Part shown: piece after piece, positions 1 through 64,000 of the stretch
How positions within the stretch are numbered: position 1 is the first letter of the stretch
How the letters are laid out: each line of letters opens with the position of its first letter
Source: a virus
Strand: one strand, 5' to 3'
IMG/VR virus record: IMGVR_UViG_3300043788_000060
Span: 46,257 to 110,256 of that record
DNA: 64,000 nt
Notes under the pieces: generated by a model
What the model was told of the DNA's origin: nothing
What the model saw: the letters and a program-made list of their open reading frames with translations, nothing else
Databases searched by the model: none
Translations under genes and position numbers: made by a program

Positions 1-180
1 GAGACGCGCCCGCGAGCGGCACTAGGAATCAGGAACAGCGATGTATCAGCTACACCGCCTCCTCAAACTCCGACTGCGCCCACAGACGAGGACCTAGAGA
101 ATCTTCCTGACGAACAGATCAGCGCATTGCTGAGAGGCGTTCGCAAGATGAAAGCTCAACAGGCCCGGCGCTCTAACTAA
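1..180 (+). CDS. C-terminal part of an unidentified head-region protein (partial)
   Basis: Open from the window edge to a TAA at 178-180, giving 59 residues. The visible part has a Pro/Thr-rich, disordered-looking stretch followed by an acidic and then basic helix (ending ARRSN). It lies 16 bases upstream of the major capsid gene, where phages commonly keep scaffold, protease or portal-tail genes. A role as scaffold or portal C-terminus is only positional inference. The start is outside the window. Confidence 0.6.
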   Translation, partial: ETRPRAALGIRNSDVSATPPPQTPTAPTDEDLENLPDEQISALLRGVRKMKAQQARRSN

Positions 181-196
181 ACAACAAGGAGTAACC

Positions 197-2677
197 ATGA
201 GTTACTCTCCTACAAGTATCGTCACGAGCGGGGCGCTTCCGAACTTAGTCGCAATTCACTATGAGCGCGAAGCTGTTCCCAACCTCAAGGCGCAAACTCC
301 TTTCCTTTCCATGACCAAGCAGCGTCCGCTGCCGTTGCGGCAAGGTAACCAGATTCAGTTCTACACCTACGCGATCTTGGCTGCAAACCTGAACCAAGCC
401 GCTGAGGGAACCGTGAATAAACCTGCGGTTCTAAAATTCGCCCAAATCCGTCAATACCTGTTTGCAGAAGCCGCCTAGTGTGGTATAATGTGAATAGACA
501 AGACGGAGGAAAATTCTTGCGAAGCGACATCCATCCCAAGCGTTGGGCTTTCATAGCCGGTCTAATTGACGGTGATGGAAGTTTCAGTATCCGATATGAC
601 AAAGAGTCCGGATATCAATTAACTGTTAACATATATTCGACATCGAGAAATCTGATGAACTGGTTGGTCAAGCTGATTGGTGGCCAGTATCGAAAGATGC
701 CTACGAAGGGCAATCGTAAACAGCGGTATGCTTGGTATTCAGGGAATTCAGAAATTCCCACCAATGTTGCTCCGTATCTCATTCTCAAGAAAAGTCAGGC
801 AGAGTCTTCCGTTCTATTCTTTAATCTTGGCTCAGAGAGAAATCCTCAAGCTAGAGAAGAATTGATGAGAGACATTCAAAATGCTAATGACTTTTATGTA
901 CCAGCCAATAAAAAAGATGTACAGGATAGTCGAAAAAATCCGATAGAACCCACCAAACTGGATTGGGCCTATCTCTCCGGATTGTTTGATGCTGAGGGGT
1001 CTTTCGGCCTCCAAAGGCGCAGCAAAAAGGGCAACGGTTCCTATACATCTTACGCACGAATTTCAAACACAGATAATCGGGTATTCTTGTGGATCGCGCC
1101 CCGCTTCGGCGGTCGGTTTTCGGTTACTACCAAGGAACACGATAAAGATGAAGGCGCATGGACGTTGTCCGGCTCCATCGGTTTAGAAGGAAGAAAAGAT
1201 CGAGAGAACAAACTCTTGGCTTTGGTTCCTTATCTGGTTGCTAAGAAAGAACGTGCGGTGCTCTTTATGGAGTGGATTAGAAATAACCACCTATTGACCA
1301 AAGAGCAAAAATTGGATTATTTTCTGAGAATGAAGGCGTTGAACAAACGCGGAATCTCTCTAGAGACTAATACGGCGAACTGTCCAGAAAATGGACAGAT
1401 GATAGAGTCCGATCCTGATAGCGATATCAGGTGCGACCCAGCAGTGATGTTGGAGTCCTAAAACACAAATAAGGAAGCCCGATCTCCGAATCGAGCACCA
1501 AGATCGTTGCTACCATCGGGCAGTATGCCGATTTTATCAACAGTTCTGACTTGGCTCTCGACGTAGCAATCGACGATCCGGGTTTGCTCCAGAATCTGGC
1601 AAACGAACTCAACTACCGGCTTGCTCTTACCCTCAACTCTCTTGTCCAGATCACAGCGGACTCGGCAGTTGCGGTGGACTCGCTGGTCAACACACAACTG
1701 GCCAACGGCTCGTATCTGACGGCGAACAACCTTCGTTCGGCAGTTCAGTCGCTGGTATCGGTCAACGCACGGCCTCTCGTAAATAACTCCTACGGTGGAA
1801 TCATTCACCCGAACGTGGTACGAGACATCCTCAACGACACGTCTTTCAATGGTCTAACCGACATTGTAAAGCGCGATCCTGAGATGGCGAAGATGCTGTA
1901 CGAACTCCCGAAGAATGATGATGTTATCAAGTTCGCCGGGGTCACGTTCAAGCAAACAAGCACTGCGCCGACGGTGACCATCAGTTCGAACACGTATTAC
2001 AACACTTACATCTTCGGGGACGACGCGATTTTCAGCGTCTTCTTGGGCAAGAATCCCGAGGATGGATCGAAGAACTATTTGCAAAAAGTAGCTTGAGCGG
2101 GCAACTGCTCTCGAACAGACCGTAAATTCGGTGGAACCCTCACAGAGGCAATACCGAGCCAAGTCGCGAAAGCGGAAGGTGTAGAGACTAGAGACGGTCC
2201 TCCCTATGGGATGATAGTATAGTCCGGACTGCACAGCGATGTGCAGAGGCAAACAGAAATGATTTGCCCGTCCGAATAATGGACAGTAACAAAACGAAAC
2301 TCTTCATCCAGAGTGCGCCTGAGCAGGGAAGTGTAAGTGATCCAGCACGTCAACTTTAGGCGTCACTAAGGCGAAATCCTTAGAAGAAAATTCTATCTAA
2401 TTGACTTGGAAGCTGAGAAGCCAACAAGGCGGAACCCAGAAATCGGGACCGTGAGAGACTAAACGATAGAACACCCTTTGGGGTGATGCGATAGTCCGGC
2501 CTCATACGAAATGAAGTATGAGAGGTGTGCAGAAATGACGCACCCCGTCCATTTTAGACGAGTAACATTCCGCAAATTGGAGGCTGGGTTTCTTACAATG
2601 TACGGTACACAAACACTTTGCGTCCGGGCAGCACAATGACGCTAAGACGTTTGCAATCAGAGACATCCAGTTCATAG
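197..2677 (+). CDS. Major capsid protein, N4-gp56-like, split by three group I introns
   Basis: Proposed join is 197-414, 1475-2078, 2297-2350 and 2573-2677, giving 326 residues. Read across the joins, the protein has the order typical of the N4-gp56 capsid family: a Lys-Arg-Pro-Leu-Pro stretch near residue 40, AEGT, then IGQYADF, a helix-rich middle with IIHPNV, an FGDDAIF segment, and a C-terminal KLFIQSAP and GGWVSYNVRY tract. No single open frame covers this. Each unspliced piece stops early (TAG at 476-478, TGA at 2094-2096, TAG at 2348ff). Splice points were chosen so that each exon ends in U, each intron ends in G and the frame is kept. The start ATG has an AAGGAG site 8 bases upstream. 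Splicing is inferred and not shown. Confidence 0.8.
462..489 (+). promoter_or_regulatory. Extended -10 promoter inside intron 1
   Basis: TTGCAG (462-467), a 16-base spacer and TGTGG-TATAAT (479-489). It belongs to the TGTGGTATAATG family seen elsewhere in the window and should drive the intron endonuclease independently of capsid transcription. The start point is expected near 496, about 20 bases before the endonuclease start. Confidence 0.7.
517..1461 (+). CDS. LAGLIDADG homing endonuclease in intron 1
   Basis: About 314 residues from a TTG start at 517, chosen because GGAGG (505-509) sits 7 bases upstream. The ATG-like start at 478 falls just before the promoter -10 and is unlikely. Two LAGLIDADG motifs are visible: FIAGLIDGDGSF near residue 12 and YLSGLFDAEGSF near residue 150, each with the acidic metal ligand. 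This is the arrangement of single-chain, two-motif enzymes that cut an intronless allele and drive intron spread. The last 35 or so codons double as the R, P8 and S parts of the ribozyme. It has its own promoter at 462-489. Confidence 0.9.
   Translation: MRSDIHPKRWAFIAGLIDGDGSFSIRYDKESGYQLTVNIYSTSRNLMNWLVKLIGGQYRKMPTKGNRKQRYAWYSGNSEIPTNVAPYLILKKSQAESSVLFFNLGSERNPQAREELMRDIQNANDFYVPANKKDVQDSRKNPIEPTKLDWAYLSGLFDAEGSFGLQRRSKKGNGSYTSYARISNTDNRVFLWIAPRFGGRFSVTTKEHDKDEGAWTLSGSIGLEGRKDRENKLLALVPYLVAKKERAVLFMEWIRNNHLLTKEQKLDYFLRMKALNKRGISLETNTANCPENGQMIESDPDSDIRCDPAVMLES
2079..2296 (+). ncRNA. Group I intron 2 of the capsid gene (no ORF)
   Basis: A 218-base intron without an endonuclease. The exon end AACTAT pairs imperfectly with GTAGCTT (2087-2093), keeping a U-G pair at the splice site. 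Conserved core elements appear in order: AAATTCGGTGG (P), AATACCGAGCC (Q, near 2150), GTAGAGACTAGAG (R, 2181-2193) and ATAGTATAGTCCGG (S, 2214-2227). A GGCAAA/TTTGCC hairpin with loop CAGAAATGA follows, then the 15-base motif as a GTCC/GGAC stem, and AGTAAC before the terminal G. Joining gives GSKNY-KLFIQ. Confidence 0.75.
2270..2284 (+). repeat. 15-mer motif, exact, in intron 2
   Basis: GTCCGAATAATGGAC forming the last hairpin of group I intron 2, in the place of GTCCATTTTAGAC in intron 3. Confidence 0.85.
2351..2572 (+). ncRNA. Group I intron 3 of the capsid gene (no ORF)
   Basis: A 222-base intron. R (GTGAGAGACTAAACG, 2451-2465) and S (TGATGCGATAGTCCGG, 2483-2498) are clear. The 3' end parallels intron 2: a GGTGTG/CGCACC hairpin with the identical loop CAGAAATGA, a GTCC...GAC hairpin (2547-2559), then GAGTAAC and a terminal G. 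The two introns therefore look related. The exon end ACGT pairs with GCGT near 2359, a short P1. Joining gives SDPAR-QIGGWV. The exon between introns 2 and 3 is only 54 bases. Confidence 0.75.
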
Positions 2678-2693
2678 GAGTCTTTGAAAAAAT

Positions 2694-2757
2694 AGTTTCG
2701 AAATTCTTTACACAAAGCCATTAAACTGTGGTATAATGTATTTGAGTTTCGAAATTC
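2694..2757 (+). repeat. 13-base direct repeat flanking the GIY-YIG promoter
   Basis: AGTTTCGAAATTC at 2694-2706 and 2745-2757, each containing the palindrome TTTCGAAA or TTCGAA, 51 bases apart with the promoter between. Could be an operator pair or insertion footprint. Confidence 0.6.
2707..2737 (+). promoter_or_regulatory. Extended -10 promoter for the GIY-YIG gene
   Basis: TGTGG-TATAAT at 2727-2737, with a weak TTTACA 19 bases upstream of the -10. The promoter sits between two direct copies of AGTTTCGAAATTC (2694-2706 and 2745-2757). Confidence 0.6.
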
Positions 2758-2767
2758 AAACCGGGAA

Positions 2768-2789
2768 GGGCGGTACCTCACTACCGCCC
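2768..2789 (+). promoter_or_regulatory. Leader hairpin before the GIY-YIG gene
   Basis: GGGCGGTA and TACCGCCC form an 8-bp stem with a 6-base loop in the mRNA leader, 28 bases before the start codon. There is no T-run, so it is more likely a leader structure than a terminator. Confidence 0.45.
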
Positions 2790-2817
2790 AACTCGACTCA
2801 TGTGAGGATGAGAGAAC

Positions 2818-3597
2818 ATGTATTACATCTATTTGGTAACGAATAAAGTCAACGGAAAGATTTATGTTGGTCAGACTGGGTTGACCATAGAGGAACGTTT
2901 TAAAAGTCACATCTGGTCTCGGAACAAGGACGATCATTTTCATGCGGCAATCCGAAAGTATGGAGAAGACGCTTTCGTCATCCAAGAGTTGGGCAAGTTC
3001 GAATCTCTCGAAGAAGCCAACAACGCAGAATCTTTGTGGATAATCTCCCTTCGATCCTACGACAGCAAAATTGGCTACAACACGAAATTTGGTGGCGAAA
3101 ACGGAGGAGCCCCCACCGAAGAAACAAGAATCAAAATCGGATTAGCAAGCAGCCAAAGAGTTCATGCTGCTGAGACTCGGGAAAAGATGCGAAATTCTCA
3201 TCTCAAACGCCAAGGAAAAACTACTTCCCACGAGGGAGTGGGGGTTTTTAAAGGACGTTTTCGGGCGAGAATCAAGATTCACGGAAAAGAAATTTCTTTG
3301 GGACAACACGATACCATTGAAGAGGCGGTTGAGTTTCGAAAAAAGAGTTTAGAACGGCTGAGCCAAATCGGACTAGAAGCTTTCACGGGAGAACTAGAAA
3401 TCTTCCGTAAAGAAGTAAACAAGAAAAGAATCGCAAACCGGCCTCACAGAGGACCTTTATCTGACGAAGAAAAGGAACAGATTAGTATTCGCACCAAGAA
3501 ACGATGGGCGAAGAACTTTAATTGGATGGACGCTCAATTCGTTTCTCCCTTTGTAACGGACGCCCAAACCCAGCAGAACGATCAGGTTGCATCATGA
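2818..3597 (+). CDS. GIY-YIG homing endonuclease (free-standing)
   Basis: 259 residues. The N-terminal GIY-YIG nuclease domain shows YYIYLVT...KIYVGQT (residues 2-20), an ERF arginine near residue 27, and the helix carrying NAESLWI with the metal-binding Glu. The C-terminal half is basic with TREKMRNSH, a nuclease-associated modular DNA-binding type. The start has GAGAGAAC just upstream. It directly follows the intron-rich capsid gene but is not inside an intron. It has its own promoter and leader hairpin, and its TGA overlaps the next start (ATGA). Confidence 0.88.
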   Translation: MYYIYLVTNKVNGKIYVGQTGLTIEERFKSHIWSRNKDDHFHAAIRKYGEDAFVIQELGKFESLEEANNAESLWIISLRSYDSKIGYNTKFGGENGGAPTEETRIKIGLASSQRVHAAETREKMRNSHLKRQGKTTSHEGVGVFKGRFRARIKIHGKEISLGQHDTIEEAVEFRKKSLERLSQIGLEAFTGELEIFRKEVNKKRIANRPHRGPLSDEEKEQISIRTKKRWAKNFNWMDAQFVSPFVTDAQTQQNDQVAS

Positions 3598-3863
3598 GCT
3601 ACGAAACTTGGTTTCACGGCACGAACGAGGATTCGGCTCGTCTAATTATTCAAACCGGATTTCAACCCGGAACATATTTTGCAAAACACATGGAAGACGC
3701 AATCATATTTGGCGGTCCCTGCGTTTTCTGGATTAGAGTAGAATGGGAGCGAAAGAGTTTGGACGGATGGCAGCAGATAAGTTCTAACCATATTCCATCC
3801 AAGGCAATTGTAGGATTTTTCCTTGGAGAAGGTTGGTTCGAAGAAGCCAAGGAGGCCGCATGA
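3594..3863 (+). CDS. Small ADP-ribosyltransferase-like protein
   Basis: 89 residues, starting at the ATGA overlap with the GIY-YIG gene. The sequence TWFHGT near the N-terminus, a later GFQPGTYFA and an EDAIIFGG helix resemble the NAD-binding core of small ADP-ribosyltransferase or RNA 2'-phosphotransferase-like folds (HGT, then GxYF, then AxxFGG). Phages use such enzymes to modify host proteins. The match is by eye and weak, and the catalytic Glu is not obvious. A non-enzymatic relative is possible. Confidence 0.45.
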   Translation: MSYETWFHGTNEDSARLIIQTGFQPGTYFAKHMEDAIIFGGPCVFWIRVEWERKSLDGWQQISSNHIPSKAIVGFFLGEGWFEEAKEAA

Positions 3864-4108
3864 TCGCCTGTTGCGGGAGCCGGGCTATTGCGGATTATTG
3901 CAAACGGTGCGGTCGGAATTTAACGGCTCTTGGGCAATACCGAGATTATGTTCACTATGTCCCCGGAACTCAGACCCCATGTTTGACCATCGAAGAAGCC
4001 CTCGGAATGACCGAAGAGGAATTTGACGAGATAATAAATCCTCTTCAAGAAGAACTCGCAAGAAAGCTATCCGAAACCATTGACCTTTTAGTAAAGGATT
4101 TCACCTAA
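3860..4108 (+). CDS. Small Cys-rich protein of unknown function
   Basis: 82 residues, with the start set by the ATGA overlap with the upstream stop. The N-terminus has CC at residues 4-5 and CKRC near residue 15, a likely zinc site, and the C-terminal half is acidic and helical (MTEEEFDEI). Its TAA overlaps the next ATG (TAATG). It is not recognised. Confidence 0.6.
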   Translation: MIACCGSRAIADYCKRCGRNLTALGQYRDYVHYVPGTQTPCLTIEEALGMTEEEFDEIINPLQEELARKLSETIDLLVKDFT

Positions 4109-4215
4109 TGCCCGTCTCCCCAGCATCCTCCAGTACCGGCCTGACAACTACCACAGCGGTTTTCTACGGCGCGAAAAAGAAACCCAAGCCGAGGAAGAAG
4201 CCAAAGAAGAAATGA
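4108..4215 (+). CDS. 35-residue basic-tailed peptide
   Basis: Begins at a TAATG overlap. The N-terminal half is Ser/Thr-rich and the C-terminus is a run of Lys, Arg and Pro (KKKPKPRKKPKKK), suggesting nucleic-acid or membrane contact. Its stop overlaps the next start (ATGA). It is supported mainly by its tight fit between neighbours. Confidence 0.45.
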   Translation: MPVSPASSSTGLTTTTAVFYGAKKKPKPRKKPKKK

Positions 4216-4334
4216 CGGCGCTTTGGATAGTCGGGATAAGTTTAGGATGCCTTCTTGTAGCCACAATTGCAGCGGCGGTCGTCATCGGCATTGCTAAACA
4301 AGCTATCAACTATTTCATTGGTCGCTCTCGATGA
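4212..4334 (+). CDS. 40-residue single-pass membrane protein
   Basis: Starts at an ATGA overlap. Residues 3-27 form one hydrophobic segment (WIVGISLGCLL...VVIGIA), followed by a short tail ending GRSR. Small one-helix proteins of this kind occur in phage lysis and membrane-remodelling roles, but nothing here assigns one. Confidence 0.5.
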   Translation: MTALWIVGISLGCLLVATIAAAVVIGIAKQAINYFIGRSR

Positions 4335-4455
4335 CGACGATCTAGTAGCCGACGGAACCCTGTCCGAAGAAGAACTGAAAGAAGCGGTCGAGAAATTCAG
4401 GCGGCTGCGGTCGGCGCACTCCGAAGTTTGGGAAGAAGAGGAGTCCGATGTTTAA
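4318..4455 (+). CDS. Small acidic protein with an EF-hand-like loop
   Basis: About 45 residues. The start is uncertain, with a TTG at 4318 the best candidate inside the previous gene. The sequence has DDDD followed by ADGTLSEEELKEA, which resembles the second half of an EF-hand loop with its Glu-12, but position 3 is Val rather than Asp. Ca2+ binding is therefore doubtful. The C-terminus is acidic. The stop overlaps the next gene by 8 bases. Confidence 0.35.
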   Translation: MVALDDDDLVADGTLSEEELKEAVEKFRRLRSAHSEVWEEEESDV

Positions 4456-4714
4456 AAAGGTCCGCCTGAGCCTGCCTGCCTATTATTGCGTTCTTGGACA
4501 GTTCCCGCATTGTGACCAAAGAATTCTTCACGCCCGGGGCGAGTGCCAATATTGTGATAAGCACCCAGACTGGCAAGCTCTTCGGGAGGCGTGGGGAATA
4601 TCCTTTACTGGATACGAACCGGAAGACAAAGAATTGCCCTGTCCGGCGGATTATGCACGAGGAGATTCTCATAAGCTCTGGTATGGAAACGTAGCAGCGA
4701 AGGAGTCCGAATAA
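4448..4714 (+). CDS. Small Cys/His-rich protein ending in the 15-mer
   Basis: 88 residues with Cys/His pairs (HCDQ, CQYCDKH, CPADY) compatible with one or two zinc sites. It is not recognised. The last codons TCC GAA TAA lie inside the 15-base motif at 4705-4719, and the motif also supplies the ATG of the next gene. Confidence 0.55.
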   Translation: MFKKVRLSLPAYYCVLGQFPHCDQRILHARGECQYCDKHPDWQALREAWGISFTGYEPEDKELPCPADYARGDSHKLWYGNVAAKESE

Positions 4715-4719
4715 TGGAC
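4705..4719 (+). repeat. 15-mer motif, exact, at stop/start overlap
   Basis: Supplies TAA of the upstream gene and ATG of the downstream gene (TAATG). Confidence 0.9.
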
Positions 4720-4950
4720 AAATTCAACCCATTTCGCAAGCTGGTCCCAAAGTCCAACCGAGTTGTCGGCGCAGTCAAAGCAATCCCGCTGTGGTTCCGG
4801 CCTAACATCAAACCGTGGGGTTACTACTCCGGAAGATTGGAAAGTCGTCCGGATTTCCGGAGACCGAACAGGGTACATCGAATCGAGATTTGTGCAGTAG
4901 TTTTTTACTGCATTTGCAGTAAAATGCCCGAGAGGGCCAAAACCAACTGA
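4714..4950 (+). CDS. Unknown 78-residue protein starting inside the 15-mer
   Basis: Starts at the ATG within TAATGGAC, so its first residues are Met-Asp. It is basic and Arg/Pro-rich (WFRPNIKPWGYYSGR) with two cysteines near the C-terminus. The final third of the gene overlaps an RNA-like structure: GCAGTA (4894-4899) can pair with TACTGC (4906-4911), which can instead pair with GCAGTA (4916-4921), and GCCC-GAGA-GGGC follows at 4926-4937. The coding end may be shaped by that structure. Function unknown. Confidence 0.45.
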   Translation: MDKFNPFRKLVPKSNRVVGAVKAIPLWFRPNIKPWGYYSGRLESRPDFRRPNRVHRIEICAVVFYCICSKMPERAKTN

Positions 4951-4995
4951 CTTTAATTCTGAGCACCTAGTCAGTGTGCTGTTCAAGGAGAACAC

Positions 4996-5940
4996 ATGAT
5001 GTACACGCAGGGATACATAGCATCTTTGAAGGTCGGAGGTAAAATCCTCCGGGAATCAAACGGAACAGTTTCGCTCCCATTTGGGTCTGAATATTCCGTG
5101 CTCCTCAAAAACAAACTCTCCCGTCGGGCTCAAGTCAAAGTCGAAGTAGACGGCCAAGACGCGACCGAGGGAACCAAGCTGATCCTGCCCGCAAACGGAT
5201 CGCTGGAGCTAGAACGCTTTATCAAGTCTGGCAACCTAAAAGCGGGCAACAAGTTCAAGTTTATCGAACGGACTTCGAAGATCGAAGAACACCGGGGAAT
5301 CAAAGAAGACGACGGCTTGATCCGAATCGAATTCTGGGCTGAGAAAGAAGTCGTAGATGTACCGGTTGTCCGGCATCATTATTACGATGATTGGGTTCCA
5401 GTCCGCAGATATTACTGGGATCGCCCGTGGTATGATCCGTACTACCCGACATGGCCTCAACCGACGATTACTTGGAATTCCAATTCCGGTATCCAAACTT
5501 CCTGCTATAATACAAGCGGAAGTTTAGGAGAGGCACAAAGCGATAATCTGGGCTCGGCGCAAAATTTTTCTGGCAGTTTGCAAAAATCTTCTGCGAGACA
5601 GACCAGAAGTCTACACCCGCAAGCGTCTAGCGGCATCACTCGCGATTCAGGTCAGCAAGTTCATGCTCAGAACTGCATGATGGCGGAAACCAGTTTCAAC
5701 GACGCAGGAATCACGGTCCCGGGAAGTCACTCAAACCAAGAGTTCCAAAGCACTTACGGGTTTGAAACCGAATCGAACAGTCACGTGATTGTACTTCAGT
5801 TGCGGGGTGTGGTTGGGGACAAACCAGTCGTAGTTCCGGTTACCGTAGACCACAAGCCGGTCTGCCCAACCTGCGGAACTACAAACAAGGCGCAAAATAA
5901 ATTCTGCAAAGAATGCGGAACGGCCTTGCAATTAGTCTAA
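4996..5940 (+). CDS. Zinc-ribbon-tailed phage protein of unknown function
   Basis: 314 residues, with start ATGATG after AAGGAG. Residues 1-125 form a compact mixed domain (GYIASLKVGGK, PFGSEYSVLLKN, RIEFWAEKE), followed by a Tyr/Trp/Pro-rich stretch (HHYYDDW...YYPTWPQP), a Ser/Gln-rich linker, and a C-terminal zinc ribbon with CPTCG...FCKECG. Similar proteins with this domain and ribbon occur in many large phages, to my recollection, without a known role. It precedes the candidate ncRNA, and the ncRNA promoter overlaps its last codons. Confidence 0.6.
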   Translation: MMYTQGYIASLKVGGKILRESNGTVSLPFGSEYSVLLKNKLSRRAQVKVEVDGQDATEGTKLILPANGSLELERFIKSGNLKAGNKFKFIERTSKIEEHRGIKEDDGLIRIEFWAEKEVVDVPVVRHHYYDDWVPVRRYYWDRPWYDPYYPTWPQPTITWNSNSGIQTSCYNTSGSLGEAQSDNLGSAQNFSGSLQKSSARQTRSLHPQASSGITRDSGQQVHAQNCMMAETSFNDAGITVPGSHSNQEFQSTYGFETESNSHVIVLQLRGVVGDKPVVVPVTVDHKPVCPTCGTTNKAQNKFCKECGTALQLV

Positions 5941-5953
5941 AGTGTGGTATAAT
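5926..5953 (+). promoter_or_regulatory. Strong promoter before the structured non-coding segment
   Basis: TTGCAA (5926-5931), a 16-base spacer and TGTGG-TATAAT (5943-5953). The flanks AGTGTGGTATAATGTA match the intron 1 and GIY-YIG promoters almost base for base. Predicted start is near 5960. No gene follows for 820 bases. Confidence 0.75.
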
Positions 5954-5959
5954 GTATTT

Positions 5960-6740
5960 GTTAGGTAGCGGGTTTCACCGGCCAAGGCGGAGTCTTTAAG
6001 CGAGAACAAAAACGGGAATGACTCTAACCGGTAGAGTGACCTTGGTTTGCAGATAGCAACATAACCGCCCAGAGCGTGATTATGCTGCCTATAAATTTCG
6101 AGTTTGCGTAAATCGAGGGATGCTGGCTACTGAGGAGCGAAGGTAGCTGGATCGGGAACTTCCCAAACCACCCCGATCTTTGCCCTCCTTGCTCAGAAAT
6201 GACGATTTACGCAATGAAGGTGAGGGCCACGGTTGGTCATACGTCCAAACTGTTGGGTAGGTACTGGATGGGACAGCCTCCAACAGCCCGTGGCCTGATT
6301 CCCAAAGGACAACATGATTGATTCAGAGTTTGGTTGGTGGCGTAGTTGGATTAGTGAGCTTCTTTCCTAGATCGATCTGGGAAAGATGAACCAGAGGTAG
6401 TTTCAGTTCAGCCCTCTCACCCCCGGAAGTCATGAGCCGGACTCGGGTGCTTATTAGAACTGAAGCGGGGATGGGGCTCGGGTTTGGCCTCAACGCATAC
6501 CCACGGGGTTCATTACCCAACAGGCCCAACATTTTAGGTTTGACCCTCTTCGGAGGAGAACAGCAACAAGCGGAACTTTAGTTCACACAAACTTGAGTTT
6601 TGACGCATCCCCCTCGCCCGGTACCTGCTTGTTTGGGGTGGCCCCTGAATTCCTAGGAATTCAGTAATCCGGTGGTCAAATGGTGGTGACACCTACCAGC
6701 CTGTGTGGGCAAAGTGGTGTGACTCTAGCATTCTCAGAGT
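5960..6740 (+). ncRNA. Candidate large structured non-coding RNA (about 0.8 kb)
   Basis: No plausible gene on either strand between 5941 and 6782, but many perfect nested stems: CCAAGG 5982/6040; a 12-bp stem 6104-6115 with 6203-6214 enclosing GATCGGG 6150/6172; GGCCACGG 6225 with 6288 enclosing CTGTTGG 6250/6280; CTTTCC 6362/6380; TTCAGTTC 6402/6457 enclosing CACCC 6418/6445; GGCCT 6486/6522; a C-UUCG-G hairpin at 6545-6556; GGGG/CCCC at 6635-6645; CTGAATTC/GAATTCAG at 6645-6664; ACTCT/AGAGT at 6722-6740. Size, phage location and a dedicated promoter recall the large ornate RNAs GOLLD and ROOL, but I see no diagnostic sequence linking it to either. The end point is a guess. Confidence 0.65.
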
Positions 6741-6754
6741 AGAAGCTTAATTTC

Positions 6755-6769
6755 GTCCAGATAATGGAC
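6755..6769 (+). repeat. 15-mer motif, GTCCAGATAATGGAC variant, gene leader
   Basis: Directly upstream of the ribosome site TAGGGAG of the gene at 6783, at the end of the structured segment. Confidence 0.85.
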
Positions 6770-6782
6770 TAGGGAGAAAACG

Positions 6783-6938
6783 ATGGCACCAAAGCATCCG
6801 GGGTTCAAAGCAGTTCAATCGAAGATCGCAGGAGAAGGCTATAGCAAGAAAGCAGCCGGAGCGATCCTCGCAAACGCGACACGAAATGCCAGCAAGTCTG
6901 CGAAGGCAAAGAACCCCAAACTCCGCAAAGTCAAGTAG
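6783..6938 (+). CDS. Small basic Ala/Lys-rich phage protein
   Basis: 51 residues, start preceded by TAGGGAGAAAACG, which lies directly after a 15-mer copy (6755-6769). The protein begins MAPKHPGFKAV and is rich in Lys and Ala (SKKAAGAILANATRNASKSAKAKN). Short basic proteins of this pattern are common in phages and are presumed nucleic-acid associated. The next gene starts immediately after its TAG. Confidence 0.65.
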   Translation: MAPKHPGFKAVQSKIAGEGYSKKAAGAILANATRNASKSAKAKNPKLRKVK

Positions 6939-7166
6939 ATGGAAGAATCTCTTCAAATCCACCACAGCGAGCAGATTCACTGGGCTTCCTACGATCCGGA
7001 CACCCAGCAATTGAACCTGACGCTCAACGACCGGAGAAAGCACGGGTATTCGCCGGTCCCCCAAAAGGTGGTTAACGGATTTGTCCGCGCTAAATCCCAC
7101 GGGGATTTTTTCCACAAGAACATCAGAAACAACCCGAATTACCGATACCACGGAAAGGTAGAATGA
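6939..7166 (+). CDS. KTSC-domain protein
   Basis: 75 residues. The pattern SEQIHWASYDPDTQQLNL, then HGYSPVPQKVVNGFVRAKSHG and a final DFFHKNIRNN matches the KTSC domain (Y-x-VP, then F-x-x-A-x-S-x-G-x-FxxNIR), a small domain of unknown function often beside phage or lysyl-tRNA-synthetase-like genes. It sits between the basic protein and a secreted protein, with a 4-base overlap downstream. Confidence 0.7.
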   Translation: MEESLQIHHSEQIHWASYDPDTQQLNLTLNDRRKHGYSPVPQKVVNGFVRAKSHGDFFHKNIRNNPNYRYHGKVE

Positions 7167-7492
7167 ACATGAAACTGGCTTTACTTTCAGTGTTCCTAGC
7201 GTTACCACTTTTGCTTCCGGCGCAAGTCGTGGTTTCTCCCGCCCCGGAAACGACCGTGACCTTGTCTGGAGCGGGCACAATTTCCTCCTACAGTATTTTG
7301 GTTTCAACGGGGGACCCATGTGCGCTATACGGGGGAAAACAACTCAAGGATGGAACCTGTCAAACGACCTTTGATTTTCATATGGGTCCGGACAATTCCG
7401 TTTGTCTCTTGCATTTTTCTCTAAAACTCTGGCACGATCCGAAGGTAATTTGCACTTGGACTCCCAACACCTCGAAAGGAAACACCAAATGA
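7163..7492 (+). CDS. Small secreted protein
   Basis: 109 residues with a clear Sec signal peptide (MNMKLALLSVFLALPLLLPAQ) and probable cleavage after PAQ. The mature part has four Cys that could form disulfides in the periplasm. AAAGG precedes the ATG. ATGA overlap with the next gene. Function unknown. A phage protein sent to the envelope could act in lysis or superinfection control, which is inference. Confidence 0.55.
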   Translation: MNMKLALLSVFLALPLLLPAQVVVSPAPETTVTLSGAGTISSYSILVSTGDPCALYGGKQLKDGTCQTTFDFHMGPDNSVCLLHFSLKLWHDPKVICTWTPNTSKGNTK

Positions 7493-7800
7493 AGAAAGTA
7501 TCCGGCCTACTGGCGGTACTGTTCGCCGCAACACTCGTAGCACAAACACCGCTTCCGCCTAAGATTCCGGTGGAAGTTCTCAAACAGTTTTATGCGGCAG
7601 ACGCCGCCCAGCAAAGGGCCCAGCGCGAATTGGATTCAGCGCAGAGAGATATCCAATCAGCAAACGACGGCTGGAAGCAGGCTGTTAGTTCTCTACAAAA
7701 GATTTGTGGAGATAAATTTGCTCTGAAACAGGATACAGTCAACACCGACCCGTATTGTGTGGCCAAACCTGAACCAGAGAAACCATCTGAAAAGAAATAA
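7489..7800 (+). CDS. Secreted coiled-coil protein
   Basis: 103 residues, starting at the ATGA overlap. A signal peptide (MKKVSGLLAVLFAATLVAQ) is followed by a helix with heptad spacing (residues 30-70, AQRELDSAQRDIQSANDGW) and a Pro/Glu/Lys-rich tail. The pair of consecutive small secreted proteins, one of them coiled-coil, could be spanin-like, but no lipobox or transmembrane anchor is seen. It is not assigned. Confidence 0.55.
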   Translation: MKKVSGLLAVLFAATLVAQTPLPPKIPVEVLKQFYAADAAQQRAQRELDSAQRDIQSANDGWKQAVSSLQKICGDKFALKQDTVNTDPYCVAKPEPEKPSEKK

Positions 7801-7806
7801 GCTCGG

Positions 7807-7876
7807 CTCGGCGCTTTATCCTCCTTTCTCGCCGAGTCACCGGGGACGGAATAATTCCTCCTTCCTCCGTCCCCGG
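7807..7876 (+). promoter_or_regulatory. Tandem strong hairpins between genes
   Basis: CTCGGC (7807-7812) pairs with GCCGAG (7841-7846), and CCGGGGACGGA (7850-7860) pairs perfectly over 11 bases with TCCGTCCCCGG (7866-7876). The loops are pyrimidine-rich (CCTCCTT). No T-run follows, so this may be a processing or stability element rather than an intrinsic terminator. Confidence 0.5.
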
Positions 7877-7899
7877 AGTTCTTCAATCGAAAGGCTTTT

Positions 7900-8265
7900 A
7901 TGACAAACTGGCGCACTTTCCAACCGGTGTCGAAAGAAGAACACCTGATTCTCATTAACGAAATTCAACTTCTCCGAAAGGAAATTAAAGAACTCATGAG
8001 CACCGTACCTACTGGACTAGCAGCACTTACCCAAGCCGATGCCGATCTCGCGGCAGCAATCACAGCTAACACCACCGAAACCACCGCAGTTGTTGCGGCA
8101 ATTGCAGCACTTAGCGCACAGCTTACTGCGCTGAATAGCGAGGACCCGCAGGTAGCGACTATCGCCGCCGATCTCGAAACCAAAGTTGCTGCCCTGACAG
8201 CGAATACAACCGCGTTGACAGCCGCTATTGCTCCGCCCGCATCGACAACCCCAGCAGCTTCCTAA
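7900..8265 (+). CDS. Ala/Thr-rich coiled-coil protein
   Basis: 121 residues. An N-terminal helix (EEHLILINEIQLLRKEIKEL) is followed by a long low-complexity Ala/Thr/Leu helix (LAALTQADADLAAAITANTTETTAVVAAIAAL) and a Pro/Ala tail. This composition is typical of phage fibre or structural coiled coils. Start ATG follows AAAGG. It is not otherwise recognised. Confidence 0.5.
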   Translation: MTNWRTFQPVSKEEHLILINEIQLLRKEIKELMSTVPTGLAALTQADADLAAAITANTTETTAVVAAIAALSAQLTALNSEDPQVATIAADLETKVAALTANTTALTAAIAPPASTTPAAS

Positions 8266-8267
8266 CC

Positions 8268-8393
8268 ATGCGCCGTCTACTGTTTGACCTTTCGCTTCCG
8301 TTCGTTATCTGTTGGGGATTACTTATCTGGTTTATCGCCAACTGCGGAAATGGGGGCGATTGGCAAACATGGATGGAAGACCATCTTTCGTAG
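8268..8393 (+). CDS. 41-residue membrane protein
   Basis: Starts two bases after the previous stop. One hydrophobic segment (LPFVICWGLLIWFIA, residues 10-24) is flanked by basic N-terminal residues and a short polar tail with several Trp. Its stop is followed at once by a large hairpin. It could be a small holin-like or other phage membrane peptide, with no specific evidence. Confidence 0.45.
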   Translation: MRRLLFDLSLPFVICWGLLIWFIANCGNGGDWQTWMEDHLS

Positions 8394-8455
8394 TTTGCGC
8401 GGGGAGCCTAAATACACCGGCCAAGACTCTGAGAGGGCCGGACGCGCAAAGTTTT
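8394..8455 (+). terminator. Hairpin with weak T-run, possible terminator
   Basis: TTTGCGC (8394-8400) pairs with GCGCAAA (8444-8450), with an inner CCGGCC (8417-8422) and GGCCGG (8436-8441), followed by GTTTTA. It starts directly after the stop of the small membrane gene. The T-run is short, so termination may be partial. Confidence 0.5.
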
Positions 8456-8458
8456 AAT

Positions 8459-8473
8459 GTCCGAATAATGGAC
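8459..8473 (+). repeat. 15-mer motif, exact, after hairpin
   Basis: Follows the 8394-8455 hairpin. Its ATG could open a 25-residue frame. Confidence 0.85.
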
Positions 8474-8545
8474 AGCAGGTTGCCTTTCACAGAGGAGTCG
8501 AACCGCTGGTTTACTAGCCCTAATCTGGCGGCAAGGTTACTTTAA
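8468..8545 (+). CDS. Doubtful 25-residue ORF starting inside a 15-mer
   Basis: ATG lies within TAATGGAC of the 15-mer at 8459-8473, as in two better-supported genes, and the frame runs to TAA at 8543. The -1 frame from about 8533 continues in a plausible composition to TAA at 8629, so a longer gene broken by a frameshift is possible. No Shine-Dalgarno site is evident. Nothing else convincing is seen between 8394 and 8668. Confidence 0.2.
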   Translation: MDSRLPFTEESNRWFTSPNLAARLL

Positions 8546-8668
8546 CAGGTTGTTCCAAGGAGCAGGACTCGCCGCAGACGATCTCTACGGAGGAGCAGTT
8601 TCTGAAGCGCAACCGGGCAACGTCATCGTAATATCCGAAACGAATCGCGACCTGCCCTTTTTACTTCC

Positions 8669-8908
8669 ATGCCAAATCATATCAAAAATCTCGGTATATG
8701 TGCTCTTTGCAGACAAGAGGTATTGTCAGTAATGGACCTAAAGGAGCATGTCATGGGAGATGTTAATAAAAATGGTTTGATTGGCTGGTCCGAAGGGAAA
8801 GATTTATCTCCTCTTTGAAAGCAACTTTGGTGCAGCAAATGTATTGCTCGCATCCACCCACGGATATGTATCTGTCCACATTGCAAAGCCGCCAAACTAT
8901 CCGAATAA
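8669..8908 (+). pseudogene. Zinc-ribbon protein interrupted by an in-frame UGA
   Basis: From ATG 8669 one frame reads ICALCRQEVLSVMDLKEHV... to a TGA at 8816-8818. The same frame continues with LWCSKCIARIHPR, CICPHCKAAKLSE and stops at a TAA inside a 15-mer copy. The CxxC before the UGA and the two Cys pairs after it would make a natural zinc-binding protein of 79 residues. There is no start codon for the second half. Options are a nonsense mutation, UGA readthrough or a sequence error. Ending in Ser-Glu-stop at the motif matches other real genes here. Confidence 0.45.
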
Positions 8909-8913
8909 TGGAC
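8899..8913 (+). repeat. 15-mer motif, one mismatch, stop/leader
   Basis: ATCCGAATAATGGAC ends the zinc-ribbon frame (Ser-Glu-stop) and precedes TAAGGA of the next gene. A decayed 13-base copy, GTCAGTAATGGAC, is at 8725-8737. Confidence 0.8.
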
Positions 8914-8923
8914 TAAGGAACTC

Positions 8924-9394
8924 ATGCCAATCGATCCGCTCGATAGTATCCACATCACCAAAAACTTCCCAGACCACGTCCTCTTAGATATTGCTCGCAA
9001 CGGTTCCGCCCAGCAAGATTACCGGTTACTCGCTGTTGAAATCCTGAACGCCCGCAAGTCTCCCAAACTACAGCATCCGGACATACAATTTCTGGTTCGT
9101 GATTTGGAAATCGAGTTGGAAGGAATTGTGTTTGAGCACCCGGCCCCCTCGGGACCGGGGCCGCTGACTGCTGGTGTGACGACCGCGACTATGTTTGCGG
9201 ACGTGCCGATTCAAAACGAGTTTACGGGGTTTGAGTCCATCGATATGGACTCCTTGCGTGAGGATGGAATTCTTGTAGATGCTGTAACAACGGAGGTCAT
9301 CTCTGACATTCCGCCGACAGAGCCCGAAGCCGTTTCGACCAAGCCGAAGAGAAATCCAAAGCCACCAAAGGATAAACCCGATGCCGCCGAATGA
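8924..9394 (+). CDS. Unknown acidic protein with basic Pro-rich tail
   Basis: 156 residues. Start ATG has TAAGGA upstream, immediately after a 15-mer copy (8899-8913). The N-terminal 60 residues look helical (LDSIHITKNFPDHVLLDIARNG), the middle is acidic and the C-terminus is Pro/Lys-rich (KPKRNPKPPKDKP). It overlaps the next gene by 14 bases, suggesting translational coupling. Function unknown. Confidence 0.55.
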   Translation: MPIDPLDSIHITKNFPDHVLLDIARNGSAQQDYRLLAVEILNARKSPKLQHPDIQFLVRDLEIELEGIVFEHPAPSGPGPLTAGVTTATMFADVPIQNEFTGFESIDMDSLREDGILVDAVTTEVISDIPPTEPEAVSTKPKRNPKPPKDKPDAAE

Positions 9395-10007
9395 TCCCGC
9401 AGTATATGTCGTCCGGCACGGGCGAACTGAACTCAACGCAACCCAAAAATTTAGAGGAAACGCCAATCCCCCTCTTGATAGTGTCGGAATAAAGCAAGCC
9501 CATAAATTAGCCAGCCTGTTCTCAAACATTCCAATCTCCCACATCTTCTGCTCCGATAAACAGCGAGCAACTAAAACAGCCGAAATCATAGCGCAAGCCA
9601 AGGGTGGTCAGATTCACCAGTCCGAAGCCTTACGGGCTCTTAATGTAGGAGAATTCTCCGGCAAACCCCGCAACAAAGAATCCGAAGCAGAACTTCAGCA
9701 GTATCTCGATGACCCTGATTGCTGCATACCCGGTGGAGAGTCGTTAAACGACTTTAGAGCCCGCATCAGACCCTGTCTACTAGAAGCGATAGATATTTAT
9801 CTTGAGTGCGGAGTGCCTCCCATGTTGGTCGCGCATTCCTCGGTGGTTCATGAGGTTTCGAATATCGCAACAGGTAATCATAAAAAGATTCTAGTAGAGC
9901 CCGGCGGAGCAATCGCTGTGTACTGCGATGGCGGAAAAATTACCGCCGAACCAATTTTCAAACCAGTCAAGATTGAGCACGGAACACCCGCTCAGATTAT
10001 CACATAA
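9381..10007 (+). CDS. Histidine phosphatase (phosphoglycerate-mutase-like)
   Basis: 208 residues. VVRHGRTELN near residue 10 carries the RHG catalytic motif with the phospho-accepting His; the sequence then has FRGNANPPLDSVGIKQA, FCSDKQRATKTAEI and LNVGEFSGK, and a second His in VAHSSVVHEV near residue 153. All the usual family landmarks are present. Such enzymes remove phosphate from small molecules such as phosphosugars or nucleotides. The substrate cannot be read from sequence. Its place among structural genes is unusual for a metabolic enzyme. Confidence 0.85.
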   Translation: MPPNDPAVYVVRHGRTELNATQKFRGNANPPLDSVGIKQAHKLASLFSNIPISHIFCSDKQRATKTAEIIAQAKGGQIHQSEALRALNVGEFSGKPRNKESEAELQQYLDDPDCCIPGGESLNDFRARIRPCLLEAIDIYLECGVPPMLVAHSSVVHEVSNIATGNHKKILVEPGGAIAVYCDGGKITAEPIFKPVKIEHGTPAQIIT

Positions 10008-10015
10008 TTCACAAA

Positions 10016-10028
10016 CCCGCTCTGCGGG
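10016..10028 (+). promoter_or_regulatory. Short GC hairpin after the phosphatase gene
   Basis: CCCGC-TCT-GCGGG, 9 bases after the phosphatase stop and 25 bases before the next ATG. No T-run follows. Confidence 0.3.
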
Positions 10029-10052
10029 CATAATCAAACAAAGGAAACAATC

Positions 10053-10733
10053 ATGTCCAATCCAGCATCAATAGCGGGTTTCACGGGTTCCGGTACTGTA
10101 CGCAATACGTGGCCCACGCAAACTGTGGCTACCGTCACGGAAACAATTTTACAGATCAACACCGACGGATCGGCGGTAGGAGCCTACATAACGGTGCCTA
10201 CTGGCGGTCAGTATTTGGGTGCCCAAACCAACCTTAACGTAAACGCTAACGCCTCCATTACGGGACGTTCAGGCCGTCATTACGGCCTAGCCGCAGGCGT
10301 ATCAAACGATCAATTCTCTTCTGAATCTTGGAGCGGTCGCCCGTTCTTTGTCCGGGTATCCGGAATAGGTAATGCAGGCGCTAACGCTGCTCAGTCAATT
10401 CAGGTTAACCTATATCAGGGTTCATCGGCAACCGTAGCTTCGAACAAGAAGGTTGGAACGACCGGAACGGGCCTTGCAGCAGTGGCTGGCGGCGCGTTCA
10501 ACTTCTATGTGGAAGCGGAGATGCTGTGGGACCCAACATCGCAGATTTTGTCCGGTTCGTACACAGCAAACATTGCCTTCGGAACTACGTCACAGTTCAC
10601 AACTACGACTGTTTCTCCAAGCGTTGTGGCTTCGGTAACCGCAGCAAACTTGGTGTTCAACGCAACGTTGGTTCTTGGTAACGGTGCGTCGAGCACTATC
10701 ACGGTCAAGGAATTTGTGATCGACCAAATCTAA
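10053..10733 (+). CDS. Probable virion surface or decoration protein
   Basis: 226 residues, start after AAAGGAAACAATC. It is rich in Ser, Thr, Gly, Ala and Asn with alternating hydrophobics throughout (YITVPTGGQYLGAQTNLNV, FNFYVEAEMLWDP, ITVKEFVIDQI), the pattern of a beta-sandwich phage capsid or fibre protein. No signal peptide. The high-expression-like Shine-Dalgarno site and isolated position fit an abundant structural protein. Exact role unknown. Confidence 0.55.
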   Translation: MSNPASIAGFTGSGTVRNTWPTQTVATVTETILQINTDGSAVGAYITVPTGGQYLGAQTNLNVNANASITGRSGRHYGLAAGVSNDQFSSESWSGRPFFVRVSGIGNAGANAAQSIQVNLYQGSSATVASNKKVGTTGTGLAAVAGGAFNFYVEAEMLWDPTSQILSGSYTANIAFGTTSQFTTTTVSPSVVASVTAANLVFNATLVLGNGASSTITVKEFVIDQI

Positions 10734-10768
10734 AGTAACCGAGTTTCCGGCCTCGACAAAACCGGATT

Positions 10769-10783
10769 GTCCGAATAATGGAC
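10769..10783 (+). repeat. 15-mer motif, exact, gene leader
   Basis: Followed by TACGGAG and the ATG at 10796. Confidence 0.9.
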
Positions 10784-10795
10784 TACGGAGTCAAA

Positions 10796-11116
10796 ATGTC
10801 AGTTGTTATTAAGATTCTCCATGAACGGGACTGGAACGGAAGAGAGTACGCGGAAGCGGCTATCAGGGACCCCAGACTTACGTCTGACGCGATTTCCGGA
10901 GTCATCGGTTACGTTGTCGCGGCCCTTGTCAAACATCCTTCGGATGGGGCAGTTACCCTTGAAAGGGCTATCGCTGTAACCGCCGATAACTCCGAAGACA
11001 ATGAACTCGCCGAGTCAGTCGTCAAAACCATCGAACGCAAACTGAACGAGGCTTTTCCTGACCCAAATCAACAGGAAGTTCCCGAAGTCTCGCTCTGGGT
11101 ACCCGATGGCAATTGA
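10796..11116 (+). CDS. Unknown helical protein
   Basis: 106 residues from ATG 10796, preferred because TACGGAG is 5 bases upstream. A second ATG at 10778 sits inside the 15-mer (10769-10783) and would add six residues. The protein is helical and acidic (REYAEAAIRDPRLTSDAISGVIGYVVAALV) and overlaps the next gene by 11 bases. It is not recognised. Confidence 0.55.
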   Translation: MSVVIKILHERDWNGREYAEAAIRDPRLTSDAISGVIGYVVAALVKHPSDGAVTLERAIAVTADNSEDNELAESVVKTIERKLNEAFPDPNQQEVPEVSLWVPDGN

Positions 11117-11822
11117 GTCTGATTACGACGTACTTGACTACGAAGCTGGAGCGGACAACGAAGTTCGTGGACAAGAATGTTGTAGCTGCTTTCGACTACT
11201 CCGGTGGGAGTTCTTCGATAGAAATTCTGCCTATAAAAACGGCTACTCTCCGCAATGTAGCTGGTGCAAGCAACAGCCCGTTCTTAGCGTAGCCGAGCAC
11301 ACCGCTCGTTTACGGCAGATGAACTACAACTCCGATGGAACCAAACGTCAGAGGCACATAGATCAAGACGAGTTCCATAAAGAGCGCAAGGGCGAAGTCG
11401 TGGACTTTTCCTTGTTCCTTCAGAAACTCCACCACATCTATCCAAATCTCTATATCACCCCCGGAGCAGTAACCGTAAACGGTAAAATCGCCGATATCTC
11501 ACTGTTCGCCACCAGCGGCGTAGCCAAATCCGAATGGAGAGGCCAAACCGCAAAATACATGGGATACATTACCATAGGCCCCATGCCCGAGTACAACGAG
11601 TACGAGTTCGATTCGAGAGATATTATGCTACGAGCAACTCGGATTGGATGGAGAGATGTCCTTCTTCGGTTTATCAAGAACGGAATTTTGACCGAAGAAC
11701 AATGTAACAGAGAATTTGGACCCCCGTCTGGGTTCGCAGATTCGACCTACTGGTACAAGAAATTGCATCAGTTTAGAAATTCCAAGAAACTCGTAAACAC
11801 ACCTTCCGTTAGTTCGGATTGA
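11106..11822 (+). CDS. Zinc-finger protein of unknown function
   Basis: 238 residues. A zinc-binding site near residues 24-54 has ECCSC...CSWC around FFDRNSAYKNGYSPQ, resembling the finger of endonuclease VII-type proteins, but the catalytic HNH part is absent. The remainder is mixed alpha/beta with many Tyr (YMGYITIGPMPEYNEYEF). It is probably nucleic-acid or protein binding. It sits in the head/neck gene cluster. Confidence 0.5.
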   Translation: MAIESDYDVLDYEAGADNEVRGQECCSCFRLLRWEFFDRNSAYKNGYSPQCSWCKQQPVLSVAEHTARLRQMNYNSDGTKRQRHIDQDEFHKERKGEVVDFSLFLQKLHHIYPNLYITPGAVTVNGKIADISLFATSGVAKSEWRGQTAKYMGYITIGPMPEYNEYEFDSRDIMLRATRIGWRDVLLRFIKNGILTEEQCNREFGPPSGFADSTYWYKKLHQFRNSKKLVNTPSVSSD

Positions 11823-11836
11823 ACTAGGAGCCCGAA

Positions 11837-12439
11837 ATGTCCATAAAACCCATCAAGCCCAAATCAGATTCACCCGAAGAGCCAGTTTCAGCAAACGTTG
11901 AAATTCCCCCAGTCGTTGAAACTGCTGTAGATACTAGCGCGAAGCCCTTGTCTACCGAGCAGTTGCTTCAGATCATCGTTTCCCTGCAACAGGACAACGC
12001 CAAAGCGAACGCCGCTCTGGCCAACGCTATCTTGGAAACCACCAAGCCCCGCGAAGTTCTCAAGACTAAAGAGCAACTCGCTCGGGAAGCCAACGACAAG
12101 ATTTTCGAAGAGCAAGCCAAAGAAACCAGACGGCGTCAGAGGCAAACCAAGCAAACCGAGCAAGAACAGTGCGACCACATCGCCGGTAGTCTTGGAGAGA
12201 CCCGAGACGTTCACCAACGTACCTCGATTGTCTGGCACCGCACAGACGCTCAAGTGGACATCGGAATTTGCTCAACCTGCCAGCGATTGTTCCACCCCGA
12301 AGACCCGGTCGATGCCCAAGGCCACAACTATTCGTATTGGCGTCGTAAGGGCTCGTTCAACCGCATCTCCGCAGCCGGTGTCCGCCAGTTTATGGACCCG
12401 CTCCGAGCCCAACACGATTCGTTTTTGCGCGACAGCTAA
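11837..12439 (+). CDS. Coiled-coil and zinc-site protein
   Basis: 200 residues. A Pro/Glu-rich start is followed by a long charged helix (residues 40-110, LQIIVSLQQDNAKANAALANAI and ETRRRQRQTKQTEQEQ), then a C-terminal part with CDH, CSTC and H that could bind zinc (ICSTCQRLFHPEDP), and WRRKGSF. Helix plus zinc knob is common in phage scaffold and neck proteins, but no family is recognised. Confidence 0.5.
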   Translation: MSIKPIKPKSDSPEEPVSANVEIPPVVETAVDTSAKPLSTEQLLQIIVSLQQDNAKANAALANAILETTKPREVLKTKEQLAREANDKIFEEQAKETRRRQRQTKQTEQEQCDHIAGSLGETRDVHQRTSIVWHRTDAQVDIGICSTCQRLFHPEDPVDAQGHNYSYWRRKGSFNRISAAGVRQFMDPLRAQHDSFLRDS

Positions 12440-12449
12440 CTGAGGATAT

Positions 12450-12863
12450 ATGGAAGAACTTCTTGATTATGAAAGCTGGGTACGCCAGTTCATAGAGAAC
12501 CTGTTCTCCTATTTTGATATTGTTGGATGGGAACTCCGCATTGAATTTGCTAACGCTCCATCGGAAAAACACGGGGGAAATGCCTACGCAAGTATCGATG
12601 TGGAGCCCACCTATCAAATGGCCACCATTACCTGCTTTCCAATCGTAAAAGAAGATTTTGACGAGAAGAAGATAGATGACATGGTCCAACGCCTGACTCA
12701 CGAAGTCGTGCATGTTTTCCTCTCTCCGTTTCAAGAATTTGTAGAACCCCACCTCTCGACAACCACTTCTCCTTATTTCAATAAAATCCTAGAACAGCAG
12801 ACGCAAAAGCTGACGATGGTTTTCTTGAAAACCCTTCCTAAAAATCTAATCCCACCAAGGTAG
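12450..12863 (+). CDS. Putative zincin metalloprotease-like protein
   Basis: 137 residues. RLTHEVVHVFL at residues 82-92 contains an HExxH zinc-protease motif (H84, E85, H88), with a Glu-rich helix further on (ILEQQTQKLT) that could supply the third ligand. Small phage zincin-like proteins of this shape occur near head/neck genes. A processing role in virion assembly is possible but unproven. Stop and next start are separated by one base. Confidence 0.6.
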   Translation: MEELLDYESWVRQFIENLFSYFDIVGWELRIEFANAPSEKHGGNAYASIDVEPTYQMATITCFPIVKEDFDEKKIDDMVQRLTHEVVHVFLSPFQEFVEPHLSTTTSPYFNKILEQQTQKLTMVFLKTLPKNLIPPR

Positions 12864-12864
12864 C

Positions 12865-13581
12865 ATGGCTTCCTCCACGATCCAACTTCAGCGGACGATC
12901 AACCGCTCCTCGCAATACGCCCGCTTGGAGCCACTGACGTTTGTCTCAAATACCGCTAATGACCCGGCGTTTTCAAACGCCGATTGGGTGATGCAGACTA
13001 TTTTGGCTCCCCCGTTTGCGTGGAGATGGAACAGGACCTCGGAAGGAACTCCGTCGGCCCCTGCGTTTGTCACTGAAATCGGCGTAACGGACTATCAAGT
13101 TAATCTCCCAACTTTTGGTTGGCTCGAAAAGGCTACTTTGTACGATCCAACTTCTGGATACGCGGCTCTGGAATTGCAAGTAGAACTGATCAAGGCTATC
13201 GAAACCAACCCTATCCAACCCCAGCGTATCGCAACACAACTTGACGACGGACAAGGAAACATAACGTTCCGATTATTCGGGTCCCCGGATCAGGTCTATA
13301 ATGTTTGTCTGGAATTTCAAAACGCGGCCCAATTATTCACCGATCCAACAAATACGTGGGCTCCTATTCCGGACTACTTATCATACATCTACAACGAAGG
13401 CATGGATTATAAGACGTTTGAATATTTGTCGGACCCCCGTATGCAGACATCTGGACAGTTGTTCTTTCAATCCCTCGCTGCGGCTTCTGAAGGGCTGACG
13501 GAATCTCAGAAAAATCTTTGGCTAAGTGACAAAATGAATACGCTCCGTCAGACTGCATCCGTTCAATCGGGGAGGGCCTAA
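12865..13581 (+). CDS. Neck/tail-connector protein A (paralogue of 26096-27187)
   Basis: 238 residues. Features shared with the protein at 26096-27187: ILA..PxxWxWNR near residue 48, GWLE, an FRLF segment, and APIPDYLSYIY with a following Gly. The order and length suit a head-tail connector or tail-tube subunit of the podovirus type, which assembles on the portal. Function is inferred from context and the paralogy. It overlaps the next gene by one base (TAATG). Confidence 0.5.
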   Translation: MASSTIQLQRTINRSSQYARLEPLTFVSNTANDPAFSNADWVMQTILAPPFAWRWNRTSEGTPSAPAFVTEIGVTDYQVNLPTFGWLEKATLYDPTSGYAALELQVELIKAIETNPIQPQRIATQLDDGQGNITFRLFGSPDQVYNVCLEFQNAAQLFTDPTNTWAPIPDYLSYIYNEGMDYKTFEYLSDPRMQTSGQLFFQSLAAASEGLTESQKNLWLSDKMNTLRQTASVQSGRA

Positions 13582-13880
13582 TGGGAACAGCAACTACCGG
13601 GTTTCATCGCTTTAGTAACGTCACTGCTCGGGCTCCATACTCAACTACCCAAGAGGTGGTTCCCGGGGCTACTATTTATGTAACTTTGACGACGACCGGA
13701 GCCGGGGCTGTTATTTATTCGGACCCGGGACTGTCTGTAGTTATACCGGGGTCGTTGATTACTGCCGACCCCTCGGGGTGGTACGAATATTATATTCCCC
13801 TGAATTACAACGTGACAGAAACCATTACCTCGGTTTCCGGATTGAATTTTACGATCACGAACATCGTGTCTAACACATAG
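13581..13880 (+). CDS. Small fibre-associated beta protein
   Basis: 99 residues that align along most of their length with residues 24-115 of the next, giant protein: TTGFHRFSNV versus TTGYHRVNQV, VIYSDPGLS versus TIYSDPLLS, YYIPLNYNVTETIT versus YYVPLNYCVTETIT. Unlike its larger relative it has no signal peptide. It may be a separately made copy of the fibre attachment domain. Eight bases separate it from the giant gene. Confidence 0.6.
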   Translation: MGTATTGFHRFSNVTARAPYSTTQEVVPGATIYVTLTTTGAGAVIYSDPGLSVVIPGSLITADPSGWYEYYIPLNYNVTETITSVSGLNFTITNIVSNT

Positions 13881-13887
13881 GATTGGA

Positions 13888-16800
13888 ATGAAGAAATTTC
13901 TTCTCATCGTCGCTTTGTTCCTCGCAATCTGTCCATTATCCGGACTGAATGCTCAAGCCACGACCGGCTATCATCGGGTAAATCAGGTGCTGTCCCGAGC
14001 CTCTACCGGGATCAACGCTCAGGTGGTCCCCAACGCCAGAATCACGGTTACCCAAACGGCTACCGGAACTGCGGCAACTATCTATTCCGACCCCCTGTTG
14101 TCCAACCTTATAACTCCGTCTGTAGTCACTGCCGATAACGCAGGGAACTATTCATATTATGTCCCTCTGAACTATTGTGTAACAGAAACAATCACTGCCC
14201 CCGGTCAGGGGACTCAGATAATCCCTAACATCTGTTCAAACAGCGCCAGCAGCAGTACCTTTCCTTCCCCTCCGTCATTTTCTGTACAATTCGCAAACAG
14301 CGGGTCATCGGCTTTTGATAGTGATTCGACTATTAACGTCACTCCCTCTACTCATACCCTTACTTCTCCAACGGTACAACCGGGTCAGGATGTTACCCAG
14401 AGTTCTCCTGTTATAGACATTCGCAACACTGCCTTTGCGGGCGGTGCGGTGATCGACGGCCACACCGATATTAGCCCCGCAGTGTGCGCCGCCCGTGAAA
14501 GTTGGAGCGCCTCACATCCGGGTCAAAGTCAGACAATTTTATTGGCCTGCGGCGGCGGTGGTTCATCCGCTTCTTGCTGGTGGGCTAACCCTTTGGCGAG
14601 TTGTTCTGGAAGCATAGGCAGTGATTTTAAGTACGTCCTGCAAGGCACTCTCAATGTAGGTACCACGTTGTCCGTTGGTGCGGGTGGGGCTTCTATAGGC
14701 GCGTCAGAGTTCGATGGGGAATCGGGAGAGTTTGGAACTCAATTCCAAGGCACTTTGGCGACAGCAGTAGTCAACGGTCCTCTATGTTTTGGTACGCTCG
14801 GCACCGCAATCACAACGATCAACACCCCGGTCACGGTGACGCCGACATTTTCCGGAACGACTATCGGCGGTGCATGTTCGATTGCAAATCTTCCGGTAAA
14901 TTCCGCGCTGACTATGCGCGGCATGGAAACGTCAGCGGCTACGGGTACGCGGTCTTCAACTTCACTCAGCGGAAGCGGTGGGTACGCGGTACTGACCTTA
15001 TCTTCTGCCGTGCGTATTTCGGCGGGGTCGAACATTCAGGTAACTGGCTGCTCAGACACAGCGTTCAATACCGGTACTCTGGGAACGCTGTCACAAAGCG
15101 TAGTCGCCACTCCGGATTATCCCAATCAGCAACTCGGCTATTACATCTCGACATCTGGTACCGGGTCATCAACAGGATGCACGGTGAAGGGGGCCAGTGA
15201 CGACCGTTTTGAGACAGAGCTAGTGCAGTGCTCAAACGGCACGGCTAATCCCGGATACTCCTGCGGCGCGGGACAGATCACTTTCGTAAACGCCCATACA
15301 TACGCATCGACTGACCAGTGGGGCGAAGTGGCGATGGAAAGCCCGTTCAACGACGGGGCCGGTGGAACTGGGTTGGTAATGAAGCGGATTCTAGTCCAAG
15401 GTTCCGCAGGAGCAGAATTCTTCTCCGATGAGTCCATCCATGAGACGTTCGAGGATGATGGGTTTATTGCCTTTGGGACGCCCACTTCGATTCCTTTCGA
15501 GGCAGATTACCCGCAGAACCTCACAGTCCATTCATCGGCTTTTAATTCGGTCAACAATGGGTATAGCACTTGCCAATCCGGTAACTGTGGGAACGTGAGT
15601 TACCCGTTCGGATTTCGCTGTACCATGATCCCGCCCAGTATCAGTTCTTATCAGGCGGGAACGTGTAACAACTCGAAAATTGATACTTACTCTCAGGTTC
15701 GCGGTGGAATCAAAGTCGATACCAACGGATTCTCTCTGAACTTCGGTATTGAGGCAGCAGCCCCGGAACTTGACCGTGTTTTAATCGAGGAGCCTGTATG
15801 GGGTGGAATTACTTTCGATACCCGAGATGGAGTCACAGGCCCGGTTTACATCAAGGATAGCTACTTACAGGATTTCGTTTCTGGGAGCACCGATCAGGCT
15901 TTTATTGCTGCGGAAAATCCGGGGGGCACTGGATATATTTTTGAGAACAATACCTACTCAGAAAATCCTTTTCTCGTCAATAAATATTGGTATAGTCCAG
16001 CAATCAGTGTGCGCGGAAACATCTCTGATCAGCTTTATACTCCGTGGCCTTATCAAGGGATAGGGGCTGTAGGGCTATTTGAGGACAATGGATTTCTCAA
16101 GGGTGAAGTTGAAGCTCCCGCATTTACTGGTTTCGAGAGTTTGCCCTTCGGTTCGCTCGCTGTAAATCAGTCGCCTGCATCTTGGACTTCGGCTTGCAGC
16201 ACGAACTGTACGGTAACAACGGTTCAAGACCCCACAGGCGGTCAGAACGGCGCTAATATCGCCTCAAACTCAACCACTCATCAAACGATCCTGATTAGCA
16301 TACAATCCGTATCCACCTACCCCGGCGATCAGTTTATCTTTATGGATTGGTTGCGTCCCGGTACCGGACAACTCATACCTAATGACTGGCGAGGTAACTA
16401 TCCATTCCAACTCCAAACTTTGGGCACGGATACCTTTCAGAACAACGGATGCGAAAGCGGCATTGGGTCAAATACAGCCTGCGCTACTAATTACGGACTT
16501 CCTATGTTGAACGACGACTGGGCACCTTACGTGGCTACCGCCACTATCGGGACAGGCGAGTCAGCAGCGCACTTCATGGAGTTTAATCTCGAAAGCGGCC
16601 AATGCACGAATGGTTCGATCCTCAACTGCGGAACACAGCATTTCTGCCCGCAGTGGGCTTTTGTACCGGGGCCTAATAACCCCTCCTACACAGGTGTTTC
16701 TACGTTCGACGTGCAAATCGCCCGCATGTACAACTATCACGGTTGTGCGCCGGGCGGGTTACTTGCCGGACAGGTGGCGACTAATCAAACTGTTGTAGCC

Positions 16801-19800
16801 GCCCAGATTATCGATTCAGGAACCCCATCCAGCACAGCCCCGCTATGTCCAAACGGTCCTAACGGTCAATTCACTACTTCTGGTTGCGTAGCTGGTGCGG
16901 TAACCTCCGTCTCCAACTCCGATGGAACTTTAACTATCTTCCCAACAACGAGTGCGGTAGTAGCCTCTCTAAACACAAGCCACGCGAATTCATGGACCGG
17001 GTTACAGACGTTTGGAACAGATATCTCTATAGGCGGTGTAACAGCTACAGGGGCCACAGGAACTGGTAACGTCGTATTCTCGGCTGCTCCGACCTTTACC
17101 GGAACAATCACGGGGGTAAATCTTACGTTGACCGGTATTGAGTCGGGCAGCGGAAGTTCTTGCTTGCAGATCAGCACTGCCGGAGTCATCAGCAATACAG
17201 GAGCCCCCTGCGGATCGGGAAGCGGCGCGGTTAATTCTATCACCGGAGACGGCGGTATAATCACCAACAGCCTATCTACCGGTGCCGTTACTCTGACTTT
17301 AGGAGCTACAGAAGCAGGCCAGTTTATAGTGGCTTCTGGGTCGGGAACCGCCGTATGGGGAAAGCAAGTCACGCTTGGTCACCAAAATGATAGCGGCGCT
17401 TTAGCTAACGGCTCTCTTACGATTGCCGGTAGCACAACTGCGTCTGGAAATTTAACTCTTAACGGAACAGGGTCTTCTCCCGGACAGATGTCGTTATTCC
17501 TTAATTCTGCCGGAACTATTATGGATTTGGGAAGCACCAACGCCACGGTATCGGCAGCCGGGGCCTATGTTGGAACGAATGTAACTGATTCAGCACTAAA
17601 CGTGGCTGGATTGGTAACTAACTCGTCTGCTGGACTTCTAGGAACAGAAGCTAATTGTACTATCGCACAAGGATGTACGAACGCAACTAGTGCGACGGCG
17701 GGTACAGTTCCTAACGCTACTAGCGGGACTGCGTCTAGCTGGACCCCAACTCCTGCGTTGGGAACAGACAACAGTGTGTCCGGAACTCTACAACTTTCGA
17801 ATAACACCGCAAACGCCCACTCAATTCTCGGAAGCGCGGCTACGACAAGCAACACGGTCAAGTTATTTGCTACCACTCCTACAAATCTGGATTTGATCTA
17901 TTGTGCCAGTTCTGGAGGAGTATGCACGCTAACCGACGCCGGTTATGCCTACAACTCAATTCCATTAGCTGATATTGCTTCACAATCAGCCAATATCATA
18001 GTTGGAACCACAACCAGCGGTAGTCCCGTAGCTCTGTCCGCTCCTTCTTGTTCAGGGGCAACTAACGCTCTAATTTGGACAACTGGAACGGGTTTTGGTT
18101 GCAACACAATCACCACAAGCAGTGTTGCTTTCTCTGGGCTCACCTCCTCGACCAATACCACAGCAGCTATGGTCGTTGGAACCGGAGCAAGTCTGTCTAC
18201 CTCCGGATCGGGAACTATCGTAGCCACAAGCAGTCCATTTTCCGGACTAACTACCTCTACAAATACTACGGCTACCATGACTGTCGGAACTGGGGCAACT
18301 ATTACCTATTCCGGGTCGGCGGTGATAAACTCCACCGCAGTAGAATCGGCTGGAGCTATTACAACTAACGCAACTTATTATTTCCCGATTATATCTTCAA
18401 GTTCGTCCGGAAACTACGAGTTGAATGCTGTAGCTGGTCTAACAATTAACCCGTCAACCGGGTCTATGGATGTTCCTTCGGGCATCGCAACTGGCGGACT
18501 ATCCAACACAATCTCCGGGGGAACAGCAGGATTCTATGGTCCAATAGAAGGAACCGCTCCCACTGCTATAACGGGCTCTGGCAATTTTGATATCATCTAT
18601 GCGGATTCGACTCTGCACGCCGACATGGAGTGCCCGGAGTCTAATTCAACCGCCGTGACTACATGCCTGCCCGTTGCCTTGATGCCAGCTACGAGCACGG
18701 CTGGGGATGTGGTGTATAGCACTAACTCAAACGGGTATAACCTATCGGATGCTGGATACCCATACAACGCAATCCCCAACGCCGATCTTGCTCATTCTGC
18801 AATAACCATCGCAGGCACCTCAGTATCTTTGGGTGGATCAACTACTTCGCTCCCGAGTCCCGGCGTAATCGGCGGAACAACCCCGGCGGCGGCTACCTTC
18901 ACGGCTCTGACCGCCAACACGAGTCTCGTAATCAACGGCGGAACGGCTCAAACTGGAACACAAGGCACTGATACAAAGCTACTGACAGCCGGAACTATAA
19001 GCGGTACCAGTATACTTCTTTGCACGGATGCAAACGGCGGAGCAACCACCACAAGCTGCCCGAGCGGTGGTTCTGGGGTTGTGTCAGCCGCTGCACAATA
19101 CGATATCGCATACTACACTCAGTCGGGGACTACAGCACAAGTCGGCGGAGCGGCAATTAGTGGTTTCCAATTCGATTCAACTTCCGGAGCACCAGCCGCG
19201 GCTACCGCAGCGCAACTTGGAACTCTGGCTGCTATTGCAACTGGAGATTTGGTCTACAGCGGAGGAACGTCATCGGCGCTCCAAGGAAGCGCAGACTTCA
19301 CGATTTCATCGCATACTCTGACTGGAGGATCAAACGCTATCTTCGATATGAGTGCTGGCGTGAACGTGAAACTGCCGGTCACCGCTTCTTACACTAGCGC
19401 AGCCAATGGCGAACAGGGTTACGACTCAACAAATAAGAATTGGCATATATGGGGAAACGCTGTTGATAATTTCAATGTGATCGTACCGGTATCAACATCG
19501 ATCACGAACGGCCACTGTTCTCAATGGTCTCTATCAGGCGGTGTGCTGACGCTCATCGATGCTGGTTCAACGTGTGGCTCGGACTCCGGTGGAGGAATAT
19601 CGGGGTGGTCTGGAACACCGTTAACCTTTATTTCAAGCACTACACAATATGCTCCCCCAGTGGGCGGAGGCTTGACCGCCACTTCCGAATCGACGGCAGA
19701 CGTAGCTGCGCCTGCTGCCGAAACTATCTCCAGCCTTGCTGTAAGTCTTAGTGCGGCCTTGGGCGCTGGTGCAACACTCCAAGTCACCTTCCGAGATAAC

Positions 19801-20775
19801 GGCGCGTCAACGGCGCTTACTTGCACTACAGCATCGGGTGGAACGTCCTGTACCGACACGACGCACAGCGTGAACATCGCTAAGGGCGATTTGATCGATC
19901 TATTGTTGGTCTCTTCCGGCACGGTAACCGCTGGTGTTCCTCAAATTATCGCAAACTATGCAGTCGGCACGAGTGGTGTCGGTGTGACTAGTATTGCCAC
20001 TACAGGCCCCATCACTGGCGGGACAATCACTTCGACGGGTACCATCGCCTGCGCGACGTGCGTTACCAGCGCCGCGTCACTGACGGCCAACGGCATCGTA
20101 ATTGGCGCAGGGAGTCAAGGGGCACAAACCTTGGCTTTAGTGGCGAACGCGGTCCTCAGCACAAACAGTATCGGCGTGCCATCGGAAAGCACAACGTTGC
20201 CTATCGCGCTGACGATTCCCGACGCTGCATCGATTCAGGCGCAGACGGTTCTTCCGCTCACGCAAGTTGGCATCTACAATACAGCGGCTCTGCCGGTAAC
20301 GACTACCAATCCGGCATTGACTTCTTACACTGTCTCAAAGAATCGTCGCGCCTGCGTGATCGATAACGATACGCAGTCAGCGACCGCACTGACAGCGGCG
20401 CAGTTCTCAGGGAAATGCGTCATTCCGTTTGCGGCGACCATCGTCGAAGTAGACGTTTCGGGCGGAACGCAGACCTTGAACGGAACCGCGACGGCTCCGA
20501 CTTACACAGGTACAAGTTCGATCCAGATCGGCAAATCTGGAGCGCAAAACGTAACCGGAATTCTTTCGGGAGTTCTTGCTACGGCTTCGGGCAGGGCCTG
20601 TGCGGTTGCGGGAACTTCGGGAACCTGCATTTTCGATAACGGTATGACCAGCAGCACGACAGTACAACTGTCTGATACCTCGGTCGCAGCCGGAGATCAA
20701 CTTTACATTTCTGCCGCAACGGCGGACGCAACACAGACGTGGTACGACGTAACCATTGTCTACACGGTAAATTAA
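13888..20775 (+). CDS. Giant secreted-type tail fibre/spike (2295 aa)
   Basis: Starts with a Sec signal peptide (FLLIVALFLAICPLSG, cleavage likely at LNAQ-A). Residues 24-115 repeat the domain of the preceding protein. About 400-700 look like a right-handed beta-helix (RILVQGSAGAEFF, GITFDTRDGVTGPVYIKDSYLQDF), followed by a possible carbohydrate-binding sandwich. About 990-1900 are long Ser/Thr/Gly fibre repeats, including FSGLTSSTNTTAAMVVGTGA and FSGLTTSTNTTATMTVGTGA, and paired DAGYxYNxIPxAD units. The C-terminus is a distinct domain with several Cys. It is likely a host-binding fibre. A signal peptide on such a protein is odd. A 15-mer variant falls in the signal peptide region (13931-13945). 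Confidence 0.7.
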   Translation: MKKFLLIVALFLAICPLSGLNAQATTGYHRVNQVLSRASTGINAQVVPNARITVTQTATGTAATIYSDPLLSNLITPSVVTADNAGNYSYYVPLNYCVTETITAPGQGTQIIPNICSNSASSSTFPSPPSFSVQFANSGSSAFDSDSTINVTPSTHTLTSPTVQPGQDVTQSSPVIDIRNTAFAGGAVIDGHTDISPAVCAARESWSASHPGQSQTILLACGGGGSSASCWWANPLASCSGSIGSDFKYVLQGTLNVGTTLSVGAGGASIGASEFDGESGEFGTQFQGTLATAVVNGPLCFGTLGTAITTINTPVTVTPTFSGTTIGGACSIANLPVNSALTMRGMETSAATGTRSSTSLSGSGGYAVLTLSSAVRISAGSNIQVTGCSDTAFNTGTLGTLSQSVVATPDYPNQQLGYYISTSGTGSSTGCTVKGASDDRFETELVQCSNGTANPGYSCGAGQITFVNAHTYASTDQWGEVAMESPFNDGAGGTGLVMKRILVQGSAGAEFFSDESIHETFEDDGFIAFGTPTSIPFEADYPQNLTVHSSAFNSVNNGYSTCQSGNCGNVSYPFGFRCTMIPPSISSYQAGTCNNSKIDTYSQVRGGIKVDTNGFSLNFGIEAAAPELDRVLIEEPVWGGITFDTRDGVTGPVYIKDSYLQDFVSGSTDQAFIAAENPGGTGYIFENNTYSENPFLVNKYWYSPAISVRGNISDQLYTPWPYQGIGAVGLFEDNGFLKGEVEAPAFTGFESLPFGSLAVNQSPASWTSACSTNCTVTTVQDPTGGQNGANIASNSTTHQTILISIQSVSTYPGDQFIFMDWLRPGTGQLIPNDWRGNYPFQLQTLGTDTFQNNGCESGIGSNTACATNYGLPMLNDDWAPYVATATIGTGESAAHFMEFNLESGQCTNGSILNCGTQHFCPQWAFVPGPNNPSYTGVSTFDVQIARMYNYHGCAPGGLLAGQVATNQTVVAAQIIDSGTPSSTAPLCPNGPNGQFTTSGCVAGAVTSVSNSDGTLTIFPTTSAVVASLNTSHANSWTGLQTFGTDISIGGVTATGATGTGNVVFSAAPTFTGTITGVNLTLTGIESGSGSSCLQISTAGVISNTGAPCGSGSGAVNSITGDGGIITNSLSTGAVTLTLGATEAGQFIVASGSGTAVWGKQVTLGHQNDSGALANGSLTIAGSTTASGNLTLNGTGSSPGQMSLFLNSAGTIMDLGSTNATVSAAGAYVGTNVTDSALNVAGLVTNSSAGLLGTEANCTIAQGCTNATSATAGTVPNATSGTASSWTPTPALGTDNSVSGTLQLSNNTANAHSILGSAATTSNTVKLFATTPTNLDLIYCASSGGVCTLTDAGYAYNSIPLADIASQSANIIVGTTTSGSPVALSAPSCSGATNALIWTTGTGFGCNTITTSSVAFSGLTSSTNTTAAMVVGTGASLSTSGSGTIVATSSPFSGLTTSTNTTATMTVGTGATITYSGSAVINSTAVESAGAITTNATYYFPIISSSSSGNYELNAVAGLTINPSTGSMDVPSGIATGGLSNTISGGTAGFYGPIEGTAPTAITGSGNFDIIYADSTLHADMECPESNSTAVTTCLPVALMPATSTAGDVVYSTNSNGYNLSDAGYPYNAIPNADLAHSAITIAGTSVSLGGSTTSLPSPGVIGGTTPAAATFTALTANTSLVINGGTAQTGTQGTDTKLLTAGTISGTSILLCTDANGGATTTSCPSGGSGVVSAAAQYDIAYYTQSGTTAQVGGAAISGFQFDSTSGAPAAATAAQLGTLAAIATGDLVYSGGTSSALQGSADFTISSHTLTGGSNAIFDMSAGVNVKLPVTASYTSAANGEQGYDSTNKNWHIWGNAVDNFNVIVPVSTSITNGHCSQWSLSGGVLTLIDAGSTCGSDSGGGISGWSGTPLTFISSTTQYAPPVGGGLTATSESTADVAAPAAETISSLAVSLSAALGAGATLQVTFRDNGASTALTCTTASGGTSCTDTTHSVNIAKGDLIDLLLVSSGTVTAGVPQIIANYAVGTSGVGVTSIATTGPITGGTITSTGTIACATCVTSAASLTANGIVIGAGSQGAQTLALVANAVLSTNSIGVPSESTTLPIALTIPDAASIQAQTVLPLTQVGIYNTAALPVTTTNPALTSYTVSKNRRACVIDNDTQSATALTAAQFSGKCVIPFAATIVEVDVSGGTQTLNGTATAPTYTGTSSIQIGKSGAQNVTGILSGVLATASGRACAVAGTSGTCIFDNGMTSSTTVQLSDTSVAAGDQLYISAATADATQTWYDVTIVYTVN
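13931..13945 (-). repeat. 15-mer motif, GTCCGGATAATGGAC variant, antisense in coding
   Basis: In the signal peptide codons of the 2295 aa fibre, read as CPLSG. Confidence 0.75.
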
Positions 20776-20788
20776 CCAAGGAGAATCT

Positions 20789-21580
20789 ATGAAGAAGTTT
20801 ATTTTTGTGATCGCGATGCTGGTAATTGCCGCCGTGATTGGGGGTGCCCAGAACCAAGCTCCTGTTACAGGTCCAATTGCTCCTAACGGGTTTGCCATAC
20901 CAAACGTCAATTTGATAGACGATTTTCTCGGCAATACTCCAGCGACTTCGACGACAATCGGGCAATTGGGGTGGGATTCTACCGTTGTTTCTGGTGGAAC
21001 CAACCCAGTTGCTGCTACGGCTTCTGTAGCCAATCATCCGGGGCTGATTACCCTCACTACTGCTGCAACAACTGGTGACGGTGTATATGTGTCGTTGGGT
21101 CACGCGGTGGGAGTTCTATTTCCCGGTAACACAACCAACTGGCAAGCGGAATGGATTCAGGAGTACAACCAGATATCCACAGGTTCAACTAGAATCGGTT
21201 TTGGTACTGTCGATTCGTCTTCTGCTATTCCGACAAACGGCATCTATATCCGATATCTTCAAGGCACGGACTCTTTCTTGAATGTCTGCTCGGATACTTC
21301 TTCAACAGAGACCTGCGGGGCGACGACCATTCTTCCAACCGCAGCGGACTACGTTGACATCATTATGAGTTCGTCTGCTACCGGGACGATCAGCGTCACG
21401 GTAAACGACATCACGACTCCGGCGACTTCTACGATAAGGGTATGCTCAAGCGGCTGCAACGTTACAGCGACTCCTCCAACAGGAGTCCTATCACCTATGT
21501 TCTCAATCGTTTCAACCAGCAACACGGCGGATGTCCTGACTGTGGATTATTGGAACTATCAACAAATCGCCGCCAGATAA
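20789..21580 (+). CDS. Secreted-type fibre protein with lectin-like sandwich
   Basis: 263 residues. Signal peptide MKKFIFVIAMLVIAAVIGGAQ with cleavage near GAQ-N. The rest follows a concanavalin-like pattern common in phage fibres: LIDDFLG, LGWDS, NHPGLITLTT, WQAEWIQEYNQI, TRIGFGTVDSSS and NGIYIRY. It is preceded by AAGGAG and lies in a run of five similarly built genes. Probable carbohydrate contact at the tail tip is inference. Confidence 0.6.
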   Translation: MKKFIFVIAMLVIAAVIGGAQNQAPVTGPIAPNGFAIPNVNLIDDFLGNTPATSTTIGQLGWDSTVVSGGTNPVAATASVANHPGLITLTTAATTGDGVYVSLGHAVGVLFPGNTTNWQAEWIQEYNQISTGSTRIGFGTVDSSSAIPTNGIYIRYLQGTDSFLNVCSDTSSTETCGATTILPTAADYVDIIMSSSATGTISVTVNDITTPATSTIRVCSSGCNVTATPPTGVLSPMFSIVSTSNTADVLTVDYWNYQQIAAR

Positions 21581-21584
21581 TATA

Positions 21585-23117
21585 ATGAAACGACTTATCC
21601 TATTTTTGTTCTTTCTGTTCTCGGTACCTACGTGGGCGGTTACCCCAGTTGTTCTTCAGTATTTCGGCGGTCCGAATGAGTCAAACGAGTTTGCGCTTAC
21701 GACCAGTTTGACAAAGAATGTTCCGTTGGCTAGAGCCGCGACTGCTGGGGATACGCTCGTCTGGTGCATGTACTACAACACCGGAAGCGGCTGGGCTGTC
21801 AAGACAGATGCAGGCGCTGAGACTTTTACCGAAGGCGTTCATGGAACCGATTCGGGTGTCGGAACATTGGACTGCTACTACTTCATCAACTTGGCAGGCG
21901 GTGAAACTAGTATCCAGATCACGCACACGTCAGGGAGTCCTACCTATGTGGGCGGAGTGGGATACGAAGTGAACAACATCACCGCTCATCACGTCGCCGG
22001 AACCTGTACGTCGGGGTCAGGGGCACTAGGACAGGCAGCTTCTACGACAGTTACTTCCGGCACTACAGGGACAGTCGCATCGGGAGATTGGCTTTCTGTC
22101 TACACCTTTCAATTCTCGACGCCGCAATTGACGGTTGCCTACGCTCCTGTGACCCACGCGAACATCACTTGGCAGATGATTCATTCGGAACTGATGGTCG
22201 CGCAAGCCATGATGGTAGGTCAATATAGCACTACCACAGCCTTCCAGCCTTCAATGACTCAAGCCAACGTGCAGACCTCGAATATGTGTACGGATGCTTT
22301 CACGACGGGCACCAGTGGAGCGGCGGGATTCCCGACAGGCGAAGTTGTGGCTGGAGTGCAGGCCGAGACGTTCTTGAACGGTGGCACGAATCCGATGGAT
22401 ATAGAAATAACGCCTATCGGAAACACGCTCGTGGTAATGGGACCAACGGGGTTTGGTGGATATTTCACGTCGGTCACGAGCAGTCCAAGTGCAACGTGGA
22501 AGTGGAATGACGGGTCGGGCAGCGACCCGGCTAGGTGTTTCGATTCAGGCGATGTTACCGAGACGCCTTACTTCTACGCTACGGGTCTGACTCCGGGCAC
22601 GACCTACACCATCACGGTAACTTCTAATACGGCGGCAGTCGATACAGCCTTCGCTGAGTTCGATATTGCTAAAGGGTCAACCCCGAACATCGGTAGCGCC
22701 GGTTCATGTAATACCGGTGTTTTTTCTGCGACCAGTGGAAATCTGAATATCAGCCTTACCACAGGAGGCGGTGCGGCGACCAATGCGGCCTTTGTACCAA
22801 CGAGCGCCAATGGGATCGTTATTTCCAGCGACAGCGTATCGTTCGATACAAACTCTGGCACTACAACCTCCGGCGCATTTGTCAATATGGGCTACAACAG
22901 CGGAGCGACCCAGATTGGAAACAGCCCGTGGTACGAGAATGACGGAGATTTAAGCTATCCGCATAGTTCAACGTCGAGTGTGGCCTTCATCTACACAATC
23001 ACCAGTTCTCCCCCCAACACATCAAGTGATGTAAGTGATTGGTCCGCTTCTACCATCGATGTTCCCGCAGCGTCATCACCGAGCACTTCCATACACCATA
23101 AGGTTACATCGGAATGA
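21585..23117 (+). CDS. Secreted-type Ser/Thr-rich fibre protein
   Basis: 510 residues. Signal peptide (LILFLFFLFSVPTWA) followed by two beta-rich parts of Gly/Ser/Thr-rich sequence with scattered Cys. One part around residues 255-360 looks fibronectin-like (YATGLTPGTTYTITVTSNTAAV). It overlaps the next start by 4 bases. It is probably part of the fibre or spike complex. No enzyme motif is seen. Confidence 0.55.
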   Translation: MKRLILFLFFLFSVPTWAVTPVVLQYFGGPNESNEFALTTSLTKNVPLARAATAGDTLVWCMYYNTGSGWAVKTDAGAETFTEGVHGTDSGVGTLDCYYFINLAGGETSIQITHTSGSPTYVGGVGYEVNNITAHHVAGTCTSGSGALGQAASTTVTSGTTGTVASGDWLSVYTFQFSTPQLTVAYAPVTHANITWQMIHSELMVAQAMMVGQYSTTTAFQPSMTQANVQTSNMCTDAFTTGTSGAAGFPTGEVVAGVQAETFLNGGTNPMDIEITPIGNTLVVMGPTGFGGYFTSVTSSPSATWKWNDGSGSDPARCFDSGDVTETPYFYATGLTPGTTYTITVTSNTAAVDTAFAEFDIAKGSTPNIGSAGSCNTGVFSATSGNLNISLTTGGGAATNAAFVPTSANGIVISSDSVSFDTNSGTTTSGAFVNMGYNSGATQIGNSPWYENDGDLSYPHSSTSSVAFIYTITSSPPNTSSDVSDWSASTIDVPAASSPSTSIHHKVTSE

Positions 23118-25537
23118 AGAAACTCTTTCTTCTTGCATTTGCTATCGTGCTGACGGCACCGTTATGCGCCCAATCGTGGTCGAACGTACTATCTTCTTCG
23201 CGGGCCATAAACTGGACCAACGCCGGATTACCTGCCACGTTGCCTGATGGGGAAACGACTCCCAATCCGTGGACCCCTCCGACTCGTCCCGCATGTACCA
23301 CGGGGCAGGCCGGAACAACCGTTCCCATTCCCTCGGGTGCTTCGGTTACGACGATCAACTCGGCCATTGCTTCCTGTGCAGCAGCCAACCCAAACGGATC
23401 ATACCTGCTGCTTGGTGGGTCTACAGCCAGTCCTGCGACGTTCACTGTCGCGTCCACGCAGTTAAGACTCGTTGATACCTCGGGCGGCATTTCGCACAAC
23501 GCTGTCACCCTGCGAGGTGGCGGAGCAATGGCAACGAAGATTGTAGTGACAGGTACAGGTGTAGTTGTCTTTGGAAATGCTTGGAGTTCTGGATCGGCTC
23601 CGTGGACCGCCGGGTTTAGTCAAGGCACAACATCAATCACCGTTGGAACTCCTACATCAGGAACTATTCCTGTGGCAGGCAATTTGGTTCTATTACAGAT
23701 GTGCAACACCGGGTTTTCTGGAGCGGGCTGCTCTACCGGATCAGTTGCAGATAACGGCAATGTGTTTCTGTGTGGTGGATCAACTTTCTGCGCAAATCAG
23801 GCAGGCAACGATACTCTTCAGGGTCAGATGGTAAGAGTCACCAGCGTAACCGGCTCAGGCCCATACACAGTTAATTTCACACCCGGTCTTTACATGCAAA
23901 ATTGGACTTCTACCGGAGGGGGTTCGACGATGAGTTGGACCGGGGCTGGGTCGATTAACTCTCCTTATGGTATAGGTCTGGAAGATTTGACGGTTGATGA
24001 GACGGGAATATGGAACACAGAAAACTTTGGCATTCAATTTGATTATGTCTACGCATCGTGGATGAAAGGCGTCCGCGTAGTGGGGTCAGGAGAAGCGGAT
24101 TCGGTCGAGTTCGAGGATTGCAAAAATAGTCTGATATTCAACTCTATGTTTGATGACTATTCCTACAATCGTGGAGATTTATCTCTTTCTATTCAGGAAA
24201 CCAACGATTCCGATAATCTAATCCTAAATACTCAGATGCTCCACGGACTGTCTTGGGAAGGTCATGGACCCAACGAGGGGGATATTCTGGCGTACAACTT
24301 CATTGGCCAGACTCATACCCTTTATTATGAAGCAAATCCGTTTCAGCACACCCCGGGCACGGCGTTTACTCTTTATGAAGGAAATGAAACCGGCCATATC
24401 ACAGACGATGACACTTGGGGAACCGCAAACCTGAATACGTTTTTCCGGAACTATATGTCGGGATGGGACCCGCCGTATCTTCTCTCAAGCCAGTGCGCTT
24501 CTTTATCATGTGTGGCAATGAAAGTGGATGGGGGGCACCGATTCGCTAATGTCATTGGTAATGCTATTGGAAGCCCGTTCCTGACGAACTATCAGGCTAC
24601 ATTGTCAACCCCAACTAACGGGATCACCAATAACGCTGTCTATCGATGGTCAGCAGACATGAACGACCCCCTCGTTTTGCTCACAGTCATGAGATGGGGA
24701 AATGTTTCTTCAGTAACGCAATCGTCAGACACTCCTGCTAATTCAGGTATCCGGTTTGTATCGTCAGAAGTTCCCTCTTCGATCAACGTCAATGGGCAGT
24801 GTTCTGCTAGCGCCAGTCCATATTCCTGTTGCACAGGATCGGGAACAGGAACATGCTCTGCTTCGACGTGGGCGAATTCAGTACCTTCCAATGACAATCT
24901 GCCGTGTTCGTTTTTCCTTGCCGGATATACTGGAACCAGTTGTACTCCTACCCACACAGGTGGTACTGGGCTAAGCTGGTGGAAAGTATGCAAAACATGG
25001 GCGACTTTTCCCACTTCCTGCTCCGCCACCCAAACCCAAGCCTTTCCGATTGCCGGTCCAGACATCACGAGCGGTCCATACGTTGGGGGAACGGCTTATG
25101 ATGTTCCGGCCTACGTTGCGTTTACCACTCTGCCGGTTGATACGACCTACGAGAATTCCTACTCGATCACCGGCTCCAGCTGGTCGGGGACTTGCGCAAA
25201 CCAACCATCGGGAACCTATGCTTGTGAAACCCTGACTGTCACCGGATTACCTTCCGGCAGCGCCCACATTATGGGCGATATCCAGATATCAGGGACTTCC
25301 GGATGCAACACGTCTACGAACGGTGTATTTACCATGACAGCGTCAAGTCTTAGCGGCACTACAGGAACCATAGTGTATCCTTTGGCTTCTAACCCCGGTT
25401 CATGTTCTGGCGGAACCATGCTATTTCCGGTGGTACGTCAGTTCGATGAAGCAGTCTATCAAAACGATCCTGCGGGAAACCCAATCGGATCAGTCCTATC
25501 CCCCTCAAACATATTTGGAAAATCAGTAATTCAATAA
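23114..25537 (+). CDS. Secreted-type tailspike with beta-helix
   Basis: 807 residues. Signal peptide MKKLFLLAFAIVLTAPLCAQ. The middle shows parallel beta-helix rungs (GLEDLTVDETGIWN, VRVVGSGEADSVEFEDCKNSLIFNSMFDD, NLILNTQMLHG, DILAYNFIGQT) as in pectate-lyase-like spikes that cut or bind surface polysaccharide. The last 150 residues form a separate beta domain with Cys pairs. Depolymerase activity is plausible, but no catalytic residues can be assigned by eye. Confidence 0.6.
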   Translation: MKKLFLLAFAIVLTAPLCAQSWSNVLSSSRAINWTNAGLPATLPDGETTPNPWTPPTRPACTTGQAGTTVPIPSGASVTTINSAIASCAAANPNGSYLLLGGSTASPATFTVASTQLRLVDTSGGISHNAVTLRGGGAMATKIVVTGTGVVVFGNAWSSGSAPWTAGFSQGTTSITVGTPTSGTIPVAGNLVLLQMCNTGFSGAGCSTGSVADNGNVFLCGGSTFCANQAGNDTLQGQMVRVTSVTGSGPYTVNFTPGLYMQNWTSTGGGSTMSWTGAGSINSPYGIGLEDLTVDETGIWNTENFGIQFDYVYASWMKGVRVVGSGEADSVEFEDCKNSLIFNSMFDDYSYNRGDLSLSIQETNDSDNLILNTQMLHGLSWEGHGPNEGDILAYNFIGQTHTLYYEANPFQHTPGTAFTLYEGNETGHITDDDTWGTANLNTFFRNYMSGWDPPYLLSSQCASLSCVAMKVDGGHRFANVIGNAIGSPFLTNYQATLSTPTNGITNNAVYRWSADMNDPLVLLTVMRWGNVSSVTQSSDTPANSGIRFVSSEVPSSINVNGQCSASASPYSCCTGSGTGTCSASTWANSVPSNDNLPCSFFLAGYTGTSCTPTHTGGTGLSWWKVCKTWATFPTSCSATQTQAFPIAGPDITSGPYVGGTAYDVPAYVAFTTLPVDTTYENSYSITGSSWSGTCANQPSGTYACETLTVTGLPSGSAHIMGDIQISGTSGCNTSTNGVFTMTASSLSGTTGTIVYPLASNPGSCSGGTMLFPVVRQFDEAVYQNDPAGNPIGSVLSPSNIFGKSVIQ

Positions 25538-25545
25538 GGAAAACA

Positions 25546-26061
25546 ATGAAAAAGTTTGTTCTTTCGCTTATCTTTTCGGCATCGGCGTTATTAGCTGGAG
25601 TCGGTTGCGCACACGCAGGTCAGCTTCCTCCAACGCCCGGATACAACACCGTGTGGACATGGACGGCCCCTAGCCCGTGTAGCGGGTGTACCTATGTTGT
25701 GTCCACGCTCGTTCTGTCCAGTGGGACGACTTGCCCCGCGTCAACAGGATCGAATTACATCCCTCAACAAACTGTGACCACAGGAGTAACTGGGACGACT
25801 TGGACCCAGACAAACACAACTGGGTTGACGTTGTGTGCTGTTGCCCAGACAATTCAGGGGGGAAATACTTCCACTGCTTCAGCACAAAGCGCAGCGGTAA
25901 TTAACCCGACCCTGCCATCAGCCCCCGGAGTACCAAGCGGAAATTCGGCGGTATCTGCGTTGGCTCCCCCTGTCTCCCCAAACTCCCTGCCAGTGCCTAG
26001 CTCCCAGATGGCAATGAATATTCCTATGCAGATTGTAGGACATTCGGTTCCGAGACAATAA
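25546..26061 (+). CDS. Secreted-type fibre-associated protein
   Basis: 171 residues. Signal peptide (FVLSLIFSASALLAGVG) with a Cys just before the cleavage region (GCAHAG), then one fibronectin-like beta domain (YNTVWTWTAPSPCSGC, GTTWTQTNTTGLTLCAVA) and a Pro/Ser-rich tail. Last of five consecutive genes encoding signal peptides. Function unknown. Confidence 0.55.
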   Translation: MKKFVLSLIFSASALLAGVGCAHAGQLPPTPGYNTVWTWTAPSPCSGCTYVVSTLVLSSGTTCPASTGSNYIPQQTVTTGVTGTTWTQTNTTGLTLCAVAQTIQGGNTSTASAQSAAVINPTLPSAPGVPSGNSAVSALAPPVSPNSLPVPSSQMAMNIPMQIVGHSVPRQ

Positions 26062-26071
26062 TTAGCAATTA

Positions 26072-26086
26072 GTCCATTATTCGGAC
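26072..26086 (-). repeat. 15-mer motif, exact, antisense in leader
   Basis: In the leader of the rightward gene at 26096, immediately before GGAG. Confidence 0.85.
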
Positions 26087-26095
26087 GGAGAAACG

Positions 26096-27187
26096 ATGCC
26101 TGTATTACCCGGGAACCAAGCTAATTCGCCGACAGTTCAGCAGATAGCTCAACAACTAAAAGCGGACCCCTCTTTCTATAACATATTAGGAGGGGCTGCT
26201 GGTTGGGCTACCGAACCAATCCTGACTATCGCCAACGAAGTTCTGTCGCGAATTCTCGCCGAGAACATGCCTTGGATTTGGAATCGGGCAATCGTTCCTC
26301 CGTTCTTAACTGTCAGCCTTCAGCAGGATTATTGCACTCAGCTTACGGATATTGGGTGGTTGGAAGATGGCTGGCGTATAGACATCAACAACTCGACATC
26401 GAATAACAACGGGGCCCCGAAACCTATCTTTAGCCTCGAAACGGTCAGGTACACCCCGCAGGCGTCCGCCCAATCCGTACCATTCAACATTAGCTTCGTC
26501 CCTAACTCACAGGCGTTTCTAGGATCGTGGCAGGCTAATACTGCTTATGGTTGTGGGTATGGAGTTCCTATGACTCCTCGAACCCCCATCCAGCAGTTCA
26601 TGGATGTAAATGGCAACATCCTATACATCGACTCGACCCAACTAGGATTGACCATTTCTTCTCCGGGGTACACTGGAACTACCATCCTTCCCCCCGGAAC
26701 AGTGTTTCCTTACGGCACATCTGGGGCTACTCAACCCGCCGCTCCTCCTAACGCTACTCCCGGAACTTTAGTTCAGGATGGTTCGGTCATTTGGGCAGTC
26801 GCTGATCCAAATGGTTATGCGATACGGCTATTTCCTCTTCCGGCGTTGAACGGTCTCTGTTGGTGGATCGTAACTCAGTATCAGGTAGCTCCCCCGGTTA
26901 TCGCAAGATTGCAAGATTCGATTGCTCCTATTCCTAACTACATGGCGTACCTCTTCCGTCAAGGGTGCCGGGCGATGCTCTATCAGTTTCAAGGAAACCA
27001 GCAAGGTACTCAAATGTATCAGGAGTGGGAAGAGCAACTTTTTAAGGCTTTGAGAGCGGGGGACCGCCAGCAATCAGACGAGCGTCTATACCCTGATCAT
27101 TCAATTATGGGAAGCTACAACCCGTGGATGGACCCTGCTGGCATTGGCGCAGCTTGGCCTTATGGCCCCGGCCCGTATGCCTATTGA
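26096..27187 (+). CDS. Neck/tail-connector protein B (paralogue of 12865-13581)
   Basis: 363 residues. It shares with the 12865-13581 protein the order ILA..PWIWNR, GWLE, IRLF and APIPNYMAYLF with a following Gly, but has an insert of about 120 residues in the middle containing Pro- and Thr-rich beta sequence. Probable tail-tube or connector subunit. Start is preceded by GGAG directly next to a 15-mer in the unusual antisense orientation (26072-26086). Confidence 0.55.
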   Translation: MPVLPGNQANSPTVQQIAQQLKADPSFYNILGGAAGWATEPILTIANEVLSRILAENMPWIWNRAIVPPFLTVSLQQDYCTQLTDIGWLEDGWRIDINNSTSNNNGAPKPIFSLETVRYTPQASAQSVPFNISFVPNSQAFLGSWQANTAYGCGYGVPMTPRTPIQQFMDVNGNILYIDSTQLGLTISSPGYTGTTILPPGTVFPYGTSGATQPAAPPNATPGTLVQDGSVIWAVADPNGYAIRLFPLPALNGLCWWIVTQYQVAPPVIARLQDSIAPIPNYMAYLFRQGCRAMLYQFQGNQQGTQMYQEWEEQLFKALRAGDRQQSDERLYPDHSIMGSYNPWMDPAGIGAAWPYGPGPYAY

Positions 27188-27909
27188 TATTGGTCTGTGA
27201 TTGATGGTCTCATTTTGATTCCGGCCTTTTTGAGCCTGTGCCGCACCCCAGCTTCCGTTAAAGGAAATAGTTTGGAAATTTGTGGGCAACTTTTTCCTTC
27301 CAAATAAAGCTTAATCAGGTCTTCCGTTTTTACTTCTTGGTTGAAGGAAGTACTCTTATCTCCAGAAAATCTTTCCCTAAGTTTCTGTCGAGTTTCTTCG
27401 GATAAAGAAGGACGATTCTTTTGGGCTTCCCCGATCTTTTTCCTTGTTATTTCTGATACGGGCGGTCGAGGATTGATGAGCAAAGATTTTTTAATGGCTT
27501 CGCTCATCTTCTTTCGAGATTCTAAGCTGTGTTTGAATCCTTTTGGAAGACCGCCGCTTTCCCTCACTTCTTCCGATGGTTTTCCATTAGCTCCCCCTCT
27601 TTTTAGGTTATAACCTTTGGATTTATTCATCGAATCATAAGCCGCTATGTAGAGGTCTTCCATCAAGTCTAATTCCTCTTTTGATTGGCAAGAACAAAGA
27701 AGTTCGATTTTGAATGATTCTTTTCCATACCGACGAATTGCCCGGAAAAGAGGCGTATCCTGCCCCTTGTATTTTCCCGACAGATATGCCACGGCGTGGG
27801 ATACGTGATTGCGAAACCGCAGTTTTAGGGACGACACTGTCTGGCCAACATAAATCTTTTTGTTGACTAAGCATGTAATCAAGTAAATTCTACCGTAAAC
27901 CAAAATCAT
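27181..27909 (-). CDS. GIY-YIG homing endonuclease (inserted, antisense)
   Basis: 242 residues from ATG at 27909, 6 bases after its own TATAAT, so the mRNA is probably leaderless. The domain shows VYGRIYLITCLVNKKIYVGQT, an Arg in LRFRNHV and the Glu helix LDLMEDLYI. Then follow three basic repeat units of the NUMOD3 kind (HSLESRKKMSEA, VSEITRKKIGEA, LSEETRQKLRER) and a C-terminal helix-turn-helix (CPQISKLFPLTEAGVRHRLKKAG). It lies in reverse between two rightward structural genes, overlapping the upstream one by 7 bases, which marks it as an insertion. Confidence 0.9.
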   Translation of the reverse strand: MILVYGRIYLITCLVNKKIYVGQTVSSLKLRFRNHVSHAVAYLSGKYKGQDTPLFRAIRRYGKESFKIELLCSCQSKEELDLMEDLYIAAYDSMNKSKGYNLKRGGANGKPSEEVRESGGLPKGFKHSLESRKKMSEAIKKSLLINPRPPVSEITRKKIGEAQKNRPSLSEETRQKLRERFSGDKSTSFNQEVKTEDLIKLYLEGKSCPQISKLFPLTEAGVRHRLKKAGIKMRPSITDQYQ

Positions 27910-27915
27910 AGTTTT

Positions 27916-27943
27916 ATTATACCACACTTCCCCAGTTTGTCAA
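27916..27943 (-). promoter_or_regulatory. Consensus promoter for the antisense GIY-YIG gene
   Basis: On the minus strand TTGACA (27943-27938), a 16-base spacer and TGTGG-TATAAT (27926-27916). It is the best -35/-10 match in the window. Confidence 0.8.
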
Positions 27944-27973
27944 CACCCAACGTAAAAATTTCTTTAGAGGACC

Positions 27974-30900
27974 ATGCCCAATAACCTTCAAAAAGTCGGA
28001 GCACAGCCCAGCAGGCCCGCACGGTTTGGCGTTCTCTGGCACAACAATTTCTATCTCGGCATGGTTACTCAGCGGAATCCGCTGCACAGCTACCTGCAAC
28101 ACATCGAAGAGGAGTTTTACGGAAACCAACCGGCGCTGATTGGCGGGTCTAATACCGAGGTCTCTACCAAGCTGACGTTAATCCGCAGACCGGGACACTC
28201 TGTCTACAACTCAAGTACCTTTCCGACAATAAACCGGTTCTACGAAAACCGGTTGTCGATTTTCAATGCCACCCAAACGACGACCACCGAGTCAATTCAG
28301 ATCGTCGCAGATTGCGCACCTGTCACACAAGGACCGTTTACCTTCAATATTTCCAGTGTACAGGTTCTGAAAATTCAAACGAATTTCAGCATCATCCATC
28401 CTACATATACCTACTACGCTCTGGTAACTTTCTCGACGACTCTACCAAGCGTTGTCTATGGACAAACTTTTACCTTTTCCGGTCTTACTGGATATACCGC
28501 CTTAAACGGACATGCGTTAATCGGCGTATCGTCCGTAATTAGATATCATTTGTCTGCTGGACCCAATCAGGCGCTTTTCTCGTTTGGGTCTGCTGCTTAT
28601 CCAAATACCCCGGATACCGGAATAGCGACGGTTCCTGCTGTAACCGGAGTAGGAACCGTAAGAGATGTTACCGGCCCTTCGACTAACAAAGTTCTGTTTT
28701 CTAAAACAGCGGGGGCCGGAACCGCGAGTTTTCAATCGGTCGGAAACACTCTATATTTTTCGGACGGCCCCGATCAGGAAAAACTGATTACCCCTAATCT
28801 AATCTGGTCGGCTAATCAGACTTTCAATACCGGAAACCAAGTTTTAGACACCAACGGAAATCTTCAGATCGTCCAAGGAACCGGAACAGCCACGATAACG
28901 GAAATCGCAGTTATCAGTTCTACTCTAGGAGTAGTCGGCGGTCCTACCCAATATTTCTTACAGATAACTTTCTCTTCCGAAGTGTTCTGGACTCAAGGAA
29001 CACTCGTTACTTTCTCCGGGGTTACAACTTATACGTCTATAAACGGTCAGACCCAGACCGTTGTGGTGAATCCTACCTATCTTCCTCCGGGAGTTAACAC
29101 AGCTTATTTCACGACAGCAGCAATCACTACCTACGGTCCGGCGGTGGATACAGGCACAGCCACTTCTACGAATTCTACCGGCAGTGGAACCAGCGGAGGC
29201 ACAACTCCTTCTTGGAGTCCAACAATAGGCGGATTTACTACCGACGGAGATTTGACGTGGCAAAACTTCGGAATCCCTCTTTATAACTGGGCAGTACCCC
29301 CTCCGACTCTCCCCCCCACTTTAAGCATACCGTCTGGAAACAGATACTGGCAGCCAAATTTTTCGGTTCCTCAGTGGTACTCCGTTTTAGACCAGAACAA
29401 TCATATTCAGTTTGTATCCTCCCCGGGAATCACAGGAACCCAACAACCTGTTTGGAGTAGCTTATACGATACCGGGTCTTCGTCCAACGGAGTTGTAGCG
29501 GGGTCTACTACAGACGGGACTGTAACTTGGCTAAACGCCGGTCCATTAGGCACGTGGCAGGCCGACACGACGTATTATGTTTTCCAGTGTATCTTGGATT
29601 CAAACGGGAATATTCAAATCGCAGAAAGCGGAGGAACCAGCGGAGGCTCCGCGCCTGTCTGGAACACAACTATTGGAGTAACTACCACAGACAACACTAT
29701 TACTTGGGTTTGTGCAGGTCCCGGTCACGTTATCATAACCGGAAATGTATATTACGGGTATAGTTGGGTCTCTACGGACGGAAGTGTAACCACCTCCTCG
29801 CCAGTAGTTTCTCTAAATATCAACAGTGCGGTTTTAGGCCCCGCAGGAAACCCGATAGCGACAGTGTCCGGAAGTTTCCCGGCTGATCAACAGGTAACGC
29901 AGGCATGGGTATGGAGATCGGTTCAAGGTGGGTCAGCAGCAGAGTTATTCTTCGACTCTGCCCAGTACAACCCCACTCCCGGTGCCGGGTCTAACTGGTC
30001 GTTCAACGATGTAATCCCAGATGTTTATCTGAACGAACTAATTCAGGCACCTCTGGATGACCAAAACGATCCTCCTCCTGTAGGACTAACGGCTCTTGCC
30101 TATCACCTCAACCGCGTGTGGGGCTCCGTCGGAAATATTGTTTTCAGTTCTCAGACCTCCGGTATCGTCGGAAACCCCTACACAGCTTGGGACCCGGGAG
30201 TGTTCTTCACTTTCCCGGACACCGTGGTACGATTGTGGCCTACCTCAAACGGTCTGCTCGTATTTACGGTCGCCGATATTTTTGTCATTCAAGGATTGGG
30301 AGATGCTTCTAGTTCCTTCTTTTCGACACCGTTCTTACAAGGAACGGGGCTTGCGAATTACGATGCTTTTACAGTAAAAGGCGCGATTCCGTATTTTTAT
30401 ACCACAGACAATCAGGTACTTACAATCGACCCAAGCACTGGACTATCAGAAGTAGGGGCCCCGGTCGGAGATCAATTTGGTCCGAATAATGGAACAAACA
30501 CCTTTCTTCCTTCTACGGCTCGGTTGACTTGGAATTTCTCCGGGTCGCAGGAAAAGGCGTTGTACGTTTCGGATTTCTCTCAGAACTGGTGGAGGATGTT
30601 ACCCACCCCGTCTCCAGAAACCGGAACAACGTGGTGCCCAATGGCAACTATTGTCGGCGGGTTCTCCGCTGTTCAGTCGGTAGAAACTTCCCCGGGAATT
30701 CATAACTTGTTGCTGGGTCCACAGACGACCGGTCCGATTCTTATGAGAGACCCGTCTGTCTATTCCGACAACGGTTCGTCGTACAGCGCCTATACCATAA
30801 TCGGCAGCATAGTTCTGGCCCAGCCGGGACAATTGGCGTACATCAAATTGTTAACAACAGACTGTCAGGCAGTAGGAACTCCGATAACCCTTGAAGTTCA

Positions 30901-31138
30901 ATTGGATGAGATAGCTCCGTTGTCTTCCGGGTATTTCGAACCCTTAACTTTGTATGTTCCTGATCCGACCCAGTTAACCGCCCCTAACAGCTTATATGCA
31001 CAACGATTCTATATGTCGCAGACGCAACAACCGGCGGTATGCAGGCACTTCCAAGTTCTAGTTTCTTTTGGAACCGATGTTGTTAAGAACGAATTACTTA
31101 GCCTGTCTATTTTCGGTGCCTACGATCAAGAGGACTAA
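27974..31138 (+). CDS. Large tail nozzle/tubular protein B-like
   Basis: 1054 residues. The N-terminal part (GVLWHNNFYLGMVTQRNPL, then KLTLIRRPGHSVYN, INRFYENRL) and a repeated beta architecture through the middle, with NPYTAWDPGVFFTFPDTVVRLWPTSNGLLVFTVADIFV further on, resemble podoviral tail nozzle proteins built on a beta-propeller. Several 90-residue beta repeats (PSWSPTIGGFTTDGDLTW, APVWNTTIGVTTTDNTITW) are inserted. Start follows AGAGGACC. Its TAA overlaps the next ATG. A near copy of the 15-mer (30480-30494) encodes GPNNG. Confidence 0.55.
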   Translation: MPNNLQKVGAQPSRPARFGVLWHNNFYLGMVTQRNPLHSYLQHIEEEFYGNQPALIGGSNTEVSTKLTLIRRPGHSVYNSSTFPTINRFYENRLSIFNATQTTTTESIQIVADCAPVTQGPFTFNISSVQVLKIQTNFSIIHPTYTYYALVTFSTTLPSVVYGQTFTFSGLTGYTALNGHALIGVSSVIRYHLSAGPNQALFSFGSAAYPNTPDTGIATVPAVTGVGTVRDVTGPSTNKVLFSKTAGAGTASFQSVGNTLYFSDGPDQEKLITPNLIWSANQTFNTGNQVLDTNGNLQIVQGTGTATITEIAVISSTLGVVGGPTQYFLQITFSSEVFWTQGTLVTFSGVTTYTSINGQTQTVVVNPTYLPPGVNTAYFTTAAITTYGPAVDTGTATSTNSTGSGTSGGTTPSWSPTIGGFTTDGDLTWQNFGIPLYNWAVPPPTLPPTLSIPSGNRYWQPNFSVPQWYSVLDQNNHIQFVSSPGITGTQQPVWSSLYDTGSSSNGVVAGSTTDGTVTWLNAGPLGTWQADTTYYVFQCILDSNGNIQIAESGGTSGGSAPVWNTTIGVTTTDNTITWVCAGPGHVIITGNVYYGYSWVSTDGSVTTSSPVVSLNINSAVLGPAGNPIATVSGSFPADQQVTQAWVWRSVQGGSAAELFFDSAQYNPTPGAGSNWSFNDVIPDVYLNELIQAPLDDQNDPPPVGLTALAYHLNRVWGSVGNIVFSSQTSGIVGNPYTAWDPGVFFTFPDTVVRLWPTSNGLLVFTVADIFVIQGLGDASSSFFSTPFLQGTGLANYDAFTVKGAIPYFYTTDNQVLTIDPSTGLSEVGAPVGDQFGPNNGTNTFLPSTARLTWNFSGSQEKALYVSDFSQNWWRMLPTPSPETGTTWCPMATIVGGFSAVQSVETSPGIHNLLLGPQTTGPILMRDPSVYSDNGSSYSAYTIIGSIVLAQPGQLAYIKLLTTDCQAVGTPITLEVQLDEIAPLSSGYFEPLTLYVPDPTQLTAPNSLYAQRFYMSQTQQPAVCRHFQVLVSFGTDVVKNELLSLSIFGAYDQED
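30480..30494 (+). repeat. 15-mer motif, one mismatch, coding
   Basis: GTCCGAATAATGGAA in the nozzle-like gene, read as GPNNG. Confidence 0.7.
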
Positions 31139-31368
31139 TGCCGTCAATCGCCTCCAGACTTCGTCCTAGTCTTCCCCGCATATCGGCAGTTCCCCCGGTT
31201 GCTCTTCAGCCGAAGCCCCCGATTCCTCCCCCGTCTCCGGGAATTAGCTCCACTCTCCGGTCGCCACTTCCAAATATTGTTGTTACTCAACCAGACTCTC
31301 TTCGCCAGTATTACGCCGGAGGTAAAGTCCCTCAATACCGTTTTCCGCCTCTCAAACCAATTTCATAG
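31138..31368 (+). CDS. Pro-rich small protein
   Basis: 76 residues, start in a TAATG overlap. Very Pro/Ser/Arg-rich (RLRPSLPRISAVPPVALQPKPPIPPPSPG), probably disordered. Located between the nozzle-like gene and a membrane-anchored coiled coil. Function unknown. Confidence 0.45.
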   Translation: MPSIASRLRPSLPRISAVPPVALQPKPPIPPPSPGISSTLRSPLPNIVVTQPDSLRQYYAGGKVPQYRFPPLKPIS

Positions 31369-31375
31369 GATATTT

Positions 31376-31678
31376 ATGCAATTCTTTCAGTGGATAGTTT
31401 CAAACTGGCAGGTAGTGTGCGGGTGGGTGACGGGAATTTTCGTTCTCAGTAAATTACTCAGAGGTTTTACTCGTCTTATTTCTTCCGTTCTGGCTGTAGT
31501 GACACGGTTCGAAAAAGCCGAAGGGACTTTAACTTCTTTGGCCATCAATCATATCCCTCACTTACAAATGGAACTTGAGCGAGTTAACAAAGCATTAGAT
31601 TCTCAAAGCTCACTACTTGAAAGTATGGACGAGATTCTGAAGAAAAGCTACGAGAAGCAGTTCGGAGATTATGTCTAA
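31376..31678 (+). CDS. Membrane-anchored coiled-coil protein
   Basis: 100 residues from ATG 31376. A hydrophobic segment (WQVVCGWVTGIFVLSKLL, residues 11-28) is followed by an amphipathic region and a heptad-like helix (MELERVNKALDSQSSLLESMDEILK). The shape fits a lysis accessory or virion membrane contact protein. No firm family. It overlaps the next gene by 8 bases. Confidence 0.5.
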   Translation: MQFFQWIVSNWQVVCGWVTGIFVLSKLLRGFTRLISSVLAVVTRFEKAEGTLTSLAINHIPHLQMELERVNKALDSQSSLLESMDEILKKSYEKQFGDYV

Positions 31679-32075
31679 ACCTGTTTTTGTCAGATCGGTG
31701 AAACCGGACGAAGGTAAAATTTTTCTGGATTGGGTTCGAGAAAATCCGGTCAATGAGTTCGATCCGGATGTTGCTTTGTTTCCGTCCAGCATTACGTGGT
31801 GCGCCTACGACAAAGATGGGCCCCTTGCGTACCAAACGGTACAGCGCCCTCTAATGTTGGAGTCTCTCGCCCCAAGACCCGGCGCAACAAAACAGCAGGT
31901 AGCTTCGGCCCTAAAAGAGCTAACTCAAAATGCTGTTACTCAAGCCGGATTGTCTGGGGCTGGTGAGATTTATTTCTTGGGCAGCGATTCGGCCACGAGC
32001 GAGTTTGCAACCAATCATATCTTCGAAGAAGTCAAGATGAAGGTATATCGCGTTAAGATCAAGGATTTGGAATGA
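31671..32075 (+). CDS. GNAT-acetyltransferase-like protein
   Basis: 134 residues. The order VRSVKPDEGKIFLDWV (N-terminal strand and helix), then TWCAYDKDGPLAYQTV (central strands) and ATKQQVASALKELTQNAV (helix after the acetyl-CoA loop) resembles small phage GNAT-fold proteins found in head/ejection modules. The CoA-binding loop is degenerate, so catalysis is uncertain. ATGA overlap with the next gene. Confidence 0.5.
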   Translation: MSKPVFVRSVKPDEGKIFLDWVRENPVNEFDPDVALFPSSITWCAYDKDGPLAYQTVQRPLMLESLAPRPGATKQQVASALKELTQNAVTQAGLSGAGEIYFLGSDSATSEFATNHIFEEVKMKVYRVKIKDLE

Positions 32076-32875
32076 GAATAACCACGTCAGCACAGTTTGT
32101 CTGGAGCGAGAAGCAGAATAAATATCTGCTCGTTAAAAAGTCGTCCATTATCTGGACTGGCGATATTTTGTATTGCAAGGGCGCGTCTGCCGCACAGGAG
32201 AATTTGGCGAATCAGCAGGCGCAATTCTACCAAACACTGACTTCGGATTACGGACAGCAATTCGCAAATCAATCAGCAATTCTTAATACTCTTCAGAATT
32301 CTTTGAACCCTATCGTCCAAGCCGGACCAAACCAGTTCGGCTTCAGCCAAGCAGAGACCAACAACCTCAACGCGCAGGCTATCCAAGGAACCGGGGCGCA
32401 ATACGCCAACGCCTCGAAAGCTTTGGGTGCCCAGCAGGCCGCACAGGGCGGGGGAAATTCATATCTTCCAACCGGGGCGCAAGCCGCACAGCAAGGAGCG
32501 TTAGCTTCGTCTGCTGCAAATCAAGCTTCGAATCAACTTATGGGGGTTCAGCAGGCGGGTTACCAGCAAGGCTATAACCAATATCAATCTGCTATCGGCC
32601 AACTCGGCGGAGTAGCTTCTCAATACAATCCAACCGGATACGCCGGACAGGCAACTGGTGCCGGATCGTCTGCCTTCAATTCTGCAACTCAAGTTCAGCA
32701 AATGAACAACGCAGCAAGTCCGTGGAATGTAGTCGGCGGAATCCTCGGAGGAGCCGTAGGCGCAGGACTCGATGCGTTTACTGGCGGTCTTGGCGGGGCT
32801 GGGGCCAGCGCGTTAGGTGGCATGTTCAGTGGAGGTAATGGGGGACCATCGACCGGCGGCGGACTAGATGACTAA
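32072..32875 (+). CDS. Gln/Ala/Gly-rich internal virion (ejection) protein
   Basis: 267 residues. After 40 more ordered N-terminal residues the sequence is dominated by Gln, Ala, Asn, Gly and Ser, with a long helix region (AAQENLANQQAQFYQTLTSDYGQQF) and a Gly-rich C-terminus containing VVGGILGGAVGAGLDAFTGG, a possible membrane-inserting stretch. This is typical of phage DNA-ejection proteins. A 15-mer variant in antisense (32143-32157) encodes SIIWT. Confidence 0.6.
   Translation: MRITTSAQFVWSEKQNKYLLVKKSSIIWTGDILYCKGASAAQENLANQQAQFYQTLTSDYGQQFANQSAILNTLQNSLNPIVQAGPNQFGFSQAETNNLNAQAIQGTGAQYANASKALGAQQAAQGGGNSYLPTGAQAAQQGALASSAANQASNQLMGVQQAGYQQGYNQYQSAIGQLGGVASQYNPTGYAGQATGAGSSAFNSATQVQQMNNAASPWNVVGGILGGAVGAGLDAFTGGLGGAGASALGGMFSGGNGGPSTGGGLDD
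32143..32157 (-). repeat. 15-mer motif, AGATAAT variant, antisense coding
   Basis: In an ejection-protein gene, read as SIIWT. Confidence 0.75.
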
Positions 32876-32887
32876 CAGGAAAAAACA

Positions 32888-33283
32888 ATGAATGAAAAAC
32901 GGATTGAGGCGTTAGTAGATGCAATCGCGAATTTGAAGGGGTCCACGACCAACCCAGACGGCGTTTTGTATCAGATAAAGAACCCGACAGGAATACTCAG
33001 TTTTTCCCGTCCGGGTAAAAATGAAATAGACTCTGAAGGCCGACGGATTTTCAAAAGCTGGCTTGCCGGATACAGGGCTGCGTGTTTTGACGCCGGTATT
33101 AAAATCGAGGGAAGGTCTCGTGCCGGAATCAAAGAAGAAGATCGCTTAGAAAACTTCCTTCGTGTAATGGGAATCGACCAACGACTTGGGCAACAGCAGG
33201 TTGTGAAGTTCCTACGCAGAGCCCTCAAGGATCAAAATATTACACCAGAAACCCCGCTTTCGTATTTTCGTGAGGAGAACTAA
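32888..33283 (+). CDS. Unknown protein in the ejection module
   Basis: 131 residues. Mixed alpha/beta, basic, with EALVDAIANLKGSTT, FKSWLAGYRAACFDAGI and a C-terminal helix VVKFLRRALKDQ. It sits between two probable ejection proteins and overlaps the next ATG by one base (TAATG). It is not recognised. Confidence 0.5.
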   Translation: MNEKRIEALVDAIANLKGSTTNPDGVLYQIKNPTGILSFSRPGKNEIDSEGRRIFKSWLAGYRAACFDAGIKIEGRSRAGIKEEDRLENFLRVMGIDQRLGQQQVVKFLRRALKDQNITPETPLSYFREEN

Positions 33284-34857
33284 TGCCTGATCCAGTTCCA
33301 AATCCCGTAGCCTCCGCAATAGTCACTCCTCCTCCGTCTCCTGTTCCTCCACAGGTTCAGAATCCTCCTGCGCCCGACCAACTACAACAGGGACCCGGTC
33401 CACAGAACGTTACACCTCCAACTCAAAATCAGCCGGTAAAACCCCCAAGCCCGTGGCAAAGAGCGGTTCACGCTTTACTGGGAAGTCAAACCGAATATCA
33501 GCAAACGCCTAACGGCCCGGTTCCTGTCCAAGTTCAGAACAAACCCGGACAGCTATTTCGCAGCATTTTAGCCGGAGCTATTTTGGGTGCTGGAGCCGGG
33601 TCGGCAAACGCCGAACATGATGCAGGCAGCGGTTGGTCTGCTGCTGGTCGCGGTGCGGCTGCTGCGGCACAAAACCAGCAACAGCAGCAACAGCAACGTG
33701 CGGCGCAGGCCCAGAAACAGTGGGAGAACCAGAGGCAGGCACAACAGGATAATCAGGAAGAAATGGTGCGTAAGGCACAAATTGCCGAGGCCAACGCCAA
33801 CACCCTCCGGATTAACAAAGAGAGTAACGGTCTCGATTATACCCAACACAAAGAAATAGCCGATGCCGGAAAGGCCGCAGTTCAGGCTTACGATGACGCG
33901 GGAATACACCCGGTAGCTGAATCCATACCTGAGTCTCAAATGCAGCAGTATATCCAAGACCACCCCGGGTCGTCTTCCTTAGATTGGGAACACACCGGAG
34001 TAAAAACGGTTATTGGTGCTGACGGAACTCCCACCTACGAATACACTTTGTCCGCATACGATCCGAAAGGAAAAGTATCGGTTCCTCCGGTACTTTATGA
34101 TCAATGGAAGAAAGACGGGGTTTTTGACAGATATCCGGAGTATGGTCAGATTCTAAAGGACGGTAAAACTCTGACCGCTAGTCAATATATTCAGGTCAAA
34201 AGGGATGCCGAAAAGGTTCAGGCAGATAATTTAGCCAAAACCAATCAAGGACTCGAAACCACTCTGAAGCAGACTCAAATAGACGCAGCTAAGGCGGAGA
34301 TCACGGAACGCAGAGCAGCGGCTTGGAACGATAGTTTGTCCGCAAAGGAAAAACAGGATCAGGAAAAAGAGAAGAACGAACTTAATACCGCTTGGGATCA
34401 TTTGGCTAAAGCGGATAACGATCCTTCTAAATCTCCTATGACTGCCGAAGATCGGGTGGCTATTGCCAGAAACGCACAGCCCCTCATCCAAGATTCTTTG
34501 AATGCGATTAAAGTCGCAGCGGCGGACCCGTCTCAGGCCGATCAGCTTCCACAGCTTTGGGAAACCTACCACTCTCTGTCTAGGTTGGCTAATCTGGGCG
34601 GAGGAGGGTCCGCAGCCGATCCTATCCAAAAAACCGTGGATACCCTGAAAGGTAAAACTCCGCAGGAAATCCAAGCAGCACTCGACGACCCTAAGAACGG
34701 AGTTCCCGATGCAGCTAAAACGGAAATCTGGAAAAGGCTGGGAATGGCTCCTCCGGCTTCTAAATCAGCCATTGCTCTTAACCCAGCAGGAAAAGCGGTA
34801 TCTAATTTTGTTCAAACAGCCGCACCTGTCGTTGCCAATATCCCAGTAATACCATAA
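33283..34857 (+). CDS. Internal virion/ejection protein with Pro-rich start
   Basis: 524 residues. A disordered Pro/Gln-rich N-terminus (first 60 residues), a Gly/Ala hydrophobic patch (SILAGAILGAGAGSANA, residues 90-106) that may enter membranes, a poly-Gln helix region, and long charged coiled coils (EKQDQEKEKNELNTAWDHLAKAD). Composition and neighbours suggest a protein injected with DNA. No enzyme motif seen. Confidence 0.55.
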   Translation: MPDPVPNPVASAIVTPPPSPVPPQVQNPPAPDQLQQGPGPQNVTPPTQNQPVKPPSPWQRAVHALLGSQTEYQQTPNGPVPVQVQNKPGQLFRSILAGAILGAGAGSANAEHDAGSGWSAAGRGAAAAAQNQQQQQQQRAAQAQKQWENQRQAQQDNQEEMVRKAQIAEANANTLRINKESNGLDYTQHKEIADAGKAAVQAYDDAGIHPVAESIPESQMQQYIQDHPGSSSLDWEHTGVKTVIGADGTPTYEYTLSAYDPKGKVSVPPVLYDQWKKDGVFDRYPEYGQILKDGKTLTASQYIQVKRDAEKVQADNLAKTNQGLETTLKQTQIDAAKAEITERRAAAWNDSLSAKEKQDQEKEKNELNTAWDHLAKADNDPSKSPMTAEDRVAIARNAQPLIQDSLNAIKVAAADPSQADQLPQLWETYHSLSRLANLGGGGSAADPIQKTVDTLKGKTPQEIQAALDDPKNGVPDAAKTEIWKRLGMAPPASKSAIALNPAGKAVSNFVQTAAPVVANIPVIP

Positions 34858-34869
34858 CCATAGGAAAGC

Positions 34870-37800
34870 ATGGCTACCGACTCAGTAGACCTAAGCAGCA
34901 TCTGGGGGAATACCTCCGCTTCGGCTCCTCAATCTAGCTCGACCGACTTGAGCAAAATTTGGGGTTCGGGAGGGGGTGTTCCTCCTGTTGTGTCTCGGGC
35001 GCAAGAAACCCCTTCGTCCAGCATAGACCTCAGTTCAATCTGGGGCGGAGGAGAAGCTCGTCCGAATAATGGACAAACCGCCCCGTTACCGGTTCAGCAC
35101 CTCTACCAAGACTCTTCGCAGCCGTGGTATAAACGGGCATGGGATTTCGCGAATACACCACTGACCGAGAGCCTGTTCGGCCTACCCGAAGAACGCCAAG
35201 GCGCGGGTGGTTTTGAACGCGGGGTCGAACACATTGTTTCCGGATTGACAAGTCCGCTTTCCGTGGCTCTAACCGCTGCTACGTTTGGGACCGGTGGAAT
35301 CATTGAATCAGCCGGAGCTTCTGCACTCAAGGAAGCCGGTTTGACGGCTGCTGAGATTGCGGACGCTACCAAGGCTTCCCAAGTCGCGGTGGACGCGGCT
35401 AAAGCCGTCCCAGAGGGCGCTACAGCTATTACTGACGCTGTCAAGGACGCTGGACTCGATCCGGCTCTCTGGAAGCGGGCACAGGGCATTTTGTATGACA
35501 ACGGCCTGACCGAGCATGACCTGCTGGGGGGCAATGCTGTCGAGCGCGGGGCGTTCCAAGTTCTACGCAATACCGTACCCGATCTACCAATTGCCGTAAC
35601 TGCGAGGGCCGCTAAAACCGCCAATACCCTGTTGAACGCAGGATTCACCCTCCAACAATTGGAATCAGCATCCGCGATGTCCCCCCGGTTTTTGGATGCT
35701 CTTAAAGAGGGGGACTACGACCACGCCCTAGAATACGGCACAGAGATGTTTGCTTCGGGGGCCCTCGGAGTTCTGGGAGCAAGTCATGCCCTGCACTCCG
35801 CTGGCGAATTATTCAAACCCCTAGTTGAAAACAACGCCGTTCGTCCTTCCGACGAATGGAACGCGATTACCCGGGCCAACCAAGAGCGCGAAGCCCAGCA
35901 CGCCGAAGCCGAACAACACGCCATCAATTTGTCCAAGCAAGCCAAGGATTTGCTAGGGCACGCGGAACCACGTCCGATTTTGGGTGATACCGCCGAAGTG
36001 AAATCCCAGAAGAATCTGGAACTGGCTACGGTTCTACATCAGATTGTAACCGGCGGAGACCAGACGAAAGCTGCAACTTGGCATGACGCATTGGCCGAAG
36101 CCGCTGGCCGCACCGAAGAACCAACGCTGGTTCATCCGAATAATGGACCGGTCGGCAACCCCGACGTTCAATCGCTGGCCGAAAGCTATACCAAATCCGC
36201 AGGCATCGACAAAACTCCACACGAAGGTCTGGTCACCGTAGACCCGGAAGCCGCGAAACGGGTTGCTGACGCCTACGAGGAGATGCAACATAACCCGAAC
36301 GACCCGAAGGTCAAGGCGTCCTACGACGCTTTAATCCGGGAAACCAAGGCCCAGTGGGATGCCGCTAAAGCCGCCGGATACAAACTAGAGCCGTGGCCGG
36401 AAGCTGGACAGCCCTACGCCAATTCCGCAGAAATGGCTGCGGATGTTCGGGACAACAAGCACCTCTACTACTTCCAAGGCGGAGAAGTCCCAGAAGGGCA
36501 CCCGCTCGCGCAGATAGACCCAGAAACCGGAGAAACCTACAACAACATTTTCAGAGCGGTCCACGATTTATTGGGACACGCCAAAAACGGCTACGAGTTC
36601 GGCCCTCGTGGTGAAGAGAATGCTTTCTTAGCTCACAGCCGGATGTACTCGGACGAAGCCATCCCCGCGCTGCTATCCGAAACCAAAGGCCAGAATTCAT
36701 GGGTAAACTTCGGTAAGCACCTCCGCGACGAGAACGGAAATCTGCCCGCCAAAGGTGAGAAGGGTTTTATCCCACCGCCGGAAAGGCCCTACGCCGATCA
36801 GAAAGCTGGCATCCTACCTCCCGAGATCGTCAACCCGCATCTCGGCAAAGAACCTCAAGTAGGAACCCCGATTGAAACACCGAGTCGTGCCAACACCCAA
36901 GTCGTTCACTCGAACGCTGCGGGTGAAGTGCGTGTCGGCGCAGACGGCAGACCGATTGTCTGGTTGAGCCCGGAGGCGTGGGAAGCGTATAATAGAATCG
37001 CGCACCCGGGTGCCATAATTCTAGGGGTCAGCTACTCTCCGGACGAAGCTGCTGACATTGCCAAGAAACTGCTCAAAGCAAACGAACCGGGAGACGCCCA
37101 ACAAGTTCTCGATTTGTTCTGGAAAGCCCAGAATGTTTCAAAACAAGGATTGCTCACAGCGGCTAAAACCGGAACGGATGTCACGGTTGCTGCCGAGGAA
37201 CTCCACCATACATGGGCCCGAGAATTGTCTAAGGACGGAGAAATTGCAAACCATCTAAAACCCAAGCAGTGGATCAAACTAAATGATATAATACCCCCAG
37301 CTTGGACTGCGGACATGGATCGGCTGGGGTACGAAAAAGACCCGATCTCCCGTGTCATAGAAACCGCACACCAGTTTAGGGCTGGAAAAGCAAAGGGTAT
37401 AGTTCCAGATACCGATATTGTTCGGTTTTTGGACTCCTACTATTCCGAAGTTGAAGCAACCCACGGGAAGAATGTTCTTGAAGAAGCAAACAAAATCAAT
37501 GACATTGCTGCCCAACACATAAAGGACATTTATGAAAACAGAAGAACGAGACAAACTACTCCAGAAGGTGGGCTGGCCGACCGACAAACAGACAACGGAC
37601 AGCTACCTAGCGTGGAAGCAGGGCGGGAAACTGGGCCTCCTAAAGTGGGTTCAGGAGAACCACCAGAAGGCTTAACCGCCCGCGAAGACAAAGAATTCAG
37701 CAAACTTTCCGGTCTAAAACTCCGTGTAGGAATGGGAGACGCGGGGAGTGCCGGTTTAGTAACTGGGGACAACGATGTATTGATTGGTAGAGACCACGCC

Positions 37801-40800
37801 GAACTCGCAAGAGAAGCTGGGTACAAAGCTACGCCTGCTGTCGGAAACAAACCCGGAGAAGACCTCTACTCCAAGTTCTTCAGAGATGGTGGTGTCAGAA
37901 TCCGGTCGTTTGGCGGAACTGTCAATATCGACTTCATGGAACCGAACGCCGATACTTGGGACAGAGTCTATCGCTCGATAGCCTCGGTTCCGGACGCAAA
38001 TTATTATCGGGTAGAATTCCGTCCACTAAAAGGTGGAACCGGTTTCAATATCGATGCCTACGACAAAGACAACCTGTTATTCAAACTCAAGGATTTGGAA
38101 AACGGCGGAACTCGCCCGGCTCCTGCGGGAAGTGTGCAATATTTCAGGCAAGGATTGTTATCTCGCGAAGGGGAATACAGGAATAAAGAACCCAGATTTC
38201 CCGGGTTGGCCGCTCGGGGCTCCGTAGACTTCGAAGACATCAAGCCATATCTAACGGATGAAGAGCTTACCAAACATGACTCTCCCGAAAAGAAAGCTCT
38301 GCTTACCGCCGCATTTAACGCGATGCCCGACGCCGACGAATGGAAAGAAGCAATTAAAGCTGGACGTGCCGGACAGATGTGGTATGAAAGATCGTCCCGC
38401 GCCTTCGATGCCCTGCTCGATTCCGGTGCTGACTTCATCTCGAAGAAAGATAAATCGAAATTCCTGAATTTCGTCGCCGCTCTTTCTCCGGTTCAGCCGG
38501 TCCGTCAAAACCTGCTCATGGCTTTGAACCTTTGGTCAAAGTGGGACAAAGCCGGTCGTCCGACAGACGTTGAATGGAAAGACGGAGCCCCGAATAAGAA
38601 CGCTTCGCTCTGGAGAATTCTCAAGGGACGAGGAAACACACAGGGAGTAGACCTGCCAGCAAGAATGAACAACGCAATTCGTGCGTTGCAGGGCGAGCCC
38701 CTGTCCGGACCCAAAGTATCGGCGTTTACCACCAACTTGGGTAAGGATGTCAACCGGGTCACCAACGACACATGGATGGCCGTGTTCGGCGGTCACGATC
38801 CGAACCGGATCAACAAGCCCGCCGTTTACGACGCCATGTCCGCCAAGGTCCGCGAAGCGGCTAAATCGGAAGGCATCGCCCCGCGTCAAGCCCAAGCTGC
38901 GATCTGGAGCTTCATCAAGTCCCTAGCCGAACTATCAGGCTGGGGCAATGACCGCTGGATTCCGCCCCAAGAAATCATCAAGCAAGGTCTGCTCACGCCA
39001 GAGTTAGTTGGTATGCACTCGGCGGATTTCGCAGACATGCTTCAGAACGATCCCGAAATCCGGGAAGCTATCCGGAAAATAGGAGGAGACCTAAATGCCC
39101 TCGACTCAAAACTCAAATCTTACGTCCCCGGAAAGCCTGCCGAGGGAGAAGCTGCGGTCGCTAGTCCTCAACTTCTTAACGCGGCTCAAAGACTCGAAGC
39201 CGCCCGCACCGACTCAAGAATAGCAGCGCACCTCGCACGCAAACAAGAACCCGGTTTGTTCGATACGGAATTCCGTCCGAATAATGGACTATTTGCGCGA
39301 AACCCAGAACTCACCCAGCAGATCGATTCGAACGTCTTCAAAAACCAGCCCAAGGAATATCAGGACCTTGTCCTCAACTCGTTACGTAGAGTAGCGAACG
39401 GAGAACTGTCTGACCGCGAGCAAGCGGCAGCGAAATTCCTGCGCGACGAACAGGATAAGAACTTTGAAATCGGCTCGTCGAACGACCTGCTCCATCACTA
39501 CCTCGAAGACTATATGACCCGCGTGTACAAGGACACCAACCCACAGGGCAAGGTGATTTTGTCGGACGCCAAGGGCGGCAGATTCGCGACCAATGTTTCG
39601 ATGGCCAAGCAGCGGGTGTACGACTCGAACCTGACTGCGTTGCTCAAATCTCCGAAGCAGATGCTGCTGGACCCGGTAGACATCACGGCCAGAGGTCGGG
39701 CTATGCTCATTAAAGCAGCGGCGAACCGGCAGTTGATTGATACGCTTCGGGATAAGTTTACTCGTGCGTCAGACGGTCGGCCTGCGGTTGTATTGTCTGG
39801 GGCCGGACAGGTTGTCTCTGGCGCAAACGGCGAGGACCCGAAGACGTTCATCGATCCGAACCGCGTTCGTAAAATCAACATCTCACCGAATGTCGTAGAG
39901 CAGTTATCAAAATCCGGCGACTTACAGAGATTTTTGGACGAGGGTACGATCCGGGATATCACACCGTATGTCCGCCCAAACAATATTTCTGCTGCAATCG
40001 AAAAGTTGGAAGCGCAATACGATGAAGTGGGTAACAACAAACTTCGCACAGATATCATGTATCTGAAGTCGGTGTTGAACAACAAAGATTTCTCGGGACT
40101 CAAAGATTTCAACGACAAACAGCCGAAGCAATACGCTTGGGACCCGCAGGACTATATCAGCTTGGCGAACGGCGCGATGAAGGGCTGGAATTTTGTTACA
40201 AACGACTCCGCCGGGAACGGTGTGTATGTCCGTAGCGATATCAAGGTACATCCTGAATTTGCCGAGTATCTCCAGAATCGTTTGGGTCTAGCTCCGTCCG
40301 ACATTGCAAAGCACCCTGTGGGTAAAGCGTTACTCGGAGCAGGAACTAAGTTGAAGGAAACCCTGCTATCGCTGTCACCATTCCACATGGTGCAGGAAGC
40401 TCTGCGTGGAATTATGGTGGGAGTGAATCCGTTCCATATCACCGGTCCAGACATTCTGACCGGCGAGAAAGTAGACCCCACCGATCCGAATTCGCCGACG
40501 ATCATCCGCAAGGCCGTCGAGCATGGGTTTACGACCGGCACGGATTACAATGCCTTACAAGCACACAGCGAGGGCGTGGCGTCTGGTGGCGGTGGATTGC
40601 TTTCGAAAATTCCGGGAGTAGGCAAAGTCCTGTCTAATTCTCTAGATTGGTACCAGAACTTCCTCTTCAAGCGGTACATACCGGCGCTCAAGGCCCGCTC
40701 TGTTGAATTGATGTACCACGAATATCAGAATGCTCACCCTGATTGGTCGGTAGATAAGATCGCCAAAGCTGCTGCTATGCACACAAACGATACGTTCGGC

Positions 40801-41838
40801 GGAATCAACTGGAAGGCAATGGGCCGGTCTGCTACTACTCAGGATTGGGGCCGGTTAATGTTACTCGCGCCCGACTGGCTCGAATCCGAAATGCGGTCTG
40901 GTGCAAGACTATTTAACAAGGACGAAGGCGGACTGGGCCGGGCACAAGTAGCTAAGATGGCTTTGGGACTTTGGGGAATTGCCAGAGTTCTCAACTTAGT
41001 AACTACAGGTAAGCCGCACTTAGAAGCACCATTCGGGCTGGCTGTGAAAAATAAGGAAGGCAAGGAAACGGTATTTTCTATCCGGACTTTGCCAACCGAT
41101 TTGTTACATGCCGCGAGCGATCCTGTCGGATTCGTTCAAGGTCGTCTATCTCCTGTTGTTCGCTCCGGAACCGAGTTAGTAACTCAGCGCGATCAATTTG
41201 GCCGCAAGTTACAGCCACAGGATTTATGGGCTGACGTGTTCAGAAATATGGCACCCATCCCGCTACAGGCCGTAAACCAAGCTATATCTGGGACTGGCCC
41301 GCAAGTCGGAAACGTCGGACAAGCCGTAAAGGCCGTAGGCGGAACTGCGCAAACTTACCAGACCCCTGCACAGAAATTAGCCGCCGATCTGGCTAGTTCT
41401 CATACCGAATCGGGACCGGTAGACCCGGCCCAGATGGCAAGGCACTCCCGGATAATTCAACTCGAAGATCAGGCAAGGGCCGGAGAAATTTCTTGGCCGG
41501 ACCTCTACAAGCTGGCCTACCAGACGGATCAGATTTCTGAGTCCGAGTTGAAAACCATAGAGGCAAATGTCAAGTCCACCCAAGGTATGGACCCGAGCAT
41601 GGCCGCGCTTTACACCAGAGCTTCGCGCCTACCTGCCAAGGAGTATCTGGACCTCTTGGATATCGCTAATCCCTCGGAGAAAGCCGCACTGGTTCCTCTA
41701 ACTATCAAAGTTCAGAAGCGGTACCTGACCAAAGCGAAAAAGGAAGAAACCCCGGAAGAGCGGGCCCATGATCCTGTGTTTATGCGGCTATTAAACATGA
41801 TCCCCCAATCGCTCCAACAGAAACAAACCCAGAAATAA
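34870..41838 (+). CDS. Giant polyvalent virion protein (2322 aa)
   Basis: Begins with three short repeats, SVDLSSIWG, STDLSKIWG and SIDLSSIWG, in the first 60 residues, perhaps docking motifs. Alpha-helical parts follow, then a conserved phage domain with YANSAEMAADVRDNKHLYYFQGGEVP-type sequence near residue 510, a domain around 1030-1400, and a C-terminal region (FKRYIPALKARSVELMYHEY, MHTNDTFGGINWKAMGR, LMLLAPDWLESEMRSGARLF) that resembles the large-polyvalent-protein domain LPD38. Such giants are carried in the virion and ejected into the host. Three 15-mer copies lie in the gene, each read as (R/H)PNNG. The 41859 terminator follows. Confidence 0.6.
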   Translation: MATDSVDLSSIWGNTSASAPQSSSTDLSKIWGSGGGVPPVVSRAQETPSSSIDLSSIWGGGEARPNNGQTAPLPVQHLYQDSSQPWYKRAWDFANTPLTESLFGLPEERQGAGGFERGVEHIVSGLTSPLSVALTAATFGTGGIIESAGASALKEAGLTAAEIADATKASQVAVDAAKAVPEGATAITDAVKDAGLDPALWKRAQGILYDNGLTEHDLLGGNAVERGAFQVLRNTVPDLPIAVTARAAKTANTLLNAGFTLQQLESASAMSPRFLDALKEGDYDHALEYGTEMFASGALGVLGASHALHSAGELFKPLVENNAVRPSDEWNAITRANQEREAQHAEAEQHAINLSKQAKDLLGHAEPRPILGDTAEVKSQKNLELATVLHQIVTGGDQTKAATWHDALAEAAGRTEEPTLVHPNNGPVGNPDVQSLAESYTKSAGIDKTPHEGLVTVDPEAAKRVADAYEEMQHNPNDPKVKASYDALIRETKAQWDAAKAAGYKLEPWPEAGQPYANSAEMAADVRDNKHLYYFQGGEVPEGHPLAQIDPETGETYNNIFRAVHDLLGHAKNGYEFGPRGEENAFLAHSRMYSDEAIPALLSETKGQNSWVNFGKHLRDENGNLPAKGEKGFIPPPERPYADQKAGILPPEIVNPHLGKEPQVGTPIETPSRANTQVVHSNAAGEVRVGADGRPIVWLSPEAWEAYNRIAHPGAIILGVSYSPDEAADIAKKLLKANEPGDAQQVLDLFWKAQNVSKQGLLTAAKTGTDVTVAAEELHHTWARELSKDGEIANHLKPKQWIKLNDIIPPAWTADMDRLGYEKDPISRVIETAHQFRAGKAKGIVPDTDIVRFLDSYYSEVEATHGKNVLEEANKINDIAAQHIKDIYENRRTRQTTPEGGLADRQTDNGQLPSVEAGRETGPPKVGSGEPPEGLTAREDKEFSKLSGLKLRVGMGDAGSAGLVTGDNDVLIGRDHAELAREAGYKATPAVGNKPGEDLYSKFFRDGGVRIRSFGGTVNIDFMEPNADTWDRVYRSIASVPDANYYRVEFRPLKGGTGFNIDAYDKDNLLFKLKDLENGGTRPAPAGSVQYFRQGLLSREGEYRNKEPRFPGLAARGSVDFEDIKPYLTDEELTKHDSPEKKALLTAAFNAMPDADEWKEAIKAGRAGQMWYERSSRAFDALLDSGADFISKKDKSKFLNFVAALSPVQPVRQNLLMALNLWSKWDKAGRPTDVEWKDGAPNKNASLWRILKGRGNTQGVDLPARMNNAIRALQGEPLSGPKVSAFTTNLGKDVNRVTNDTWMAVFGGHDPNRINKPAVYDAMSAKVREAAKSEGIAPRQAQAAIWSFIKSLAELSGWGNDRWIPPQEIIKQGLLTPELVGMHSADFADMLQNDPEIREAIRKIGGDLNALDSKLKSYVPGKPAEGEAAVASPQLLNAAQRLEAARTDSRIAAHLARKQEPGLFDTEFRPNNGLFARNPELTQQIDSNVFKNQPKEYQDLVLNSLRRVANGELSDREQAAAKFLRDEQDKNFEIGSSNDLLHHYLEDYMTRVYKDTNPQGKVILSDAKGGRFATNVSMAKQRVYDSNLTALLKSPKQMLLDPVDITARGRAMLIKAAANRQLIDTLRDKFTRASDGRPAVVLSGAGQVVSGANGEDPKTFIDPNRVRKINISPNVVEQLSKSGDLQRFLDEGTIRDITPYVRPNNISAAIEKLEAQYDEVGNNKLRTDIMYLKSVLNNKDFSGLKDFNDKQPKQYAWDPQDYISLANGAMKGWNFVTNDSAGNGVYVRSDIKVHPEFAEYLQNRLGLAPSDIAKHPVGKALLGAGTKLKETLLSLSPFHMVQEALRGIMVGVNPFHITGPDILTGEKVDPTDPNSPTIIRKAVEHGFTTGTDYNALQAHSEGVASGGGGLLSKIPGVGKVLSNSLDWYQNFLFKRYIPALKARSVELMYHEYQNAHPDWSVDKIAKAAAMHTNDTFGGINWKAMGRSATTQDWGRLMLLAPDWLESEMRSGARLFNKDEGGLGRAQVAKMALGLWGIARVLNLVTTGKPHLEAPFGLAVKNKEGKETVFSIRTLPTDLLHAASDPVGFVQGRLSPVVRSGTELVTQRDQFGRKLQPQDLWADVFRNMAPIPLQAVNQAISGTGPQVGNVGQAVKAVGGTAQTYQTPAQKLAADLASSHTESGPVDPAQMARHSRIIQLEDQARAGEISWPDLYKLAYQTDQISESELKTIEANVKSTQGMDPSMAALYTRASRLPAKEYLDLLDIANPSEKAALVPLTIKVQKRYLTKAKKEETPEERAHDPVFMRLLNMIPQSLQQKQTQK
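35060..35074 (+). repeat. 15-mer motif, exact, coding
   Basis: In the 2322 aa gene, read as RPNNG. Confidence 0.85.
36134..36148 (+). repeat. 15-mer motif, one mismatch, coding
   Basis: In the 2322 aa gene, read as HPNNG. Confidence 0.8.
39275..39289 (+). repeat. 15-mer motif, exact, coding
   Basis: In the 2322 aa gene, read as RPNNG. Confidence 0.85.
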
Positions 41839-41858
41839 ACATCCCCACAAACACGAAG

Positions 41859-41886
41859 GCCCTCCTGATTTCTCGGGAGGGCTTTT
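41859..41886 (+). terminator. Intrinsic terminator at the convergent junction
   Basis: GCCCTCC (41859-41865) pairs with GGAGGGC (41876-41882), followed by TTTT. It ends the rightward block just after the 2322 aa gene. The minus strand shows only a weak T-run (CCTTCGTGTTTG), so it acts mainly rightward. Confidence 0.8.
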
Positions 41887-41890
41887 CTGT

Positions 41891-41905
41891 GTCCATTATT
41901 CGGAT
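41891..41905 (-). repeat. 15-mer motif, one mismatch, after last leftward gene
   Basis: Between the terminator and the stop codon of the 41905-42273 gene. Confidence 0.8.
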
Positions 41906-42273
41906 TAAATTTGATCTGTTGGGTCTCGCAGGATGTTTGCTTCTCGTTGCGCGGCTCCTTGGGCCTTGGCTTGGTTACTGCGCTCCTCCAAAATCTTCTC
42001 TGCGACCGCGCAAGCTCTCCACGCCATAGCCCCGGCATGGCTCACCCCGTTTTCGTCTGGGTCGTTTCGCTGTATGGCGTGTCTAATCATGGCATCGAAG
42101 TCGTCTTTACTTTTTGATCTGTCCCAGTGAAGCGGGGTTCCCGGAACGTGCTGTTTGTTTCCGGCTACACTCGCTTTCGCTATCTCAGTCATTGTCAGAG
42201 GAAAGTAATCCAGCACTCCGGTTCCGATAGGAATCTCCTTTCGTTCTTTTGCGTCAGTCGGCAACAACGGCAT
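41905..42273 (-). CDS. dATP/dGTP diphosphohydrolase N-terminal-like protein (DUF5664-like)
   Basis: 122 residues. The pattern IPIGTGVLDYFPLTMTEIAKAS, GNKQHVPGTPLHWDRSKS, DAMIRHAIQR and GVSHAGAMAWRACAVAE matches a phage domain annotated as DUF5664 or dATP/dGTP diphosphohydrolase N-terminal. It is helical with His/Asp positions suited to metal-dependent nucleotide cleavage. Function in adjusting dNTP pools is inferred from the family name. Last gene of the leftward block, facing the terminator. Confidence 0.65.
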   Translation of the reverse strand: MPLLPTDAKERKEIPIGTGVLDYFPLTMTEIAKASVAGNKQHVPGTPLHWDRSKSKDDFDAMIRHAIQRNDPDENGVSHAGAMAWRACAVAEKILEERSNQAKAQGAAQREANILRDPTDQI

Positions 42274-42667
42274 TTTGAATCCCTCCAGTTATAAATTCCG
42301 CGATCTCGCTCCAATTTTCTTGATACCGAATCGCTTTGTCGTCGATATAGTAGGCGGCGTAGACTTTGCCCATTGTGCCGTCGTCCACGTCATCGTAAGG
42401 CACTTGGTTCTCGTCCAGATAGGCAATCATCTGCTTAACTGTTGGGCGGCTCATATCCAAAATCTCCCCGGTCGGGTTGAATATTTCCGGATAGAATTTG
42501 CAAGTTCGACAGGACCAAACGATGATCCAATATCCAGATTCCTTTATTTTGGACAAAGCCTCTCGAACTCCGGGTTTCAATGACCCCAAAGTTGGGTAAG
42601 TAGAATCGCAGATCGTCTTGTCAAAATCGACGGCGACAATCCTTTCGATATTTGGAGGTTGGATCAT
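42254..42667 (-). CDS. HAD-like phosphatase
   Basis: 137 residues. The catalytic start VAVDFDKTICDS (motif I, DxDxT) is at residues 11-22, motif II follows in WIIVWSCRT, and a DD-type acidic pair (AYYIDDKAIRY) comes near the end. Short HAD proteins of this size act as phosphatases on nucleotides or as polynucleotide 3'-phosphatases. The substrate is unknown. A 15-mer copy lies just upstream (42675-42689), giving a leader of GGACGGATAAT before ATG. Confidence 0.75.
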   Translation of the reverse strand: MIQPPNIERIVAVDFDKTICDSTYPTLGSLKPGVREALSKIKESGYWIIVWSCRTCKFYPEIFNPTGEILDMSRPTVKQMIAYLDENQVPYDDVDDGTMGKVYAAYYIDDKAIRYQENWSEIAEFITGGIQNAVVAD

Positions 42668-42674
42668 ATTATCC

Positions 42675-42689
42675 GTCCATTATTCGGAC
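42675..42689 (-). repeat. 15-mer motif, exact, gene leader
   Basis: Seven bases upstream of the HAD phosphatase start. Confidence 0.9.
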
Positions 42690-42705
42690 AAATCGTGTGA
42701 AAAGG

Positions 42706-43215
42706 CTAAACTTGATTGAATTCCACTAAAGGTCCGTACCCCAACATCACGGGATGGCTGGGGTGCCCTTGCTTCGTTTTATTCAAGCACCAAAGTTTTC
42801 GGTTCAGTAGCTCTATGGTTTTCCGTACCCGATCCTCCACCCAAGGCTTGTTGGCAAAAGTTGCACCCCACGCTACGCATACGGTTTCTTCCGGCGGCAA
42901 GTCTCGAACATAGGCATCGTTATCCGGACCCACGATGTCTGCCCGGTAGTTCACATATTCTCGTTGCAACACCTTCGGGTCGGTCGAGCGAAAAGCGAAG
43001 AGATTGACGATCCGGATCGCGTTGAAATCGTTCAACTTGGCAAATCCTATACACTTACGCACAGTTGCATCGTCCTGCAATCCGTCTGCCGTGCTGGGAT
43101 TCAACATACAAAAATTTAGAACACGGACTCCGACAAAGATGGGGTTTTCGGCCCATTCCCGGTACAACGTGTATCGGTATTTCCGGTCATCACTGATTAC
43201 GGCTTCCCGAATCAC
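42706..43215 (-). CDS. DUF1643-family protein
   Basis: 169 residues. YRYTLYREW, then CMLNPSTADGLQDDATVRKCIGFA and IRIVNLFAFRSTDPKVLQ, are hallmarks of DUF1643, a family found in phages and mobile elements whose biochemical role is unknown. HPSHPVMLGYG completes the family pattern. It overlaps the upstream gene by 4 bases. Confidence 0.8.
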   Translation of the reverse strand: MIREAVISDDRKYRYTLYREWAENPIFVGVRVLNFCMLNPSTADGLQDDATVRKCIGFAKLNDFNAIRIVNLFAFRSTDPKVLQREYVNYRADIVGPDNDAYVRDLPPEETVCVAWGATFANKPWVEDRVRKTIELLNRKLWCLNKTKQGHPSHPVMLGYGPLVEFNQV

Positions 43216-43466
43216 AACCTAATTACCTGCCCATTCGATTTAACTCCGTACTTCTCCCCGAGTTCGTACTGCCTTGGTTGCCGGTCTTTATCCCTACGCC
43301 CTGTAAGGGGTTTCGTCTCGTCCAGATTTCGGACGGGTTCGTAGGTGCCGTCGAGGTCTTTCAACCATTGACGCCATACGGCAAAGAGCCCGGGATCACG
43401 TTGTCTGAATAATGGACTTCCTCCGGAGGCGTGGCCATAGATTGAGGTTCCGATGTTTTGGTTCAT
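43212..43466 (-). CDS. Unknown 84-residue protein
   Basis: Basic, with few hydrophobics, containing FAVWRQWLKDLDGTYEPV and RRDKDRQPRQYELGEKYG. It overlaps both neighbours by 4 bases. A 15-mer with one mismatch (43403-43417) lies in antisense and encodes SPLFR. Function not recognised. Confidence 0.5.
   Translation of the reverse strand: MNQNIGTSIYGHASGGSPLFRQRDPGLFAVWRQWLKDLDGTYEPVRNLDETKPLTGRRDKDRQPRQYELGEKYGVKSNGQVIRL
43403..43417 (+). repeat. 15-mer motif, one mismatch, antisense coding
   Basis: GTCTGAATAATGGAC, read as SPLFR on the coding strand. Confidence 0.75.
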
Positions 43467-44299
43467 ATTGGTCTCACTGGAAAACCGGTTTTGAATCCGG
43501 CGGCGTGTTTATGGCCCCCGCCCCCGTACTGTTTTGCGATTTCGGACACATCAATCCCGTCATCAGTCGATCTCAAACTGAAGTGGGCGTAGTTTCCGTC
43601 GAGATAAAACGTCGATCCAAATGGTTGTCCTTGTGCCAGAATATGTCCGGCGTCCGACGAAAACGTGTATGGTAAGTTACAGGTCCAAGTCTCGTATCCG
43701 CCAATTGTAATCCGGAATTTGTTTTGTAGAAGTTCCTTGGTGTCCTTCTCCTGTTTCCGAATAATGGATTTTCCAGCTAACAAGAGTTCGTTGGGTAATT
43801 CGCCTCGCTCTGCATCATACTCAACTTCTGTGTGGGTTACTTCCCAGAGGCTGAAATCGTACTCAAGACTGAAAAGGTAAGCAGAGAACGCTTTAGTTTC
43901 CGGGTACACAAATCTCCACAAATCCCGATCTTCTACATATCTCACAAGATTCGGAACATCGACGTAAGAGTGAAAATGCTCCCAAGCCAGACGTGCTCCG
44001 GACTTTCCCAGATCGAAATGCACGAAAACATTATCGGGCAAATTGACTAGATCAGCCTCGGCGGTTTTGTGGTGGTCCAAGATTGTGATGTCTTGGGCCT
44101 GTTTTGCTAATTCCAAAATCACCGGTCGCTTGTAAGAGAAGTCCACCATGTAGACGATTCTATCTGTCACATCAGGCGGCGGGTCTCCGTGTTTAGCGGG
44201 ATAGAAATCCCATCCCGGATGCGCCCGCCATACGGCCCAAGCTGCGGTAAATCCGTCCTGACAGTTGCCGTGATATATGACGATAGGTTTGTCAGTCAT
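43463..44299 (-). CDS. DHH-family phosphoesterase
   Basis: 278 residues from ATG 44299 (GAGGGCGGC upstream). IVIYHGNCQDGFTAAWAVW opens the DHH domain, VYMVDFSYKR and ITILDHHKTAE carry the DHH metal motif, and a C-terminal GGGGHKHAAGF is the DHHA1 substrate-binding loop. Such enzymes cleave short oligonucleotides or cyclic dinucleotide products and could degrade nanoRNA or host signalling nucleotides. A weak 15-mer copy (43755-43769) encodes SIIRK. Confidence 0.85.
   Translation of the reverse strand: MTDKPIVIYHGNCQDGFTAAWAVWRAHPGWDFYPAKHGDPPPDVTDRIVYMVDFSYKRPVILELAKQAQDITILDHHKTAEADLVNLPDNVFVHFDLGKSGARLAWEHFHSYVDVPNLVRYVEDRDLWRFVYPETKAFSAYLFSLEYDFSLWEVTHTEVEYDAERGELPNELLLAGKSIIRKQEKDTKELLQNKFRITIGGYETWTCNLPYTFSSDAGHILAQGQPFGSTFYLDGNYAHFSLRSTDDGIDVSEIAKQYGGGGHKHAAGFKTGFPVRPI
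43755..43769 (+). repeat. 15-mer motif, two mismatches, antisense coding
   Basis: In the DHH gene, read as SIIRK. Confidence 0.6.
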
Positions 44300-44856
44300 G
44301 CCGCCCTCATTTCTCGAAAATCTCGTATTGCTTTTCCAATATGCTTCCATTCTTCATAAGAAAAAGAATCTCCTTTTCCCATGTTACATCGGCTACAACA
44401 TACCACACAGTTGGCTGGGGTATATCCAACATTGTTATCTATCCGGTCTAGATAGTACGCTTCTCTTTCTGGTCCCTTGCTACGGCTGTATTCGGGCCAC
44501 TCTATCGGAAACGAACAATAGTGACACGAATTGATTTTTGTAAAAATTAGGAAATCTTCATACGTTAGAGAATGGGGGATATCTCTTCTGTCAGACGCAG
44601 AAGTAAAGATATTAAACAACCATTCAAAAGGTCTTAACCTGTTTCTGTCTCGAAGAGATTCAAAACGCAAACACCCACAAGACAAGCACGCCCCAGCAGT
44701 AAGCCTGCTTCCCTCTGTTGTTATTTTATTCCCGCACTCACACTGGCAAAGGTACCTCGATCTTCTTCTTTTGGGGCCACCCTCGGAAGGAATTATTCTT
44801 TCTATGGCGGTTAAACGACCAAACACTTGTCCAGTAAGATTCTTCCTTTTCCCCAA
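44296..44856 (-). CDS. HNH homing-type endonuclease
   Basis: 186 residues. The N-terminus GKRKNLTGQVFGRLTAIERI and a Cys-rich finger (YLCQCECGNKITTEGSRLTAGACLSCGC) form the DNA-binding part common in HNH/AP2-type mobile endonucleases. The C-terminal HNH domain has CHYC, YYLDRIDNNVGYTPANC and CSRCNMGK. It sits between the metallophosphoesterase and DHH genes, likely a free-standing insertion. AT-richer than its neighbours by eye. Confidence 0.88.
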   Translation of the reverse strand: MGKRKNLTGQVFGRLTAIERIIPSEGGPKRRRSRYLCQCECGNKITTEGSRLTAGACLSCGCLRFESLRDRNRLRPFEWLFNIFTSASDRRDIPHSLTYEDFLIFTKINSCHYCSFPIEWPEYSRSKGPEREAYYLDRIDNNVGYTPANCVVCCSRCNMGKGDSFSYEEWKHIGKAIRDFREMRAA

Positions 44857-44858
44857 GA

Positions 44859-45995
44859 TTAAGAAAACCTCTTTTCATAGAATTTTCTGTCGAAGAAAGG
44901 ACACCACTGAACCTGAAACCCGGCTATTGCCCCAGATTCTTCTTGTTTTATCCTGACAATCGAGTACCCGACGTGGGCTTGTAATCTTTTCTTGCGCATA
45001 AACAAACTCTGGTCGGTCGTACAGCCACCCTGCAATGTGTGGACCTCTCGTGGGTATCCGTAGTTGAATTTGTGATAATGTCCGACGAGTTCGATCTGAG
45101 GTTTCTCTCCGCCCTGATAACTTTCCACGCGCTTCTGATCGGTGTATGAAATTGCGTAGGCAGAACCTCCGCCCGGATGGACAACGCGCATCACCGAGGA
45201 ACCCCGTCCGAACGAAAGTTGGACATCTGCTTCCCCGTATCCCAAATACTTGAGATCAGTCCTACCCGCGTCTTCTGCCCGGTTCTGGAGGTATCTTCCA
45301 ACTTCCAAACCTTCGCGCTGCTGGTACCAGCCCTCGTGATCGTCTCCAGCAATGTAGTGCGTCTCGATACCTTCGCGGATCGGGAAATTGTCAATCATGT
45401 AGTCCAATTGGTTGTCAAGCCCCGGAGCCACGATCAGTTCGGTCTTGTTAAATCGGGCTTCTCCGTCGATCCAGTTGCCCGCGTTATAAACGATGTTTAT
45501 ACCCTCCCGCTCGAAGTGGTCGTAGGCCGCGTTCAAAACGTCGAGTCTGGAGTGTCGGTTGCACAAATGGTTGTCGGTCGTAAACCCGAATATATGTGTC
45601 CAGTCTCCCTTCTCGCCCCGGACCTCGCTCTTGCCGGGCTCCAATAATACTGAGTCGCCAAGATCGTGCTTGCCATCCACGGTTGTGAGCAGGAGCACGC
45701 CCTTGGACTTCATCTCCTTAATGGCGTCTCGCACTAGCTTGACAGGGGCATCCAAAGATTTGGCCAGTTGCTCAGTTGAAGCCGGGCCCTTCTTGAGCAG
45801 CTTGCGAATATCGTCGTGCCCAATTGATTTTACCCCAGCGATTTCGATCTCGGGCTCTCGAAGAATCTTGTTAACCGTCTTTTGATGGTATCCGACGAAC
45901 CCCGCTATCTCGCGTCCGGACTTCTCCGGGTGGAGTTGCTTGATCCTGCGTATCGCTTTCTTGTCTACTTCAGGTACCTGTGTGGTTTTAGGCAT
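44859..45995 (-). CDS. Helix-turn-helix plus metallophosphoesterase
   Basis: 378 residues from ATG 45995, which overlaps the upstream TAA. The N-terminal 110 residues contain two helix-turn-helix-like segments (SGREIAGFVGYHQKTVNKIL and STEQLAKSLDAPVKLVRDAI). The C-terminal part is a calcineurin-like phosphoesterase: FTTDNHLCNR, NAGNWIDGEA, AGDDHEGWY and GHYHKFNYG supply the metal ligands, with GDDHE instead of the usual GNHE. DNA-binding linked to a nuclease or phosphatase is suggestive of a DNA processing enzyme. Confidence 0.75.
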   Translation of the reverse strand: MPKTTQVPEVDKKAIRRIKQLHPEKSGREIAGFVGYHQKTVNKILREPEIEIAGVKSIGHDDIRKLLKKGPASTEQLAKSLDAPVKLVRDAIKEMKSKGVLLLTTVDGKHDLGDSVLLEPGKSEVRGEKGDWTHIFGFTTDNHLCNRHSRLDVLNAAYDHFEREGINIVYNAGNWIDGEARFNKTELIVAPGLDNQLDYMIDNFPIREGIETHYIAGDDHEGWYQQREGLEVGRYLQNRAEDAGRTDLKYLGYGEADVQLSFGRGSSVMRVVHPGGGSAYAISYTDQKRVESYQGGEKPQIELVGHYHKFNYGYPREVHTLQGGCTTDQSLFMRKKRLQAHVGYSIVRIKQEESGAIAGFQVQWCPFFDRKFYEKRFS

Positions 45996-46189
45996 TAGTC
46001 TGGTTGTCCTTCCCACGGATTTTCGCCCGTGACTGCTACGAATCCTTGTTTCAGTTCTCGAACCACTTCGGGCAGAATAGATTTCAATTGCACGATGTGA
46101 AAAGTATCTGACATCGGGAGTTGCAGTCCGTGTGTCAAATTATCAAGTCGATCTATAGCCTGCCCCAGAATCTCTTTCGCGTCGTCCAT
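45995..46189 (-). CDS. Small protein starting inside a 15-mer
   Basis: 64 residues beginning Met-Asp at the ATG within the 15-mer (46184-46198). Helical, amphipathic (AKEILGQAIDRLDNLTHGL and LPEVVRELKQGF). TAATG overlap with the gene downstream. Function unknown. Confidence 0.55.
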   Translation of the reverse strand: MDDAKEILGQAIDRLDNLTHGLQLPMSDTFHIVQLKSILPEVVRELKQGFVAVTGENPWEGQPD

Positions 46190-46198
46190 TATTCGGAC
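46184..46198 (-). repeat. 15-mer motif, exact, at stop/start overlap
   Basis: Supplies Ser-Glu-stop of one gene and Met-Asp of the next. Confidence 0.9.
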
Positions 46199-46380
46199 TC
46201 CAATTCCGCCGGAACTTCCACATCCGGCTTCAACTCTCCCAGAATGTCTTGGGCCAGCAAAGTCTGCCCGTCCTCAAGACCCTTGGCATAAATCCACTGG
46301 TCTTCCGAATCGATTTTCCTTGCCAAGGCTCGGGTTGCGTATTTGTTCAACAAACCCACGGCGGCGTCTGAAATTTTCAC
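46189..46380 (-). CDS. Small protein ending inside a 15-mer
   Basis: 63 residues, helical (AAVGLLNKYATRALARKI, AKGLEDGQTLLAQDIL). Its last codons TCC GAA TAA lie inside the 15-mer and its stop overlaps the next ATG. ATGA-type overlap upstream with the secreted-protein gene. Not recognised. Confidence 0.55.
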   Translation of the reverse strand: MKISDAAVGLLNKYATRALARKIDSEDQWIYAKGLEDGQTLLAQDILGELKPDVEVPAELESE

Positions 46381-46676
46381 TTGACCTCCTTGAGGCAGAC
46401 AATGTCGTAACTGAGTTTTGATCCAACGGTCGATGTCATGATTTTTCCGGGCGCAACGTAATATAAATCTCTGTCCTCCGGAATTTTACCCCGGACAGCC
46501 ACGTACACGTCAAACCCTTCCGGACATCCGCGCAGCTTCTTGTCCGGTCCTATCACAAACGCTTTCGAGGACAGTTCCCCGGAATCGACATACGCCGGTT
46601 TGGTTTCGAGACGTAGTTCCTGCGGTAAAGCCAAAGCGGTCCCGAGCAGGAATAGAACGACTAAAGCAAATCGCAT
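46377..46676 (-). CDS. Small secreted protein
   Basis: 99 residues with a Sec signal peptide (FALVVLFLLGTALALPQ) and a beta-rich mature part with two Cys (CPEGFDVYVAVRG and YDIVCLKEV). In an early-type operon, an exported phage protein might act at the envelope, for example on superinfecting phage. That is speculation. Confidence 0.55.
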   Translation of the reverse strand: MRFALVVLFLLGTALALPQELRLETKPAYVDSGELSSKAFVIGPDKKLRGCPEGFDVYVAVRGKIPEDRDLYYVAPGKIMTSTVGSKLSYDIVCLKEVK

Positions 46677-46831
46677 TGAGCCTCCGGGTCATGGGCCGCG
46701 CACCGGGGTTGCACAGACGATTTGTCCGGGCTCCCGAAAATATCTTTGGATGCCAGTACCCAGACAGTCGCCGGTTGTTGGCAAACCGTGCATTTTCTCG
46801 GCGTTGAATATTGGGAAATCGGTCGGCTCAT
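46661..46831 (-). CDS. 56-residue Cys-containing protein
   Basis: Start CAT at 46829-46831 and stop at 46661-46663, overlapping the next gene by 16 bases and the upstream gene by an ATGA. It carries CTVC near residue 14 and further Cys/His (CAAHDPEAQC), suggesting one zinc site. Function unknown. Confidence 0.5.
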   Translation of the reverse strand: MSRPISQYSTPRKCTVCQQPATVWVLASKDIFGSPDKSSVQPRCAAHDPEAQCDLL

Positions 46832-47010
46832 TTTGTTCCTTCACTAAGACAATAGAGTAGGAAAAGAAATTCTATTGCACATATTACGGAGTGAAAAATA
46901 GACTCAGAAAACTCTCCTGTAAATATTGGGTGGGGTACAGGAACAATCAGATCGCGGAATCCAATAAAGAACATGATAGCCCACGCAAAACGCATTACTA
47001 GCTTTTTCAT
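46828..47010 (-). CDS. Small membrane protein
   Basis: 60 residues from ATG 47010, at an ATGA overlap with its upstream neighbour. Two hydrophobic segments (FAWAIMFFIGFRDLIV and VICAIEFLFLLYCL) suggest two transmembrane helices. It pairs with the adjacent two-helix protein, which could make a membrane complex such as a holin/antiholin, but no lysin stands next to it. Confidence 0.5.
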   Translation of the reverse strand: MKKLVMRFAWAIMFFIGFRDLIVPVPHPIFTGEFSESIFHSVICAIEFLFLLYCLSEGTK

Positions 47011-47189
47011 TGCTCCTCCTCCTCTTCGATATCTGCCCGCTCCTGAATAAACAAAGCGGCTCCGGCAGCTATCACTAATACCCCCGCGATCCAAGATTTC
47101 TGGACAACAGAGACCACCAACGCACCACCTAAAATCGAGGCGAGAATATCTCGTAATACGTGGCGCTCAACTCGGATGGTGTGTTTCAT
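47007..47189 (-). CDS. Small two-helix membrane protein
   Basis: 60 residues: a basic N-terminus, hydrophobic segments LASILGGALVVSVVQ and IAGVLVIAAGAALFI, and a very acidic tail (ERADIEEEEEQ). It overlaps both neighbours by 4 bases. Function unknown. Holin-like topology is possible. Confidence 0.5.
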   Translation of the reverse strand: MKHTIRVERHVLRDILASILGGALVVSVVQKSWIAGVLVIAAGAALFIQERADIEEEEEQ

Positions 47190-47623
47190 ATTTTTACTCC
47201 TTGGTGCTTTTCCAGATAATCAGCAGCAGACCGCAGAATTTTGGGGTCATCCTGAAATTTTTGAAGACCCGCGTTGTGTGTATAGCACAAAAGGCCCCGG
47301 ACACTGGCTCGTTTGAGCCTGCTCTTCACTTCTTTCAATGCCGCTGACTTCGTCCGTTCAGTAGCGTAGAACTCCGTTCCGTTATATACAGCTACCGCTT
47401 GCCAGCAATCCGGATAGTTGGTCGATTCAATCTTAACTTTCTTCCAGCCATGGTCGTGATCCACGTGCAATCTCTTTGCTCCGGGAGGCCGGTGACAGAT
47501 GTAACACCCCCCTCGTCCCTCGCGCAACAAAACTTCGTATTCAGCCAGTGTGATGCCGTATTTGTTCCTGAGCCTCCGGTCGGTTTCTCTATCGAGTTGT
47601 TCCTGTGTCTTGGGTGTGGTCAT
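47186..47623 (-). CDS. Recombination endonuclease VII-like protein
   Basis: 145 residues. RNKYGITLAEYEVLL, then CYICHRPPG with LHVDHDH and, after an insert, VRGLLCYTHNAGLQKFQDDPKILRSAADYLE, match endonuclease VII (T4 gp49-like), which resolves branched DNA before packaging. The insert of about 45 residues between DHDH and VRGLLC is longer than usual. A second member lies at the right edge of the window. Confidence 0.88.
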   Translation of the reverse strand: MTTPKTQEQLDRETDRRLRNKYGITLAEYEVLLREGRGGCYICHRPPGAKRLHVDHDHGWKKVKIESTNYPDCWQAVAVYNGTEFYATERTKSAALKEVKSRLKRASVRGLLCYTHNAGLQKFQDDPKILRSAADYLEKHQGVKI

Positions 47624-47784
47624 AAAGAACCTTTACTGCATTTCCAAACCGCTGGACTCGGCGTACTCCAGACCTGCACGGTCTTTTTCCCGCACCCCGG
47701 ACACTCAGGCGGTTCGTCCATTTTTCGGACTAACCGGTCGAACTTGGTGTTGCAGTGGGCACATGAATACGAATAGACGGGCAT
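47620..47784 (-). CDS. FmdB-like small zinc ribbon
   Basis: 54 residues: MPVYSYSCAHCNTKFD, then ECPGCGKK and a short tail ending KCSKGSL. This is the CxxC...CxxC pattern of FmdB-type zinc ribbons. A 15-mer with one mismatch (47716-47730) encodes VRKMD between the Cys pairs. It overlaps the endonuclease VII gene by 4 bases. Confidence 0.65.
   Translation of the reverse strand: MPVYSYSCAHCNTKFDRLVRKMDEPPECPGCGKKTVQVWSTPSPAVWKCSKGSL
47716..47730 (-). repeat. 15-mer motif, one mismatch, coding
   Basis: In the FmdB-like gene, read as VRKMD. Confidence 0.75.
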
Positions 47785-47786
47785 GG

Positions 47787-47996
47787 TTACTCGTTGATGA
47801 AAATCGTCCGGATTTCCGGGTCTTGACTGTCGTAATGATCGCCTTGGATATCGATGAAGTCGTCAATTTTTAGTTCTTGAGCCTTGGACACAGCCTCCTC
47901 CCAAGAGGACGCAGAGATATCTATTCCAATGTCGGCTCGGATTCGCCCAGTTACATTATAAGACTTTGTGCCTGTCGTTGCTTTCTTCGTCGCCAT
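47787..47996 (-). CDS. Small protein of unknown function
   Basis: 69 residues from ATG 47996, which has GAGGAG 6 bases upstream. A basic start (ATKKATTGTKSYN) then an alpha/beta core (GIDISASSWEEAVSKAQEL) and an acidic end. The pattern ISASSWEEAVSKA is seen in small phage proteins, but no function is known. Confidence 0.55.
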   Translation of the reverse strand: MATKKATTGTKSYNVTGRIRADIGIDISASSWEEAVSKAQELKIDDFIDIQGDHYDSQDPEIRTIFINE

Positions 47997-48004
47997 GTTT
48001 CTCC

Positions 48005-48370
48005 TCATTTGCAGAAAATCATTTGTCCGATTTCCGCAGTTCTTGTGAATGGTTTAAGCAAGTCCGGGGTCAGCTTGTCTTTCGATACAAACCATAGTGC
48101 CCCGTCAGTTTTGTCCGGCACTCTACCATCGAGCACCGATTCGATTTTTGAAATCAAGTTCTGAAATTGCGGGTCCCGGATATCAGGAAAATCGCCGTCT
48201 GGATTTTCATCAATGTAAGAGGCGGCTACTCGGTAGATATCTTGTTGTATAGCCCGAGCCCTGTTCATGAACGTCTGGCAGACCGCCAGCATCACCGAAT
48301 GAAGTTCGGTTCTGGCCGCCCTCCAGCAGGCCAAAGCGATGATCGAAGTGGTAAAGTCGTTAGGCGTCAT
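48005..48370 (-). CDS. Possible SleB-like cell-wall hydrolase
   Basis: 121 residues. The layout IALACWRAARTELHSVMLAVCQTFMNRA, later DPQFQNLISKIESVLDGRV and GALWF resembles cell-wall hydrolases of the SleB kind, in which a Glu precedes the helix ending in NRA and a later GAxxF closes the site. If right, this is the only lysin candidate in the window. Confidence is modest because key residues were matched by eye. Confidence 0.4.
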   Translation of the reverse strand: MTPNDFTTSIIALACWRAARTELHSVMLAVCQTFMNRARAIQQDIYRVAASYIDENPDGDFPDIRDPQFQNLISKIESVLDGRVPDKTDGALWFVSKDKLTPDLLKPFTRTAEIGQMIFCK

Positions 48371-48761
48371 GCGGCTCGCCCCCCGGGTCGTCAGAACTAT
48401 ACCCGTCCGGTTGGGGAATTGGATCGTTCTCCGATCTCATTTGCATCGGTTGATCCAATTTATGTGCCAGCCACGGAGGTAATGTAGATTTTTCCTCGGC
48501 ATCTTTGGGAAATTCGATTACCTTCTTCTGTACTGCTTCGTATCCGGGCGGTAGGAAGTATTGAGCGGCGTGCAACTGGCAGCAGAAGGCCATCTGGTTC
48601 CCGTTGATGTTGAGCAGTACCAAGTATTTTGATTCATCTGGGGCCTGCTGCCTGCCCGCCTCGACTTCGGTCATGTTCCACGAAACAACTGCCGGAACCC
48701 CTTGTGGGGTCTTACATCCGGAGTAATCGCAAGTAACCATTACTGATTTCGAAACGCCCAT
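48360..48761 (-). CDS. Unknown Cys-containing protein
   Basis: 133 residues. The N-terminus has VTCDYSGCKTP and later FCCQLHAAQYF, so it may bind a metal. The C-terminal 60 residues are Pro/Asp-rich and probably disordered. It is first after the promoter at 48790-48800, with a predicted leader of about 20 bases. Overlaps the next gene by 11 bases. Confidence 0.5.
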   Translation of the reverse strand: MGVSKSVMVTCDYSGCKTPQGVPAVVSWNMTEVEAGRQQAPDESKYLVLLNINGNQMAFCCQLHAAQYFLPPGYEAVQKKVIEFPKDAEEKSTLPPWLAHKLDQPMQMRSENDPIPQPDGYSSDDPGGEPHDA

Positions 48762-49262
48762 TTACACCTCAAACTTTTGACGCAATTTCATTATACCACA
48801 CTTTTGTCTCCAGCGCACAGCATCAACCGAAATTCCTAATTTTTCTGCGGTTTTTGCTTGGGTGAGACCTTCGATGAATAAGCTCCGGATCACGGATTGT
48901 TCCTCCCCGGGCAACGAATCGATAGCCTGATATAATTCCGATTCCGAAACTTCGCCTTCGATTTCTGCTGCGATTCTTTCTAGATGCCGGGCCATCGACG
49001 GATCATCTGCTGACACCAGTTTGGGGGGTTTGCTGTACCCTGTCCACGGTCTCAGAATATTTCGAACCTGCTTTTGACAAATCTCCAGTGCTATGTCTTC
49101 GTGGTCGGGCCCAGTAAGTTTGTCCTGATTCTCAAGTAACGCCACATAACAATCTTGAGTCAGGTCTTCTTTCTGAGTTTTGTTGAGCCTGATTTTGCCC
49201 AGCCCTATTCTCGATGTGAGAGCGATTTTGATTACCGGTGCGTATTGAGTAACGTCTGCCAT
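48762..49262 (-). CDS. Sigma-factor-like protein
   Basis: 166 residues from ATG 49262 (AAAGGAC upstream). An N-terminal helical part with LTQDCYVALLENQDKL recalls sigma-70 region 2, and the C-terminal IDSLPGEEQSVIRSLFIEGLTQAKTAEKLGISVDAVRWRQKCG is a region 4 helix-turn-helix. It could direct RNA polymerase to phage promoters, perhaps those with TGTGGTATAAT or the 15-mer. Its own last codons contain the promoter for the next gene. Confidence 0.7.
   Translation of the reverse strand: MADVTQYAPVIKIALTSRIGLGKIRLNKTQKEDLTQDCYVALLENQDKLTGPDHEDIALEICQKQVRNILRPWTGYSKPPKLVSADDPSMARHLERIAAEIEGEVSESELYQAIDSLPGEEQSVIRSLFIEGLTQAKTAEKLGISVDAVRWRQKCGIMKLRQKFEV
48790..48800 (-). promoter_or_regulatory. Extended -10 promoter in the end of the sigma-like gene
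   Basis: Minus-strand AGTGTGG-TATAATG. No good -35 is visible. The start is predicted near 48783, about 22 bases before the next ATG (48761). Confidence 0.6.
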
Positions 49263-49270
49263 TTTGTCCT

Positions 49271-49645
49271 TTAGGACTTGATTTTTGCTGTGTGCCAACG
49301 CCGATTCCCATGAGCAGAATCCGGACTTCCTGTGTGGCATTGGTGGCACAACGCCTCACAATTTTTCATCGAAACTTCGCCTCCACTGCCTTTGGGAATT
49401 GTTTCGTGCATCTCGAACGTTTCCCACCGAATATTTCTACCGCATCTCTCGCATTCACTGGTTTCTCCGCCTGCGGGGGAATCTCCGGTTGCCCTAGCGA
49501 AAACCTGAGCCCGGATTGCCCCTACCGCGTGTGCTCTGTCCATTATTCGGACTTCGTCTACGGGCAGGTCTCGCCAACTGCGGTCTCGGAAAATCCGGAT
49601 TGGCAGGCCATTCAATCCGATTTGGACGTGGACTTGCTTAGACAT
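49271..49645 (-). CDS. HNH endonuclease-like protein
   Basis: 124 residues. The C-terminal half is an HNH module: CERCGRN, MHETIPKGSGGEVSMKNCEALCHQCH and a final HGNRRWH. The N-terminus has a short phage-typical part (IGLNGLPIRIFRDRSW). A 15-mer exact copy (49538-49552) encodes VRIMD. Packaging-associated or mobile HNH proteins are both possible. Confidence 0.7.
   Translation of the reverse strand: MSKQVHVQIGLNGLPIRIFRDRSWRDLPVDEVRIMDRAHAVGAIRAQVFARATGDSPAGGETSECERCGRNIRWETFEMHETIPKGSGGEVSMKNCEALCHQCHTGSPDSAHGNRRWHTAKIKS
49538..49552 (-). repeat. 15-mer motif, exact, coding
   Basis: In the HNH-like gene, read as VRIMD. Confidence 0.85.
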
Positions 49646-50124
49646 TAGAGAGAAACCACCCTAGATAGCATAATAAGGGATTCCAAAGCCGAGTTATGAT
49701 GAATGAATACTCCTCCCATTTCTTCCCACAGATGTTTATACTTAAGATAATCATCAATGAGGATATCTCCGGGTTTGGCATGGTCTCTTTTGTTCTTGGA
49801 CAGAGTCGTAATCATTGGGACTCCGGGAAAGTTTTTGTTTCTCCACCTAAGTTTTTGTTCTTGGGCCCAACCTCCTTGGGGACACCCCGTTATGATGATT
49901 GGGTTCAAATGCCGAGTCGCCTCATAAAGTGCAGAAGCGTCTTCCATAACAGGTAGATTCTCATAGAATTTAGGGTGGGCGTGCAATGTTGCCCAGAATT
50001 TTTCTGTCCCGTGCTCATTCTCATATTTTCTGGGATGACAACCAAAAACAGTCTCCGCCCCTCTATCGAAATCTGCTAGGACGCCGTCGCAATCCAAAAA
50101 TAGTTGTGGCGGTCTAATTCGCAT
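49645..50124 (-). CDS. HAD-like 5'-nucleotidase
   Basis: 159 residues from ATG 50124, chosen for GGAG five bases upstream. FLDCDGVLADFDRGAE is HAD motif I in the form used by 5'(3')-deoxyribonucleotidases, followed by PIIITGCPQGGWA (motif II), KRDHAKPGDILIDDYLKY (motifs III and IV). Likely dephosphorylates nucleotides. It overlaps the upstream gene by 11 bases. Confidence 0.78.
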   Translation of the reverse strand: MRIRPPQLFLDCDGVLADFDRGAETVFGCHPRKYENEHGTEKFWATLHAHPKFYENLPVMEDASALYEATRHLNPIIITGCPQGGWAQEQKLRWRNKNFPGVPMITTLSKNKRDHAKPGDILIDDYLKYKHLWEEMGGVFIHHNSALESLIMLSRVVSL

Positions 50125-50824
50125 TTGCACTCCATTCTCCAAGACATTCTCTCACCCCATCCATAAACACTACCTTCTTCCACTTCCAGTCGTCGGTTTC
50201 GTCTTGCGGATGCAGGAGTTTCTTGCCTAGTTCCCAAAACTGGTTGATTTCTTTTCGCTCGTCGGGCGTAGCATAAAACCCGCCGAGGTCTAACCACAAC
50301 CCTTGTACGTCTTCCTTGACATGAAGGACCTCGTTGACCTTAACCCGGAGTTGTTTGGCGGTTACCTTCGGGTCGGCAGCATAGTCCATTATTCGGACGA
50401 GCGGCCTGCTCGCGTCTCCTTCTTCGAACTCAATTCTTGGGTCCGGAAATCCGGCTTGTAGATTTCCGCCTTGAGCCACTAGCCTCCGCAATTCGTGCGC
50501 CTTGGTAATCCCGATTGTTTCTAGTTGTTCTTCGGTCATTACAGGAAGCAGGGCTTCAGCCACTTGTAAGATCGCATAGACCTGACTGCGCTCCCTGCCT
50601 ATTCTTGACCGAATAGATTCCAGATACGACGAGAACCGCTCGAACCCATAGCTCATCCAGTATTGCTGATTCTTGACTTCTCGGAGTTTGCTGCCCAGTC
50701 TTGCGTAACTTTTTGCTAGGCGGAGTTCGTGAGTTGAAATCTGGCCGACAAGCTGGTCGATTTCTGCTGCAACTTGGATCGCTGCTTCTTTATTTAGGGG
50801 TTCGAGGATGGCGATTTCGGTCAT
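50114..50824 (-). CDS. Unknown helical protein
   Basis: 236 residues, mostly helical and charged (ISTHELRLAKSYARLGSKLREVK, IRSRIGRERSQVYAILQVAEALL), with a possible helix-turn-helix in the latter. Such composition is seen in DNA-binding phage proteins. A 15-mer exact copy (50384-50398) encodes VRIMD. It overlaps the clamp-like gene by 4 bases, so it may act in replication. Confidence 0.5.
   Translation of the reverse strand: MTEIAILEPLNKEAAIQVAAEIDQLVGQISTHELRLAKSYARLGSKLREVKNQQYWMSYGFERFSSYLESIRSRIGRERSQVYAILQVAEALLPVMTEEQLETIGITKAHELRRLVAQGGNLQAGFPDPRIEFEEGDASRPLVRIMDYAADPKVTAKQLRVKVNEVLHVKEDVQGLWLDLGGFYATPDERKEINQFWELGKKLLHPQDETDDWKWKKVVFMDGVRECLGEWSANAN
50384..50398 (-). repeat. 15-mer motif, exact, coding
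   Basis: In the helical-protein gene, read as VRIMD. Confidence 0.85.
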
Positions 50825-51876
50825 TTCTTTCCCCCGGGCATAGTCAGCACCACCACGTTGTCCGATTCCAGCCTCACCGGCATATCGATAATTCCCAGAG
50901 TTGCCTCGGCTCCGGCCTTGCTCAGAAATCCGGACAGATATTTTGCTGACAGTCTCAAATCAAATTCCTTTGGATCGAAAATCGGATCGGGGTCTAGCTG
51001 CTCGTACCCGGCTTCGTCTGACGCCGTGTTTCCAATTCCAACGTTAAGAAATTGTACCACATCCGAGCTAAAATGTAAAGCGATTTGACCGTTGTCCTTT
51101 TCTTCGTCGATCAGCGGCTCCACGGTTTTGATCGCAGTCAGCCAGTCTGCCGGTTTGAAACTGAGTTTGATCGTCGGCTTTTTGACCAGTAGTACATCGA
51201 AATTTGGATAAGCCTGCACTGGTTTCGATGCGTAGACCGTCACGTTTTCGGACTGAAGTTGTAGATGGGTGTCCGATTCCCCGATCCGCAGAGTCTTTCC
51301 GTCCATTATCTGGACAACCGAGGCGGCGGTCAGGTTGAGCAGCCATTTGAATTGATCAGGCAGCGGCTGAGAAACAGTGACTACCGTTAGCACGATTGAA
51401 TCGGTTCCTACAATTCGGTATCCCGGAGAGTGCGTGTCTTCGATACCCAACGACAGGTTTTGAATCTGAACCGAGCCCCCGAACGAAGCAGATTTTGCTG
51501 GAGAGGCTGAAGCGGCTGCTAAAGCCAACGCTTTTTTGAACTCAGGCAGGTCGAAGCTAACAACGTTGTCCGTGAGCTTCGGCAGGGTAACCGATTTTAC
51601 CGGCTGAATTTCTAATTCGATGCGGGCCTTGGCAGACTTCAAGACCAGCGATTTTTCCGCCCGTTCAATTTCGATCTGCCCGCCCATCCGGTTTACGACC
51701 GAAGTCAGCTTCTTGCTGTTCGCATTAAACGCGCCGTCAAACGCGGGCCCGGGGGCCGATACAGCGGCGTCCGAATCTTGCGCAACAATTGTTCCTCCGT
51801 CAAACCGGAATATCTCGGTCTTGACCGGCTGTAGCCGCTTGAGCGCGTGTTTGAGTTCAGATGCTTGGACTATCAT
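50821..51876 (-). CDS. DNA sliding-clamp-like protein
   Basis: 351 residues. The start MIVQASELKHALKRLQPVK, the internal repeats of strand-rich domains, and the end LGIIDMPVRLESDNVVVLTMPG match the fold plan of bacterial beta clamps (three similar domains, final segment ending in a strand with M-P-G). A clamp tethers polymerase to DNA. A 15-mer variant (51301-51315) encodes VQIMD. Confidence 0.7.
   Translation of the reverse strand: MIVQASELKHALKRLQPVKTEIFRFDGGTIVAQDSDAAVSAPGPAFDGAFNANSKKLTSVVNRMGGQIEIERAEKSLVLKSAKARIELEIQPVKSVTLPKLTDNVVSFDLPEFKKALALAAASASPAKSASFGGSVQIQNLSLGIEDTHSPGYRIVGTDSIVLTVVTVSQPLPDQFKWLLNLTAASVVQIMDGKTLRIGESDTHLQLQSENVTVYASKPVQAYPNFDVLLVKKPTIKLSFKPADWLTAIKTVEPLIDEEKDNGQIALHFSSDVVQFLNVGIGNTASDEAGYEQLDPDPIFDPKEFDLRLSAKYLSGFLSKAGAEATLGIIDMPVRLESDNVVVLTMPGGKK
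51301..51315 (-). repeat. 15-mer motif, AGATAAT variant, coding
   Basis: In the clamp-like gene, read as VQIMD. Confidence 0.8.
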
Positions 51877-52516
51877 TGTTTCCTTTCACGCAAACGCAGG
51901 GATCATATCCGCAGTGTTCGCAAAGTTGTAAAGTCAATAGCATCTCCGTTCGGTGTTTTCGCAGAAAATCACAGAGTTGAAGTTTGCCGATGTGGAAAGC
52001 GATGTGACCAAGTTTAGAAATCAAGAGTTTGTATTCATTTTCTTTACCCAGCGGACTCAGTCGCTTCTCCTTAGCTGCCCATTCCTCGTCTTTCCATCCG
52101 GTTATCTTTTTGGAGATTCGTATTTGTGTAGGATGAGCAACCAAAAGCCCCCATGAATTATGATAATTCCAATGTAAAGGGGTCCATCGATCCTTGGGTC
52201 CTTCTAAAACCCTTTTTGCATCTTCTTCTAACTCCTTTGGGACTAGATACCACCGATAATTACCCATTCCCAAGTCCGGATAGAGTCTCCACGGCTTCTT
52301 GAAATCTGCTTTAAGGTTCTCAATAGATGCTTTACATTCAACCAAAATGCTGATGCCGTTGTGCCATCCAATAGCGTCCGGCATTTCCCCGACGCCCCCA
52401 CCGCCCTGCTCCGATAAAACGATCTGGCAATCCTGAGATTCGGAGAGCCACCAGACGGCTCGACGAACTAAATCATCATGAGTCATTGGTTTGGGTTCGC
52501 TTGCCGGGGTGATCAT
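51857..52516 (-). CDS. PD-(D/E)XK nuclease-like protein with zinc site
   Basis: 219 residues. GEMPDAIGWHNGISILVECKAS (residues 44-64) contains the PD...ExK core of this nuclease fold (D47, E60, K62), preceded by a plausible helix with DLVRRAVWWL. The C-terminus has CEHCGYDPCVC, a zinc site. It starts at a TGATG overlap with the upstream gene. Probably a DNA nuclease of unknown target. The clamp gene start overlaps its end. Confidence 0.65.
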   Translation of the reverse strand: MITPASEPKPMTHDDLVRRAVWWLSESQDCQIVLSEQGGGGVGEMPDAIGWHNGISILVECKASIENLKADFKKPWRLYPDLGMGNYRWYLVPKELEEDAKRVLEGPKDRWTPLHWNYHNSWGLLVAHPTQIRISKKITGWKDEEWAAKEKRLSPLGKENEYKLLISKLGHIAFHIGKLQLCDFLRKHRTEMLLTLQLCEHCGYDPCVCVKGNNDSPSI

Positions 52517-52770
52517 CAGTTTGCCTTCCGTGCGCAGAACTGCGGTACCGTTTCCCTATCCACGTCGTAAACGCCGATCTCAGAGCCATCTTCTCTCTGA
52601 ATTATCAAAGTAATCGGCCAGAGGGCTTCGAACCCTTCGTGCTTGTTGTGATAATTTTCAGCAGCGGCTTCTGCCAACCAGTCCCCATCTGTCTCATCGA
52701 AATTCGATTTGAATTCGTTGTAATCTTCCGGCCCCATTGTTTCAGGACGATTGTAGCGATATGTTTTCAC
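52516..52770 (-). CDS. Small acidic protein
   Basis: 84 residues from GTG 52770, preferred because GAGGAGG lies 6 bases upstream within the end of the primase-helicase gene. It contains MGPEDYNEFKSNFDETDGDW and IIQREDGSEIGVYDVDRETV. Overlaps the primase-helicase by 29 bases. Function unknown. Confidence 0.55.
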   Translation of the reverse strand: MKTYRYNRPETMGPEDYNEFKSNFDETDGDWLAEAAAENYHNKHEGFEALWPITLIIQREDGSEIGVYDVDRETVPQFCARKAN

Positions 52771-54622
52771 CCGGTGCCTCCTCGTAGTTGGATTCCAATT
52801 GCTCGAACGAAGCGAACTCCCCAAAACAGGTGATGTAAGTAGCAGACGCCCCGGTACCCATCGACCGGCCCTTCAGAAGTTTCACCAGTGTTTTGTCTTC
52901 GTACACACCTTTGGACAGTGTGGGGTCCTCTGATTTATTCAGATCACGATGTAGGACAATTGCAGCGTTTGCCGCGTCTCCCCACGCTCCCGAACCCTTG
53001 AAATCCGAGATGTGGAGGTGCTTTCCTTTGGTCTGCTGGGTAGCCTTTCTCGGTTGGCCCACATTGATGAAAATCACTTTGTAGACCTGAGCTATTTGTT
53101 TGATCCGGGTCATAGCCGTCTGCTGAATCTTGGTTTCGTTGTCCATTCCGGTAGTGAGATGGTGGAAGTGGTCAAGAATTACAATATCGGCCCCCAATCT
53201 GCGGACAGCCGCTTCAATTACATCCAGAACCTCGTTGATGTCCGTCAGCAGGGGGTTGTTGCCCACATAGTAATTCACCCCGTCCAGTTCGCTTGCCGCC
53301 AGTTTCCGGTCTTCAGCGGTCAGGAAGTTCCGATCTCTTCGCAGGGCCTGAGCCGCAATCATTGTGGCAATTTCGGAAGGTCGCATCTCGACTTGATAAT
53401 TCAACACTGTCTTCCCGTATTTCCGGGCATTAAACAGCGATAGCTGAACCGTCCACATAGTTTTGCCCATACCGGTGTTGGTAGAACCCACTCCAAGCAC
53501 ATCTTCTGGTAAGACGTTAACCATTTTGTCAGCCGACGGCCAAGGGAATCTGAGCCTGTCGGGGTGCTCTGAAAGCACCGGTACGTCCCCATTTTCAAGA
53601 ACACTCTGAATGGAATACACATCCGGCATGGGTTGGAGTTTAGCTTTGCTGGTTAGCTCATTAACCAACGCCCGAAACTTATCTAAATCCCTTGAGCAGT
53701 GCTCCAAGAAGGTTTGATTCCCATCCTTCATCAAAGAGGGCCAAAATAGCAGGTAAGTCCTTTCCGACAACTCTTTCCAAAGTTTGGACATATACCCCGC
53801 ACCGGTCGAGTCCGTGTCGCCAGCTAGAATCACTTCGCTGGCCTGCATCAGTTTGTCTTTCATTTCGGGGGTCAGCTTGGTGCCTCCCGAGGGCACACTG
53901 ACGGCCCGAAAACCAGCAGCCTCTAGGATACATGCGTCGAATTCTCCTTCTGTGAGATACACCGGGGAAAATGGATCGATGGTTTCGGTGTTGAACATCG
54001 CGGTTGCCATGCCGGGCTGTCTGGCGAACCCTCCGGGTTTTTTCCGAATAATGGACCGGTATTTGACACTGATAATTTTGTCTCCTTCGATGCAAGGAAA
54101 AGCAATCCAGCCTTTGTCGGCAATATCGGCTCCGGCTTCCCCGGCAAGGTTGCCTAAGTTCTGGACAAATCCTAGCTTCAACTGTCGCGCAGTTTTTAGC
54201 TCGATTCCCCGTTCCTGCTGAAGCCACTCTATTGCCCGGGGCGTTAAAGCTAACCCAATCTCTAATTTTTCCCAAGCAGACAGGGGAATGGTCTTGTATG
54301 TTTTCGGTTCGGTTACCGGCTTAAAAACCGATTCGACTTTTTCCTTGGCCTCGCCCCATGATCCGAGTTCTTTCTTCACTTTCTCGACCGCCGTTTTGAA
54401 ATCGCAGGAGTCCATTATCTGGACAAGCTGAAAAATGTTTCCCGCTTCTCCGCAACCAAAGCACTGGTAACGCATGTCGGGATAAATTGTAAAGCTGGGA
54501 GTTTTCTCCTGATGCAGGCAGCAACATCCGGAATACTTATCCCCAACTTTCTTGAGCCGGAGATATTGGCTGTAGACCCGCAAGCATCCGATATCCGATT
54601 TGATTTGATCTAAATCTTCCAC
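52742..54622 (-). CDS. Bifunctional primase-helicase (T7 gp4-like)
   Basis: 626 residues from GTG 54622. An upstream ATG at 54691 would add 23 residues but overlap the preceding gene by 68 bases. The N-terminus is a CHC2 zinc finger (CLHQEKTPSF...YQCFGCGEAG), then a TOPRIM-like part (VYLTEGEFDACILEAAGF, VILAGDTDSTG), then a DnaB-type helicase with Walker A GSTNTGMGKT, the LNYQVEMRP motif and Walker B-like IVILDHFHHL. It primes and unwinds DNA at the fork. Two 15-mer copies lie inside (54042, 54410). Confidence 0.9.
   Translation of the reverse strand: MEDLDQIKSDIGCLRVYSQYLRLKKVGDKYSGCCCLHQEKTPSFTIYPDMRYQCFGCGEAGNIFQLVQIMDSCDFKTAVEKVKKELGSWGEAKEKVESVFKPVTEPKTYKTIPLSAWEKLEIGLALTPRAIEWLQQERGIELKTARQLKLGFVQNLGNLAGEAGADIADKGWIAFPCIEGDKIISVKYRSIIRKKPGGFARQPGMATAMFNTETIDPFSPVYLTEGEFDACILEAAGFRAVSVPSGGTKLTPEMKDKLMQASEVILAGDTDSTGAGYMSKLWKELSERTYLLFWPSLMKDGNQTFLEHCSRDLDKFRALVNELTSKAKLQPMPDVYSIQSVLENGDVPVLSEHPDRLRFPWPSADKMVNVLPEDVLGVGSTNTGMGKTMWTVQLSLFNARKYGKTVLNYQVEMRPSEIATMIAAQALRRDRNFLTAEDRKLAASELDGVNYYVGNNPLLTDINEVLDVIEAAVRRLGADIVILDHFHHLTTGMDNETKIQQTAMTRIKQIAQVYKVIFINVGQPRKATQQTKGKHLHISDFKGSGAWGDAANAAIVLHRDLNKSEDPTLSKGVYEDKTLVKLLKGRSMGTGASATYITCFGEFASFEQLESNYEEAPGENISLQSS
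54042..54056 (+). repeat. 15-mer motif, one mismatch, antisense coding
   Basis: In the primase-helicase gene, read as SIIRK. Confidence 0.75.
54410..54424 (-). repeat. 15-mer motif, AGATAAT variant, coding
   Basis: In the primase-helicase gene, read as VQIMD. Confidence 0.8.
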
Positions 54623-54623
54623 A

Positions 54624-54845
54624 TTAAGTCCAGTCCGAATATCCCAAAATGTTGATTCGCCTGATTTGATGTTCCCAGTCTTCGGTTTCATCGAAGAAAT
54701 CGCAGATGATTTTGGACGCCTTGTCTATTGCTTCTCCAGCCTGAAAGTTTTCGCCGAACTGCTGGCCATGTCTTTCAAGATATACCCCTGCATAAGCCAC
54801 CTCTGGGGTAACGGGATTGATTTTAGCCCATTCTGGAAAGTTCAT
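54624..54845 (-). CDS. Small unknown protein upstream of primase
   Basis: 73 residues, with ATG overlapping the upstream TGA. Contains TPEVAYAGVYLERHGQQFGENFQ and KIICDFFDETEDWEHQ. It is immediately followed by the primase-helicase start. Function unknown. Confidence 0.5.
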   Translation of the reverse strand: MNFPEWAKINPVTPEVAYAGVYLERHGQQFGENFQAGEAIDKASKIICDFFDETEDWEHQIRRINILGYSDWT

Positions 54846-55015
54846 TCGTCATCCCTCGAATAGCCCGCGTCTGACGCCCAGTCTGATAAGGCTTCGTCGT
54901 CAAACACATCTTCAGGCGCAAGATTGGCACCGATCCATTCGACCATGTCTTCCAAAAGATTATGTGGAACGGTTTCAGAGATGAATCGGGCGTTGAGATT
55001 AACTGGTAAGCTCAT
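54842..55015 (-). CDS. Small acidic protein
   Basis: 57 residues from ATG 55015 (GGAGAAACC upstream) to TGA 54842-54844. Acidic C-terminal half (EDVFDDEALSDWASDAGYSRDDE). Starts and ends in 4-base overlaps with its neighbours. Not recognised. Confidence 0.5.
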   Translation of the reverse strand: MSLPVNLNARFISETVPHNLLEDMVEWIGANLAPEDVFDDEALSDWASDAGYSRDDE

Positions 55016-55275
55016 GGTTTCTCCTTTATTTCTTCTAACTTTTGAAGAATCTTGTTTGTGCAGAATCCTATTAGTTGCATGAGGTCTCTGTCCCCATATT
55101 GTTCCGGATATTCTACGGAATTTCCAATGAATGATTCAGCGCATAATTCACACAATCTTTTTGGTTGTTTTCTTCCGCTGAACGGGTTCGCTTGGTAGGT
55201 TTCAAGGATTAAACCCGGGAACCGGCATCCATCGCATTCTTCTGGTTCTTCGTTATTTAGAATAGGTTCGCTCAC
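55012..55275 (-). CDS. Small zinc-site protein
   Basis: 87 residues from a GTG at 55275. CDGCRFPG and later RLCELCAESF give a four-Cys site, followed by a Leu-rich helix (KILQKLEEIKEK). Function unknown. Confidence 0.55.
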   Translation of the reverse strand: MSEPILNNEEPEECDGCRFPGLILETYQANPFSGRKQPKRLCELCAESFIGNSVEYPEQYGDRDLMQLIGFCTNKILQKLEEIKEKP

Positions 55276-55736
55276 TTGCTACCCACCGTCTGGGAGCGGG
55301 CGGCGAGGGCATTCTTCGCGTTCATCCACGCATCGCCGGGGGTTTTTCCTGCGGCCAATGTCTGAGCCCATTCGATGCAACTAGCGCGGATAACGTAGTA
55401 ATCGGGATACGTCGCCTCAGCCATCGGTGCAGCGTGTGCCCCCGGATACATCTCTTTAACGGCACGTTCGGCTTCCACCGGCTGCTTGAGCTTCGTATTC
55501 TCAGCCCGCAGTTGTGCGTTCTCCTGCTGCAAGGCTTCCAGCGTGGCCTCGGCCAGCTTTGCCTCTTTGCGTAGATCAGTCTCCAGTTGCCGTGCGCGGT
55601 CGAGTTCTTCCTCCCTCATCGACACGCGCAAGATCAGAGCGTACTTCTCGTCCGGCAGCTTCTTGCCTTCCATGTAGGGCCGCGCCATCGGGATGAGGTC
55701 GCGGGGTATTTGGGGCACCTTCGGGTTATCGGTCAC
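55272..55736 (-). CDS. Coiled-coil protein in a GC-richer block
   Basis: 154 residues from GTG 55736, chosen because AAGGAG is 7 bases upstream. A coiled coil in residues 40-90 (ELDRARQLETDLRKEAKLAEATLEALQQENAQ), then a part with ASCIEWAQTLAAGKTPGDAW. Bases look GC-richer than flanking genes. Function unknown. Confidence 0.5.
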   Translation of the reverse strand: MTDNPKVPQIPRDLIPMARPYMEGKKLPDEKYALILRVSMREEELDRARQLETDLRKEAKLAEATLEALQQENAQLRAENTKLKQPVEAERAVKEMYPGAHAAPMAEATYPDYYVIRASCIEWAQTLAAGKTPGDAWMNAKNALAARSQTVGSK

Positions 55737-56067
55737 TGGTTTGCTCCTTCGTCTCGACAATGCTTTCCAGCCTTTTCAGCTTCGCCATGAGTTCCTGCCA
55801 CTCGCGCTTGGTGACTGGGTGCATGTCGTCCACGCATTTGTCGGGCGGCGGCGAAGAGCATTCAGCGGTGCAGACCTGGCTCGATAGGTCACAATGCGAA
55901 GGGCCGCACTGACCGGGCCAGTGATCGACGTGCTGATACTTCCCGCACTTGAGCACGGGCGGAGACTGCGCTTGGGTTTGAGCGTTCTGAACAAAAGTTG
56001 GCTGGACCCACGGCTGCTGCGCCCCGCACGCCGCCGCAAAGATCAGGATTCCGATGATTGCCTTCAT
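55726..56067 (-). CDS. Small secreted or lipoprotein, Cys-rich
   Basis: 113 residues from ATG 56067 (GAAGGAGCAAAA upstream). A signal sequence MKAIIGILIFAAACGAQQ has a Cys in lipobox-like context (AAAC), followed by several Cys and a short C-terminal coiled coil (WQELMAKLKRLESIVE). A periplasmic lipoprotein with a helix could be spanin-like, but this is unproven. Confidence 0.5.
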   Translation of the reverse strand: MKAIIGILIFAAACGAQQPWVQPTFVQNAQTQAQSPPVLKCGKYQHVDHWPGQCGPSHCDLSSQVCTAECSSPPPDKCVDDMHPVTKREWQELMAKLKRLESIVETKEQTSDR

Positions 56068-57041
56068 TTTTGCTCCTTCTGTTGGGCGAGTTCCTGCCGC
56101 AGACCGTTGGCGTAGCGTTCGGCGTGGTGCTGGCCGAATATTTTCTTGCCCGCATACCAGCCACTTTTGAAGTGCTGCCATAGAAATTCTGTTTCCTGAA
56201 ATGAATAAGGAATATCCGGGTGCTTAGAAATACGCCCGAAGCCCTTTCGTGCAATCGTCTTCTCAAACGCTGGCCGAATCAATCGCTCTTGCTCAACTAA
56301 TTGAGGATCATGCGAATGTGGCGTGTCTGCACCGCATATATCGCACTGGAATGTCCCCTTATCTAGCTCGGGCTCCGGCACTCTCTCACGCGCTGTGAGA
56401 CGGGCGATCTCGACCTCAGCTTTCGTCGCCCTTTCTTCCCAGTGCTTCATGTATTCCGCCACGCTCGAATTGCGGACAGATACCTCAACAATTCCCCACG
56501 CGCCCCATTCTGCATCTCTGGATTCCTGTGCAACTTTCACTGCGGCAGCAATGATGCGCTTACCCCATTCGGTAGACCGAAAACGAAGATGTCCGCAACC
56601 TAAAGCATCTGCGACTTTTTGGGCTGCTTGAGTTGCGCTGTCCACAATCTGCTCCCCTGAGTGGAGCGCATCCGCGTCCTTGTACACGAGCGGCTCGGGG
56701 GCGGGATAGTTGACCGTGGTCACGCCGGTTGTCAAGTGCGGCATGGGGGTATCGCAATCGTCACAGACCGCTACGCCGGGATGCGCAGTGTTCTCCTTGT
56801 AGACCCATCGCGTGCAAGGCAGTTTACAGACTTGCGGCGCATCCTCGACCGGCTGCGCATCGGCGGTGAGGGCGGCGCGGAGTTCGTGATAGGCTTCATT
56901 GCCTTCCTTGCGGAAGTCGCTGTCTTTCCAGTTCACGATGGATTGCCCGCGTTCCAGCGCAAGATCGTTGCCGTTCAGGATGTTCCGCAGCGCCTCTAAT
57001 GCTCTCCGCGCGGCCTTCGCTACTCTCTCGCTGTCGATCAT
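56064..57041 (-). CDS. Mosaic protein with Cys sites, unknown function
   Basis: 325 residues from ATG 57041. The N-terminal 60 residues are helical (SERVAKAARRALEALRNILNG), the middle has Cys pairs (CKLPC, CDDC) and the C-terminus holds CDICGADTPHSH, then FLWQHFKSGWYAGKK, seen in assorted phage hypothetical proteins. It looks assembled from modules. GC-richer and Ala-richer than its neighbours. Its start region shares a 20-base repeat with the next gene upstream. Confidence 0.5.
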   Translation of the reverse strand: MIDSERVAKAARRALEALRNILNGNDLALERGQSIVNWKDSDFRKEGNEAYHELRAALTADAQPVEDAPQVCKLPCTRWVYKENTAHPGVAVCDDCDTPMPHLTTGVTTVNYPAPEPLVYKDADALHSGEQIVDSATQAAQKVADALGCGHLRFRSTEWGKRIIAAAVKVAQESRDAEWGAWGIVEVSVRNSSVAEYMKHWEERATKAEVEIARLTARERVPEPELDKGTFQCDICGADTPHSHDPQLVEQERLIRPAFEKTIARKGFGRISKHPDIPYSFQETEFLWQHFKSGWYAGKKIFGQHHAERYANGLRQELAQQKEQK

Positions 57042-57234
57042 GCCTTGTCTCCGTTGTCTCGCTTTTCCGCCCACGCCAGCAATTCTTCGATTGTTTGCGG
57101 CTCCGGGATTGAAGAATCGTAATCAGGATTTTCGCAACCACACGCTGGCCAATACTGCACCCAAGGATTCAGCGGCTTGTGTGTCCTGCCGCAAGGTCCG
57201 GTTTCAACTCGATCCTCGCTGTCGATCATGCCTT
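57027..57234. repeat. 20-base direct repeat at two adjacent gene starts
   Basis: CTCGCTGTCGATCATGCCTT occurs at 57027-57046 and 57215-57234, covering the start codons of the genes at 57041 and 57229. It suggests duplication or recombination at the 5' ends. Confidence 0.7.
57038..57229 (-). CDS. Small Cys-containing protein
   Basis: 63 residues starting with MIDSE, as does the following gene; the two starts share a 20-base direct repeat (57027-57046 and 57215-57234). Contains CGRTHKPLNPWVQYWPACGC. ATGA overlap downstream. Function unknown. Confidence 0.45.
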   Translation of the reverse strand: MIDSEDRVETGPCGRTHKPLNPWVQYWPACGCENPDYDSSIPEPQTIEELLAWAEKRDNGDKA

Positions 57235-57252
57235 CAGTCCTTTCCGAGCGGA

Positions 57253-57876
57253 TTAAAAATCCTTGGTTTTCAGTTTCACAATTAGACGTGAACTCTTTTT
57301 GTCGAAGAGAGCTTCAATCGGTCTACCCACCATTCCTTCAGCCTGCGCAAGTCCAGCACCGACAGCAGATTTGAAACCGACGCGCACTTTTTCCGTAGCT
57401 TCGGCCAACGTCATTTCACCAATCAGGGGTACAGCCTGCAAATTGAGTTTCTGCGCCACATCACGCATATTCTCATCGCTCAACCACCAACCGCCGATCT
57501 TCACATCAAAGACAATCAGTTGCTTCGTGGCCGAATACAGACCCCCGCCTTTCTGGATGCCCGCTCCAAAACCTTCGCCGTAAATCACCGCATCGGTAAC
57601 GTCCGGCGAGAAAGCAGCCGCCAGCTTTTCCGGGGTGATGTGTTCATAGAGCCACTTCACCAATTCGGAATGAATTTGTGCATTGTCAGTCTTGCCGCCG
57701 AACGCGAGTTTGCCATCTTTCCAGATAACGCGGATATTGGTGCCATCGATCTTCTCAGTCCAAATCCACGGGTTTACGATTCCGTAGACACGGTTTTTGA
57801 GGATCAACTCAGGCTTAAGGCGATGTGTTGCTTCGTCACGTTCGTACAGCGTCTCGATTTTGTGATACTCGCTCAT
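57253..57876 (-). CDS. RNA ligase (Rnl2-like)
   Basis: 207 residues. WIWTEKIDGTNIRVIW has the KxDG nucleotidyl-transfer motif with Lys42, followed by FGGKTDN (motif for RNA contact), VIYGEGFGAG (motif III region), a YGEG and QAEGMVGRP (motif IV) and LIVKLKTKDF (motif V). All five motifs of the covalent nucleotidyltransferase family are visible. It probably joins or repairs RNA, such as cleaved tRNA, but DNA ligation cannot be excluded. Confidence 0.85.
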   Translation of the reverse strand: MSEYHKIETLYERDEATHRLKPELILKNRVYGIVNPWIWTEKIDGTNIRVIWKDGKLAFGGKTDNAQIHSELVKWLYEHITPEKLAAAFSPDVTDAVIYGEGFGAGIQKGGGLYSATKQLIVFDVKIGGWWLSDENMRDVAQKLNLQAVPLIGEMTLAEATEKVRVGFKSAVGAGLAQAEGMVGRPIEALFDKKSSRLIVKLKTKDF

Positions 57877-58238
57877 GCTATAGGTCCTTTCATTCCGCGC
57901 CGTAGCTCGTCCAGTGCGGCTTGCTCGCGCGCGATAATTGAGGTCACCATCCCGTTATACTTGAACGCTTCCACATCCAGACGATTCATTAACCATCTAA
58001 TCTCTTGCGCAATCTTCGCGATCTGCTTCTCCCGCTTCTCGGTAAAGGCGCGGGCTGCGGACCATGCTCTTGCGATAGTCGCGTATGCGTCAGTGTGATG
58101 CAGTCCACATCCTGTCACTTCAGCCCAAACCATTGCGCTGTCGTAGACCATCTCCACACGAAAGCGATCAGGCATCGAAGGCAACCAATGCACCCGGACC
58201 TGCTCCCACTTCGATCTCACGTATTGCTCGTCGTCCAT
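57873..58238 (-). CDS. Unknown helical protein
   Basis: 121 residues from ATG 58238, with AGGGGAG directly upstream. Helical throughout (AWSAARAFTEKREKQIAKIAQEI and REQAALDELRRGM). It follows a promoter at 58271-58281 and shares a 4-base overlap with the RNA ligase gene. Function unknown. Confidence 0.5.
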   Translation of the reverse strand: MDDEQYVRSKWEQVRVHWLPSMPDRFRVEMVYDSAMVWAEVTGCGLHHTDAYATIARAWSAARAFTEKREKQIAKIAQEIRWLMNRLDVEAFKYNGMVTSIIAREQAALDELRRGMKGPIA

Positions 58239-58270
58239 ACTCCCCTCGCTACGAGTCAATCAATACTTAC

Positions 58271-58281
58271 ATTATACCACA
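58271..58281 (-). promoter_or_regulatory. Extended -10 promoter next to a 15-mer
   Basis: Minus-strand TGTGG-TATAATG. The 15-mer variant at 58287-58301 lies 5 bases upstream of this element, over the expected spacer and -35 region. Start predicted near 58264. Confidence 0.6.
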
Positions 58282-58286
58282 ATTCC

Positions 58287-58301
58287 GTCCATTATCCGGA
58301 C
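58287..58301 (-). repeat. 15-mer motif, GGATAAT variant, stop and promoter region
   Basis: Contains the stop of the 58292 gene and lies 5 bases upstream of the TGTGGTATAAT element. Confidence 0.8.
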
Positions 58302-58921
58302 AATGGGTCAAAAATTTCCTCCTCCGCCTGTTTCTTTTTAGCGGCCTCTCTTTCCCGCTCTGCTTCTTCCTGCAACTTTCTGGCCATATCTTCCCTCAAA
58401 ACCCGGGCGTCGTCGGCTTCCTGCTTTCGGCGTCGGGCTGAGTAGCACAGGCTGTCCACTATCTGGACAAACTTATTAGGTAAAAATTGCACGTTTTTGG
58501 GGTCATTCAGGTCCTGCTCCTCAAGCCATGCGGAGAATACGGATTTAATCTCCGCAGCCGGGAACTCTCGGAGGACCTCCGCCAACCTCGCCCGTTGTTT
58601 GTCCTGAAACGCTATTTTGCCCTCAGAGGCGTAGGTAAGTTCTCGGGCAAGGGAAACTACCTCTGGGTCCTTGGCGGCGGCTGTAATCGAATTTGTGGGG
58701 CTAGACAGCCTACCGTGGGCGACGTGGGTATACATCGAAACTGCTCCTTGAGGGAAATCGTCTCCCTGCATCTCTTCCAGCCACTCGGTAAAATCTCTAA
58801 CAACAGCCCCGGTTGAGTGGGCAATCGCCAGACTCTGAATTTCCTCCCACGTGCTCTGGTAGCCGCCAGCTTTAATTCCGAACCCGCCGCATACCGCCTG
58901 AAGTTCTTTCTTGATTTTCAT
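58292..58921 (-). CDS. Unknown protein with charged C-terminal coil
   Basis: 209 residues. N-terminal helices (EEIQSLAIAHSTGAVVRDFTEWLEEM), a middle similar in spacing to replication accessory proteins, then a strongly charged coil (RKQEADDARVLREDMARKLQEEAEREREAAKKK). Its last codons TCC GGA TAA lie in a 15-mer variant, and another variant (58454-58468) encodes VQIVD. Next to the initiator-like gene, so a replication role is possible. Confidence 0.5.
   Translation of the reverse strand: MKIKKELQAVCGGFGIKAGGYQSTWEEIQSLAIAHSTGAVVRDFTEWLEEMQGDDFPQGAVSMYTHVAHGRLSSPTNSITAAAKDPEVVSLARELTYASEGKIAFQDKQRARLAEVLREFPAAEIKSVFSAWLEEQDLNDPKNVQFLPNKFVQIVDSLCYSARRRKQEADDARVLREDMARKLQEEAEREREAAKKKQAEEEIFDPLSG
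58454..58468 (-). repeat. 15-mer motif, divergent, coding
   Basis: GTCCAGATAGTGGAC, read as VQIVD. Confidence 0.6.
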
Positions 58922-59003
58922 GTCCGTTTTCTCCTAGTTTCAAAAATCAGCGCCGCAGGCTCCTATCCAATCCATACCTAACCAATACCAAACCAAGAGG
59001 GAG

Positions 59004-59399
59004 TTATCCGGGAGACTCCGGGACAAATCCGTCGTCGAGAATTTTCAAGGGCGGATTTGGCGGTAAGTTCTTGTATCTTTTACGATGTTCCTTACCCGGA
59101 AGCCTCCCGAATTTGTCGATCCCCGTCCAGTATCCCCACCTCTTTCCCGCTTCTGTCCAAATTCTCAATAAATCCACTCTTTCGAAGTCCGCAAACAAAT
59201 CCCGGACCCATCCCGGAGTTATCCCATCCCGGTGGTAAGAATAAGCCAAAGCCCAAACCCGGTCGGGATTGGCCTCAAACACACCGTTCGCTTCGGCCAG
59301 CGGGATGAGATAGCTGTATTCTGCCCGATATTCGGGTTTCAAGGATTTGACTTTATCGGAGAGATAGATAGCGTCTCCGTCCACTACTCGTGCTGGCAT
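59004..59399 (-). CDS. Replication-initiator-like winged-helix protein
   Basis: 131 residues. The pattern YLIPLAEANGVFEANPDRVWALAY, LFADFERVDLLRIWTEAGKRWGYWTGIDKF and GRLPGKEHRKRYKNLPP is like the N-terminal winged helix of phage DnaD/replisome-organiser proteins. The Shine-Dalgarno GGAGAG directly follows a 15-mer copy (59408-59422). It may recruit the helicase to the origin. Confidence 0.6.
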   Translation of the reverse strand: MPARVVDGDAIYLSDKVKSLKPEYRAEYSYLIPLAEANGVFEANPDRVWALAYSYHRDGITPGWVRDLFADFERVDLLRIWTEAGKRWGYWTGIDKFGRLPGKEHRKRYKNLPPNPPLKILDDGFVPESPG

Positions 59400-59407
59400 G
59401 TCTCTCC

Positions 59408-59422
59408 GTCCATTATTCGGAC
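59408..59422 (-). repeat. 15-mer motif, exact, gene leader
   Basis: Immediately before GGAGAG of the initiator-like gene. Confidence 0.9.
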
Positions 59423-59480
59423 AACTCCTGTGACTAGTTAGAGATAGTCAAAATGGTCTTAAACGGCTATCTATAGATTG

Positions 59481-59672
59481 TCAGTCCGGGATTTCTTCGA
59501 TTACGCTAAGTTCTTCCATGTTCTCTGGATATCCGCAACGTTTTAGATAATCGTGGCCCCCGTCTACTGCATTGCCACATAGACAGGCGACGTAATCCCA
59601 CCGATGAAGAGATTCTAGGACTACGTTGCAGGTTTTGCACCGGACTTTGTTCTTAATGATTCGAGTTTTCAT
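59481..59672 (-). CDS. Small zinc-ribbon protein
   Basis: 63 residues. RCKTCNVVLESLHRWDYVACLCG, DGGHDYLKRCG shows the two CxxC-like pairs and a DGG turn of a common small phage and bacterial ribbon. Basic N-terminus. ATGA overlap with the upstream gene. Confidence 0.6.
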   Translation of the reverse strand: MKTRIIKNKVRCKTCNVVLESLHRWDYVACLCGNAVDGGHDYLKRCGYPENMEELSVIEEIPD

Positions 59673-59887
59673 GCCTTCTCCTTAGACCACCAAAGTGTGC
59701 CGAGTTCTCCGGTCCCGCAGGTGAATGTTATCGGTTTACATTTTCTGTACCGCACGGTCGAACCCGGTGGAATGGATGTCGTATATCGATAACGGTAAGA
59801 AACTTCGTCGCGGAAAAATCGTCCGAATAATGGACTAGCCGCCAACCCCGCCAGCATCCCGAAGAAACCACGTCTGGTGGTCGTCAT
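59669..59887 (-). CDS. Small protein with a twin-arginine signal
   Basis: 72 residues from ATG 59887. The start MTTTRRGFFGMLAGLAASPLFG has RR-x-FF followed by a short hydrophobic stretch, the pattern of a Tat signal peptide for export of a folded protein. The remaining part has two Cys (CKPITFTCGTG). An exact 15-mer copy in antisense (59821-59835) encodes SPLFG inside the signal. Function unknown. Confidence 0.55.
   Translation of the reverse strand: MTTTRRGFFGMLAGLAASPLFGRFFRDEVSYRYRYTTSIPPGSTVRYRKCKPITFTCGTGELGTLWWSKEKA
59821..59835 (+). repeat. 15-mer motif, exact, antisense coding
   Basis: Inside the Tat-like signal peptide, read as SPLFG. Confidence 0.85.
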
Positions 59888-60126
59888 GCTAACCTCACTG
59901 TGTGTCGGTGGAATTCTTGTTCCAAACTTTTGATTCGATCTTCCAAATTCTGTTCGTAGCTGCTTGGATGGTAGACATAGCGGGTTCTTGCTGGCCAAAA
60001 TAGAGAACCATCCCCGCATTTTGGACACTTCTTGTAATACTCTGCATAACTACCCCCATACTCAGGACTAACTCCGCAACAATCAGTAACTTCTTGTTGC
60101 CAAGAGGCTTTGTATTCTTCAGCCAT
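59884..60126 (-). CDS. Small zinc-site protein
   Basis: 80 residues. TDCCGVSPEYGG, KKCPKCGDGS and a C-terminal helix (EQNLEDRIKSLEQEFHRH). Overlaps both neighbours by one to four bases. Function unknown. Confidence 0.55.
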   Translation of the reverse strand: MAEEYKASWQQEVTDCCGVSPEYGGSYAEYYKKCPKCGDGSLFWPARTRYVYHPSSYEQNLEDRIKSLEQEFHRHTVRLA

Positions 60127-60371
60127 CAGTATCTCCTCGGAGGACTGTCGAACAAGAAACTAACATGGGTGAAACCGGAATAGTCCTCGTTGATTTTCCA
60201 GATTTTTCCTTCGGCATCCAGAGCTAAGACGTTGTCCCTCCAGTACATCAACTGGACAAATTTGTTCGGATTCCATTCTGAGGGATAGACGTAGATTTTG
60301 TCTGGGGCGATGGTCTTTTGTCGCAGTACCCGCCATGCTTGCTTAAATCGGTTGAACATCGTCTGCTCCAT
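60126..60371 (-). CDS. Unknown small protein
   Basis: 81 residues, start at 60371 or at a second Met at 60359. Beta-rich (KIYVYPSEWNPNKFVQLMYWRDNVLALDAEGKIW), no recognised motif. Overlaps the upstream gene by 29 bases. Confidence 0.5.
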   Translation of the reverse strand: MEQTMFNRFKQAWRVLRQKTIAPDKIYVYPSEWNPNKFVQLMYWRDNVLALDAEGKIWKINEDYSGFTHVSFLFDSPPRRY

Positions 60372-60648
60372 AGTGAAATGGTTCTATCATTTTGCCGCCC
60401 GTAAATACCTTGGGGGCGTCGTGTATTCGGTAGGAGAGTGGTCCGCGTTTATCCTTTTCCCCCTCAATCAAATTCAGACTGTAAGCTAGCCCGGATAACC
60501 AAGCGTCGGCGAGCATAAATTTTAGTTCGCGAAGACTTACCCGGGCAACAGCTTCTTCCCAGCAGGTTTCAGGTCCGTAATAGACAACGAGATCGGTTTT
60601 TAGCGGGGCAACGGCTCTGTCCACGTAATCATCATAAGGTGCGCTCAT
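60343..60648 (-). CDS. Unknown 101-residue protein
   Basis: From ATG 60648, at an ATGA-type overlap with the upstream exonuclease gene. Contains LKTDLVVYYGPETCWEEAVARVSLRELKFMLADAW. Not recognised. Confidence 0.5.
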   Translation of the reverse strand: MSAPYDDYVDRAVAPLKTDLVVYYGPETCWEEAVARVSLRELKFMLADAWLSGLAYSLNLIEGEKDKRGPLSYRIHDAPKVFTGGKMIEPFHYGADDVQPI

Positions 60649-61811
60649 TCCACATCTCCTTCCAGTTCCTTGAGCCAGTCGTCCTCTTCTTCCTTCTTGG
60701 GCTTGGCTCCGGTCTTTATGAGTAACTGATCCACCAAGTCCGGGCGATTTAGGCATAGACCACGCATCCGGCAGTTCGGACACTTGGTGTTCGGGTAGCG
60801 GACGCCGCCAGTTTTAGGAAAGAATCCTGTTTCGACCGCTCGTTTGATCTCAATCAGCTTGTTGCCTATAAGCTGTCCGACTACCGGTACTTCTTTTTCT
60901 GGTACATCGGCGGTCAGAAATTGCAGGCGCGTTTTTGTTATATCAGATTTACTTACAGAACACAGTTTACCATCACAGACGTACTTAGCGATTACCTGCT
61001 CCTTCTTTTCCGTTGCCCCCTTTCCCGAGATGGTGTCAAGTTTTTCGTCCATTATTCGGACGGTTTCTTCTGTGCCCAAAAGAATCAACTCCATTTTATC
61101 ATCTTTCGCGGCGGAAAATTTGGCGACCGTCAGGGAAGTCCCAGCTTTGAAATCCAAAGTGTCGTTCAGGAGTGTTACCGAATCTCCCTTTTTGAAACTG
61201 GGCCGACCCTTGATCAGCCAGAGGAAGGCCACTGTTCGGATTCCTGTGGTCCAAGCATAATCTTTGAGTTGCGGGTCTAGAGCTACCATGCCCGGAGTTG
61301 AATCCAACGGCGACTTGGCTGTTTTTACGTCCACAATCAAACGTGATCCGTCGTCTAAAGTAGACAGGATGTCGATGTATGAAGTGAAGCCTAGACCAGC
61401 CAGATCAGTTCCCGGCCACAAGTCCTTCCGGTAATTCAATTGGAACTTTGGGTTCTTGATTGGCAAAGTGGGCAGGAATATCTCGTAGAGGCGCAGAAGA
61501 TCAGCGCCCATTCCAAGTAGGTCAAACCACGACCCCTCTTGTTCCGTGAAAACCAAAGTAACATCTTTGAACTTTAACCACAGGCGCTTGAACTCATCAA
61601 CCCCTTCGCCCGGTTTCAGCCCATTCTCGTGATAGAACTGGATCGCCGTTTCGACACAATTTCCGAATTGGAAAGCGGCCCGCTTCTCCTTATCTCGGTA
61701 ACCTTCGATGCGACTGAGACGGAACAGTTCCGGACAGTAGTCATAGTCAGAGATTGCCGAGTAAGATAGGTCATTTACCTCTCTGCCCGAAGCCGATTTA
61801 TACAGACTCAT
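60645..61811 (-). CDS. Cas4/RecB-like exonuclease with Fe-S cysteines
   Basis: 388 residues. LSYSAISDYDYCPELFRLSRIEGY holds the first Cys; DDGSRLIVDVKTAKSPLD carries the PD-(D/E)XK catalytic strand; YAWTTGIRTVAFLWLI is the QxxxY-like motif, and NTKCPNCRMRGLCLNRP provides the last three Cys of an iron-sulfur cluster. This is the architecture of Cas4/AddB-like 5'-3' exonucleases, used by phages in recombination or host DNA breakdown. A 15-mer exact copy (61047-61061) encodes VRIMD. Confidence 0.8.
   Translation of the reverse strand: MSLYKSASGREVNDLSYSAISDYDYCPELFRLSRIEGYRDKEKRAAFQFGNCVETAIQFYHENGLKPGEGVDEFKRLWLKFKDVTLVFTEQEGSWFDLLGMGADLLRLYEIFLPTLPIKNPKFQLNYRKDLWPGTDLAGLGFTSYIDILSTLDDGSRLIVDVKTAKSPLDSTPGMVALDPQLKDYAWTTGIRTVAFLWLIKGRPSFKKGDSVTLLNDTLDFKAGTSLTVAKFSAAKDDKMELILLGTEETVRIMDEKLDTISGKGATEKKEQVIAKYVCDGKLCSVSKSDITKTRLQFLTADVPEKEVPVVGQLIGNKLIEIKRAVETGFFPKTGGVRYPNTKCPNCRMRGLCLNRPDLVDQLLIKTGAKPKKEEEDDWLKELEGDVE
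61047..61061 (-). repeat. 15-mer motif, exact, coding
   Basis: In the exonuclease gene, read as VRIMD. Confidence 0.85.
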
Positions 61812-61978
61812 TTCCTACCCCCATAAAACCAATCCTGTAGCTTCCGCATAAGGGCTTCTCCGTCCTCTTTTTCTACCCGAATCGTCCAGTCGTGGTCCGC
61901 GTTTCCGTCAGTAAAATCCACACCTAGAACGCCGGGTCTAAGCTGCGGGTCGTATTCGTATATCGTGACGGTTTTCAT
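61808..61978 (-). CDS. Unknown 56-residue protein
   Basis: From ATG 61978 (ATGA overlap upstream). Contains VTIYEYDPQLRPGVLGVDFTDG and a C-terminal helix. Located directly upstream of the exonuclease gene. Not recognised. Confidence 0.5.
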   Translation of the reverse strand: MKTVTIYEYDPQLRPGVLGVDFTDGNADHDWTIRVEKEDGEALMRKLQDWFYGGRK

Positions 61979-62244
61979 CTCCAAACCTTTTTCCAAAAAT
62001 CTTTGATTGGTTGGTACCACGGTTCGTCCACAGTAGAGACTCGCATCAAAACAACATGTAGCTGATCTTCCTTCTTCAGACGACCAAAATCTACTCCGGA
62101 CAAGTTGTCCAGAAATGTGTGCGATCTGCCGTCTTTGCTTCTCACGTTGAGAATGATTGTTGGGTCCCGATAGGAGATAAATGGTTCATTTCCCTTGATC
62201 ACACTTATGGTTTGGGAGAGATTGTCGAATCGTAGGCGTTTCAT
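61975..62244 (-). CDS. Unknown 89-residue protein
   Basis: Beta-rich N-terminus (LRFDNLSQTISVIKGNEPFISY) and a Lys/Trp-rich end. 4-base overlaps on both sides. Not recognised. Confidence 0.5.
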   Translation of the reverse strand: MKRLRFDNLSQTISVIKGNEPFISYRDPTIILNVRSKDGRSHTFLDNLSGVDFGRLKKEDQLHVVLMRVSTVDEPWYQPIKDFWKKVWR

Positions 62245-62744
62245 TTCTTCCTCCTCGTTTTCGGCGTGTCCAGATAATGGATGAATTCGTGGCGGGCCCA
62301 GAACAGGTTTTTGTCACTCGCCCACGTAGATAGGAGTTTTCCTACGTGGGGCCAATAAGCATTATACCATCCCCATTCGCCTTTGTTGATTACAGAATTA
62401 GAAAAGGCTAGTCGGTAGGACAAATCACCCCACTGGGGTTCTGACGTTCTTTTTACCGTCGCGGGCTTCGAGATGCCGCCGCATGTCTGGCACACCCGTC
62501 GTTCTTTGTATCCGTCAATTGAGATGTTGTCGAATGTTTGCATCACGTGTTTCTTCGGGCACACATACCCAAAACAGTATCCGATTACATCTTTGGGTTT
62601 AGTAGACAGATCGGGCGGTGGGTCTTTGGGCGGCACGATAACGGTCTCCTTTGGGTTGTCACACGAAATGATTTCGCCGGGCGTTCCTTTTGCCTCGACC
62701 GCATAAGGCTCTGGCGGTTTAATTTTTCGGTTCCACCGAGTCAT
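62241..62744 (-). CDS. Zinc-site protein of unknown function
   Basis: 167 residues. A Pro-rich N-terminus, a Cys region (GYCFGYVCPKKH, RRVCQTCGG) that may form a zinc ribbon, then a Trp-rich C-terminus (EWGWYNAYWPHVGKLLSTW, FWARHEFIHYLDT). A 15-mer variant (62268-62282) in antisense encodes HYLDT. Function unknown. Confidence 0.5.
   Translation of the reverse strand: MTRWNRKIKPPEPYAVEAKGTPGEIISCDNPKETVIVPPKDPPPDLSTKPKDVIGYCFGYVCPKKHVMQTFDNISIDGYKERRVCQTCGGISKPATVKRTSEPQWGDLSYRLAFSNSVINKGEWGWYNAYWPHVGKLLSTWASDKNLFWARHEFIHYLDTPKTRRKK
62268..62282 (+). repeat. 15-mer motif, AGATAAT variant with one further mismatch, antisense coding
   Basis: GTCCAGATAATGGAT, read as HYLDT near the end of the 62241 gene. 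Confidence 0.65.
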
Positions 62745-62983
62745 TCTGATACCTCCATTTGCACGGGATGATACAAATCCTCAAATATGTACTGGGTCAT
62801 CAAAATATCCGCCCCGGCGGCAATACGCTGTCGTTCCTCGTCGTCCAGCTTCCATCTGGAGAGAACAGGTTTTCCCGGGTCTTTCAGGATCAGCGCGGGC
62901 AGCGGTAAATATTCCTTCTGGTTTTTGGCGAAGATTACTTCTTTATCTTGGTAACCGTCCAGAACTGGCGAAATGGGTTTCAT
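62741..62983 (-). CDS. Unknown 80-residue protein
   Basis: From ATG 62983, overlapping the upstream TGA. Contains YLPLPALILKDPGKPVLSRW and a helical acidic end. Not recognised. Confidence 0.45.
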   Translation of the reverse strand: MKPISPVLDGYQDKEVIFAKNQKEYLPLPALILKDPGKPVLSRWKLDDEERQRIAAGADILMTQYIFEDLYHPVQMEVSE

Positions 62984-63156
62984 TTCATGTGCTCCTTCTC
63001 GATAGCCTCGTTGAGGATGTTGATCGCCTCTTGCCGACCGGATAGGACACCACGGAGCCACTCAGAGTAGATGATCTCCTTGGTCCCTATGCTGTGCCTC
63101 TTGAAATACCCTTCCAAATAGGTTCGGGCGAAGATGAGGGCATCGAGTCTGTCCAT
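62980..63156 (-). CDS. Small helical protein starting inside a 15-mer
   Basis: 58 residues beginning Met-Asp at the ATG of a 15-mer variant (63151-63165), which also supplies the upstream TAA. Helical (LDALIFARTYLEGYFKRHSI, RQEAINILNEAIEKEH). ATGA overlap downstream. Not recognised. Confidence 0.55.
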   Translation of the reverse strand: MDRLDALIFARTYLEGYFKRHSIGTKEIIYSEWLRGVLSGRQEAINILNEAIEKEHMK

Positions 63157-63165
63157 TATTTGGAC
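63151..63165 (-). repeat. 15-mer motif, one mismatch, at stop/start overlap
   Basis: GTCCAAATAATGGAC supplies Ser-Lys-stop and the next Met-Asp. Confidence 0.85.
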
Positions 63166-63392
63166 TCCCTTGCTATGATTCTCATAGCTTCCTTCTCTAA
63201 TTCCCGAAGCATCCCTTGGAACTTTCCTTCGTGCAGGGGATTACCTTCGTCATCTTCTTCCTCGGCGTAATCAAGAATCCCCTCGAAATCGCCCGCCTGT
63301 CGGGCGAAGGCCGCGCAGCGTTCGATGATGTCAATACTTGATCCTCGCAGGACCTGATGTTCGTCGGTATAGTGATGTAAACTAACATTCAT
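63156..63392 (-). CDS. Small acidic protein ending inside a 15-mer
   Basis: 78 residues, helical and acidic (DIIERCAAFARQAGDFEGILDYAEEED). Last codons TCC AAA TAA belong to the 15-mer variant. Overlaps the upstream gene by 11 bases. Not recognised. Confidence 0.5.
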   Translation of the reverse strand: MNVSLHHYTDEHQVLRGSSIDIIERCAAFARQAGDFEGILDYAEEEDDEGNPLHEGKFQGMLRELEKEAMRIIARESK

Positions 63393-63792
63393 TGGATGGA
63401 ACTCCTTCGTGATTGATCGGCAGACTGATATAGGCCCAATGGGTCACCTTTATCGGTTTGTAGTTGTTGCAAAACTCGGGTTCGAGAACCTTCGGGCTAT
63501 CTGGACGCCACACAAAACCATCCTCCGTCCACTCCCCGGTTGCGGTACCTATGTTGGGGTAATAAACGCGGTCGGTTTTAATCAGGACTTGGTCGGTATC
63601 CGGACCTACTGGGCTATTTTGCGGAAATCCATTTTCAACCGGGACCCAATTAAGCTCGCCGAGGTGCTGATAGTGCTCGAAATACCCGCCACCTTCGAAA
63701 TAGTAGCGAATATACGGTTCGGAACCGGTCACAGCTATCAGCTTCCTGCCGACAAACCAGTTGTTGTGTAGGTCTACGACGGTTTCGGACAT
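63382..63792 (-). CDS. Unknown beta-rich protein
   Basis: 136 residues from ATG 63792 with GAGGAG upstream, behind a promoter at 63814-63824. Many aromatic residues (YIRYYFEGGGYFEHYQHLGELNWV). Overlaps the upstream endonuclease VII gene by 19 bases. Not recognised. Confidence 0.5.
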   Translation of the reverse strand: MSETVVDLHNNWFVGRKLIAVTGSEPYIRYYFEGGGYFEHYQHLGELNWVPVENGFPQNSPVGPDTDQVLIKTDRVYYPNIGTATGEWTEDGFVWRPDSPKVLEPEFCNNYKPIKVTHWAYISLPINHEGVPSNEC

Positions 63793-64000
63793 AAGGTCTC
63801 CTCGGATTTTTCCATTATACCACTTTCTAGTTCCTCCAGCCAATTATTTTCTTCTGAGATAGCGAGAAGCCCCGGTGGATTTTTCAAATATTTGGCCGCG
63901 TCCCGAAGAATCTTTGGGTTGTCTTGAGCATATCCTATCATCAAATTGCATGTAGAACATAATAAACCACGAACTACCCCTGTTTCGTGGTTGTGATCTA
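63774..64000 (-). CDS. Endonuclease VII-like protein (partial, C-terminus)
   Basis: 75 codons up to the window edge. DHNHETGVVRGLLCSTCNLMIGYAQDNPKILRDAAKYLKN is the C-terminal half of endonuclease VII (DHDH-like metal site, GLLC, CNLMIG, NPKILRxAAxYL). A tail of about 30 further residues contains the next promoter. The N-terminal zinc part lies outside the window. It is the second such gene here, divergent from the one at 47186-47623. Confidence 0.8.
   Translation of the reverse strand, partial: DHNHETGVVRGLLCSTCNLMIGYAQDNPKILRDAAKYLKNPPGLLAISEENNWLEELESGIMEKSEETLCPKPS
63814..63824 (-). promoter_or_regulatory. Probable extended -10 promoter
   Basis: Minus-strand AAGTGG-TATAATG. It keeps TGG-TATAAT but lacks the full TGTGG and a -35. 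Start would be about 15 bases before the ATG at 63792. Confidence 0.45.

Follow-up and report, generated by a model that had tools for sequence, protein, structure and literature searches.

Structured segment behind a phage-type promoter

The window analysed here is a 64,000-base stretch of DNA, bases 46257-110256 of a 110,256-base uncultivated virus record, and one segment of it raised the question of whether this phage encodes a single large non-coding RNA of about 0.8 kb or several smaller ones. The segment, 5941-6782, sits between a plus-strand gene (4996-5940) for a 314-aa protein with a C-terminal zinc ribbon, whose Pfam matches fall below cut-off, and a plus-strand gene (6783-6938) for a 51-aa basic protein, which follows directly and marks the same site in relatives. 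A KTSC-domain protein is encoded downstream of the 51-aa gene, and small protein genes span 6783-7800. The segment had been described as free of genes, and no plausible gene was found in it, the longest same-strand internal ORF being 49 aa (6432-6581) and none looking like a coding sequence. No tRNA was found in the segment by ARAGORN or by the Rfam tRNA and tmRNA models, and the RNA modules described below are not tRNA-like to either.

A promoter motif, TTGCAA-16-TATAAT with an extended -10 (TGGTATAATG), was located on the plus strand at 5926-5953, at the start of the gene-free segment, in agreement with the strong promoter claimed there previously. The window contains 6 copies of its core, GTGGTATAATG, compared to 0.11 expected, and 3 more are present in L005, the locus of the same record that carries its tRNA genes. 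Most copies of the core have a protein gene to drive within 180 nt, while mainly RNA lies ahead of the copies at 5944 and at L005 3250 and 4890. The spacing from the -10 element to P1, the closing helix of the first RNA module, is 6-10 nt in the window and in L099, L108 and L161, so transcription would be expected to start at the first P1 pairs. A start at about 5960 would make the 5′ end of the transcript coincide with this helix.

Folding of the whole segment

The earlier note was right that this is a promoter-driven, structured non-coding sequence, but one large stable fold was not observed. The 833-nt plus strand gave an MFE of -282.5 (z -1.11), with 3 of 20 shuffles as good, and the minus strand scored alike in the shuffle comparison (z -1.21). 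Among sub-segments, only 6097-6216 was clearly more stable than chance (z -3.95). Because the whole segment folds no better than shuffles, the reported count of at least ten perfect nested stems is no more than chance would give for the segment as a whole, although particular helices within it do covary. Several of the individual elements were recovered. The 12-bp long-range helix is present at 6104-6115/6203-6214, with 12-bp arms appearing in 0 of 60 shuffles, and the UUCG tetraloop caps a C(UUCG)G hairpin at 6545-6556. The palindrome is perfect, but it extends over 20 bp (6645-6664) rather than the 16 bases first given, a length absent from 60 shuffles.

GOLLD and ROOL, the proposed candidates, are structured non-coding phage RNAs often found near tRNA islands (PMC12286853). 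Searches with cmscan returned no match to either, nor to any other relevant Rfam family, at gathering in the window or at E <= 10 in 5850-6850; a match to mir-3940 in the latter interval (E 9.2) was taken as chance. A single large ornate RNA of this kind, forming a new class of that size, would account for the length, the promoter and the predicted long multibranch fold. It is highly improbable, however, given the missing Rfam match, the comparison with shuffles and the distribution of the parts: modules A, B and E, described below, are found alone elsewhere, and module F and 6308-6683 are missing from L099, where A and B lie side by side. No contiguous RNA of 600-850 nt conserved as a whole was found; A, B and E occur separately, in other combinations and places, in other phages. 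As judged from sequence comparison, the segment therefore very probably consists of several structured RNA modules that are independent of one another, not of a single 0.8-kb RNA.

Module A is conserved in unrelated phages

Module A (5954-6102, plus strand) is represented by 8 distinct sequences collected by pattern scans (window, L099, L108, L097, L131, L137, L161 and L183). Helix P1 (5962-5969/6084-6091) closes the element, which has the conserved blocks GCGGGTTTCACCG (5968-5980) and CCGCCCAGAGCGTGATTATGC (6065-6085); two blocks, GCGGGUUUCACCG and CCGCCnAGAGCGUGAUUAUG, are nearly invariant among the copies. Across the 8 sequences, 8 of 10 P1 pairs were changed on both sides, and P1 together with the inner pairs was paired in 93.8% of cells, compared to 23-45% with slid partners. 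The covariation score was 0.62 versus 0.21 in shuffles (0/500), and the presence of G-U pairs in P1 points to RNA rather than DNA hairpins. The proposed inner pairs, TCAC at 5975-5978 with GTGA at 6076-6079, are invariant in all copies; UCAC and GUGA never vary, and these pairs come without compensatory changes. The inner helices were chosen by eye. P3 (5982-5987/6040-6045) is supported in aggregate, with a summed helix score of 45 compared to 34.1 (sd 3.2; 0/400 shuffles), and P4 (5990-5994/6020-6024) is compatible with the module A sequences, yet alone not significant in most. The local stability of A, like that of B, is no evidence by itself (z about -1.1 to -1.5). Variable stems around an unchanging core are a typical feature of RNAs whose partner is a protein, a ligand or another RNA.

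Model R1 recovered all module A members, one per record, and found none in 20 control loci. To avoid circularity, model R2 was built only from L131, L137 and L183, whose records have no protein in common with this phage (0 of 119 of its ORFs by tblastn at 1e-8); the L131 and L137 records are related to each other. R2 recovered the window copy with 35.6 bits and an E-value of 1.6e-6, along with four other family copies and nothing else in 380 kb, the E-values of models of the R1-R3 type being rough owing to their short calibration. The compensatory helices and the recovery by a model of unrelated carriers identify module A as a new family of predicted structured RNAs. Its motif letters were absent from the literature searched, and an earlier description of this or the other modules beyond Rfam 15 and that literature is possible.

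Several candidate members were set aside. The 15-mer AGAGCGTGATTATGC alone occurs in 57 viral contigs, most of them without the rest of A, and the upstream block was required in addition. L184-L188 matched a loose pattern and were dropped, the 3′ block being absent, and the GenBank phage MT837384 likewise has no 3′ block and was unmatched by R1. When the segment, A, B and E were each compared with GenBank phages by blastn, no true match was obtained, and the 19 matches of the A pattern in 84,980 bacterial and archaeal species were all judged by eye to be chance.

The genes around these modules bear on how they might act. One alternative is that the segment is a long 5′ leader whose modules would exert cis-acting control (riboswitch-like elements, attenuators or translation control) over the genes at 6783-7800. 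The transcript would indeed continue into the 51-aa gene, a hairpin and a ribosome-binding site being all that lies in between, and a module lies directly before a same-strand ORF in L131, L137 and L183 (module A) and in L170 (module B). In L161, however, a relative with syntenic genes, A is on the minus strand and both flanking genes are on the plus strand; it has a promoter to itself (TTGACC-N17-TAAGAT) and no gene downstream on its strand. In L097 it stands behind a different gene, the genes that follow A or B differ between phages, and the same 51-aa gene is found in relatives behind quite different RNA content. Given the L161 exception and the differing downstream genes, module A was not found as a constant upstream leader of one pathway, and the leader explanation appears rather unlikely, although some modules may act in cis. 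Trans action is proposed for the modules mainly because of L161 and because no downstream gene is constant; module A would then act through its invariant core on a host or phage protein or on another RNA.

Modules B and F and stretch G

Module F (6097-6216, plus strand), closed by the 12-bp helix, is stable when folded alone, with 0 of 100 shuffles as good as its one sequence. Module B (6216-6308, plus strand) has homologues in L099/L151 and L170. Its 9-bp stem (6224-6232/6288-6296) encloses two hairpins, at 6233-6248 and at 6250-6286, the second with the conserved loop GTAGGTACTGGATGGGACAGC, and 7 pairs were changed on both sides among 3 distinct sequences only. Stretch G (6308-6683, plus strand) is likewise known from one sequence, and its blocks are not more stable than shuffles; it contains a near-palindrome at 6361-6386, a 10-bp helix near 6406-6466, and the UUCG hairpin and 20-bp palindrome given above. 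No homologues of F or of 6308-6683 were found in 3.2 Mb of compared sequence.

Module E occurs here and in tRNA arrays

Module E (6684-6740, plus strand) forms the 3′ end of the array. Its core consists of GTGACACCTAC (6686-6696) and AGTGGTGTGAC (6713-6723), followed by a distal hairpin (6722-6740). A scan of the collection found 18 viral contigs with the core, which in several cases lies in a tRNA array; the count comes from a widened pattern, as the narrower first pattern (end, gap) gave 0 matches. A second copy was present in the tRNA array of the same record (G000 32283-32350), and another in that of G001, which as L250 is the only one of the E-carrier loci compared to share proteins with this phage. 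All 5 pairs of the distal hairpin were changed on both sides, and core helix 1 hardly varies.

Model R3, built from phages unrelated to this one, recovered the window copy of E with 25.7 bits (E 3.5e-5), a modest score for a short copy. The copy in the phage's own tRNA array was recovered as well (E 5.9e-12), and two copies in the L006 array, located at the corresponding 3′ position, gave weak matches (E 0.014 and 0.084). With the window copy recovered by a model of unrelated carriers and a covarying distal hairpin, module E is a second new family of predicted structured RNAs. Covariation in homologues, which the earlier note had proposed as a check, was found for module A and, with less data and more weakly, for B and E. 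The supposed new class does comprise new families, but their size is about 60-140 nt, not that of one 0.8-kb RNA. The recurrence of the A and E families in phages without a detectable protein relationship suggests that RNA pieces are exchanged between phages.

The position of E at the ends of units, after tRNA-Thr in arrays, after a structural-region gene in L252 and last in the present segment, suggests a 3′-end or processing role, and ACAAUUU often follows its hairpin. It could accordingly be argued that only A is a functional RNA and that E, possibly along with B, marks a site of processing or of transcription termination. The conserved two-strand core is larger than a terminator needs, however, and further tRNA genes stand close behind E in tRNA arrays, making this explanation very improbable. 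Within an array of separate RNA modules, E may still serve as a 3′-end or processing element.

The copies of E directly after tRNA-Thr(TGT) lie at L249 1391-1532, L005 5199-5336 and L250 3018-3166, and L249 has no protein in common with this phage in the stretch compared. L252, from a different phage group, has E in tandem among its structural genes (4028-4300), with covarying GGAGAGA hairpins and in three copies of which the third is weak. In L251, the sequence behind E gave a weak match to abiF RNA that did not reach the gathering score (E 0.62) and was regarded as chance. The record's own array comprises 31 tRNA genes by ARAGORN at L005 1752-7747 (G000 about 28751-34746), separated by long gaps. 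These gaps hold conserved non-coding RNA, including a module at about L005 4900-5160 that is also present in L243 and L234, and an E-like element lies within the array at L005 3483-3518.

RNA content of the site differs between relatives

Relatives were collected by scans with the 314-aa protein and the head protein, and the content between a GTGGTA-NAAT promoter and the 51-aa (or another small) gene was variable among them. Other modules occupy the interval that runs from a like promoter to a small basic gene, the same as here or one resembling it, and homologues of the 51-aa protein with 67-86% identity stand behind other RNA content. L099 and L151 carry A, B and a short ORF, and L108 carries A followed by other sequence; L006 has modules C and D, L098 has C, and L102 and L106 have D. 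Module C (L006 8935-9060; L098 14441-14561) and module D (L006 9065-9172; L102 13066-13235; L106 3038-3188) are conserved and non-coding, and in D 11 pairs were changed on both sides in three sequences. A further conserved non-coding module, H, is shared by L102 (12990-13080) and L161 (6965-7030).

The order of promoter, A, further modules and E, together with independent recurrence and exchanged content, fits an array of small RNAs. We consider it probable that the segment is a polycistronic array in which the RNA modules are independent and mostly act in trans. Transcription would start at the phage-type promoter and pass through A, F, B, the stretch without known relatives and E before reaching the 51-aa and KTSC genes. 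Each module would fold by itself, the modules would be released as separate RNAs, and they would be exchanged as units, both from phage to phage and from one place to another within a phage lineage. Since A and E occupy different places in related phages, and since homing endonucleases lie nearby and palindromes and dispersed hairpins are present, the modules might instead be small mobile DNA elements or their relics (MITE-like palindromes or homing-endonuclease targets), palindromic by chance. This is very unlikely, as there is one A copy per record, the promoter is placed to start at P1, and divergent copies show compensatory changes, including G-U, with other blocks identical, which is the pattern of selection on RNA. 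For the array of RNA modules, a more specific proposal is offered tentatively: the interval from the fixed promoter to the small basic gene may be a dedicated RNA-cassette site, comparable to anti-defence protein islands, into which genes for small structured RNAs from many undescribed families, A to E and others, are plugged as trans-acting effectors and exchanged between unrelated phages.

Relation to known phage RNAs

The modules resemble GOLLD and ROOL in that E is found both in the segment and in a tRNA array, but they are independent units of 60-140 nt, whereas GOLLD and ROOL each form one fold of 600-850 nt. Phage tRNA arrays with interspersed non-coding RNAs likewise carry small RNAs in a row behind one promoter, and the 31-tRNA array of this phage has the same promoter motif and E module as the segment; they differ in that the segment is without tRNA. 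Rfam cis-regulatory RNAs found in phages, such as wcaG, manA and glnA (PMC9964418), are similar in being structured motifs whose loops are conserved and whose stems covary, but none of them matches, and L161 has A without a downstream same-strand gene. Phage-encoded small regulatory RNAs are described as phage-carried and are proposed to act in phage-host interaction (PMC12197685); compared with that account, the present modules are defined by structure conserved across unrelated phages.

Large structured phage RNAs are usually discussed in terms of a few giant classes. In the present case, the RNA families are small and modular, are missing from Rfam 15 and recur in phages without detectable common proteins, and a defined site swaps RNA families as its promoter and neighbours stay. 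If trans-acting, these modules would constitute a transferable set of RNA effectors, each open to cloning and testing individually, and pull-down and structural studies can be aimed directly at the conserved cores of A, B and E.

Dispersed hairpin and neighbouring genes

A 15-nt hairpin, GTCC-AGATAAT-GGAC, lies on the plus strand at 6755-6769, immediately upstream of the 51-aa gene's ribosome-binding site. The form GTCC-RRATAAT-GGAC has 21 copies in the window, compared to 0.00 expected, and 6 in L005; sites include 2270, 4705, 6755, 8459, 10769, 35060, 42675 and 63151. It often overlaps a start codon (the ATG of ATAATGGAC) or precedes a ribosome-binding site, and relatives carry stem-changed forms (TTCC-AGATAAT-GGAA). 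The hairpin is possibly a translational operator or a processing site.

Elsewhere in the window, the major head protein gene is apparently split, with an ORF at 197-478, a homing endonuclease at 478-1461 and a further part at 1551-2096. Rfam found no intron in the window, whereas a group I intron is present in L006, a relative, at 5202-5384. A GIY-YIG type homing endonuclease gene (2818-3597) stands behind another copy of the phage promoter, at 2728.

Follow-up and report, generated by a model that had tools for sequence, protein, structure and literature searches.

The window analyzed here is a stretch of 64,000 nucleotides (bases 46257-110256 of a 110,256-base IMG/VR virus record), with the terminase, portal, and major head protein genes located directly upstream (L014). 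An original prediction made from the letters had described five consecutive fibre or spike genes with Sec signal peptides in this window, and the five ORFs were confirmed at 13888-26061, all with ATG starts, contiguous, and arranged as one operon in which neighbouring genes are separated by short gaps or overlap by 4 nt. Proteins are designated below by the first position of their gene, and SP+ and SP-less denote proteins with and without a predicted Sec signal peptide (SP). The first gene (13888..20775, plus strand, as are all genes of the block) encodes a 2295-aa putatively exported spike or fibre with an SP at residues 1-22 (LNA|Q), an anchor domain from Q23, and 48 mature Cys residues that form 24 close pairs. 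It is followed by genes for a predicted exported fibre-cassette protein of 263 aa (20789..21580; SP 1-20, 4 mature Cys), a predicted exported protein of 510 aa (21585..23117; SP 1-18, 6 mature Cys), a predicted exported spike-like protein of 807 aa (23114..25537; SP 1-19, 21 mature Cys), and a predicted exported protein of 171 aa (25546..26061), whose SP contains a conserved G-C (a possible lipobox) and which has 4 further Cys.

The block is bordered on both sides by genes for SP-less tail adaptor-like proteins, termed AD (12865..13581 on the left and 26096..27187 on the right, both plus strand), and the left AD belongs to one profile family with 26096 and with gp12 and gp13 of the cultured phage Tunturi_3. 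Between the left AD and the block, a short gene (13581..13880, plus strand) encodes a 99-aa SP-less protein that has an anchor domain as in 13888, with homology to the start of the latter, and no Cys. Farther downstream lies the gene for NOZ, a 1054-aa SP-less protein that is nozzle-like by position (27974..31138, plus strand) and served as the basis of the phylogeny. The AD protein 12865 had no PHROG match, and neither the AD family profile nor NOZ matched the PDB in profile searches; thus, AD and NOZ are positional names only.

Several other genes of the window were recorded. The structural module contains a histidine phosphatase (9381-10007; His_Phos_1, E 6e-33), which relatives including L009 and L118 retain, and a small protein whose LTHEVVH motif resembles that of zinc proteases (12450-12863); the latter protein matched neither Pfam nor NCBIfam. 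A GIY-YIG/NUMOD3 homing endonuclease gene lies between the 26096 and 27974 genes (27181-27927, minus strand), with similar genes nearby in relatives, and the product of 4996-5940 combines a LAGLIDADG-like motif, AGLIDGDGSF, with a zinc ribbon at its C-terminus. The 2322-aa product of 34870-41838, with matches to phrog_3170, phrog_3842, and DUF7178, is probably an ejection or internal virion protein.

None of the five block proteins matched a Pfam, PHROG, or NCBIfam family, and 13888 and 23114 had no protein-level match in any cultured phage. A scan of viral_contigs with 23114 gave no match; its homologues in contigs L003, L160, and L022 are all SP+. No relative of 21585 was found, and a small SP+ gene occupies the position of 25546 in several related phages.

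Signal peptides were assessed by a rule-based Sec/SPI caller that requires a charged n-region, an uncharged h-region of at least 8 residues, and small residues at -3/-1. All five block proteins were called, each starting with MKK or MKR followed by a hydrophobic core and then by small residues at the cleavage site, compared to a background of 146 calls among 20,000 interior protein fragments (0.73%), and the central claim of the original prediction was thus borne out. Away from the fibre block, 2.7% of the genes in these phages were called, from which the chance of five signals in a row is ~1e-8. In a control on phages T7 and lambda, the caller picked out lambda Lom and the spanin gp18.5 of T7 and nothing else; the fibre proteins gp17, J, and Stf were not called, in contrast to the fibres of the window.

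The cleavage site of 13888 could be anchored by homology, independently of the caller, at the start of the conserved domain: in nine relatives of 13888, this domain begins at the Q right after the signal, the -1 position is occupied by A, G, or S in every one of them, and the SP-less paralogue 13581 begins at the same point as mature 13888. The A-x-A or AQ-type sites ascribed to all five proteins hold overall, with a reservation for 25546, in which four homologues conserve a G-C closing the hydrophobic core; set against the lipobox consensus [LVI][ASTVI][GAS]C, their -3 residue is G, T, F, or S. Instead of being an A-x-A substrate, this product may be a lipoprotein. The last 25 residues of the five proteins contain no hydrophobic segment and, hence, no C-terminal membrane anchor. 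The original prediction had also considered a role in membrane-associated tail assembly. The N-termini would then stay uncleaved, serving as an inner-membrane tether or inserting into the target membrane from the virion, and all five are hydrophobic enough for anchoring. Against such a role stand the small -1 residues, the Q at +1 directly ahead of the conserved domain, and the coincident start of 13581, as well as the Cys pairing described below, which places the protein bodies on the oxidising side; we therefore consider uncleaved signals very unlikely.

A passage in a published article (PMC7678975), citing earlier E. coli work, states that exported bacterial proteins favour an even number of Cys residues. 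Even counts were found in 49 of the 56 mature SP+ block proteins (p=3.7e-9) versus 12 of the 24 SP-less block proteins having Cys, the parity p-values being somewhat inflated by kinship since 24 of the 56 belong to one homology cluster (with Cys counts from 6 to 48). Cys density was 1.79 per 100 aa in SP+ proteins compared to 0.77 in SP-less ones (p=1.6e-8). All 11 counts were even in L002-L004, contigs that were found only via 20789 and lie outside the 56-protein set; the count of 23114 is odd.

The Cys residues of 13888 are separated by a median gap of 11 inside pairs, as against 76 from one pair to the next (p at most 5e-5). Neighbour pairing over 42 SP+ proteins gave a combined p=5e-41, whereas complete SP-less proteins showed no significant neighbour pairing. 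Three 5'-truncated ORFs, with pairing significant in two and nearly so in one, probably lost their signal at the contig edge. In a paralogue test, Cys was present at both NYC and NIC in 10 of 10 near-family SP+ anchor domains, and no SP-less neighbour had Cys at both. The SP+ anchor domains of a second subfamily have their Cys pairs at other positions. The 4 mature Cys of 20789 are invariant in four homologues, and the window protein has jointly lost a further Cys pair that three relatives possess, both of its residues being replaced. Several independent sequence tests thus strongly support export and disulfide formation for the SP+ proteins.

The anchor domain of 13888 was modeled by AlphaFold2 from 16 sequences (pLDDT 76). 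Its best structural matches were the tail complex of Pan3 (Z 9.6) and the tail machine of Pam1 (Z 8.9); the similarity to the P22 tailspike head-binding domain (Z 7.1-7.7) falls in a range common to unrelated beta domains. Matches of the model in BFVD were the N-termini of phage pectate-lyase-type spikes, and the top match of the anchor sequence profile, independent of the model and weak, was the N-terminus of the Pan3 tail spike (E 0.009). Together, these structure and profile matches suggest that a predicted exported protein carries the type of domain that fixes spikes to podoviral tails. The head-binding domains of P22 gp9 and Sf6 gp14 and the Pan3 and Pam1 tail-complex proteins have a similar predicted N-terminal beta anchor fold, and these spikes are, like the window genes, neighbours of podoviral tail genes. 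P22-type spikes are synthesized in the cytoplasm; unlike them, the window protein has a Sec signal ahead of its anchor and Cys residues in pairs. As to the parallel beta-helix body of P22-like spikes, the five window proteins gave no Pfam match and Tunturi_1 gp17 gave a weak one to Beta_helix.

Among the five proteins, the anchor domain was seen only in 13888, and no fold was shown for the other four; the AlphaFold2 model of 20789, built from four sequences, was poor (pLDDT 39). The assignment of all five as fibres or spikes therefore stands on a domain for 13888 and on position and relatives for the others. With its export and oxidation signatures and its virion anchor domain, 13888 resembles, by sequence and model, a spike destined for export and subsequent docking more than a depolymerase or decoy that acts solely in solution; 20789, 21585, 23114, and 25546 could have a secreted depolymerase or decoy role.

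Two alignment-based scans yielded about 100 related contigs. Among their non-redundant block genes of at least 250 aa, 34 of 60 were SP+, a count that predates two corrections (L090|5 removed and L089|5 changed from SP-less to SP+), compared with 0 of 239 for the flanking AD/NOZ proteins and 12 of 374 for large genes elsewhere. The original prediction was right in taking the export signals as real and unexpected. As for the individual calls, L090|5 had been taken for an SP+ fibre and is a homing endonuclease, L017|12 was a false SP+ call and was removed, and L089|5 is SP+ once an upstream ATG is used.

In the clade of the window, the two AD genes enclose the SP+ genes, which in the Tunturi_3-like clade are found after AD and before NOZ. 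In the NOZ tree, the window's clade was SP+ in 10 of 10 rows with a readable fibre block, and over the full set of 34 rows four changes of the trait are required, of which well-supported branches force at least three, with the labels of contigs with a cut-off fibre block assigned by hand. The fibres of Tunturi_3 and of the phages closest to it are SP-less, and the SP+ phages L061, L082, and L144 additionally have SP-less fibre-like genes. Phages of the Tunturi-like clade, whether SP+ or SP-, have a small SP-less anchor-type protein of ~95 aa, equivalent to 13581, encoded ahead of their fibres. Relatives were found in two Acidobacteria MAGs and in one MAG labelled Bacteroidetes. The former, together with Tunturi_3 being the only cultured relative of 26096, make an acidobacterial host of the window phage likely, and the host of the soil phage group is probably Acidobacteria.

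Contig L003 (3571-15693) has no AD/NOZ match and contains five SP+ genes in a similar order (2142, 269, 509, 991, and 124 aa), with 40, 6, 10, 32, and 4 mature Cys, respectively. The presence of this five-gene set on another backbone suggests that the exported-fibre cassette is mobile. Such mobility would also fit signals that are disused remnants of secreted host genes, which the phages would have acquired by recombination. However, the signals are kept in diverged relatives (10 of 10 in the clade) while the protein bodies diverge, and Cys parity and pairing are kept as well, which makes disused vestiges highly improbable. Acquisition from host secreted genes, raised in the original prediction, found no support as a recent event for 13888, since its anchor is paralogous to an adjacent SP-less phage gene and has a phage tailspike fold.

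The only cultured relative of 26096 is in the Tunturiibacter podovirus Tunturi_3 (PP885686; 30% AD protein identity), which shares with the window two AD genes, a ~95-aa anchor protein, fibres, and NOZ. In contrast to the window, its fibres are all SP-less (with 1 Cys in gp15 and 7 Cys in gp18) and are located after both AD genes rather than between them. The cultured Tunturiibacter phages Tunturi_1/2 and Tunturi_4 (PP887698, PP885685, PP885687), two types of Acidobacteriota phage, resemble the window in having SP+ spike genes with even mature Cys counts. In Tunturi_1, gp12, gp13, gp14, and gp17 are SP+ with 20, 10, 20, and 32 mature Cys, and the small SP+ gp16 has one; in the siphovirus Tunturi_4, gp113 and gp114 are SP+ with 8 and 20. 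The annotated start of Tunturi_1 gp14 (L172 15931-18690) is probably too early, and a TTG located 11 codons downstream gives a clean signal and the 20 mature Cys. Unlike the window, Tunturi_1 is matched by neither the AD nor the NOZ profile, indicating that the SP+ trait occurs on more than one backbone. Tunturi_1 and Tunturi_3 grow on the same strain, the former with SP+ spike genes and the latter with none. In the paper on the Tunturi isolates (PMC11924767), signal peptides go unmentioned and no proteomics is presented.

A further option of the original prediction was that the proteins act outside the cell as soluble depolymerases or decoys. As exported, oxidised non-virion proteins, they could degrade polysaccharides, mask receptors, or serve as decoys, aiding the spread of progeny or the avoidance of debris. 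The export and oxidation signatures fit this option equally well; Tunturi_1 gp17 matches chitobiase C-terminal and Fn3-associated domains and, weakly, a beta helix, and the last gene of the block, 25546, possibly encodes a lipoprotein. The anchor of 13888, however, is of the virion tailspike type and is common to an SP-less phage protein, and the genes occupy the locus that in Tunturi_3 holds ordinary SP-less fibres. Moreover, few or no long SP-less fibre candidates are left in Tunturi_1 or the window, and few other receptor-binding candidates remain. The part of this option that concerns export thus agrees with the data, while a wholly soluble function fits poorly with the virion anchor domain of 13888. 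We regard it as the main rival reading and as rather unlikely for the set as a whole, some members of which could still be soluble.

We instead consider it likely that the five genes encode a receptor-binding spike and fibre set that is exported by Sec, oxidised in the periplasm, and docked at lysis. The phage would be a podovirus-like soil phage in which each product, directed by its Sec signal, crosses the inner membrane and has the signal removed. The proteins would then fold in the oxidising periplasm, where disulfides would join neighbouring Cys residues, while the head and tail core, including AD, NOZ, and 13581, would be built in the cytoplasm. The spikes would be stored in the periplasm and meet the virions when the envelope breaks at lysis, docking via the N-terminal anchor domain, possibly onto a tail site made with 13581 as the proposed socket. 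The signals, cleavage sites, Cys pattern, anchor fold, and locus conservation were read from sequence, and we infer export in vivo, disulfide formation, periplasmic storage, and docking after lysis; exported trimers would presumably reach the cytoplasmic virions by this route. On balance, and a little more cautiously, we favour the view that this two-compartment assembly, with a cytoplasmic head and tail core and periplasmic disulfide-bonded spikes that dock at lysis, has been adopted several times among phages of Acidobacteriota.

Tailed-phage virions are taken as finished in the cytoplasm, and we know of no export route for tailed-phage spikes. The adsorption protein pIII of filamentous phages is a virion protein with a Sec signal peptide and disulfides, which remains membrane-anchored while the filamentous virion is extruded; by contrast, the window belongs to a tailed phage, and the C-termini of its five proteins have no hydrophobic anchor. 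The literature searched, with many subscription papers outside its scope, held no precedent for exported or signal-peptide-bearing tail proteins. Spikes and Sec signals are each known, and, judged by that literature, their recurrent combination with paired Cys throughout a clade of tailed phages appears to be new.

The signal, paired Cys, and anchor domain together provide a sequence test for finding such phages, and the cultured Tunturi_1, 2, and 4 make the exported-spike model testable. If the model is true, these phages would gain disulfide-stabilised receptor-binding proteins suited to particles that persist in soil, virion assembly would gain a step dependent on the Sec and oxidation machinery of the host, and lysis itself would be an assembly event.
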